Origin: a virus
Virus record (IMG/VR): IMGVR_UViG_3300009162_000018
Span: 1 to 27,207 of that record
Reading direction: 5' to 3' (one strand)
DNA: 27,207 bases
Shown here: piece after piece, positions 1 to 27,207 of the stretch
Position numbering within the stretch: the first letter of the stretch is position 1
Layout: each line of letters starts with the position of its first letter
The notes under the pieces: model-generated
Seen by the model: the letters and a program-made list of their open reading frames with translations, nothing else
What the model was told of the DNA's origin: nothing
The model's database searches: none
Program-made: the position numbers and the translations under genes

Positions 1-63
1 GAACTCGGCATTGTCCGCGATGGCGTCGTTCTTGAACGCTGTGACAAGAGTGCGTGGACTCAT
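1..63 (-). CDS. N-terminus of a gene running off the left edge (probable tail gene)
   Basis: Only the first 20 or so codons are visible: an ATG at 63..61 opens a frame that reads MSPRTLVTAFKNAIADNAEF and continues past the window edge without a stop. The ATG overlaps the TGA of the 66-aa gene upstream (ATGA at 60..63), the same coupled arrangement used by most neighbours. It lies after the tape measure and a distal tail gene, so a baseplate or tail-tip protein is the natural expectation. The fragment is too short to assign a family. Confidence 0.55.
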   Translation of the reverse strand, partial: MSPRTLVTAFKNDAIADNAEF

Positions 64-260
64 GGCAACAACACCTGCTTCACCACACCAGACTCTTCGT
101 TAACGAGACAAACAGTTGCGGTACTTTGTTCTCTCCTTGCAGCAGCCAAGACAAGCTGTCCTTCTCGATAGGCAGCGTCCTCTGAATCAGCCATAAAGTG
201 GCCAATCCAGTCTGGCGCTTTCTCAGGTCCGGAAAGACAGCATATGAGCTTGAACTTCAT
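60..260 (-). CDS. small hypothetical protein in tail module (66 aa)
   Basis: A 66-residue frame starts with ATG at 260..258, overlapping the stop of the 209-aa tail gene by 4 nt, and its own stop overlaps the next start by 4 nt. This double coupling is the main evidence that it is real. The product is a mixed alpha/beta-looking small protein with no signal peptide, membrane segment or metal motif. Its position downstream of the tape measure suggests a role in tail-tip assembly or expression coupling, but I do not recognise a family. Confidence 0.6.
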   Translation of the reverse strand: MKFKLICCLSGPEKAPDWIGHFMADSEDAAYREGQLVLAAARREQSTATVCLVNEESGVVKQVLLP

Positions 261-886
261 TGTGGCTGCTCTCTCCAGTTCAGCGTCAACCCGGCAAGCA
301 TGATCCCGGCTGGGACGTCGATCTGTGGGAAGCCACTGTCGAGTGTGAGCACAGCCTTGAAGTTGATGCTCGGAGCCAAGGTCACCGCCGCATTATCCGC
401 CGGAGATTTTCCAGCGAAGATCGGTGGATTGATCGGGACGACAGTCTGACCTGAGCCGTTGGAGTTACAGTCCGCCGTCACATCAAAGACCACCGCGCAA
501 CCCGTGACCTGTATGAGATCTCCCCGCCGAAGGTAGGGGGTCTTGTTGTTCCCACAACCGTCGATGTTGAGGTTCGATCCCGTCTGGCCAGCACCGTTGA
601 CCAACGGTGTTCCACCCCCGATGCCGAGGGTGGTCAGCAGTGCGAGATGCTGCACATCCCACACAAGACCACCGCGAAGTCCCTCGTTAATCGCCTCCAG
701 CAACGCGCGCACGCTGTTCAAGCTGATCCGCATGTTGGGGTAGACCTCTTGCCACACCCGACCCATGTTCTGGACCGCGCGGAACTGCCCCTTGCCAGAG
801 AAGCTCCACGCCGAGAGGGACGAAGGGAAGACCGGCATCGTGATCAGCCGTGGCTTGGCATCAGCAGCGCGCGGAAAGGTGGGCAT
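257..886 (-). CDS. distal tail / minor tail structural protein (209 aa)
   Basis: The ATG at 886..884 follows the tape measure stop (887..889) directly. The sequence has the features of a phage minor tail protein family found after tape measures: an N-terminal part with FPSSLSAWSFSGKGQFRAVQ, a central stretch NGAGQTGSNLNIDG, then LRRGDLIQV, a VFDVTADCNSNGSG strand and a PPIFAGKSPADNAAVTL segment. Related proteins share the pattern 'novel sugar-like loop, (L/Y)LRxGD, VTADVxSDxxG, SPADNAxV'. The fold is expected to be beta-rich, acting at the tail tip or baseplate hub. I cannot tell whether it is a Dit analogue or another tip protein. No truncation is seen. Confidence 0.7.
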   Translation of the reverse strand: MPTFPRAADAKPRLITMPVFPSSLSAWSFSGKGQFRAVQNMGRVWQEVYPNMRISLNSVRALLEAINEGLRGGLVWDVQHLALLTTLGIGGGTPLVNGAGQTGSNLNIDGCGNNKTPYLRRGDLIQVTGCAVVFDVTADCNSNGSGQTVVPINPPIFAGKSPADNAAVTLAPSINFKAVLTLDSGFPQIDVPAGIMLAGLTLNWREQPQ

Positions 887-3484
887 CTAGCCTCCCAAGC
901 GATTGCGAAGGATGCGAGACTTCTGGAACGCTCTCAGCATGGCGTTGCTCACCAAGCCTTCGTTCTGCTCGAAGAAATCTGTCACGCCCTTGGAGTCGAT
1001 TGCGGCCACGGTGACGTTGACCTGCACGGAGTCCCCACCAGCCATGCCACCACCCATCACCCCAGAGGCTCGGATCGGCGCGACGGTCAGTCCAGTGTGG
1101 CCACCTTGTACCAACTCCGGTCCGGTCTCCCCCACAAGACCGATCTCACCCGGAGAGAGGAAGCCGCCGCTCGCGAAGCCACCACCGAAGCTCATGAAAC
1201 CGTTCGACTTCATGATCGCTTTCATGATCTCCAGCTTGATGATCAGCTTCGTCAGTTCCAGCAAGGCTGACTGTACAAAGTCCCCGAAGCTCTGCTTCCC
1301 AGTGAAGGCAAACTCCACCAGCTGGTCGATCGCGTCCCCAAGAATATCCGCCATGGCCTGTTTGAGCTGCTCTGCCATCTTGGCCTGAGTATCCATCGCA
1401 GCCGTGGCATCAGCCAGTGCGTTTTCAGTCTGGAGGAGCGCCGCTCGCAAGCCTTTCTGATTGAGTCCCAGAGCCTCAGTCTCGATGCGAAGCTGATCAG
1501 CCTCTGGCAAGGTGGCCAAATACGCATTGCGAGTGAGGAGTACAGCCTCCGCATACCGTTCTTGACTTGGCGCAGCTGAGGTCTTCATCAACCTATCAAG
1601 CTCCGCAATCGTCTCGTTGTAGACCTGTGCCGGGGTCTTTGCATTCTCAAGGGCAGCCGAGGCGAGCGCGAACGAGCTAACAAATGCGGTGGTCGCAAGC
1701 TTACGTTGCTCCATCGCCGCCGCCTCACTTATCCTTCCTGCCTTGAGCAAGGCATCGACATCGCGCAACCGCTGCGAATACTGCACCAGCGGTGCCTCTT
1801 TCGTGATCGTATTGAACAAGGCCTGTTGCCGCGCTGCATCCTCTACCTGTTTATTGAGCGCGGCCCACCGATCGACAAGATCACGAACCGTTCTTCCCTG
1901 CGCGTCGACAACGGTGTTGAGGGTAGCTCCGTTCGCGATCAAATCGTTCACCGCTTGCCCGTACGCATCGGCACGTGCTTTGATCGCATCATACTCGCTG
2001 CCAAGGACTCTGGTGTTCGTCGGGATCACGCGCAACGACTGATTGAGCGCATCCATCGCTTTCTTCAGATTCTCGTGCGAGATGGTCATACCAGTGTTCG
2101 CGTTGCTCACCGCCTTCGACGCGTCCACCACTCCCTGCAAGATCTTGGCCTCGTCTTGATGTCGTTGGATTGCCGCCTCAGTCTCTTCGATCTCCTCTCC
2201 GATAGAGTCGATCAACTTCTGATGGGCACTGAATGCTTGAGCATAGGCTGGGCCCGAGAGTCCTCTGGTATGCTCCTGCTGCGCCTGCTCAGCTTCCTTG
2301 AGGCGCCGCTTCTCGTTCGCCAGTTCTTCGTTCAACGATGTGATCTTGGTCGTGACCCGCTGAAGCGTTCCCTCCGCCTGCTTGGGAGTAAGGCTCGCCA
2401 ACGCGGCGTTCGCCTGTCCCATCGCAACAGCCATCGCAGCGGTGGTCTTCTCCACCTCGATCCGCATCTGCACCCACAGGGCCGCGATCACACCAAGACC
2501 GATCGCCAGTATCCCACCTGCAGTCATGAGAGTGGCAGCAGTCTTCAACTCCGCTCCGAACAAGAGCATGGCCACTCGTCCCACAACAAGGGCTTTGGCC
2601 AAGGCACTCATCACCAGCAACAGTGGACCAACAGCAGCGGCCATCGCTGCGATGATCACGATCGTTGTTTTCATCGCAGGGGTGAGGGTATCAAACCAGT
2701 GGGCCAACGTCTTCAGTCCGTCCGCGAATTTGGAGACGAAGGGTGCGATGATGGCTCCGACCGATTCCAAGGAGTCCTTCACCGCGTTCCAGGCCGAGAT
2801 CAAACGACCATGTGGAGTATTCGCCATGGCCGCTGCCACATCCTTGACCTTCCCCTCGACCTTGTCCAGGATGAGGCGCTGCGCTTCCAGAACACGCCCT
2901 GTATCTGTGAGTGCCTTGACTTGATCCTTTTCTTGATCCGTGAAGATGATGCCAGCACGCCGGAGTCGGGCCATCCCCTCCTCAGGACTCTCCATCGCGA
3001 TGCCAAGAGAACGCACAGCATCGGCGAGATCTCCACGGAACAATGGAGTCGATGCAAGATCAGCGGCGACCTTGATGGTCCGATCGAATACGTCGTTCCC
3101 TTGACCCACCACGTTCCGTACGTTCGTGAAGGTCAAGAGGACCTGAGCGGCTGAGTCAACGACATCGTCTGCGAAGAGGGTCGTGTTCTGGAGAGAGGCT
3201 GCCAAGGCCTGAATGTGCTCGCTGGTCACCCCAGCGGCTCCACCAGTAGCGCGGAGGGTAGCTTCAAGACCGACCAGCGCGTCTTCTTGGGTGGAGAACT
3301 CATGTACCGCGAGACCACCGAGGGCGACCAAGGGAAGGGTGACGAAGGTCGTCATCTTCTTCCCAAGGTCATGCATCCGCTTGCCCGCCTTCTCGGTCTC
3401 CGACTCCGCGAGATCGAAGGCAGCCTTCAGGTCCTCGATGTCGCCTTCGATCTTGACTACAGCGCGGGCGAGAACAGTGCTCAC
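887..3484 (-). CDS. tail length tape measure protein (865 aa)
   Basis: The protein starts with GTG at 3484 (GTGA overlap with the chaperone T frame). It has the standard tape measure layout: an N-terminal helical segment (VKIEGDIEDLKAAF, residues 11-24), long amphipathic helices, a hydrophobic region with two probable membrane-crossing segments at about 272-310 and 318-340, further long coiled-coil stretches rich in A/E/K/Q (about 345-720), and a Gly-rich C-terminus with FASGGFLSPGEIGLVGETGPE, typical of siphophage tape measures. It sets tail length and helps genome entry. Its length is close to the lambda gpH size class, so a tail of roughly 130 nm is expected if the usual residue-to-length ratio holds. 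No lysozyme or peptidase motif was noticed. Confidence 0.95.
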   Translation of the reverse strand: MSTVLARAVVKIEGDIEDLKAAFDLAESETEKAGKRMHDLGKKMTTFVTLPLVALGGLAVHEFSTQEDALVGLEATLRATGGAAGVTSEHIQALAASLQNTTLFADDVVDSAAQVLLTFTNVRNVVGQGNDVFDRTIKVAADLASTPLFRGDLADAVRSLGIAMESPEEGMARLRRAGIIFTDQEKDQVKALTDTGRVLEAQRLILDKVEGKVKDVAAAMANTPHGRLISAWNAVKDSLESVGAIIAPFVSKFADGLKTLAHWFDTLTPAMKTTIVIIAAMAAAVGPLLLVMSALAKALVVGRVAMLLFGAELKTAATLMTAGGILAIGLGVIAALWVQMRIEVEKTTAAMAVAMGQANAALASLTPKQAEGTLQRVTTKITSLNEELANEKRRLKEAEQAQQEHTRGLSGPAYAQAFSAHQKLIDSIGEEIEETEAAIQRHQDEAKILQGVVDASKAVSNANTGMTISHENLKKAMDALNQSLRVIPTNTRVLGSEYDAIKARADAYGQAVNDLIANGATLNTVVDAQGRTVRDLVDRWAALNKQVEDAARQQALFNTITKEAPLVQYSQRLRDVDALLKAGRISEAAAMEQRKLATTAFVSSFALASAALENAKTPAQVYNETIAELDRLMKTSAAPSQERYAEAVLLTRNAYLATLPEADQLRIETEALGLNQKGLRAALLQTENALADATAAMDTQAKMAEQLKQAMADILGDAIDQLVEFAFTGKQSFGDFVQSALLELTKLIIKLEIMKAIMKSNGFMSFGGGFASGGFLSPGEIGLVGETGPELVQGGHTGLTVAPIRASGVMGGGMAGGDSVQVNVTVAAIDSKGVTDFFEQNEGLVSNAMLRAFQKSRILRNRLGG

Positions 3485-3816
3485 GGGATCTCCTTCACGA
3501 TCTCAACAGGTTGGTCCTTGGCCTTGTCTACTGCTGCATTGATCTGCCGGGCCCAGACATTCAGCATACGGGCGCTCTCCTCCACCGAGGCGTAGTCTTC
3601 TTCTGTCCGCTCTTGCCTCAGGAAGTCTTCCGCGTGGAAGAACGCAGTGCCAGGCTTACGGTGGACGTTGTAGACAGCGGCGGTGATGAGGGCTGAACGC
3701 TTCGCGGAGAAACGTTGAAACTCCCGATGCCTCAAGACTACCGCTTCGATCTCGCGAAGGGTGAGATCCCAGAACAACGAATCTGGTATCCCGATCGCCA
3801 TCGCGAGTGCCCACAA
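3481..3816 (-). CDS. tail assembly chaperone, T-type extension (frameshift product of G)
   Basis: This 111-aa frame lies between the chaperone G frame and the tape measure, where lambda-like phages carry gpT. It is in the -1 frame relative to G, and that frame is open without a stop from about 4062 to 3481, so a -1 slip anywhere in the last part of G gives a G-T fusion running to 3481. Read through, the junction region includes an acidic GGDDDASD linker and then WALAMAIGIPDSLFWDLTLRE, the helical 'FWxLTxxE' type segment of tail chaperone extensions. Alternatively it could start on its own at a TTG (3816..3814), which has GAGGAGG eight bases upstream. Both routes are possible; the G-T fusion is the family norm. 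Confidence 0.75.
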   Translation of the reverse strand: MWALAMAIGIPDSLFWDLTLREIEAVVLRHREFQRFSAKRSALITAAVYNVHRKPGTAFFHAEDFLRQERTEEDYASVEESARMLNVWARQINAAVDKAKDQPVEIVKEIP

Positions 3817-3848
3817 CCGCAGGTCCTCCTCGCCGGGAGGGACCTGTA

Positions 3849-4223
3849 CTACGAGCCGGCGGCCTCGCTTGGTGTCGCTGGCGTCGTCGTCTCCGCCGGC
3901 TTCGGAGGGTGGGTCGCCACCTTGGCCTGTCCCCCGAAGGCCTGCACCACCGCGTTCAGTATGTCCTTCAGATTCTCCAGATCCACAAGATCTTCGATCT
4001 GGTCCACGGTAATGGTCGGATCGTCTTCCAGAAGCCCGTAGTAGAGCATCTTCGCGAGCTTCTCATCCGAAAGTCCCTCACTCATTGCCTGATCGCCAAA
4101 CTCCTCACGGATCTTCCGTCTCGTCCGCAACGAGTAGCGCAGATAGCGCGTCCGATCGAGCGCCACCGGCACACCACGCGTCGGGCGTGGTGTGCTCGGT
4201 GGGATCATCTTGTCAGTACTCAT
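3849..4223 (-). CDS. tail assembly chaperone, G-type (124 aa)
   Basis: This small protein lies between the tail tube and tape measure genes, where tail assembly chaperones are found. I start it at ATG 4223, since the preceding GTGGGGGGTGGCC stretch looks like the ribosome-binding region; a GTG at 4238 is the alternative. Residues 20-40 (VALDRTRYLRYSLRTRRKI) and the following acidic helices (SDEKLAKMLYYGLL, TVDQIEDLVDLENL) are typical of phage TAC proteins. The C-terminus is low complexity (P/A/T/E), the usual linker where frameshifting occurs. It is expected to coat the tape measure before tube assembly and is not part of the mature virion. Confidence 0.8.
   Translation of the reverse strand: MSTDKMIPPSTPRPTRGVPVALDRTRYLRYSLRTRRKIREEFGDQAMSEGLSDEKLAKMLYYGLLEDDPTITVDQIEDLVDLENLKDILNAVVQAFGGQAKVATHPPKPAETTTPATPSEAAGS
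3930..3936 (-). other. candidate -1 ribosomal slip site (CGGGGGA)
   Basis: In the G frame the codons TTC GGG GGA CAG contain a run of five G's followed by A. Slipping back one base leaves the A-site tRNA paired with GGG and gives weaker pairing in the P site, so this is an imperfect member of the XXXYYYZ class. It lies about 27 codons before the G stop, inside the region where the -1 frame is open. I saw no perfect heptamer elsewhere in the overlap. This is a candidate only. Confidence 0.35.
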
Positions 4224-4245
4224 GTGGCCACCCCCCACTGTAAGA

Positions 4246-4683
4246 CTAGTGCAGTACGGTCACCGGGCCGGTGACGCGAACCGTGCAGGTCAGCTCCGCC
4301 GCGACATCACCGACCAGATCCAGCGATCCGGTCCACGGCTTCTGCACGTACCCATCGAACGACCAGCTCGCCACCCCTTGAGGAGACGGGCTTGCCGTCG
4401 CAGCGCCAGGGAGCGTGATCACCCATGCGACCACTTCTGAGCCCTGTGCCGCTGCGTAGTTGTTGTCCACGATGAGCTGACCCGCATCGTCCGGATCATA
4501 GCGCACCGTGATCTCTACCGTGCCTGAATCCCGAAGTCCAGCGATGAACTCACGGGCAGTGCTGTCCGTATCGGTCGTCTCCGCTTCTCCCTTGACGCGA
4601 TCCGGGATGCTGACCGAGACCAATCGACCGATCCTGGTACCGCTGACCGTGACGGTAGTCCCGTGCGCAATGAACTTTGACAC
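4246..4683 (-). CDS. major tail tube protein (145 aa)
   Basis: The ATG is at 4683. The protein begins with HGTTVTVSGTRIGRLVSVSIP, a beta-strand pattern seen in lambda gpV-like tube proteins, followed by TTDTDSTAREFIAGLRDSGTVEITVRYDPDD, the loop-strand region typical of tube monomers (a substrate region for hexamer contacts), and closes with WSFDGYVQKP and DLVGDVAAELTCTVRVTG, matching the usual last strands. The size (145 aa) fits a single tube domain with no added Ig-like domain. It sits between the tail terminator and the tail chaperones, the canonical order. It forms the hexameric rings of a non-contractile tail; no sheath gene is present, which supports a siphovirus form. Confidence 0.88.
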   Translation of the reverse strand: MSKFIAHGTTVTVSGTRIGRLVSVSIPDRVKGEAETTDTDSTAREFIAGLRDSGTVEITVRYDPDDAGQLIVDNNYAAAQGSEVVAWVITLPGAATASPSPQGVASWSFDGYVQKPWTGSLDLVGDVAAELTCTVRVTGPVTVLH

Positions 4684-4704
4684 GTGCTCCTCCCCTTGTT
4701 GAGT

Positions 4705-5124
4705 CTACGCGTCCGTCAAGAGACGAAACGCCACTGTGTGCAGCGGCCTGCCTTGCTCGTCAAACCCTGCAAACACCGGTTCGGCAGTCATCGCGCTGAT
4801 CCGTATATAGATCCGGCTTACCAACGCGAACGCCACCTTCCCATGCAGCGCTGTCAGGATCTCTTGCGCCTTGACAAGGCTCGCGTCCCCATCCCATTGC
4901 TTCGCGCGCACCGTCACCAGTACCCCGAGATCCTTCACCGCCACCTCTTGGCCATCACCAGCAATCGACATCTCCGGTGGTGGCCCTCCATCCTCGACCA
5001 TCATCACCATCTGATCCGGCAACGGCGTGTCCATCAACCGTCTCCGGACGAGTCCCCACTGTGTGGAACCTCCCGCGATACCTTGCGTCTGGAGGTAGGT
5101 GTAGACATCCGAGACTGCGCTCAC
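4705..5124 (-). CDS. tail terminator protein (139 aa)
   Basis: It starts with GTG at 5124, overlapping the stop of the gp10-like gene by 4 nt. The N-terminal SDVYTYLQTQG helix, a central strand series (VAVKDLGVLVTVRAKQWDG), and the C-terminal AEPVFAGFDEQGRPLHTVAFRLL are typical of the minor capsid / tail terminator family, in which an 'xxxPxxxGxDExGRxxxxxxFxL' strand pair ends the protein. The protein is expected to cap the tail tube as a hexameric ring and provide the interface with the head-closure ring. The neighbours (gp10-like before, tube after) are in the standard order. Confidence 0.8.
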   Translation of the reverse strand: MSAVSDVYTYLQTQGIAGGSTQWGLVRRRLMDTPLPDQMVMMVEDGGPPPEMSIAGDGQEVAVKDLGVLVTVRAKQWDGDASLVKAQEILTALHGKVAFALVSRIYIRISAMTAEPVFAGFDEQGRPLHTVAFRLLTDA

Positions 5125-5537
5125 TTCTGCGCGACCGCCTTGAGCCCTGCCTCCGCATTGGCCTTCAGCGCTTCCATGGCCGCGCTCCCATCAGGCTGCC
5201 ACCGCTCGATGCCCCGCACCAGATACCGAGGCTCACCAAGCTTGTGGTGATAGTCCATACGCTCGTGCTGTGTCAACGCATATGGAGCCGCTGCACCACC
5301 GAAGCTCAGCTCCACCTCCACCGCGTTGACCTTCTCTACTGCTCCCGTTCCAGCCAACGTCCCAGTGTCTCGCGGGACCCCATGACCAGGCGCGCTCGCC
5401 TTGATGTCGGTCATGATCTCGTTACCGATTTTGAGCAAGCCGCTTCCAGCCCCCTGTTGCAGTACGGTCGAGAATGCCTTGATTCGCGCGGCAGCATCTC
5501 GAAAGCTCTTGGTCGTAGTTCCACTGAGACGCGCCAT
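5121..5537 (-). CDS. HK97 gp10-like neck / tail-completion protein (138 aa)
   Basis: ATG at 5537..5535 overlaps the TAA of the preceding gene (TAATG). The long N-terminal helix (FRDAAARIKAFSTVLQQG), the segment APGHGVPRDTGTLAGTG and the later YALTQHERMDYHHKLGEPRYL match HK97 gp10-like proteins, which typically show 'PVDTGxL..S' and 'YA.xxHE....H..G..KFL' elements. Family members join the neck or help complete the tail between head-closure and terminator. Gene order agrees. The 'VPRDTGTL' loop is complete, so nothing suggests decay. Confidence 0.82.
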   Translation of the reverse strand: MARLSGTTTKSFRDAAARIKAFSTVLQQGAGSGLLKIGNEIMTDIKASAPGHGVPRDTGTLAGTGAVEKVNAVEVELSFGGAAAPYALTQHERMDYHHKLGEPRYLVRGIERWQPDGSAAMEALKANAEAGLKAVAQK

Positions 5538-5863
5538 TACTCCTCCCGAATCTTGAGCCGGACGTGGTCGATCTTCCCCCCTAATGCTTTTCCCACCATC
5601 ACCTCGACCACTATGCCCTTCAACCCATCTAACAAGGTCAAGCGATCCTGTTCACCAGGCATCGGGGATGTGCTCGCCTCGAACCACAACGTCGCCGAGG
5701 TCCTGACCTCACTTCCGTTCCCCAGCTTGACCATCATATCTTCCCGCACCGTCCGCGCCTGCACGTTCACCGCAGTGGCGTAGGTTGGTTTTCCTTGGCC
5801 ATCCACTCCGGTCAACACCTCAAGGCTTACAGTCTCCAACGACCGCCGAATGACGGTGCTCAT
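5537..5863 (-). CDS. head-closure (stopper) protein (108 aa)
   Basis: This 108-aa protein starts at ATG 5863, overlapping the adaptor stop by 4 nt. It is predicted to be a small beta-barrel: ETVSLEVLTGVDGQGKPTYATAVNVQARTV is followed by a strand-loop region (RTSATLWFEAS), then PGEQDRLTLLDGLKGIVVEV. These fit the head-closure family (SPP1 gp16 / HK97-type stopper), with a central 'PGDxxxL.DG..y.v..v' element. The role is to close the portal channel and dock the tail. The assignment rests on size, order and this pattern; another connector name is possible. Confidence 0.7.
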   Translation of the reverse strand: MSTVIRRSLETVSLEVLTGVDGQGKPTYATAVNVQARTVREDMMVKLGNGSEVRTSATLWFEASTSPMPGEQDRLTLLDGLKGIVVEVMVGKALGGKIDHVRLKIREE

Positions 5864-6258
5864 ACGTCTTCAGCGAATCCCTTCCCGACATTCATGATCG
5901 CCGGGATGATGATCGGCTGCGCCTGAGCGACCGGTTTGGGAGCCAAGAAGTGCTGACGCACCTTCCCACTTGAGTCAAAGGACGCCGCGCGCAAGAGATA
6001 GTCCGTCACGTCTGCGTCCGTCTGATAGCTCTCCGAGACATCCCCGATCGTGCTGCTCTTGAGTCCAAGCTCGCGCAGCTTCGTCAGCGCGCAAGCGAGG
6101 TATCGTTCGATGATCTCCATGCGCTCAGCTGAGAGAGCAGCGCTCGTCAACTCCTCTGTCACCCACAGGTTCGCGTCCGCAATGAACGCGTTGATCTGTG
6201 CGGTCGAGAGGGTGGTATCAAGGATCTCCTTGATCGCCGTTGCCGTCGTGCGTGGCAT
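5860..6258 (-). CDS. head-tail adaptor protein (132 aa)
   Basis: The gene starts with ATG at 6258. It is largely helical: TATAIKEILDTTLSTAQINAFIADANLWV, then SAERMEIIERYLACALTKLRELG, then a SSTIGDVSESYQ loop and a C-terminal tail rich in Pro and Ile. Phage head-tail connector (adaptor) proteins share an N-terminal helix bundle with 'YL.ah' style helix 3 and a later '.d..yq' loop. It is the first gene of the connector series and would bind the portal ring. It is separated from the capsid gene by the paralog pair and the lipoprotein, an unusual spacing. Confidence 0.72.
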   Translation of the reverse strand: MPRTTATAIKEILDTTLSTAQINAFIADANLWVTEELTSAALSAERMEIIERYLACALTKLRELGLKSSTIGDVSESYQTDADVTDYLLRAASFDSSGKVRQHFLAPKPVAQAQPIIIPAIMNVGKGFAEDV

Positions 6259-6259
6259 C

Positions 6260-6766
6260 CTACCTCCGCAAGGAAGTGACGATCAACGAGAACGACACGC
6301 TGTCAGCGGTGGCAATGCCACTCGCAAAGTAGAGCGTGTCCCCGTGCTGCTCGAACTTGGCCGCGAAGCTTGGCGTCAACCACGTCCCAGTGGGATGTGG
6401 ATCGGCCAACGTAAAGGAGGATGGATCACCCACGAGCTGAACCATCCGCGCCGTCACCCGCAAGCCGTTCGGCCAGATCACCGCAGCCCCTGCTACGGTA
6501 GAGTCCTCTGGCCATGCTGATGCATGACCACGGAAGAATCCGATGACATCAGCGGTCGTTCCAGCCGCGAACTTGTCCTCTGGTCCCACCTCGAAGGCGA
6601 TGGTCCCTCGCACCGAGTCCAGCCATTCCGTCCATCCAGGATAGGAGTAGTGATAGCTCCATGCCGAGGAGAGGAAGGTGGCGCTGGTGGGCGTTGGCGG
6701 AGTCACTGGATCGCGACCACAGGCCAACACAAGAAGCATCGCTACGAGCATTCTGCTGTACCGCAT
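6260..6766 (-). CDS. putative phage-encoded lipoprotein (168 aa)
   Basis: I start at ATG 6766 because CGAGGG stands seven bases upstream and the N-terminus is then a complete lipoprotein signal: positively charged MRYSR, hydrophobic MLVAMLLVL, and a VLAC lipobox with Cys16, followed by a Pro/Thr linker (PVTPPTPT). The mature part is about 150 residues, beta-rich, with few charges clustered, containing SAWSYHYSYPGW near the N-terminus. Phage lipoproteins in other systems act in superinfection exclusion by masking the receptor, or as lysis outer-membrane spanins; the size and beta-rich body suit exclusion better. It lies between the paralogous small genes and the adaptor, an odd place for a lipoprotein. 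Function is inference. Confidence 0.65.
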   Translation of the reverse strand: MRYSRMLVAMLLVLACGRDPVTPPTPTSATFLSSAWSYHYSYPGWTEWLDSVRGTIAFEVGPEDKFAAGTTADVIGFFRGHASAWPEDSTVAGAAVIWPNGLRVTARMVQLVGDPSSFTLADPHPTGTWLTPSFAAKFEQHGDTLYFASGIATADSVSFSLIVTSLRR

Positions 6767-6777
6767 TGGGGCCCTCG

Positions 6778-7116
6778 CTATCGTGAGCTGTCGTGCCAGT
6801 TCTCTGGCCCTTCGTAGGCTTGAGGCTCTTCGATGCCAAGGAGACGCTTCGCCAAATCGGCGTGCCGTCCCGTCGGATGCAACTTGATGTACAGTTCCGG
6901 CCGCATCGTGATCGGCCACTCCTTGGGGAGCGGCGGCGGAGGAGGCACAACCGGACCCACGACATGATCCTTGGGGTCAGGGGTGTCTCCCACGTAGACG
7001 AGCTTGTACTCAAGCTGTCGGATCTCAAGCGGAGAAGGCTCGAACACCGATCCCGGAGGCACGATGCTTCCGTCCGATCGATGATGTGGAGCCCCGATGT
7101 TGCGGTAGTAGCTCAT
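6778..7116 (-). CDS. hypothetical protein, paralog B of a tandem pair (112 aa)
   Basis: ATG at 7116 overlaps the TGA of the upstream paralog (ATGA). The protein opens with MSYYRNIGAP and carries a conserved C-terminal block IKLHPTGRHADLAKRLLGIEE at residues 72-92. The upstream gene has the same block (SRYPKGRHADLAKQLL) and a similar N-terminal YRN.G.P, so these two genes are diverged duplicates. The middle has a run of six prolines. No metal site, signal or membrane segment is seen. It lies between capsid and connectors, where a small capsid-associated or connector-assisting protein could fit. I do not recognise the family. Confidence 0.7.
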   Translation of the reverse strand: MSYYRNIGAPHHRSDGSIVPPGSVFEPSPLEIRQLEYKLVYVGDTPDPKDHVVGPVVPPPPPLPKEWPITMRPELYIKLHPTGRHADLAKRLLGIEEPQAYEGPENWHDSSR

Positions 7117-7454
7117 GCCGCGACCTCCTCAGTGAGGAGCTGCTTGGCCAAATCTGCGTGACGTCCCTTGGGATACCGGGATAGGTAAAGGCGAGGCGAG
7201 ATCTTGAGCGGCCACTCAGGAGTATTGGGCTGACCGTCAGTCCCTGCATCCCCTTCAGCACCGAGAGGCTTGGGTTCTTGGGTGTCCTCCCGCAGCCAGA
7301 TCAACCGAACACGAAGTTCTGGATCAGACTGGATATGGACATGCTCTCGGGGCGTCACCTCGACGAGGCCCCCATGGGGCACCACCTGAGCCGAAGCCGC
7401 AGGTGCGCGCCGCCATGGAAGGCCATCGTTTCGGTACATCAACTTCTCAGGCAT
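7113..7454 (-). CDS. hypothetical protein, paralog A of a tandem pair (113 aa)
   Basis: I choose ATG 7454 (MPEKLMYRNDG) because it falls just after the capsid gene stop (7463) and because the longer reading back to 7580 lies inside the capsid gene. The product shares with its downstream neighbour the N-terminal YRN.G.P and the C-terminal PRLYLSRYPKGRHADLAKQLL. The central part (EVTPREHVHIQSDPELRVRLIWL) has strands and charged residues. Both copies are intact and coupled by a 4-nt overlap, so both are likely expressed with the capsid gene. The role is unknown. Confidence 0.72.
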   Translation of the reverse strand: MPEKLMYRNDGLPWRRAPAASAQVVPHGGLVEVTPREHVHIQSDPELRVRLIWLREDTQEPKPLGAEGDAGTDGQPNTPEWPLKISPRLYLSRYPKGRHADLAKQLLTEEVAA

Positions 7455-7462
7455 CAGCTGTC

Positions 7463-8476
7463 CTAGATGAGCAACACGATGCCGTTGATCGTTGCGCCAG
7501 CCGAGGTCTGGATGGACTTGATCTGCGGCCCACCGACCATGATCACACGGAACAGCTGGACGAACGGGTTCTTCTCCCACTGGACGGTCGTGACATCCTG
7601 AGCCAGCGTCAGGTCGATCACGTCTTCCGTCATCTGCACCAGCACGGCCGTATCGTTCGGCAGCGCGTCCAAGGGACGAACGGCCGCGATGTCCGGGAAG
7701 GCGAGAATCCGCTCCAGGAACGTCCGGTCACCCTTGCTCGTGCTGTAGTCTTGCTGCAGGGGAGCCCAGTAATCCTTCGAGACGTACAGGAAGAACGGCC
7801 CGAAGAGGTTGCTGTTGTACCCCGTGGTCAACATCTTGATGACGTCCCCGACGATGTCCGGCGAGGAACCATCCCACACCGCAGACGCACCTGAGATCGT
7901 CAAGCGATTCGGTGCATTCACGATGCCCGGAATGCTCTGACCATCGGTGCCGTTGGTGGGATTGCTGCCCGGCCCACCCGTGAACCCGTTGGCGCAGAGA
8001 TCCTGAAGCTTGTCCCGCACCTTCCGCGCGGCGATGGCAGCCGCTGAAACATCCAGCGGGTCCCCCCGACGGCCAGAGGCGTCCAGCTGCCTCCAGTTGA
8101 ATTGGAAGTCCTTCGCGATCACCGGAACAGGAATCACGTCACGCAAGAAAGCCGGACGGTCGCCAGTCGGCGCCGTGTCTCCATCGAAGGAGACCTCGGC
8201 CGCATCCATGTCAGACACGCGCTCGGTCACCCGAAGCAGAGTGCCCAACGAGACGGGCGTGACCAAGCCCCGGCCCCGAAGGTCATCCACCACAGTCAAC
8301 CGTTCACGCATCACGTCATTGACGCGGGTGTCGATCTGCTCCCACTCGTCCTTCCGAAGCGTGGCGTTCCCGGCCATACTGCGGACTTCGTTCGTCCCCA
8401 GTACAGGCCGCAGTTGCGAGAGATCCGTGATACCCATACGAAGGATCTCGTCCGCCCCAATCAGCTCGTAACCCAT
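7463..8476 (-). CDS. major capsid protein, encapsulin-like HK97 fold (337 aa)
   Basis: ATG at 8476 has a strong GAGGAGGGAAGG ribosome site. It is placed right after a decoration gene. Residues about 100-160 (LRDVIPVPVIAKDFQFNWRQLDASG followed by GDPLDVSAAAIAARKVRDKLQD) and the 240-330 region (YVSKDYWAPLQQDY, LERILAFPDIAAVRPL, EDVIDLTLAQDVTTVQWEKN, FRVIMVGGPQIKS) resemble the encapsulin/Linocin M18 family and the related phage capsid group. This pattern covers the P-domain, spine helix and A-domain. It assembles the icosahedral shell. An N-terminal processing region of about 90 residues precedes the fold; it may be cleaved by the upstream protease, but the site is not evident. An encapsulin compartment is ruled out by the tailed-phage neighbours. 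Confidence 0.85.
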   Translation of the reverse strand: MGYELIGADEILRMGITDLSQLRPVLGTNEVRSMAGNATLRKDEWEQIDTRVNDVMRERLTVVDDLRGRGLVTPVSLGTLLRVTERVSDMDAAEVSFDGDTAPTGDRPAFLRDVIPVPVIAKDFQFNWRQLDASGRRGDPLDVSAAAIAARKVRDKLQDLCANGFTGGPGSNPTNGTDGQSIPGIVNAPNRLTISGASAVWDGSSPDIVGDVIKMLTTGYNSNLFGPFFLYVSKDYWAPLQQDYSTSKGDRTFLERILAFPDIAAVRPLDALPNDTAVLVQMTEDVIDLTLAQDVTTVQWEKNPFVQLFRVIMVGGPQIKSIQTSAGATINGIVLLI

Positions 8477-8515
8477 GTGCCCTTCCCTCCTCAGTTGTTG
8501 ATGAGCGCCACGCTA

Positions 8516-8938
8516 CTAGACGATCTCGATGCGGCAGCGCTTCGGTGAGCCACCACCCGTGACCGCCTCCAACGCGATCCCGACGTGCGTCCCTTCCACC
8601 GGGGTGGACGCGACCTGCAGCGTCCCGTTCCCGTTGCTCTCCAAGAAGTCGCCGATGGCAGCCGACTCCCCCGTGCCCAGCAGCGCATAGACTTCAGCGC
8701 CGGGAGCAAAGACACCATACTGGACCGTGTCGTTGGCGTCGTACGCATCGTCAACGCCTTGCCCGATCAGGTCATTCTCCAGCGCGAAGGCCCTCTGGGC
8801 CGCCGTGCCGAGTCCTGCATGGACCCGAAGCTTCCCGGTGCTCATGATCTCCACCAGGTGACCCGGGGTGATAGCCGCGTTCGCCAGACGTTCCTTACGC
8901 TCGAAGCGGCCTTTCAGTGCAATCGTGTTCTTCGCCAC
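8516..8938 (-). CDS. capsid decoration / cement protein (140 aa)
   Basis: This starts with GTG at 8938 behind AGGAGG. It sits directly upstream of the major capsid gene, the usual place for decoration proteins. The sequence has AITPGHLVEIMSTGKLRVH, YGVFAPGAEVYALLGTGESAAIGDFLESNGNGTL and GIALEAVTGGG elements, a beta-barrel pattern shared with DUF2190-like capsid stabilising proteins (GD.LE...DG.L...). It would bind capsid three-fold or quasi-three-fold sites and stabilise the shell. It contains no obvious sugar site. Family-level confidence is good; details of oligomer are not readable from sequence. Confidence 0.8.
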   Translation of the reverse strand: MAKNTIALKGRFERKERLANAAITPGHLVEIMSTGKLRVHAGLGTAAQRAFALENDLIGQGVDDAYDANDTVQYGVFAPGAEVYALLGTGESAAIGDFLESNGNGTLQVASTPVEGTHVGIALEAVTGGGSPKRCRIEIV

Positions 8939-8976
8939 AGCTCATGCCCTCCTGATGATTGGTACTGAAACCCCAA

Positions 8977-9008
8977 GGGGGTGCGGGCACTAGTTCCCGC
9001 TGACCCCC
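8977..9008 (-). promoter_or_regulatory. strong stem-loop between scaffold/protease and decoration genes
   Basis: The arms are GGGGGT (8977-8982) with ACCCCC (9003-9008) and GCGGG (8983-8987) with CCCGC (8996-9000), an 8-base loop and a 2-nt bulge: 11 paired bases. On the minus strand the stem is followed by TTGGGGTTT, a weak T-rich tail. It lies in an 80-bp gap, large for this window, so it may be a partial terminator, attenuator or RNA processing site that sets capsid gene expression above that of the protease. No experiment is implied. Confidence 0.45.
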
Positions 9009-9018
9009 ACCGCCTCGA

Positions 9019-10719
9019 CTACTTCTCAGCCGGCTTGTTGTAGTACGACACCGGCTTCATGTACCGCGTCTCCGGCTGCGTCCCCTGAGGACCACCCTTG
9101 CCAGCGTAGTTCTCAGTGGCGACCATGTTCGCGATCTTCCGCAGCTCGTCGACGGGCTTGGACTCCAGCTCGGCGGCGGTAAAGGTCACGCGAGGATTGC
9201 CAGCCAGCTCATGCACGAGGGCCGTCCGTTCCCGCTCCCTCTCCTCGACCGCGGGAGCCGTCAGACGCTCCACGTTGCCGACCTTGTCGGTCAGCGCCGT
9301 GATCGCCCGCTTCAGCCCCGCAACCGTGGCATCCCCCGCCTCCAGCTGCTGCACCTTCTCGTTCAACGAGCTGACCGTACGGGTCAACTCCGCAATGGCC
9401 GACAGAATCTCGGCCTGGCCCTGCGTTTCGCTGCCAGCCATGTTGACTTCCTCCGTGTGTTGAGTCGGCTCCACCACTTCCGGTGGAGCTGGGTCCGTGT
9501 TCGCCGCCGTCGCGCCCACGGGTACATACGTCGTCATCCGCCGCACAAGCGCCGGTTCGGCGAACGTCATCTTACCGTTCTCAGACATCGTGTACTCTGA
9601 ACGGTAATACTCTGCGCCCTTGGGCTGAGCACCCATAGGGGTACTGAACCAAAAGACTACGTAGTGCTGATCGCTGTAGAGATCGCAAACGATCACCTCA
9701 CGATCCGAGGCACCAAACTTTTCCTGCATCGCCTCGCGGACCATCTGCATCCGCTCTTGATCACTCGGCATCAGTTCCTGGAGCGCCATCATCTCGCGCG
9801 CCATGTTGTGCGAGGCCATCTCCTCGTAGGTCATCTTCTCCGAGTGGGCCTCCGCCACCGCGAACAGCGCGGCTGCACGTTCAAAGATTTTCTTGATCAA
9901 GGACGGAGTCTCCTCTGCGGTTGGTGTTACATCCGTCGGCTGCGCCTGTGTAGACACAATGTCCTCCTGATGATTGCCCCGGCATGGACATTGAGCATTG
10001 ACCCCAAGTCCACAGCCATCATGCACTGAACACGCTCCAGTCATCTCGGTCGAGATCACGAGATGATCTGCGCCGAGGGGGTGCAGCACGTATTCATACA
10101 ACTCCCCTCCCGCGTTCCCTGCTTGCTGTTCCGGGATGGTGGAGAATCCAGTCGAGAGTTCGACAGGGTGGCCGGCGTCCACGGCGGCGAGTACGTCCGA
10201 GAACCCTGGCACGACCGACGCGCGCTCAACGTCCAGCCACACTTCTGCCGAAAGACGGGCGACCCCATCTGGTCCCTCATCCGCATGCGCGCCAAAGATC
10301 CATCCCACACACCGCTCGTTCATGATCTCCGGAGTCCGGCCGCTCATCGGCTCCCCAGCGTGCGTCGGATGCGGTCCCACGAGAACCGGGATGTTGTTCC
10401 ACATCTCGGCCCAGTCACGGTTGATCGCTTCAGCGGGAAGGTAGGTCCGACCCAGATTGTTCTGGAGCACTTGAGCACGAACGAGGACAGCAGGGACGAT
10501 GCGGAACGCGCGACCCATCCAAGTAACTCGCCGCGCCACACTCGACGAGGCAGCGCGAAGGATCAGGAAGTGCGTGGCCTCTTGATGCGCGCGCGTGTAG
10601 GTGCTACTGCAGAACGCGTACCGCTGCTCGGAGTCAGGGAAGCTACGGTTCGCTTCACCGTCCCCCATGCACCGACTCACGAATGCTTCGCGTCCTTCCC
10701 CACTGCGCGGTCTCGGCAT
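9019..10719 (-). CDS. prohead protease with scaffold region (DUF2213-like, 566 aa)
   Basis: I start at ATG 10719 (MPRPRSGEGREAF), since this begins a short Cys-containing domain (residues 1-50) often placed before phage proteases, and the longer frame back to 10833 crosses a strong stem-loop. The protease domain, about 70-240, has the DUF2213 signs: VLVGPHPT with probable catalytic His117, the strand GWIFGAHADEGPDG, and PVELSTGFST with probable Ser189. A HPLGADHLVISTEMTGACSV segment follows. The C-terminal half is acidic and helical, with a heptad-like coiled coil at about 440-500, typical of a fused scaffold. It would mature the capsid and be degraded itself. It is separated from the portal by about 15 kb, which is unusual. 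Confidence 0.85.
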   Translation of the reverse strand: MPRPRSGEGREAFVSRCMGDGEANRSFPDSEQRYAFCSSTYTRAHQEATHFLILRAASSSVARRVTWMGRAFRIVPAVLVRAQVLQNNLGRTYLPAEAINRDWAEMWNNIPVLVGPHPTHAGEPMSGRTPEIMNERCVGWIFGAHADEGPDGVARLSAEVWLDVERASVVPGFSDVLAAVDAGHPVELSTGFSTIPEQQAGNAGGELYEYVLHPLGADHLVISTEMTGACSVHDGCGLGVNAQCPCRGNHQEDIVSTQAQPTDVTPTAEETPSLIKKIFERAAALFAVAEAHSEKMTYEEMASHNMAREMMALQELMPSDQERMQMVREAMQEKFGASDREVIVCDLYSDQHYVVFWFSTPMGAQPKGAEYYRSEYTMSENGKMTFAEPALVRRMTTYVPVGATAANTDPAPPEVVEPTQHTEEVNMAGSETQGQAEILSAIAELTRTVSSLNEKVQQLEAGDATVAGLKRAITALTDKVGNVERLTAPAVEERERERTALVHELAGNPRVTFTAAELESKPVDELRKIANMVATENYAGKGGPQGTQPETRYMKPVSYYNKPAEK

Positions 10720-10741
10720 CCACTGACCCCCATAACGAAGA

Positions 10742-10774
10742 CACCCCCGGAGATCTCTGTGATCTCCGAGGGTG
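10742..10774 (-). promoter_or_regulatory. long stem-loop upstream of the protease gene
   Basis: Arms 10742-10755 and 10761-10774 pair with a single mismatch (13 of 14 positions) around a TCTGT/ACAGA loop. Transcribed on the minus strand it is followed by TCTTCGTT, then the protease start region. It lies in the longest non-coding gap in the window (about 118 bp). It may be a terminator for the glycan block with some read-through, or a leader structure that protects or controls the capsid mRNA. Confidence 0.5.
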
Positions 10775-10831
10775 AGCTTGACGGTGGCAGCCACTCGGCT
10801 GGGGACCGTCTGCAAGGCCCTATGGTGAAGC

Positions 10832-10860
10832 AATATACTATCGTGCGGGTATTGTGCTAC
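10832..10860 (-). promoter_or_regulatory. possible sigma70-type promoter for the capsid module
   Basis: On the minus strand a TATATT (10837..10832; 5 of 6 to TATAAT) is spaced 17 nt from GTAGCA (10860..10855; 3 of 6 to TTGACA). The stretch is AT-rich in a GC-rich window and stands at the end of the MAF-like gene, just before the largest gap and the stem-loop. The weak -35 makes this a low-confidence call. Confidence 0.25.
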
Positions 10861-11476
10861 CCCCTAGCCATTCTGTAGTAGGCTCGCCAAACAGCTCTCT
10901 GGTCTTCCCAGACATGGACCTTACGTTGTCCCCAAAGCGTTCCCTGCATTGTCCCCACGCCCTCCAATGGGCGTTGGCTGCCACCCAGACCACGTGGAAG
11001 CTCTCTTTCGTCTCCGCAAAATGCGGGGTCTGTGTCATGGGAATCCCCATCAACACGACTCGGGTACATCCAAGCTCCAGTGCGACTTGCGCCGCGAACA
11101 TCCCGCTTGATCCACCACCCCAGGCCGAGAGGCGGTAGTCCGGAAACTGATCGTCGGGCTTGCAGCCCCAGGTCACGTAGCCGTCCTCGAAGCCTTGTTC
11201 TTTCCGCAAGGCAATCCACTTCTCGAACTTGTAGGCGTGAAGGGAGACCCAGTGATCGAGGTCCCGCGGCCAGTGGCATCCGATGTCGTTGGCCGCGATC
11301 ACCAGTCCATCCCACGGCTTTCCGTAGATCTTCTCGAAGGCGAGGATGTCCTCCCACACGCAGTACGCCCCACCCAAACACAGCGCCCATTCAGGGTGGA
11401 GACAGGAGAGACGTCGCGTCTTGTGGTCTTTGATCCACGTCAAATCTGAGAACGCGTTGACGTAAGGCTTGGTCAC
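10838..11476 (-). CDS. MAF/DUF115-like Rossmann-fold protein, possible glycan enzyme (212 aa)
   Basis: It starts with GTG at 11476 (GTGA overlap with the 80-aa gene). The core motif is GGGSSGMFAAQVALELGCTR followed by VVLMGIPM, a Gly-rich loop, helix, strand and 'GxD/P-M' pattern found in DUF115/motility-accessory-factor-like and sialyltransferase-type proteins, which bind nucleotide sugars. Earlier residues include AANDIGCHWPRDLDHWVSLH, resembling the 'N...hp..D.wvs.h' element of this fold. It is the last gene of the glycan block. The most likely role is sugar transfer or sugar-nucleotide handling; catalytic residues cannot be set without alignment. Confidence 0.6.
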   Translation of the reverse strand: MTKPYVNAFSDLTWIKDHKTRRLSCLHPEWALCLGGAYCVWEDILAFEKIYGKPWDGLVIAANDIGCHWPRDLDHWVSLHAYKFEKWIALRKEQGFEDGYVTWGCKPDDQFPDYRLSAWGGGSSGMFAAQVALELGCTRVVLMGIPMTQTPHFAETKESFHVVWVAANAHWRAWGQCRERFGDNVRSMSGKTRELFGEPTTEWLGGSTIPAR

Positions 11477-11715
11477 TCTTTTGAATCTCCTGCAAGCACT
11501 TTGGCCACATCCTTCGCGGCCTCGCTGGACAGCATCACGATGCGCTGTGTTCCATCCATGATCGTCTGTCCCTGATCGTCCGCGTCAGAGAAGATCAAGA
11601 CGTACCGTGCCACACTCTCCTCGACCTGATCAAGCGGATACAGCCACCGCTCTACCGCGAAGACGATGCCTGGTCCACGGTATCGCGTGAGGACAGTTCG
11701 GATGGGCTTGGCCAT
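11473..11715 (-). CDS. small hypothetical protein in glycan block (80 aa)
   Basis: ATG 11715 overlaps the TGA of the membrane gene upstream (ATGA), so the longer reading to 11787 is rejected. The product begins AKPIRTVLTRYRGPGIVFAV and has strands (ARYVLIFSDADD) then a helix with a charged end (SSEAAKDVAKVLAGD). It looks like a compact alpha/beta protein. No known motif is seen. Coupled on both sides, it is probably translated with its neighbours. Confidence 0.6.
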   Translation of the reverse strand: MAKPIRTVLTRYRGPGIVFAVERWLYPLDQVEESVARYVLIFSDADDQGQTIMDGTQRIVMLSSEAAKDVAKVLAGDSKE

Positions 11716-12026
11716 CAGAACAGCACGATCGCAAGCACACCCATCGCGGTCAAGATTCCGACCTCGCGCTGCGCCAGATCTTTCCACTCCAGCCCGTTCG
11801 GGTCAAACCATCCCTCGTACAGTAGGGAGAGCCCATGCGTCCAGACGCCGCCCACCACGAAGAAGCCGAGATCGAGCGGCATCGGAATGACGATACTGAC
11901 GACCCAGAGAAGTCCGTAGCCCAACGCCGCTGTAAGCCATCCGCTCACGAACTCAACGCCCCACGATGGGATCTTGGCCAACAGGCGCTGAGCCCAAGAT
12001 GGGAGCCACTGCCACCAGTTCACCAT
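11715..12026 (-). CDS. small membrane protein (103 aa)
   Basis: The product starts with a Trp-rich amphipathic helix (VNWWQWLPSWAQRLLAKIPSW) and then has hydrophobic segments at about residues 28-49 (WLTAALGYGLLWVVSIVI), 53-70 and 88-103 (VGILTAMGVLAIVLF), so two to three membrane passes. The neighbours are sugar and methyl-transfer genes, so a membrane anchor or flippase-like helper is possible. A holin is an alternative from size and topology, but no endolysin is next to it. It is unidentified. Confidence 0.6.
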   Translation of the reverse strand: MVNWWQWLPSWAQRLLAKIPSWGVEFVSGWLTAALGYGLLWVVSIVIPMPLDLGFFVVGGVWTHGLSLLYEGWFDPNGLEWKDLAQREVGILTAMGVLAIVLF

Positions 12027-12034
12027 GAGACCCC

Positions 12035-12634
12035 CTACTGTGTGGTGATGAGGAGACTACCGCGCAGTCCGTCATGCACGAACTCGGCGGTCCAGCTTGG
12101 GTTCTGTGTCAGGACCTCGTCGCATGCTTCCCGTATGTCCTTCCCAACACCGTAGTCGTCAACCAATATCCACTTTGCCACGCTGCACAACTTCAGGTCG
12201 TGGAAGCAACCCTCGAAGCTGTGGTCCGCGTCCACGTGCGCCATCGTGGTCTCCCACGACCACGGGGTCATCGCAAATCGTTCAAGCTTCTGAATGTCGT
12301 GCGCCAAGAACGAGACATGCGCGAACCGCTTCAGGATCTTGTGTGCGTGCGCGATGTATTGATCACCCTGCTCCGCGTCGCACATCCCGTTGTCGATTCC
12401 AAGATAGTACGCCTCGGGCACTGCCGAGAGGAACGCGAAGGCGGAGTATCCAGCACGGACCCCAAGCTCCACGATGTGGGTGGGCTTCAACCGCGCGGCT
12501 GTCTCATACTTCATCTCGTAGTAGTGGAGCGAGAGATCATCGACCACGAACTCATCCCCTGGATACCAGTTGTCTACCAGAGCATGAATCCACGGATCGC
12601 CCCCGATCACCCGCTCCCCTCTCCACCGTGTCAT
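12035..12634 (-). CDS. class I SAM-dependent methyltransferase (Methyltransf_24 type, 199 aa)
   Basis: I start at ATG 12634, which overlaps the TGA of the membrane gene (ATGA); the longer frame to 12697 lies within it. Motif I is HIVELGVRAGYSAFAFL (about residues 53-70), followed by YYLGIDNG, where Asp ends strand 2 and binds the SAM ribose. The later AHVDADHSFEGCFHDL matches the 'DgdHsYegv..Dl' signature of Methyltransf_24, which often acts on sugars or small O-linked groups. A cytoplasmic enzyme is expected. Substrate is unknown; sugar O-methylation in the adjacent glycan pathway is the leading idea. Confidence 0.82.
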   Translation of the reverse strand: MTRWRGERVIGGDPWIHALVDNWYPGDEFVVDDLSLHYYEMKYETAARLKPTHIVELGVRAGYSAFAFLSAVPEAYYLGIDNGMCDAEQGDQYIAHAHKILKRFAHVSFLAHDIQKLERFAMTPWSWETTMAHVDADHSFEGCFHDLKLCSVAKWILVDDYGVGKDIREACDEVLTQNPSWTAEFVHDGLRGSLLITTQ

Positions 12635-13179
12635 CGTGGCCGCTGTCCCAACACGATCGCCCGCATGTGCTCCGCTTGCTGGAAGACAATGAGCCACATG
12701 ATAGCAAAGATCGGCTGCCCAGCCCCGATGAGTCCCAACCAGCCTGATGCGCCAATGTTCTCCAGCGTGGTGAATCCGAGGACTCGCGAGTTGAACAGGT
12801 CCGCGAACAGGGGACGCCCGTGGAAGATGTTGTCGGTGAGGTTATGCTCGATGTGCAGCGTGATCTGAAGCCACACGATGGCGAAGGCGGGGATGCCCAC
12901 CCCAAAGATGTCGAACTGATAGAACGGCCACAGGAACAACCACACCAACCAGAGCCCGGTCTCGAGCAGCGCGTTGACCGCGATCCTTCCGTAGGGAATG
13001 CCCCTGAGATTGAACAGGCTGTCGTGGTTCTTCACGTTGTCCGCGATCACGTGCTCCACGAAAAAGCCGATCGGAAGGAGGGCCCCACCCAAGAATGCTC
13101 GTCCAGCACGGACCAGCGCTAACCACGCGATCAGCGCTGCATCCTCGACCAGCGTGAATACCAGTACCCGTACGAACAT
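12631..13179 (-). CDS. multi-pass membrane protein with three Glu-His repeats (182 aa)
   Basis: I prefer ATG 13179, which has AAAGGAGG four bases upstream; ATG 13200 overlaps the previous stop and is the alternative. Five or so hydrophobic segments are seen: about residues 5-24, 28-43, 66-87, 92-109, 143-165. Three ends carry a Glu-His pair (E42-H43, E111-H112, E170-H171), and the first two continue as EHVIADN and EHNLTDN. Each pair follows a helix rich in I/V/L/F/W, so the protein seems to be a tandem internal duplication. The conserved acidic-His pairs at membrane ends could bind metal or be catalytic. I do not recognise a family; the glycan block suggests a membrane step in sugar handling. 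Confidence 0.68.
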   Translation of the reverse strand: MFVRVLVFTLVEDAALIAWLALVRAGRAFLGGALLPIGFFVEHVIADNVKNHDSLFNLRGIPYGRIAVNALLETGLWLVWLFLWPFYQFDIFGVGIPAFAIVWLQITLHIEHNLTDNIFHGRPLFADLFNSRVLGFTTLENIGASGWLGLIGAGQPIFAIMWLIVFQQAEHMRAIVLGQRPR

Positions 13180-13196
13180 TCTGCCTCCTTTGAGAA

Positions 13197-14783
13197 TCAT
13201 CGTCCCATCACCTTGCGTGCCTGATCGACCACGATCTCAGCGGTAAGCCCAGCCGTGTCCAAGGCGACGTAGGGAGAATCAGGCGGAGCCGTGTTCGTCC
13301 ACATCGCACTCTTGAAGTACCGATTCCACACCAAGGCCGTCGGGATGTTGAGCACGGGGCCGAGGAGGGTGTTCCCAGCTGGCCAGCCGTACACCAACGA
13401 CGCCCCCAAGATAGCCCCCAACATCTGGTCGAAGCTTGTCTGCGCGATCAGGTTAACCCAGTCGGAGTTGCTCTGCGCACGGTAGGCCATCTGATCACCG
13501 AGCGAGTTCTTGTCCCACTCCGCGCCGATCATCACGATGCGGAGCCCAAGCTCCGTGTTGAGCTTGACACACGAGGTCCAGATGCCCTCCGGACCGAACT
13601 CGTTGAGCCAGTTCGTGTACATCCCGCTCAACGTGAAGAAGCACACTGCGTAGGGTCCACCAGCCTCCAGCTTGGCCTGAAACTCCTGCGCCTCCTTGGA
13701 GACGTGAATCTTCGGGTACCAGTCGCACCCGTACTGTGGATCGACCTCGGCAAGGCTCTTGCCTGCTCTCAGGATCCCGTTGTAGGCGATGAAGTAGTCC
13801 ACCCCCAACACCCCAGGGAAGACCGTCCGTCCGTCCGTCATGTAGGCTTCGTGAAAGATCCGATCGCGGTGCGAGACCTTGTAGCCTGCTGAGTGGACGA
13901 AGGAGACCGTCTTGAGAAACGGCTCAGTTCGCTTGGGCCCCATGTCCTGCACCCAGAGGTCGGGCATCTCCAACCCGTGCGCTTTCAGGAACCCCGGGAG
14001 CTTCACCAGTACCCAGTAAGAGTCCCCGATGCCTGCTGGGACGAGGATCTGCGGGCGGGTCTGCTGCATCGCTTCCGCAACCATCACGATCTTCGACTCG
14101 ATCGGATGGTCCCAATGAGTCACGAGAAATCCGGCCTGCCGCAGCAGATGATTGAGCTGCTGCTCATCCAAACACCAGAGGTGCTCCACCGGCTTCCAGT
14201 GGTGGCGGCCGGACTCGTGCCAGAAGCGAGGAAAGTCCACGATCAGTTTCCCACCCGGCTTGAGGATGCGACGGATCTCCTTCAGCATGGCGATCGGATC
14301 CGGGATGTGTTCCAGCACATCATGAATCGTGATCACGTCGAAGTCGTCGGTAGGAAAGGCCACCTCCGCCAACGCCTCAGCATAGATCCGTGGGCCATCA
14401 CTCTGTTGAGCAAGATCCTGACCCCACGCGTCGAGCTTTCCGTGTGTCACCGCGGCGTTGACGAACGCCCCGTTTCCTGCTCCAACGTCAAGGAGCTTGA
14501 TGCCTTCCGGGAGTTTGTAGGCTGCAAGGCGCTTGAGCGCAACCTCGTAGTCGTGGTCATAGGTATGCTGGTAGATCCCGTCCCTCGCTCGGCTTGACAT
14601 CTTGGCTGGCTGCGGGAAGTAGACCTCTCGATACCACTCAGCCAGCTGCACCTCTGTCATGCGTACCTCTTGTCGCACGATCGAGCACTTGTGACACCGG
14701 AGCACCGGGATGCCGAACTGGCTGTCCGCAAGACCACCTGAAGCACCGCATACGCAGTTCGGTAACAGCTGTTCCGTCGTCAC
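13197..14783 (-). CDS. methyltransferase fused to a GT9-like glycosyltransferase (528 aa)
   Basis: It starts with GTG 14783 (GTGA overlap). Residues 10-33 hold four cysteines (CVCG ... CHKC), a probable zinc ribbon. Residues 60-240 form a class I methyltransferase: motif I LLDVGAGNGAF (about 97-107), an acidic strand end at FDVITIHDVLEHIP, then ILKPGGKLIVDFPRF, the typical Methyltransf_11/23 order. From about 260 the second domain begins QILVPAGIGDSYWVLVKLPG, the 'GIGD' loop of GT9 heptosyltransferase-like enzymes, and ends with ILGASLVYGWPAGNTLLGPV and LNIPTALVWN, a nucleotide-sugar binding style segment. It would transfer and methylate sugars in one chain. Acceptor and donor are unknown. 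Confidence 0.8.
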   Translation of the reverse strand: MTTEQLLPNCVCGASGGLADSQFGIPVLRCHKCSIVRQEVRMTEVQLAEWYREVYFPQPAKMSSRARDGIYQHTYDHDYEVALKRLAAYKLPEGIKLLDVGAGNGAFVNAAVTHGKLDAWGQDLAQQSDGPRIYAEALAEVAFPTDDFDVITIHDVLEHIPDPIAMLKEIRRILKPGGKLIVDFPRFWHESGRHHWKPVEHLWCLDEQQLNHLLRQAGFLVTHWDHPIESKIVMVAEAMQQTRPQILVPAGIGDSYWVLVKLPGFLKAHGLEMPDLWVQDMGPKRTEPFLKTVSFVHSAGYKVSHRDRIFHEAYMTDGRTVFPGVLGVDYFIAYNGILRAGKSLAEVDPQYGCDWYPKIHVSKEAQEFQAKLEAGGPYAVCFFTLSGMYTNWLNEFGPEGIWTSCVKLNTELGLRIVMIGAEWDKNSLGDQMAYRAQSNSDWVNLIAQTSFDQMLGAILGASLVYGWPAGNTLLGPVLNIPTALVWNRYFKSAMWTNTAPPDSPYVALDTAGLTAEIVVDQARKVMGR

Positions 14784-15034
14784 ACAATTCTCCGGGTTGA
14801 GGCGTACTCACCAAAGGCCACACCAGCCACCGTCCAGATCAGTCCCCACCATCCGATGTCGATCAACAACAAGACCGAAGCTCCCCCCAACAACGCGTGG
14901 AAGGCTCCAAGCTCCACCACGCGTTTCCGCCCGATGCCTGTCTGTCTCCACGTGTCCCGTGCGTCCAGATACCGTCCCGCATAGTAGGTGATCGCGGCAT
15001 CAGAGAGAAAGAGCGCGAGTCCGAGAAAGATCAT
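14780..15034 (-). CDS. small membrane protein (84 aa)
   Basis: The ATG at 15034 and the stop at 14780 are both in 4-nt overlaps. Hydrophobic segments are at residues 1-18 (IFLGLALFLSDAAITYYAG) and 47-75 (LLGGASVLLLIDIGWWGLIWTVAGVAFG), separated by a charged stretch (RDTWRQTGIGRKR). A two- or three-pass membrane protein is likely. It lies between the GT8-like and MT-GT9 genes. A lipid-linked sugar or anchoring role is only a guess. Confidence 0.6.
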   Translation of the reverse strand: MIFLGLALFLSDAAITYYAGRYLDARDTWRQTGIGRKRVVELGAFHALLGGASVLLLIDIGWWGLIWTVAGVAFGEYASTRRIV

Positions 15035-15162
15035 CGCTCGATCTTGATCGGGAAGGAGGCGCGAAAATTGATGTGCGGGACAAGGATCACATATTCGATC
15101 ACAGTGCGTTCAGCAAGCCAGATCCTCATGGCGTCGATCTGCACCGGTCGTGGTATGATCAT
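15031..15162 (-). CDS. very small hypothetical protein (43 aa)
   Basis: ATG at 15162 overlaps the TGA of the glycosyltransferase gene (15159..15161), and its TGA overlaps the next ATG (15031..15034). This exact double coupling is strong support for a gene despite its length. The longer frame starting at 15447 is a shadow within the glycosyltransferase gene. The protein reads IIPRPVQIDAMRIWLAERT and continues with strands (VIEYVILVPHINF). No function can be assigned. Confidence 0.5.
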   Translation of the reverse strand: MIIPRPVQIDAMRIWLAERTVIEYVILVPHINFRASFPIKIER

Positions 15163-15803
15163 CGCCGAAGCCACTCCGCGTAGGCCCAGCCACACTCCTT
15201 GTTGTTCGGCTTGGGGTAGCCATGGAAGCATACGACCCGTGCATTGGTCGGCATCCCGAGGCGGGCATGGACCTTGTAGCTGACGATCTGCTCCGGGAAG
15301 AGATCCTGCAGGCGATTGACGTGCTCCGGATACTGCGTGGAGAGGGAGTCGATCACGTTTCCATCTCCGTGATAGTTCCGCATCCAGTAGTCCGGCTGTC
15401 GAACCCAGTTGTCCCAGATCCATGCGCTCTGGGGGCCGGGGGTCCACATCATCATCCCAGACTGACCGTTGTAGGGACGATAGAAGTCTGAGAGGAGTGC
15501 GAGCGGATCACCACTGTAGCTTGCGATCTCGGTCAGGTCTCCGACGATCAACGTGTCGAGATCAAGGTAGAGCACGGGACCATTGAACAACCCAGGACGA
15601 AACAGCTCCATCTTGGCCCACCATCCTGGCCACCGGTGATCGAGCTTGTTGCCCCACGGACCGAAGCAGTCGAGATCGGAGAGCACACGAAACTCCCACT
15701 GGATTTCCAGTGGGAGATGGCGATGCAGCCCACGCTTGAGCGCCCAGACCCATTCTGGGGCGTAGACCCCGCCGGAGCGCAGTACGCAGGCGATCGTGAT
15801 CAT
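15159..15803 (-). CDS. GT8-like glycosyltransferase (214 aa)
   Basis: ATG 15803 overlaps the TGA of the BppU-like gene. The protein has the layout of retaining GT-A enzymes: an N-terminal strand MITIACVLRSGG, then a loop DLDCFGPWGNKLDHRWPGWWAKMELFR, then GPVLYLDLDTLIVGDL at about residues 75-90 with the DLD metal-binding motif, a YNGQSGMMMWTPG acceptor-site region, and a late HGYPKPNN with the conserved C-terminal His. It is a single catalytic domain with no membrane segment, so it is cytoplasmic and uses a UDP- or GDP-sugar. It is the first gene of the glycan block, directly behind the fibre genes. Confidence 0.85.
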   Translation of the reverse strand: MITIACVLRSGGVYAPEWVWALKRGLHRHLPLEIQWEFRVLSDLDCFGPWGNKLDHRWPGWWAKMELFRPGLFNGPVLYLDLDTLIVGDLTEIASYSGDPLALLSDFYRPYNGQSGMMMWTPGPQSAWIWDNWVRQPDYWMRNYHGDGNVIDSLSTQYPEHVNRLQDLFPEQIVSYKVHARLGMPTNARVVCFHGYPKPNNKECGWAYAEWLRR

Positions 15804-16135
15804 GCGGAGGTAGAGAGGCGTTCCTCAACCACGATCGTCACATAGCCGTCGGTCGGTACACGATAGGGTCCTCCTACGAGACCTGAGACCTTGAACTCAC
15901 CCTCATAGGTACCCGCCGCGATCTCGGTGTCCCCCGAGATCCAGTTGTACCCGATCTTCCCTAATGGTCCGTTCACCACCACCCCCGCCGCTGCCTGGAC
16001 CGGACGATAGGAGGTGTTTCGCGCGGCACGCATCGTGAACAGGATGGTCGCGCCAGTAGTGTTCACTACGTTCCCGTTCTCGTCCTTCACGATGGCTTCT
16101 ACGTCCGGGAAGAGATCTCCACGTTTGACGATCAT
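15800..16135 (-). CDS. BppU N-terminal-like fibre/baseplate partner (111 aa)
   Basis: ATG at 16135 comes 2 bp after the fibre stop. The protein is beta-rich: RGDLFPDVEAIVKDENGNVVN, TGATILFTMRAA, GKIGYNWISGDTEIAAGTYEGEF and a last strand GYVTIVVEERL. This pattern (polar start 'xGDxxPxLxxxLxDxxGxxxxLxGxxxxFxM' and 'Y.w...Dt...G.Y...f.v') is typical of the N-terminal Ig-like domain of phage baseplate upper proteins (BppU/DUF2479). It is most likely an adaptor that links a fibre to the virion, consistent with its location right after the fibre gene. Confidence 0.7.
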   Translation of the reverse strand: MIVKRGDLFPDVEAIVKDENGNVVNTTGATILFTMRAARNTSYRPVQAAAGVVVNGPLGKIGYNWISGDTEIAAGTYEGEFKVSGLVGGPYRVPTDGYVTIVVEERLSTSA

Positions 16136-16137
16136 CT

Positions 16138-18378
16138 CTACTCCTCGTCCAAGGTTCTGGCCTGACCCACATCAGCTGCACTCCGCTTCGTCGATGAATC
16201 TGTCGCTGATCGTCCTTGTCCCACATCGGTTACTCTTCGGATCAACGATGAGTCCACCGCTGATCGTCCTTGTCCCACATCCGTCACGCTAAGGTTTCTT
16301 GGGATAGCCTGCGTCCCAAGCGTTGGTGTCGCAACCGTGAAGACCGCTGTCACCGCGAACGGAGAGATAATCCGTGCGCCCTTGATCAAAACCGGAGCAG
16401 GCACCGAGAAGGTAACTACTACCGCCGCTGGTGTCGCACGGAATACCTTGATTACGGTTGGCGTGCCAACAGTGAACGTGGCTCCCACTGCACCCGGGGT
16501 GAGGGTTCTGACCCCCGCAATGTGGGGGAGAGGAACACTGAAGGATACGGTCGTGGCTGCCGGCGTCAGCGTTCTTGTCCCCTTGATCAACGTCGGAGTC
16601 AAGACGCTGAACGCGGCAGTCACCGCACTTGGATTCACCGTCTTTCCTGCGAACACCAATGGCGTGGCGACGGTGAAGCTCACCACCGCCGCGGTTGGTG
16701 TGAGCGTTCGCGTTCCCTTGATAAGGGTCGGAACTCTCGCCGTGAACACGACAGTAACAGCTGATGGGGTGAGGGTTCTCGTGCCCTTCACCACCGTGGG
16801 CGTAGCCACCGAGAACACTGCGGTGACCGCACTGGGTGTCAGTGTCCGTGTCCCCTTCACCACCGTGGGCGTAGCCACCGTGAAAGCCACCGTGACCGCA
16901 TTCGGGGTGACCTTTCCTCCCGTTACTACTGATGGCGTTGCTACGGTGAAAGCAACAGTCACAGCCGAAGGCTTGAGGACCCGATTGAGCTTTGGCGCCA
17001 GTACGCTGAAAGAGACCGTGACCGCATTGGGTGTGATCAACTTCGCGTTGGTGACAAACGGCGTCACCACTGTAAAGGCTACAGTGGTCGCTGATGGCGT
17101 CAGGGTCCTTGTGCCTTTTACTACTGTTGGTGTCGCCACTGAGAAGGCGACAGTCACGGCCGACGGTGTGAGAGTGCGAACGCCCTTCACTACCGTTGGA
17201 GTAGCAGCACTGAAGGCTACCGTCACAGCCGAGGGTGTGAGAGTGCGAACACCCTTCACCACCGTTGGAGTAGCGACACTGAAGGCTACCGTCACCGCTG
17301 CCGGTGTCAGTGTCCTTGTTCCCTTCACCACCGTCGGCGTCTGTGCAGTAAAGGCCACTGTGACCGCACTGGGTGTTAGCGTACGGTTCTTTATCACCGT
17401 GGGTGTCGCAACGGTAAATGCAACAGTCACTGCCGTCGGGGTGAGGGTCTTCACACCCTTCACTACCGTCGGAGTCAATACTGAGAAAGCAACAGTAACA
17501 GCGGTCGGTGTCAATACTGTTGAAGCAGTAACCGCGCCAATGTTCGCCGGTTGGTCCCACCGTCGGTCAAGGAGTCTCTGCGGTGCAGCTCCCATCGGAC
17601 CAAAGCGCATCCCTGGCGTTGGCCGCGTCCGCTTGGGAGCGGGACCAATACCACCAGCGCTCCTGCGTGGAGAGGAGTAGTGATAGCTCCGTCCTGGATC
17701 TTCCCCGATGCCAGCCGATGGATCAGGAGCCTGTTGGATCGCGATCGCCCATGCTGACCAATCATCCGAGACCGAGATGGTCCATGACCCAGGGTCTTCA
17801 GAAGAGGCTGCAGTCAGCTGCCGGGAGGCAGCGGCGCAGCGACAGTTGGTCGTGACGGCCCCTGCCACCGCACTGTCGGATCCGATCGGATTGGAGTAGT
17901 TTGTGGGTTGACTTGCTGGTGGAGAAGTCTGCTCACCTTCCCATGATCCATACCACAACACCAGCGCATCCTTGGGACCACCAGAGATCGTGACCGACGT
18001 CGGATCAGGAGTCGCAGAGGTTGCTGTTGCGATCGTCGAGATGTTGGGTGTAAGCCCGATGTGTCCGCCCGTCACCCGATGCGAGAGGGACGAGTATTTC
18101 AATGAGGCGGTACCGTTGACAGTGACGGAGGTGCCTTCACCACCGTCCGCTACCTTCCAGAAGATGGAGACGGTATCATCCGACGCGTCAGCGGTGTTGT
18201 TCTTAACAAGATCAGACCACCCTGATGGGGTGGTGTGCGTGTCCGCTCCGGCTGACCTGATGATGAGCACAAGGATGTCTCCCGCCGCGATACTTGACGG
18301 GAGAACACAGGCCTTGTTCGTCGCCGCTGACGAGCCTGCAGTAGTAGTAGCTCGCCCAGCGTCTACAGGAGCAGCCAC
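16138..18378 (-). CDS. repeat fibre/adhesin (746 aa)
   Basis: The gene starts with GTG 18378. It has four parts. Residues 1-215 form a jelly-roll-like domain (AAGDILVLIIRSAGADTHTTPSGW, DTVSIFWKVADGGEG, YSSLSHRVTGGH, KDALVLWYGSWEG, WSAWAIAIQQA), a pattern seen in phage surface domains. Residues 216-283 are a Pro/Arg/Gly linker. Residues 284-691 have 18 tandem repeats of 22-23 aa with consensus LTPSAVTVAFTVATPTVVKG. Residues 692-746 hold almost three 18-aa repeats (VTDVGQGRSATDSS). The long repeat area is beta-strand and Thr/Ser/Val-rich with almost no acidic residues, so a long fibrous shaft is expected. Likely a host-binding fibre or head/tail decoration. Its neighbour adaptor and glycan genes support surface exposure. 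Confidence 0.8.
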   Translation of the reverse strand: MAAPVDAGRATTTAGSSAATNKACVLPSSIAAGDILVLIIRSAGADTHTTPSGWSDLVKNNTADASDDTVSIFWKVADGGEGTSVTVNGTASLKYSSLSHRVTGGHIGLTPNISTIATATSATPDPTSVTISGGPKDALVLWYGSWEGEQTSPPASQPTNYSNPIGSDSAVAGAVTTNCRCAAASRQLTAASSEDPGSWTISVSDDWSAWAIAIQQAPDPSAGIGEDPGRSYHYSSPRRSAGGIGPAPKRTRPTPGMRFGPMGAAPQRLLDRRWDQPANIGAVTASTVLTPTAVTVAFSVLTPTVVKGVKTLTPTAVTVAFTVATPTVIKNRTLTPSAVTVAFTAQTPTVVKGTRTLTPAAVTVAFSVATPTVVKGVRTLTPSAVTVAFSAATPTVVKGVRTLTPSAVTVAFSVATPTVVKGTRTLTPSATTVAFTVVTPFVTNAKLITPNAVTVSFSVLAPKLNRVLKPSAVTVAFTVATPSVVTGGKVTPNAVTVAFTVATPTVVKGTRTLTPSAVTAVFSVATPTVVKGTRTLTPSAVTVVFTARVPTLIKGTRTLTPTAAVVSFTVATPLVFAGKTVNPSAVTAAFSVLTPTLIKGTRTLTPAATTVSFSVPLPHIAGVRTLTPGAVGATFTVGTPTVIKVFRATPAAVVVTFSVPAPVLIKGARIISPFAVTAVFTVATPTLGTQAIPRNLSVTDVGQGRSAVDSSLIRRVTDVGQGRSATDSSTKRSAADVGQARTLDEE
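16141..16290 (-). repeat. 54-bp repeats coding the fibre C-terminus
   Basis: Almost three 18-residue units end the fibre. A 24-nt segment at 16204-16227 recurs exactly at 16258-16281, 54 bp away. The unit core is VTDVGQGRS; the last copy is shortened (ADVGQARTLDEE). It is distinct from the Thr-rich shaft repeats in composition (Asp, Arg, Gln). Confidence 0.85.
16306..17529 (-). repeat. 18 tandem in-frame repeats of about 69 bp coding the fibre shaft
   Basis: Eighteen units of 22-23 codons are arranged head to tail. Several are nearly identical in DNA: a 28-nt stretch at 16783-16810 recurs at 16852-16879, and units at about 17160-17300 match over most of their length with 69-bp spacing. Others have diverged to protein-level similarity. 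This suggests recent growth by slippage or unequal recombination in part of the array. Confidence 0.9.
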
Positions 18379-18387
18379 GTCGAGATC

Positions 18388-19230
18388 CTAGTTCAGCGCT
18401 TCGATGATGCGCTGTTGACAGGTCAAGTTCGTCGGACTGGTGGCGACCGAGAACTGTGCCGTCACGCTCAAGAGTTTGTCCACCGTGGTGTCTACGGTCA
18501 CCGCTGCGTTACCAGATGCAATCGGAGCCCCAGCAGACCCAAGCATGGACACCAGATTGTTGAACGCACCGTTATTGCTGATGCCCACCGACGCGAGCAC
18601 GTTGACTGCAGCTGCCATACCGCCGCTCATGAACGTGCCGGTCGCCCCCACTGTCCGGCACACGATGTAGGCTGTGAGATTCCACAACGCATTGGTCCGT
18701 GCGGCCGTGTCCAATCCGATCGCGGCACTCGCCAAGAGTACCACCCCACCGACGCCACCCCACCGTACCCGAAGGGTCAAGGTACCCGGAGTCGTGACCA
18801 CGTTGGAGTTGACCCCAAAGGCCCACAGGCGCAAAATCCGTCCCGGATACATCCAATAGCGCGGGATGTTGAAGTCAGGGCAGACGATAGTCTCACTGGT
18901 GGTGTTGCTGATCTGCGTGCCATCCACGACGATCCCGTCCAGCGTCTCGACCCAATCCTGTGACCCTCCCAACGTCTGATACTTGAGGGGTCGATCGGGC
19001 TGCTGCTGCCGGGCTGCCAAGAGCATGGCCAAGGTGCGATCAACATCTGATCGCTTCTTCCCGCGGACCACATCCTTCATCGCCCGCGTCCGTGCTTGCA
19101 GGCGGCGCATGAGTTGCGGCACATGACGCACCGCATCGTCGGCTGGAACCAACATCCCGTCCACCTCAAAGTATTTCTTGCCGCGAAACGTAACCGTCTC
19201 GCCGCTCCAACAGTCTAGGATCTTGCCCAT
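18388..19230 (-). CDS. phage virion structural protein (280 aa)
   Basis: I choose ATG 19230, which has GAGGAG about nine bases upstream; the longer frame to 19437 lies in the upstream gene. The N-terminal part (residues 1-100) is charged, with a GKKYFEVDGMLVPADDAVR segment and basic helices. The C-terminal 160 residues are beta-rich: ILRLWAFGVNSNVVTTPGTL, RVRWGGVGGVVLLASAA, NLTAYIVCRTVGATGTFMSG, VTVDTTVDKLLSVTAQFSVA, closing with TCQQRIIEALN. This strand pattern is shared by a broad group of phage head-fibre, spike and surface proteins. Probable surface subunit. The exact virion location is not readable. Confidence 0.75.
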   Translation of the reverse strand: MGKILDCWSGETVTFRGKKYFEVDGMLVPADDAVRHVPQLMRRLQARTRAMKDVVRGKKRSDVDRTLAMLLAARQQQPDRPLKYQTLGGSQDWVETLDGIVVDGTQISNTTSETIVCPDFNIPRYWMYPGRILRLWAFGVNSNVVTTPGTLTLRVRWGGVGGVVLLASAAIGLDTAARTNALWNLTAYIVCRTVGATGTFMSGGMAAAVNVLASVGISNNGAFNNLVSMLGSAGAPIASGNAAVTVDTTVDKLLSVTAQFSVATSPTNLTCQQRIIEALN

Positions 19231-19243
19231 CGTCCACACTCCT

Positions 19244-20035
19244 CTAGAAGATTCCGCCCTCACTATGGGCGGTGGTCCGGATCGGTGCCTCGACCACGAC
19301 GCCGAAGTCTTTCGCCTCTGCAGCACTCCCCTTGATCTCGATGCCGAATACCTGCCACGCAGCACTGGTCCCAAAGCTTGCTCCGACCGAGGTATCCCCA
19401 CCATTCGGAAGCTGATAGTGAACCGCTGGATGGGCACGCTCCGTGTCCAGCGTCTCGCTCAGCTCCGTCCTGCTTTCAGTCGCGGTGATCTGATCGGTCC
19501 CGATGCCTCCGACGCGAAGGACACAGAGCAGCAGTCCATTGTCCGCGTTGTTGAAGGCCGCCATCGTGCAAGCCGGACTCGTACTCGTTCCGTTGGCCTT
19601 GACTACCTGCACGAAGAGTCCCGAATCCGTCTCTCCCTCAAGATAGAACACGACCACCGCGCAACAACTCTGTGTCGCCGCGTAAGAGAGGCGGAAGAAC
19701 GATGTCGCGGTCGTGCTGCTCACATGCGCGTGCCACAAGGAGCATCCCTTGAGCGTATCCGTGTCAATAGCGGTACTGCTCGCTTCCGTCGTCCCATCCG
19801 TCACCAACGCAAATGATACAGGTGTCCCGTCAGGATCAAAGCTTACCGCTGTAGGAAGCGCGCCACCACCAGACCCATGGTTGACCACCAATACGAAGTA
19901 GTGCCGCCCAGCAGTAAGCGTGTAGGTAGCACCGCCGTTGTCACCCGTGGTTGGGACCAACGAGCCACTTGTCTCGTACGGATTTTGGTTGTCCGTGTCG
20001 AAGTAGTTCTGGACGTTGGTGATCGTAAGGGCCAT
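19244..20035 (-). CDS. phage adhesin-like structural protein (263 aa)
   Basis: ATG is at 20035, 3 bp after the preceding stop. The protein is beta-rich: TYTLTAGRHYFVLVVNHGSGGG, KGCSLWHAHVSSTTATSFF, CCAVVVFYLEGETDSG, ADNGLLLCVLRVGG and SAAWQVFGIEIKG. The layout of strands matches the N-terminal domain of the 746-aa fibre (ILVLIIRSAG, ALVLWYGSWEG, AWAIAIQQA), so the two look like distant copies of one surface domain. A short tail (AKDFGVVVEAP) ends it. It is probably exposed on the virion. Confidence 0.75.
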   Translation of the reverse strand: MALTITNVQNYFDTDNQNPYETSGSLVPTTGDNGGATYTLTAGRHYFVLVVNHGSGGGALPTAVSFDPDGTPVSFALVTDGTTEASSTAIDTDTLKGCSLWHAHVSSTTATSFFRLSYAATQSCCAVVVFYLEGETDSGLFVQVVKANGTSTSPACTMAAFNNADNGLLLCVLRVGGIGTDQITATESRTELSETLDTERAHPAVHYQLPNGGDTSVGASFGTSAAWQVFGIEIKGSAAEAKDFGVVVEAPIRTTAHSEGGIF

Positions 20036-20038
20036 GGT

Positions 20039-20404
20039 CTACGGCTCCTCTCCACCGAGGTTGGAGAGAAACGTAGTCAGTCCCACGTGGGACGCATCAG
20101 CCGCATCCCGCAAGAGGTCCATGCCGTTGTAGAGCTGAGTGGGATTTGAGAAGAAATGTGACGAGTCTACGGTCGCCAGTGAGAATACCTTATCGGTACA
20201 GTCTGCCCACCGTGCGTTCCGTTGTCCAGTAGGCCAAAGATCACCTGCCCCCAACGCATTGATGGCACGATCGCACGCGTTGGCTGCTTCACCACTGAGC
20301 GCCTGTTCCGCCCCCTGAAGCGACGGATCGTTGGAGCGCGGAAGGAAATACCGATCCCGTGCCACGGTAAATGCCTCCCGCACTCCCCAGATACGCAGTG
20401 CCAC
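20039..20404 (-). CDS. hypothetical protein (121 aa)
   Basis: The gene starts with GTG 20404; GGGGG stands six bases upstream. The product is mostly helical and rich in Ala, Asn and Asp (LSGEAANACDRAINALGAGD; YNGMDLLRDAADASHVGL). It is placed between two structural genes. No recognised family. A short helical adaptor or completion protein fits, but this is inference. Confidence 0.65.
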   Translation of the reverse strand: MALRIWGVREAFTVARDRYFLPRSNDPSLQGAEQALSGEAANACDRAINALGAGDLWPTGQRNARWADCTDKVFSLATVDSSHFFSNPTQLYNGMDLLRDAADASHVGLTTFLSNLGGEEP

Positions 20405-20420
20405 TCATACCCCCACGATC

Positions 20421-20879
20421 CTAGACAGTGCCGAGCGCGATGCCTGACGCATTCCATTGAATCGTCAGGTCACCACCGTTGGTCACCACTGGAAAGCCAC
20501 CAGTGTCCACGTTGAGCCACAGACGGCGCGAGGCATCCGTCGACGCGGCGTTGCTCCAGATAGTGGCCTGAGCCGCTGTACCTGCCGTGATCGCGGTCCA
20601 GGTCACATCCGCTGCGTCCCAAGACACCCGATCGTTCGTGGCATCGTAGGTCATCGTCTTCGACGCCAGCGTCTTGCGCACGTACCCTGTGCCGGAAAGC
20701 TCTCCATCTACGAAGTCGTCCGCACCAGCATCGTCAAGGAACGTGTCGTCCCTGTTCGGCACGTGTGTCGAGGTGGACAGTCCACAGTTGATCGTATCGT
20801 TCAGAAAGTCGACTGGGTTCGTCAACCCCGAACCCACAAGCGAGGCCAACAGCCCCCGCCCATACATGAAGCTGGCCAT
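20421..20879 (-). CDS. small phage virion structural protein (152 aa)
   Basis: ATG 20879. The pattern is that of a common phage family: an N-terminal ASFMYGRGLLASLVGSG, a 'DTINCGLSTSTHVPNRDDTFLDD' region, then GYVRKTLASKTMTYDATNDR, WDAADVTWTAITAGTAAQA, and an ending NVDTGGFPVVTNGGDLTIQW. Members share 'AddvtftavtG.tv.alviY...', 'G.p.tpNGGdiTi.w' and 'lw...i.'. They are virion proteins, often minor tail or fibre-associated. It precedes the adhesin genes and probably belongs to the same surface complex. Confidence 0.8.
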   Translation of the reverse strand: MASFMYGRGLLASLVGSGLTNPVDFLNDTINCGLSTSTHVPNRDDTFLDDAGADDFVDGELSGTGYVRKTLASKTMTYDATNDRVSWDAADVTWTAITAGTAAQATIWSNAASTDASRRLWLNVDTGGFPVVTNGGDLTIQWNASGIALGTV

Positions 20880-20882
20880 CTG

Positions 20883-21461
20883 TTACCCCTCCCCGTAGCT
20901 GTCGTTGACGTCGGGCTCTGCATATCCGTCCGTCAGCTTCTCCCGGAAAAGCTTCCGGTAGCTTTCCACAGCGGACTTCGCCTTCGTGGTCAGTCCATCT
21001 CCCCGACGCACGTTGGCAATCTCCTGAGTCCAGTTGATACCGTTGGCAAACAGGGCGAGGTGAAGGTTCAAGTGTTCTCCACCAGCCGGGGCCGAACCCT
21101 CCATACGCCCTGGCCGCGCGGGAATAAGTCCTAGATCCCGCATCTCCAACACGAGTCGGCGCTGATCCTCAAGAGCGCCACCACGCCCCTTGGACAAGCT
21201 CCGCCCCCAAATGTACCACCCTTTCAGCTCGTCGGACCATCTGAGATCCTTGATGAACGCAGCGGTCTGGAAGCGTGGTTGCTCCACCATCTTGCTGCTT
21301 CCGTCTGGCTGTGTGACCAGACCCCGATGCTTCAACTCGCTCACGATCTCCACCATCAAGGGGCCAATCTGGGCCACATGATGGCGCAACCCCTCAAACA
21401 GCACCAGATCCTTCACCGCCACCACCCGTGGCAGCGCATTACTCTTGCCAAAGAGCTTCAT
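20883..21461 (-). CDS. hypothetical protein (192 aa)
   Basis: ATG 21461 overlaps the stop of the 67-aa gene. The protein is charged and mainly helical with a Gly-rich turn (WGRSLSKGRGGALEDQRRL) and a conserved-looking end (REKLTDGYAEPDVNDSYGEG). It may be an assembly or regulation protein; position before the structural family gene gives no firm clue. I do not recognise a family. Confidence 0.65.
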   Translation of the reverse strand: MKLFGKSNALPRVVAVKDLVLFEGLRHHVAQIGPLMVEIVSELKHRGLVTQPDGSSKMVEQPRFQTAAFIKDLRWSDELKGWYIWGRSLSKGRGGALEDQRRLVLEMRDLGLIPARPGRMEGSAPAGGEHLNLHLALFANGINWTQEIANVRRGDGLTTKAKSAVESYRKLFREKLTDGYAEPDVNDSYGEG

Positions 21462-21661
21462 CCCAGATCCTCCTGAACTTGAATAGAGCCACCCTTCTCG
21501 ATCTGCACCCAGCGAATCTCCCGTATGCCCCCATGGCCGACCGTCATGTGGATCTCCCCCTCGTACCCCTCAGTGACCTTACGTCCGATCTTGAGGAGCC
21601 AGGCCTTCAGTTTGTCGCTGAGATCCGGGAAGGGGTCGATCGTCGCTGGTCGATGGCTCAT
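21458..21661 (-). CDS. small hypothetical protein (67 aa)
   Basis: ATG 21661 and stop are both in 4-nt overlaps with neighbours. A helix (LSDKLKAWLLKIGRKVTEG) is followed by a beta-hairpin (GEIHMTVGHGGIREIRWVQIE), a layout like small DUF2292-type proteins that have one helix followed by 'y.G.i.i.v..G.i..ie'. The similarity is a pattern only. Function unknown. Confidence 0.62.
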   Translation of the reverse strand: MSHRPATIDPFPDLSDKLKAWLLKIGRKVTEGYEGEIHMTVGHGGIREIRWVQIEKGGSIQVQEDLG

Positions 21662-21957
21662 GTCAGCTCCGCTGGTACGTAGAACCCATACTGAGTGGGC
21701 GCAGCGTCAACAGCCGCCCAGATCTTCTTGACCACCTCAGCCTGATATGGATCGCGCGGGAGCACTCTCGTCCGTCCGAGCACGGCATCCATGAGCGCAT
21801 TCCGCATGACCTCCTCCGGCACTGCCGCGTCTCGCACCTCCAGCGGCACGAAGGCAAGCGTCTGTGACGGAGCCTTGTTCCGGATCTTGGCGAGATCATC
21901 CACCGAGATCGGTTGAGCAGTTTCAGAGATCCGAACGTCTTCCTGTGCGTCACTCAT
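21658..21957 (-). CDS. hypothetical protein directly downstream of the MuF-zeta gene (99 aa)
   Basis: ATG 21957 overlaps the TGA of the large MuF-zeta gene by 4 nt. The protein is acidic to neutral and mainly helical (VDDLAKIRNKAPSQTLAF; PEEVMRNALMDAVLGR; QAEVVKKIWAAVDAA). Its size and coupling make it a candidate antitoxin or immunity partner for the zeta-like domain, but the known epsilon family is not recognisable. Equally it may be a small head protein. Confidence 0.65.
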   Translation of the reverse strand: MSDAQEDVRISETAQPISVDDLAKIRNKAPSQTLAFVPLEVRDAAVPEEVMRNALMDAVLGRTRVLPRDPYQAEVVKKIWAAVDAAPTQYGFYVPAELT

Positions 21958-24545
21958 GGCGTGCCTCCACTTCTGCGCTTGCGATACTTCCCACCAGGGT
22001 TGGGCGGAAGCTTTCCTGGCTTACCCTTCCGGAGATTGATCTCTGCTTGAGCAAGATACTTGGTCCGTAGCTCCGAGAAGTCTCCCACCGAGGCGAGCTG
22101 TCCCCATGCCGGAACATGGCGCGGCTGAAATCCGAAGTATCGTTCATAGAGCTTCTGCGCCTCCGCTTGGATCGCCTGTGGTGTAAGGGCCATCGGCACC
22201 TTCTGGCGCAGTCCAGCGGCTCCCGTCTCCAACATCCGTGCGGCTGAGGCGACCTCGCCCCCCATCACGCCGTACATGCCTTCTTTGGCGATGTATTTCA
22301 GATACGCTTCTCGCTCGTAGGCCACCCCGAAGTATCGTGCTCCCTCCGGGTGTCTCCACGTCACGTCCACGACGCGCCCCTCAGGTGTGACGGCCCACGC
22401 GTGCAAGAAGGGGATGTCGCCGAGGTCCGGTGCGTAGGCCACCCCCTCGACGTAGCGCCAGTCGGGATGCTCCAACACAAGATGCGTGGCGTTGAGGTAG
22501 CACTGCTTCGGGGTCCCAGGTCCCAGTCCAGGCGGGAGGGGAGCAGCTGTCCACTCCTGACCGTAGGCTCCCAAGTAGTTCGCCAATCCTTCAGGAGTGA
22601 CGGAAGAGCCCAATGCGCCGATCTTGCGGACCGGCTCCAGCAGCTTCTCTCCGTCTCGGGCCTTGGACAAGAAGCGCTGATACAGTGCCTCATCAAGAAC
22701 CTGCAGGTTCCGTCCTACGGAATGCGCGAACTTGATCGGCTTTGCTCCATGGTTGTCCCACAGCGTGACCTCATCGAAGAGACCATCCGCGATCGCGCGG
22801 GGAACCACCGCTGAGATATTGTGATGGACTTCACGAAAGTACGCCTCTGGAACTATGCGCTTGCTCTCGATAGTGGTGGCTCTTCGCGCCCGCTCCAACA
22901 TGCGCGTATATGCGATATCCGTGTCAACAGAGATGTACTGTCCGATGACGCGAACACCTGCCTCACGATATCGTTGGAGATTTGCGGCCAAGTTGTCGTA
23001 GGACCCGTCACCTGTGGCATCAATGACCACGTTGTAGCCGTTGTCCAGTGCCTGCTTCACGATCTTCTTGGAGATCGCCGAGGCTTCTTCCTGCGCGAAC
23101 GTCGCTGAGGTAAGATCACCCGCCGCCACACGCTCGATATACTCCGGAAGCAAGGCCCGTACCTTGTCCACGTCCACCTTGACGTGGTTGACCAGGTTGA
23201 TCTCAGCCGCGATGCTGGACTTCCCAGCAGCGGGTCCACCACCCAGCACCAGCGCTTGACGCCGGCCTTCCGTCACCTTGGTCACATCCTCGAAGTGTCG
23301 ACGGATGATCGCGTCGTGCAACGCTGTCCGCTCTGCCGTGAACTCCCCTTCACCCCATCCGCCTGGACGTGTCACATACTTCGCGAACGTATCAGCCCCG
23401 TTCGGGGTCTTAGGGGTGAACGACGAACTCGGCAGTTTCAGAATCTGCTCATCGCTCAATCCCTCGAACACCGCGCCAGTCGCTGGTCCACCAGTGGGCA
23501 AGGGGACGCTCACCCCAGCCCCTGCTCCCTCCCCGGTATCCTCCGTCGCAGCCCCCGCATCCTCCGGCGTGGTGGTATCTGGGAAGATGAGACCTACCGA
23601 GCAACGGCAGTTCGGATGCGGAGCCGGAGGGTCCATCACTGGACCTTCAGGGGTATCGAACGCTTCCTCCATCCCGACCCCGTCTGGATTGAGACCAGGG
23701 ATCTCCGCACAGATCGGGCACAGTCGCTCGTCCGGGGTCAAGATCCACATGCGCCGCGCAGTCTTGGGGAGGTCTCCCTCCGCCACGCTCTGACGCCACG
23801 ATTCATGAACCCCGTGGTTGATGGCGGCCAAGGTCTCAGTTCGCGCGATCGTCTCCGCTCGTGCCGCGATCAATCGCTCCGAGTAGATGCCCTGCATCTG
23901 TTGGATGAACGCCGGAGTGACCGTGCCTTGAGCAATCCGTGAGCGGATCATCTGCTTCTCAGCCGCAGTGAACCTTCGTGCCGCTGCCCCAAGGTTCCCA
24001 GCGCGCAAATCCTCCCCAAAGCGCAACGGGGCCTGAAGCTGATGCCTCGGAAGGCCGATCGCCGACTTGAGGATGGATGCTTGCTCCTCCACGGTCAGCT
24101 GTCCAGCTGCCCCAAGGGCCGTTACCGTCCGGATCGCGGCTCTCAGATCATCAGGGATGTTGGTCACCAACCGCGCTGCTTGGGTCTGGGCGTAGTGGAC
24201 CACATTGGGATGGACGGCGTTGAAAGAAGCCTGCAGCCCTGCCCGCTTGAGCGCAGCAGAACTGATCTGGCCTCCCTCTTGGGCTGCCCGGCGGAGCGTG
24301 TCTCTCGTGGACTTCTCCAGCACCATCTGAAGTCTGGTAGGGTCGATCGCGGCCTCGATAGAGGACAGCTGGCCGCGCGCGATCGCGTTTCGAAGTTGGT
24401 CGAGGTTCAGGCGCGCCTGATGCCGGAGGATCGTGGAGGTCCACGAAGCAGCGGCTGCTTGCCCAAAGCGCCGCGAGATACGGGAGAGAGTCTCGAAGAG
24501 GCGGAATCGGATGGAGGGCGTACGACGGTTGGCCACTTCCAGCAC
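21954..24545 (-). CDS. MuF head-morphogenesis protein fused to zeta-toxin-like kinase and Cys-His-Asp domain (863 aa)
   Basis: I start at GTG 24545 (AGAAGG six bases upstream); TTG 24584 is an alternative. The first 230 residues are helical, as in SPP1 gp7/Mu F proteins. Residues 230-320 are the MuF core: AETIARTETLAAINHG, then CPIC (276-279) and HPNCRC (310-315), a likely Zn site. After an acidic linker comes a kinase domain (430-600): P-loop GGGPAAGKSS (435-444), DVDKVR with Asp460, then NVVIDATGDGSYDN and a RARRAT basic helix, the zeta/PezT order. The last part (670-760) has QCYLNATHLVLEHP (Cys682), FLHAWAV (His715), VVDVTWRHPEG (Asp727), a probable papain/transglutaminase-like triad. It should be packaged with the capsid, and the extra domains may act in the infected cell. 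Confidence 0.88.
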   Translation of the reverse strand: MLEVANRRTPSIRFRLFETLSRISRRFGQAAAASWTSTILRHQARLNLDQLRNAIARGQLSSIEAAIDPTRLQMVLEKSTRDTLRRAAQEGGQISSAALKRAGLQASFNAVHPNVVHYAQTQAARLVTNIPDDLRAAIRTVTALGAAGQLTVEEQASILKSAIGLPRHQLQAPLRFGEDLRAGNLGAAARRFTAAEKQMIRSRIAQGTVTPAFIQQMQGIYSERLIAARAETIARTETLAAINHGVHESWRQSVAEGDLPKTARRMWILTPDERLCPICAEIPGLNPDGVGMEEAFDTPEGPVMDPPAPHPNCRCSVGLIFPDTTTPEDAGAATEDTGEGAGAGVSVPLPTGGPATGAVFEGLSDEQILKLPSSSFTPKTPNGADTFAKYVTRPGGWGEGEFTAERTALHDAIIRRHFEDVTKVTEGRRQALVLGGGPAAGKSSIAAEINLVNHVKVDVDKVRALLPEYIERVAAGDLTSATFAQEEASAISKKIVKQALDNGYNVVIDATGDGSYDNLAANLQRYREAGVRVIGQYISVDTDIAYTRMLERARRATTIESKRIVPEAYFREVHHNISAVVPRAIADGLFDEVTLWDNHGAKPIKFAHSVGRNLQVLDEALYQRFLSKARDGEKLLEPVRKIGALGSSVTPEGLANYLGAYGQEWTAAPLPPGLGPGTPKQCYLNATHLVLEHPDWRYVEGVAYAPDLGDIPFLHAWAVTPEGRVVDVTWRHPEGARYFGVAYEREAYLKYIAKEGMYGVMGGEVASAARMLETGAAGLRQKVPMALTPQAIQAEAQKLYERYFGFQPRHVPAWGQLASVGDFSELRTKYLAQAEINLRKGKPGKLPPNPGGKYRKRRSGGTP

Positions 24546-24585
24546 TGTCGTCCTTCTGGCACGAACCGTCGCGAGTCCGATCAAG

Positions 24586-24900
24586 CTAGACCTTTCGCTT
24601 GGCTTCCGAGTACCCTCTCCAGGCCGCCGGAGAGGTCTTGGGGTTGGACCAGATCGTCCAGGAGATCCTGAGCGGTCCGAGGTGGACCGTGATTCCATAA
24701 CGGGCGTGAGACATGGAGGTCGACCCGGGGCTGCTGCTATCGGCCCAGTCCCCTGCCAATCCGAACACCCAGGAGAGGAGCCACACCGACGCACCCCACT
24801 GATACCCACCCCAGGTCTCGAAGAAACAGCCTCCGCCGAGACGGTTGATCCACCACTGCGTCGTACGGAAGCGTGGGTGATTCTGTTCGGGATTGATCAT
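24586..24900 (-). CDS. Trp-rich hypothetical protein (104 aa)
   Basis: ATG 24900 overlaps the previous TGA; the stop is at 24586, just before the MuF gene. It has ten Trp in 104 residues, with a hydrophobic stretch (WGASVWLLSWVFGLAG) that may be membrane-associated, and later a strand pair (ARYGITVHLGPLRISWTIW). I do not recognise a family. The high Trp content is unusual next to its neighbours. Confidence 0.6.
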   Translation of the reverse strand: MINPEQNHPRFRTTQWWINRLGGGCFFETWGGYQWGASVWLLSWVFGLAGDWADSSSPGSTSMSHARYGITVHLGPLRISWTIWSNPKTSPAAWRGYSEAKRKV

Positions 24901-25070
24901 CCAGACCTCCCGCACATCGGACACCGTTCCCCATCTTCCGTCGCGTACTCCAACAAGAGCGCCATCGCCGCCATCCGTGCTTCCTCTCTGGCGATCATCT
25001 CGGGGACCCCTTCGGACATCAGAGCTTCCACCAGCTCCGTGTACCGTTTGGCGAACACCTTTGCGTCCAC
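24897..25070 (-). CDS. small protein with C-terminal CxxC (57 aa)
   Basis: I choose GTG 25070, which has AAGGAGG with a six-base spacer; ATG 25097 overlaps the preceding stop as TGATG and is the alternative (66 aa). The protein is one long helix region (AKRYTELVEALMSEG; EMIAREEARMAAMALL) with a CPMCGRSG end, one half of a zinc knuckle that could dimerise to bind metal. It lies between the portal-adjacent genes and the MuF gene. Confidence 0.6.
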   Translation of the reverse strand: MDAKVFAKRYTELVEALMSEGVPEMIAREEARMAAMALLLEYATEDGERCPMCGRSG

Positions 25071-25096
25071 GTGTCCCCTCCTTGTCGAAGACCCCA

Positions 25097-25432
25097 TCAC
25101 TTCAGATCCAGATTGTGCTTGGTCGACTGCGCTCCCGTAGCCAGCATCCGTCCGGTGGCATCTCCGTCGGTCGGTTTGAAGAAGGCGTCCGGATGCCTCG
25201 GGCGCATGAACTCGATCATCGCGAAGTTGGCCGCGTCGATAAGGAACTCGGTGTTGCCAGTCTCCGCATAGCGATCCAGCCGCTTCTTCAGCGAGGCGAT
25301 CGCGTCCACCTTGTCGGGATAGGCGTCCGCCACCTTTCCGTACTTGAAGAAGCTCGTACACATCCGATCGTACATGCCCTGTACGAAGGAATCGGAGAAC
25401 TCTGAGCTTGGCACCGCGAGGCTTTTCTTCAT
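25097..25432 (-). CDS. hypothetical protein near portal (111 aa)
   Basis: ATG 25432 follows the portal stop by 1 bp. Residues about 50-90 read RLDRYAETGNTEFLIDAANF and AMIEFMRPRHPDAFF, a conserved pattern 'Y.eTGNtE.L.DaAN.am.EFm.P.hp.a.f...D' that occurs in small phage proteins. It is helical overall. The function of this family is not known to me. It lies directly after the portal, so it is probably made with it. Confidence 0.72.
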   Translation of the reverse strand: MKKSLAVPSSEFSDSFVQGMYDRMCTSFFKYGKVADAYPDKVDAIASLKKRLDRYAETGNTEFLIDAANFAMIEFMRPRHPDAFFKPTDGDATGRMLATGAQSTKHNLDLK

Positions 25433-25433
25433 C

Positions 25434-26909
25434 CTACGCGGCCGGTTGATCGTCTTCTTCGTCAACATCATCATCCGCTCCATCCTGAGGGGCTGGAGGC
25501 ACCGGTTCTTCTGGTGTTCCAGGAGGTTGGGTTCCTGTTCCCGGAGGCTCAGTCGGTGTGGGCACGAGAGGACGTTCCTCCTCAGCTGGCTCGCGTGGGA
25601 CCAACCACACGTTCCGATCCTCGTCGATCTCCACCAAGGCCAACGGATCCGCGCCCACCGCGGTCAAGGCTTGGGCCGTCTGAGCACGCTTGAGATTGGC
25701 GTCCGCATTCTCCAGCTCGGTCAGCTCGAAGAGGTTCGGCCACGTGACGTTGTAGTTGTCTGAGGTCGGCTTGGGCAACGCGCCCGCCTTGATCATCCGA
25801 TCCAGGAACGCACGCAAGATCTGTGGTTCTGCAAAGTGTTCCTGCCGCTCGTTGATCATGCCGAAGTAGGTCGCCTGATCCGTGGAGCTTGCCAACTCTC
25901 CCACCTCGTTGCCGAACAAGATCCTTCTTGGGATGCCGCAGGCCGCGCTGATCAGTTCGAAGTAGAGGTCCGTGATGTTCTTGGGTTCCGGCACATCGAC
26001 CGGAAGCCACCCAAGCTCAGTCCCTTGCCCGATGAACTGACGTCGGAGGTCATGCACCATCTCGGCCAGCTTCTCCTCAAGATCTTCGACCTGCTCTGGT
26101 GTGGCCTCCACATCAGTCGAGATCTTGCCTTGCAGGATTCGCGTGGCCGCCTGCCAGAAGCTCTCGCCCACGCTGGCCGTGATCTTCTCTAGGTCGAAGA
26201 GACGGTTGAGACACCGCTGAAGCCTTGGTCGCCCGAACGTTTCGTCCTGCACGAGATCTTCCGCGACGTGGATAAGCCGCGAGTAGTGTACGGTCATCGT
26301 CGATCGGTTGAACCCGTTCCGCCCAGACGAGAGCGAGACTTTGTAGAGCAACGGTTGGCCGAAGCGTGGATCACCAGGATCCTGAACCCACGACTGGATG
26401 GTGGTGCTTCCTTGATGGAAGACCTGCAGGTAGATCAGATCCTCTGGACGCGTGAGCTTGTTGAGCGGTGTCTTCAGCGCGATGTCGTCTGCACCCTTGA
26501 CCCCAAGGAAGATGACCGCGAACTCTCCCACCCCCGCCAGACGATCCGCACGTTCGAAGTACCTCCACAGGTGAAGACGGTCGGCCATCTCCTCCACCGC
26601 TTCAGTGAACTGCGTACCGTCGGGCTTGTCGTCCTCTGAGATCTCAGGAGGGGAACGCCACGTAGTCTTCGCCGGCATGTCCACGATACGGCCAGCCACA
26701 TCTCCACGTGTGTAGAGGGACCAGTAATCATCGAATCGGTCCTCACCCGCTTTGATGTACCCGGCCATGTTGTAGATGTCGCGCTTGCCTCCGTACTGCA
26801 ATCCCGCCCGCTGCAAGAACTGCATGCGGCCCATAAGGCTCGACATGAGGTTGGTGACCTTCTGTAACGTGGTCGCCTTCTTGCTCACCTTCGCTGGAAG
26901 CTTGGCCAC
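25434..26909 (-). CDS. portal protein (DUF1073 type, 491 aa)
   Basis: I start at GTG 26909, directly after the previous stop (TGACGTG); GTG 26939 would overlap by 29 nt. It has the portal layout: an N-terminal helix, DRFDDYWSLYTRGDVAGRIVD, PAKTTWRSPP, a wing region (QPLLYKVS...), MTVHYSRLIHVAEDL, a crown region with a LNRLFDLEKITASVGESF helix, and PRRILFGNEVGELASSTDQA, the DUF1073 hallmark 'Lfg...gelass.dq'. The C-terminus (about 440-491) is a Pro-rich acidic tail ending in DDDVDEEDD. It forms the dodecameric vertex ring through which DNA enters. The length is normal for the family. Confidence 0.92.
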   Translation of the reverse strand: MAKLPAKVSKKATTLQKVTNLMSSLMGRMQFLQRAGLQYGGKRDIYNMAGYIKAGEDRFDDYWSLYTRGDVAGRIVDMPAKTTWRSPPEISEDDKPDGTQFTEAVEEMADRLHLWRYFERADRLAGVGEFAVIFLGVKGADDIALKTPLNKLTRPEDLIYLQVFHQGSTTIQSWVQDPGDPRFGQPLLYKVSLSSGRNGFNRSTMTVHYSRLIHVAEDLVQDETFGRPRLQRCLNRLFDLEKITASVGESFWQAATRILQGKISTDVEATPEQVEDLEEKLAEMVHDLRRQFIGQGTELGWLPVDVPEPKNITDLYFELISAACGIPRRILFGNEVGELASSTDQATYFGMINERQEHFAEPQILRAFLDRMIKAGALPKPTSDNYNVTWPNLFELTELENADANLKRAQTAQALTAVGADPLALVEIDEDRNVWLVPREPAEEERPLVPTPTEPPGTGTQPPGTPEEPVPPAPQDGADDDVDEEDDQPAA

Positions 26910-26910
26910 G

Positions 26911-27207
26911 TCAGTTCTTCTGGCCGAGGAGATAGCCACCCAACGCGAAGCTCCCGTGGGTCCATGGAGAATCGAGAATGCGTTTCAGCACCCCTGGATG
27001 CGCGGCGCGCTCAAGCTTGGCGATATACCCCGTCTGCTGCGCGAGATTGATTCTCAGCTGCCCGATGATGGCATCGCGATCAGCGATCCTCGTAGAATCT
27101 ATCCGATGGATCGAGTCCGCGAAGGCGATCGCACTGTAGAGGGAAGCCACCTCCGTCGCGTGGGAGGTCTCCAGCGAGTCCAGCAGCGCTCTGGCCGCTG
27201 TGTTGGA
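26911..27207 (-). CDS. C-terminal part of a coiled-coil small protein running off the right edge
   Basis: The frame is open to the right edge, so the true start is outside; a GTG at 27150 is only an internal candidate. The visible 98 residues are helical and heptad-like (ARALLDSLETSHATEVASLY, RDAIIGQLRINLAQQTGYI), followed by HPGVLKRILDSPWTHGSFALGG and a short hydrophobic end. The pattern resembles small phage proteins with a coiled coil and a C-terminal membrane-like tail, including spanin-like types, but i-spanins have the membrane segment at the N-terminus. It precedes the portal. Confidence 0.65.
   Translation of the reverse strand, partial: SNTAARALLDSLETSHATEVASLYSAIAFADSIHRIDSTRIADRDAIIGQLRINLAQQTGYIAKLERAAHPGVLKRILDSPWTHGSFALGGYLLGQKN

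Follow-up and report, generated by a model that had tools for sequence, protein, structure and literature searches.

A predicted lipoprotein gene inserted among head-neck genes of an uncultured phage, with a possible role in superinfection exclusion

Phage-encoded envelope lipoproteins

Envelope lipoproteins of the general kind described here are already known in other phages, and for those that are not enzymes, closure of the receptor is a well-supported role in diderm hosts. Llp of phage T5, grouped with the Cor family of T1 and phi80, is a lipoprotein of about 61 residues encoded beside the receptor-binding gene pb5; it binds FhuA on the periplasmic side, with an inward folding of two external loops (PMC9586334). 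Early synthesis in the course of infection is described for many exclusion proteins, and a reference cited in the same article calls Llp in its title ‘expressed early’ (PMC9586334). Rtp45, a protein of about 6 kDa, exerts its effect on LptD from the periplasm, the stated benefit being that phages are spared adsorption to infected cells or post-lysis fragments (PMC12685063); exclusion genes of this group lie directly downstream of gpJ (PMC9586334). In the mEpimmI coliphages, a lipoprotein gene was found in 40 of 48 genomes by means of the strict lipobox [LVI][ASTVI][GAS]C, each time among the clustered structural genes; two of these lipoproteins, Lpp021 and Lpp010, excluded phages when expressed, although Lpp010 failed against mEp013 (PMC11893012). 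Ltp of the Streptococcus thermophilus phage TP-J34 comes from a Gram-positive host, is encoded in the lysogeny module, is transcribed in the prophage, and excludes phage by blocking DNA injection; it was argued to be a moron, with an own promoter and terminator named as evidence of this character (PMC3952083). The outer-membrane spanins Rz1 and LysC are likewise Pro-containing lipoproteins, with mature lengths of 46-74 residues and genes overlapping those of their partners Rz and LysB (PMC3091744).

The following sections concentrate on a putative lipoprotein gene in a virus record of 27,207 bases (IMG/VR IMGVR_UViG_3300009162_000018), denoted as the window throughout. Its product is, like Llp, a phage lipoprotein for which the outer membrane is the expected location, but it has 153 mature residues, is encoded between head genes, and looks late. 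Relation to Llp, Cor or Rtp45 was not detected by PHROG searches, tblastn against phages, or above-chance Pfam or PDB matches. It shares with Rtp45 and the exclusion lipoproteins of LptD-targeting siphophages the proximity to virion genes, yet it is larger than Rtp45, and its gene is not directly downstream of gpJ. As with Lpp021 and Lpp010, the gene resides inside a structural cluster; in view of the mEpimmI genomes, the claim of the original prediction that structural modules rarely carry lipoproteins does not hold. In contrast to the Lpp proteins, the window lipoprotein fails the strict lipobox, and no relative was found among the phages searched. With Ltp it has in common that it is a phage lipoprotein of moron-like character, and with the spanins that it is a Pro-containing one, whereas no partner gene was seen beside it.

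Gene neighborhood and coding evidence

All recognized structural genes of the window are encoded on the minus strand, and all coordinates in this section refer to this strand. In the direction of transcription, the portal gene (25434-26939; Pfam 6e-49) is followed by a MuF-Zeta gene (21954-24809), encoding a MuF head protein with a C-terminal Zeta-toxin domain (PF06414, 5.5e-23), a cargo block, a pre-capsid gene with weak matches only (9019-10833), a putative decoration gene labeled by its position and without Pfam match (8516-8938), the gene of the major capsid protein (7463..8476; DUF6260/Linocin-like, PF19774 9e-28), fr1 (7113..7442), fr2 (6778..7116), the lipoprotein gene (6260..6766), and a DUF4054-like head-tail gene of 132 aa (5860..6258), which gave weak profile matches, with PF13262 below the cut-off. 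Further 3', the genes of a head-tail connector (5537..5863; phrog_3881 1e-5), a gp10-like minor head/neck protein that served as query for relatives (5121..5537; phrog_556 5.5e-4), a tail terminator or head-tail connector-like protein (4705..5124; phrog_2595 2e-6, Pfam below cut-off), and the major tail protein (4246..4683; phrog_158 4.7e-14) are found, then those of the tape measure and distal tail proteins. The original prediction had placed the lipoprotein gene between small post-capsid genes and the adaptor. This placement is right, with fr1/fr2 upstream and the DUF4054-like gene downstream; the strand, absent from that prediction, is minus.

Some features of the surroundings deserve mention in their own right. 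The tandem paralogs fr1 and fr2 behind the capsid gene (6778-7442) share 34% identity and are unnamed in Pfam and PHROGs; fr2, of 112 aa, gave no match in searches of either collection and carries the tail motif WPxxMxPExYxxLHPxGxHAxLA. The MuF-Zeta fusion is a possible virion-delivered toxin. Within the cargo block, which separates the MuF gene from the pre-capsid genes, the stretch 10838-15803 encodes a glycosyltransferase (phrog_1962), two methyltransferases, and a protein with a weak sialyltransferase-like match, together with hydrophobic ORFs noted by eye. A 746-aa protein (16138-18378), without Pfam match, contains about 17 repeat units of the type LTPSAVTVAFTVATPTVVKGTR at a spacing of ~23 residues. 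A 22-nt stretch in the lipoprotein gene (6639-6660) recurs nearly identically in the gene of this repeat protein (17669-17690), and both copies encode SYHYS. An integrase was not recognized among the window proteins scanned.

The lipoprotein ORF comprises 168 codons and starts with an ATG at 6766, according to the ORF list and its translation. The 11-nt gap between the fr2 stop and this start (6767..6777) contains, by sequence inspection, a ribosome-site-like GAGGG 5 nt 5' of the ATG. At the other end, the stop codon lies 1 nt ahead of the ATG of the DUF4054-like gene, whose GGAGG is located inside the last two lipoprotein codons. The frame has the best coding score among the six, is free of internal stops, and shows a synonymous-codon z of 6.1, compared with 3.9-14 for 27 other genes tested; GC (0.604) and GC3 (0.70) are similar to those of the neighbors. 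The ORF is a real gene with phage-like codon use, adapted to the genome of the window.

Promoter-like sites are missing from 3800-9100 (0, against a shuffle mean of 1.2), which is weak evidence of absence as the scan covered sigma-70-type consensus sites only, and the nearest terminator-like site is at 4729-4747. Since an own promoter or terminator was not detected, the gene is probably co-expressed late with the virion operon into which it is translationally knit, and the late expression claimed in the original prediction is therefore likely, as judged from sequence.

The type II signal

The N-terminus reads MRYSRMLVAMLLVLA, directly followed by Cys, and is laid out as a type II signal in which MRYSR precedes ten hydrophobic residues (MLVAMLLVLA) and the predicted lipid-bearing Cys16, with a Pro/Thr linker at about residues 17-28 (GRDPVTPPTPTS) thereafter; the signal itself spans residues 1-15. 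A PROSITE-type lipoprotein rule requires K or R within residues 1-7, no D, E, R or K in the six residues preceding the box, and a Cys at 15-35. This rule selects the lipoprotein alone among the 182 window ORFs of at least 50 aa, bearing out the signal with VLAC lipobox and Pro/Thr linker that the original prediction had described. Codon shuffles of the gene pass this rule in 144 of 100,000 cases, and in 6 of 100,000 when a hydrophobicity cut-off is added; in 60 composition-matched random windows, a mean of 2.9 ORFs pass, reduced to 0.08 by the same cut-off.

This looser rule replaced a scan with the strict lipobox as printed in PMC11893012, which none of the 182 ORFs passes; VLAC fails because of the Leu at -2. 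Among 19 lipoproteins predicted by our own rule within 250 kb of a Gemmatirosa plasmid, four show Leu at this position, and it is therefore not disqualifying. Two control plasmid stretches yielded only four lipoprotein signals, too few for a comparison with this plasmid. Beyond the signal, the mature protein of 153 residues has neither a second Cys nor a transmembrane segment (highest 19-residue hydropathy 1.42). Lipidation and cleavage are predicted to occur at Cys16. In E. coli, the residue at +2, Asp or another, decides on the target membrane. The Gly found here would fit sorting to the outer membrane by this rule, which may not be that of the host.

An insertion between fr2 and the DUF4054-like gene

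Relatives were collected from viral contigs with the capsid protein and its alignment, with the gp10-like alignment (best 80 of 252), and with a DUF4054 alignment, which retrieved mostly the same contigs; their genes were labeled via iterated profile searches. The close set comprises 29 distinct contigs (L003-L009, L020, L032-L058). Five of these (L033, L040, L045, L056, L058) are cut or unlabeled at the junction and were dropped from the count, leaving 24 with a DUF4054-like gene and its upstream neighbor; they include five near-identical sets and thus amount to about 18 distinct sequences.

In 19 of the 24 contigs, an fr gene is located directly upstream of the DUF4054-like gene, at a spacing of -23 to +1 nt. 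The capsid gene takes this position in four others (L009, L034, L035, L037), 84-138 nt away, and in L020 the 358 nt upstream of the DUF4054-like gene contain an fr-like ORF. In the window, fr2 and the DUF4054-like gene are separated by 519 nt. Homologs at the same position, whose search the original prediction had proposed, did not turn up: a lipoprotein is found at this junction in none of the 24 contigs (about 18 distinct). Since it is missing from all of them, and the flanking genes overlap or abut in 19, the lipoprotein gene is a lineage-specific, moron-like insertion among the relatives sampled. It shows the extra gene between neighbors adjacent in relatives that characterizes morons; an own promoter and terminator and a deviating base composition, assessed by the sigma-70 and intrinsic-terminator scan and by GC and GC3, were not found.

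Other small genes occur nearby in the close contigs. Between the connector and gp10-like genes, L003 and L004 carry an ORF of 78 aa that contains a strongly hydrophobic segment (L003:10398-10634), and L006 has at the same site an ORF of 130 aa whose hydrophobic segment is weaker (L006:3680-4072). A gene with a soluble-looking product of about 160 aa separates the capsid gene from the fr genes in contigs such as L051-L054.

Searches for homologs and fold

Comparison of the lipoprotein with PHROGs, NCBIfam and PADLOC gave no match; matches to capsid proteins in PDB (E 0.2-0.5) and to Pfam lci (0.11) are at chance level. By tblastn, no phage sequence matched at E values of 1 or below; three sub-threshold matches (E 0.4 to 9) came from plasmids, where the N-terminal 36 residues gave two further hits regarded as chance (E 3 and 5). 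The mature N-terminus is reminiscent of lipoproteins of Gemmatimonadota; one Gemmatirosa plasmid contained no match. Pattern and tblastn searches returned three pattern stretches in viral contigs and 50 in genome contigs, with no relative of the lipoprotein among them. A six-frame search of 14 records containing related loci gave hits in three at E <= 1 (best 0.02). The corresponding search of genomes sampled from the phyla of G010, G011, G013 and G012 gave hits at E <= 0.001 in 0 of 199, 0 of 200, 1 of 132 and 0 of 198 genomes, respectively. The single genome match (E 4.6e-4 within its own genome, equivalent to about 0.06 across all 132) was judged to be chance; it spans 66 residues at 31% identity inside a 373-residue ORF with a lipoprotein-like start, scores E 5e-4 against 18,746 frames in a sensitive comparison, and is nonetheless the best lead to a homolog. 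The blank genome searches show little, because none of the searched genomes is known to hold a homolog. By these comparisons the lipoprotein is an orphan: among the protein families, structures, phages, plasmids, viral contigs and genomes searched, none provided a credible relative.

The fold prediction that had been proposed did not yield a usable fold, two single-sequence AlphaFold2 models computed without homologs reaching mean pLDDT values of 36.7 and 36.0. Both low-confidence models suggest a beta meander, and the remainder of the protein is perhaps mainly beta.

Possible functions

That the gene encodes an inserted, exported lipoprotein is highly likely. By precedent, superinfection exclusion appears to be its likeliest single function. 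An inserted lipoprotein serving exclusion or protection of progeny is given a probability of about 0.36. In this proposal, a phage lineage would have acquired a moron-type accessory gene between fr2 and the DUF4054-like gene, and the lipoprotein would be synthesized late, alongside the virion proteins. Export via Sec would be followed by lipidation and cleavage at Cys16 and by anchoring in the envelope, presumably on the periplasmic face of the outer membrane, should the host be a diderm that sorts lipoproteins as E. coli does. The C-terminal domain might then bind an envelope receptor or entry component and thereby prevent productive adsorption of phages of the same kind, both to the cell that makes the lipoprotein and to the debris of that cell. 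The precedents supporting this proposal are the lipoproteins encoded in the structural cluster of mEpimmI phages and the receptor closure from the periplasm by Llp and Rtp45.

Several observations speak against exclusion. The gene looks late, while many exclusion proteins are described as early; that Llp, one of the precedents, belongs to these lowers the confidence in exclusion. The mature protein has 153 residues, whereas small size (about 60 residues in Llp, about 6 kDa in Rtp45) marks this class. The gene lies among head-neck neighbors and not beside a gene of a receptor-binding protein or gpJ; the sequence of the window stops close to the distal tail gene, and tail-tip genes beyond it fall outside. 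Further objections are that a homolog of known function and a confident fold were not obtained, that Leu occupies -2, and that the clear lipoproteins near these genes in wider relatives look lysis-linked. The specific version, in which a late-made family unrelated to and larger than Llp and Rtp45, encoded in a head-neck operon of a phage of a non-coliphage host, would close or mask the phage receptor from inside the outer membrane and spare newly released virions from debris, is doubtful.

Alternatively, the protein may be a host-derived or host-benefiting envelope lipoprotein, i.e. a moron that does not exclude phage but gives the cell, whether infected or lysogenic, an altered surface, stress tolerance or way of handling nutrients. 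This reading is unlikely but worth keeping in view: the gene is an orphan insertion at the fr2/DUF4054-like junction; the glycosyl- and methyltransferase genes of the window represent other accessory cargo; the signal and the P/T/A-rich mature start are like those of some of the 19 predicted Gemmatirosa-plasmid lipoproteins, a resemblance only, as Gemmatirosa is not established as the host; and integrase-family matches in two of twelve related records (those of L043 and L052; all twelve are possibly fragments) suggest that some relatives may be temperate. Against it count the failure to detect a promoter and a terminator of its own, both of which are taken as signs of a moron in the work on Ltp (PMC3952083), and the absence of a homolog from the sampled genomes, none of which is known as host. 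A role as envelope lysis helper, in the form of an outer-membrane spanin-like or peptidoglycan-linked lipoprotein, is improbable, although the lipoproteins of wider relatives point in this direction. Among the best 80 of 252 gp10-like relatives, seven loci contain a clear lipoprotein ORF. Six of these (L069, L093, L099, L100, L102, L103) encode transglycosylase-type lipoproteins on the opposite strand, with the SLT domain confirmed in just two of them (L069, L093) and an L093-type N-terminus shared by the other four; in the seventh, L087, a Pro/Thr-linker lipoprotein on the same strand starts 18 nt after an M15 peptidase ORF. Rz1 and LysC, as Pro-containing lipoproteins (PMC3091744), fit this role as well, but no enzyme domain was found in the window lipoprotein, which also lacks the C-terminal transmembrane segment of an outer-membrane spanin (maximum hydropathy 1.42), an overlapping inner-membrane coiled-coil partner was not seen by eye among the window ORFs, and neither endolysin nor holin was recognized among the window proteins scanned.

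A virion or assembly protein, whose N-terminus serves another purpose or whose mature domain would serve as a decoration of the particle or as a membrane tether for heads under assembly, is similarly improbable; the location among neck genes and the tight translational coupling would agree with it, while the full export signal and the absence of a counterpart at the junction in all 24 related contigs of similar gene set argue against it. Finally, that the ORF is no gene or a decaying one is scarcely credible: a convincing homolog is absent from every collection searched, but the best-of-six frame, the z of 6.1, the ribosome site, the stop/start coupling, and the lack of internal stops all contradict this reading.

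Some signals near these loci were set aside. Lipobox signals in L126 and in four of the 80 gp10-like loci (L033, L036, L085, L096) are unconvincing, as is one in L027 that depends on an internal start. Five named phage regions and 16 loci from a DUF4054 scan gave only two lipoprotein signals: one arises from an internal start codon within a Brevundimonas phage gene two positions ahead of the capsid gene, the other from an implausible frame. As a separate observation, the L087 region (78-2594), upstream of neck genes, encodes the M15 peptidase, the lipoprotein of 397 aa with a long Pro-Thr linker, and proteins that appear hydrophobic by eye.

Biological significance

The lipoprotein gene of the window is confirmed; it is an accessory gene of a kind that is ordinary in phages, and its sequence is an orphan. 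If superinfection exclusion is not its function, it represents one further lineage-specific accessory gene of an uncultured phage. If exclusion holds true, a sequence family without detected relatives would join the receptor-masking phage lipoproteins, and its apparently virion-timed, not early, synthesis would test whether exclusion lipoproteins can mainly shield progeny from debris.

Follow-up and report, generated by a model that had tools for sequence, protein, structure and literature searches.

Gene Organization of the Island

The window analyzed here, a stretch of 27,207 bases that makes up a whole IMG/VR record, is a genome fragment of a tailed phage. The genes considered are all encoded on the minus strand, in the order portal, MuF, several small genes, a repeat fibre, a 111-aa "BppU-like" gene, the island, a head protease, a decoration protein, the major capsid protein, tail genes, the tape measure, and Dit. 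The island (10838–15803) comprises nine coupled genes, bounded by the 111-aa gene and the head protease (table 1). An earlier note on this DNA had placed there a GT8 enzyme, a methyltransferase (MT)-GT9 fusion, a second methyltransferase, a Maf-like protein, three membrane proteins, and two tiny genes, all coupled and oriented like the virion genes. Our analysis bears out this gene content and its coordinates. In transcription order, the genes encode GT8, a 43-aa ORF, a membrane protein, MT-GT9, a membrane protein, the second methyltransferase, a membrane protein, an 80-aa ORF, and the Maf-like protein. The coupling is likewise confirmed: of the nine junctions between the 111-aa gene and the Maf-like gene, eight are overlaps of 1–4 nt and one is an 8-nt gap. 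The Maf-like gene is separated from the likely protease start (10719) by 118 nt, including a 14-bp hairpin, which is a possible attenuator or partial terminator. A promoter scan of positions 8400–18500 returned no sigma-70-like site, a result that says little by itself.

The island had also been said to begin right after the BppU-like and fibre genes. The position stands and the label does not, as the 111-aa protein gave no BppU family match in Pfam and PHROG searches. An actinobacteriophage setting found no support either. Among annotated phages we found no DNA-level relative of the window, and the nearest annotated relatives of its portal are the halovirus Hardycor1 and Brevundimonas phages. 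Nothing links the phage to actinobacteria, and we reject an actinophage origin.

The MuF head protein (951 aa, window positions 21954–24809) carries a C-terminal Zeta_toxin-like kinase domain (residues 512–688, E = 5.5e-23). MuF is much shorter in two related loci, L079 (343 aa) and L174 (363 aa).

Table 1. Coordinates of the island genes and of neighboring features in the window
Feature	Position	Strand	Remarks
Major capsid protein, candidate glycan acceptor	7463..8476	−	phrog_771, 1.5e-33
Head protease/scaffold-type protein	9019..10719	−	Downstream border of the island; phrog_760, 6e-15; start deduced from homologues and sequence
14-bp hairpin, then T-rich stretch	10742..10774	−	Between island and protease
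Maf/GT42 sialyltransferase-like protein, 212 aa	10838..11476	−	Predicted fold
Small ORF, 80 aa	11473..11715	−	No Pfam match
Small membrane protein, 103 aa	11715..12026	−	2–3 hydrophobic segments; no family
Second methyltransferase (Methyltransf_24), about 199 aa	12035..12634	−	Likely start is the ATG overlapping the upstream stop; longest ORF starts at 12697
Membrane protein, 189 aa	12631..13200	−	About 5 hydrophobic segments
Methyltransferase-GT9 fusion, 528 aa	13197..14783	−	Residues 3–240 sugar C3-methyltransferase-like; 241–528 GT9 (heptosyltransferase) fold
Small membrane protein, 84 aa	14780..15034	−	2–3 hydrophobic segments (hydropathy); no family
Tiny ORF, 43 aa	15031..15162	−	Overlaps both neighbors by 4 nt; read from sequence; no Pfam match
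GT8-family glycosyltransferase, 214 aa	15159..15803	−	phrog_1962, E = 3.9e-45; DLD motif at residues 81–83
111-aa "BppU-like" gene	15800..16135	−	Borders the island upstream; L174 has a homologue (54% identity) in this slot
Repeat fibre	16138..18378	−	Context; 26% Ser+Thr by composition; related in L079 (40%), replaced in L094/L174

Enzyme Families Encoded by the Island

The first enzyme combines profile similarity to GT8 enzymes with a DxD metal-binding motif and belongs to the GT8 family. A profile built from alignment A5 (15 relatives) matched glycogenin-1 (E = 5.8e-6), the Skp1 galactosyltransferase, and the GT8 structure 5gvv (6e-4) in the PDB, most matches being glycogenins. Glycogenins and the Skp1 galactosyltransferase act on proteins. 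The motif, DLD in the window, is strongly conserved in 120 sequences (D81 94%, L82 98%, D83 100%). No member of the GT8 family set has a Pfam match.

In the MT-GT9 fusion, the N-terminal part matches Methyltransf_23 (Pfam, 6.4e-24), and in the predicted model (pLDDT 77) it resembles the sugar C3-methyltransferases MtmC and TcaB9 (Z 17–19; MtmC 4rv9, Z 19.1). Residues 241–528 of the model show the GT-B fold of the GT9 type, with 3tov (Z 19.7), WaaF 1psw (Z 19.6), and 2h1h (Z 17.8) as matches (WaaF and WaaC, Z 17–20). The CxC/CxxC and SAM-motif residues are invariant in alignment A4. At the sequence level, the A2 profile reaches E = 0.0074 against WaaF 1psw and the L055 homologue E = 0.0042 against Pfam GT9, under the cut-off; the protein of the window has no Pfam GT9 match at E ≤ 1, and tblastn found no match to it among annotated phages. 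The second methyltransferase scores 26.7 bits against Methyltransf_24 (cut-off 26.3) and has homologues in L084 and L094; a single-sequence scan with it returned no match.

The predicted model of the Maf-like protein is of middling confidence (pLDDT 73.5). It has the fold of CMP-sugar transferases (GT42/Maf, MptE-like), matching CstII with a Z of 11.9 over 170 aa and Maf 5mu5 with a Z of 11.2. All sequence scores are under the cut-off (MptE-like, E = 0.16; phrog_4603, E = 0.0049; CstII profile, E = 0.95), and the GGGPS motif of many relatives is absent from the protein of the window. A single-sequence scan gave no match, whereas an alignment-based search did find relatives. The predicted structures were built on shallow alignments of 6–7 sequences. 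We read the fold matches of the island enzymes as family resemblance, not activity.

The three membrane ORFs have a codon-position GC similar to that of known genes nearby. No homologues of these proteins were detected in related cassettes, and the two tiny genes have no detectable relatives. Pfam, PHROG, and a single-sequence scan found no relative of the 189-aa membrane protein, which harbors three EH motifs in or near its hydrophobic segments.

Related Cassettes in Other Phages

Scans of IMG/VR identified 75 GT8 loci, at least 137 Maf-like loci by the alignment search (80 kept), and 22 MT-GT9 loci. Bacterial genomes gave one full-length MT-GT9 match, in Thalassobaculum litoreum, on a contig that includes a phage head module (L194). 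A GT8 and a Maf-like gene are found within 5 kb of each other, on the same strand every time, in 38 of the 75 GT8 loci and 26 of the 80 Maf-like loci, two partly overlapping sets that include related phages and were each retrieved by one of the two members. Fusions occur as well: L077 encodes MT, GT9, and Maf-like domains in one 920-aa ORF, and L091 joins a Maf-like domain to a methyltransferase domain in an ORF of 571 aa. Given the L077 fusion and the co-location of GT8 and Maf-like genes on the same strand, GT8, MT-GT9, and the Maf-like protein appear to belong to one pathway. IMG/VR relatives and one Thalassobaculum prophage thus share a modular cassette of GT8, MT-GT9, methyltransferase, and GT42/Maf-like genes.

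These cassettes occupy four slots of the head operon. Two loci (L096 and L099) have it between the terminase and portal genes, and in L077 and L084/L092 it lies directly upstream of the portal gene. The second slot, between portal and MuF, is used in L091, and the third, between the BppU-like gene and the protease, in the window and in L094/L174. The fourth follows the capsid gene and extends up to or just past the connector (L055, L057, L061, L065, L067–L069, L072, L075, L078, L180, L186, and L194). Among 127 immediate neighbors of Maf-like genes, a family scan found foremost head morphogenesis, portal, scaffold, and protease proteins, with GT8 also among them. Cassette and head genes occur together in 34 records, and each of the 74 cassette genes in these records is oriented like the head genes; the gene calls in metagenome loci are mechanical, and several of the records overlap as duplicates of one contig, so that the 74 cases are not all independent.

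Some related cassettes include sulfotransferases and an APS kinase, and others a sugar oxidoreductase/acetyltransferase fusion or a TupA-like ATP-grasp protein. These variable extra enzymes look like exchangeable sugar tailoring. Several sulfotransferase-like genes and an APS kinase gene follow the capsid gene in L068, L069, and L072 (assigned by Pfam for L069, by eye for the others). Our search of the literature, of partial coverage and no proof of novelty, turned up no report of sulfotransferases in a virion cassette of a phage.

Other enzymes were seen in single loci or recurrently. An 88-kb phage record carries, between portal and MuF (L091, 7014–9179), genes for a KdsB-like cytidylyltransferase and a KpsF/KdsD-like isomerase, the KpsF/GutQ model scoring over its cut-off and kdsB under. 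KDO-8-P synthase was looked for in G001 and not found, and G001 therefore encodes just part of the Kdo pathway. A radical SAM enzyme recurs in L091 (11923–13092), L061 (13929–14909, both by Pfam), and L096 (4292–5341, by eye). The cassette nearest to that of the window, in L094, contains a PhyH-type dioxygenase gene (7210–7974).

A Putative Virion-Glycosylation Cassette

From its gene content, its coupling, the predicted folds, and the homologous head-operon cassettes, we propose, with a probability of roughly 0.6, that the island serves to glycosylate the virion and is expressed along with the late structural genes. The soluble enzymes would modify virion proteins in the cytoplasm soon after their synthesis, with a head protein as the likeliest acceptor. 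GT8 would place or extend the first sugar. The MT-GT9 fusion would add a further sugar, possibly heptose-like, and methylate a sugar, and the second methyltransferase might carry out another methylation. The Maf/GT42-like enzyme may then use a CMP donor to cap the chain with an acidic sugar. Kdo is one candidate for this cap, by analogy with L091, the only locus pointing to it. The particle would thereby acquire a coat of small methylated glycans. In this scheme, the enzyme activities, the order of the steps, the sugars, and the acceptor are the parts that we infer.

The proposal agrees with the matches of the GT8 profile, mainly to glycogenins and also to the Skp1 galactosyltransferase, as these enzymes act on proteins. 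The earlier note had offered two explanations, modification of Thr/Ser-rich fibre or capsid proteins and modification of host surface sugars. The former is favored, since all 74 cassette genes follow the strand of the head genes, the neighbors of Maf-like genes are mainly head genes, and Cluster O mycobacteriophages have the same layout; the Thr/Ser-rich fibre as target is weakened. Some observations weigh against a virion target. A cytosolic pathway leaves the three membrane proteins without an evident role, GT8 is just 33% identical to its counterpart in L174, the Maf-like model is of middling confidence, and the Maf-like protein lacks GGGPS.

The membrane proteins would find a place in the main rival explanation, in which the cassette acts on the host envelope, be it the LPS core or a different surface glycan, during late infection or lysogeny. 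Receptors would thereby be hidden from superinfecting phages, or the progeny kept from re-adsorbing to debris. Synthesis of the LPS core typically involves GT8, GT9, and Kdo enzymes, G001 has KdsB- and KdsD-like genes, and one relative is a prophage of an alphaproteobacterium, Thalassobaculum. However, all the cassettes near head genes are co-directional with them, and the island membrane proteins lack detected homologues in the related cassettes. Gtr seroconversion cassettes consist of a GtrA flippase, GtrB, and a polytopic Gtr protein. GtrA was not found among the island proteins by Pfam, nor in nine related viral records, and a Gtr-type seroconversion is thus not supported. We consider envelope modification rather unlikely.

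A glycan placed on the Thr/Ser-rich repeat fibre, just upstream of the island, is a further alternative. This fibre has the highest Ser+Thr content among the genes of the window and is apparently co-transcribed with the island. The comparison with L174, which carries a homologous island in the same slot, points elsewhere. Identity between the two is 53% for MT-GT9, 50% for the Maf-like protein, 46% for the second methyltransferase, and 33% for GT8. It is 54% for the protease, 47% for the decoration protein, and 59% for the capsid protein. MT-GT9, the Maf-like protein, and the second methyltransferase therefore diverge in step with the head proteins (46–53% vs. 47–59%), while the fibre has been replaced: that of the window has no match in L174, where the slot is occupied by an unrelated repeat protein with 17% Ser+Thr. 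As L174 keeps the cassette with an unrelated fibre, the fibre repeats are disfavored as sole target. Conversely, L079 has a 40%-identical fibre followed by a BppU-like gene and then by the protease gene, with no island there, and the 88-kb phage to which this locus belongs has its own cassette elsewhere, between portal and MuF. Most cassettes, moreover, adjoin capsid or portal genes. Glycosylation of the fibre is accordingly improbable, and the glycan target is probably the head rather than the fibre. In L079, the fibre homologue is split into two ORFs of 497 and 168 aa (5180–7213), which may be separate genes or the result of a frameshift.

Intracellular host proteins, small molecules, or phage DNA are highly improbable targets, as the enzyme folds match sugar-acting families and the island showed no partner for DNA modification, although the methyltransferases and the radical SAM enzymes of some relatives could take other substrates.

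Returning to virion glycosylation, a broader reading can be put forward speculatively, and we consider it unlikely as a whole: a widespread mobile head-operon cassette, found from P1 to uncultured phages, might give virions a coat of glycans that are acidic, methylated, and, in certain lineages, also sulfated, and that are made of LPS-core-type sugars (heptose and Kdo), so that the particles mimic the host surface. To our knowledge, virion glycosylation by phage enzymes has so far been described mainly in mycobacteriophages. If our proposal is right, other tailed phages also glycosylate their virions, using a different set of enzymes, and sulfation and CMP-sugar capping of virions are suggested in relatives. 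It would also give a testable function to pmgO, pmgP, and pmgQ of P1. Glycan coats matter for the recognition of phages by antibodies, for their stability, and for adsorption.

Comparison with Known Systems

Phage P1 encodes homologues of two of the island families (L089, 4144–6702): PmgQ falls in the GT8 family (E = 5.5e-70) and PmgO and PmgP in the Maf-like family (E = 1e-12 and 8e-9, respectively). P1 differs in that no MT-GT9 gene was seen among the genes around pmg and the pmg genes lie outside any capsid-gene cluster. They are annotated as having a "putative morphogenetic function" and are non-essential in the laboratory (PMC10695390). P1 therefore offers no known phenotype in support.

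The Maf flagellin glycosyltransferases and the GT42 sialyltransferases share the predicted fold of the Maf-like protein of the island, which, in contrast, is a single small domain without significant sequence match to them. The GT9 heptosyltransferases WaaC and WaaF have the fold predicted for residues 241–528 of MT-GT9, the version of the island being fused to a methyltransferase.

A similar setting is that of the Cluster O mycobacteriophages. In the two examined, Firecracker and Dylan, an O-methyltransferase and glycosyltransferases are encoded between the portal and the capsid protease, in a head-operon setting like that of the island, and these modification enzymes have been proposed to act on the capsid (PMC4351075). 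Glycosylated capsid or tail-tube proteins are reported for Che8, Corndog, and Myrna (Freeman et al. 2023, as cited in PMC12363180 and PMC11256854). Phages of the Che8/Corndog type have, in common with the island, methyltransferase and glycosyltransferase genes among the virion genes. Their glycosyltransferases are different: those of Che8 and Cluster O belong to GT2 and GT25, those of the island are GT8, MT-GT9, and Maf-like, and the GT8, Maf-like, and MT-GT9 profiles showed no cross-match with Che8 gp108–110 or Firecracker gp33–36. Judged from sequence comparison, the island is not a member of the Che8/Corndog system by glycosyltransferase homology, but would work like it.
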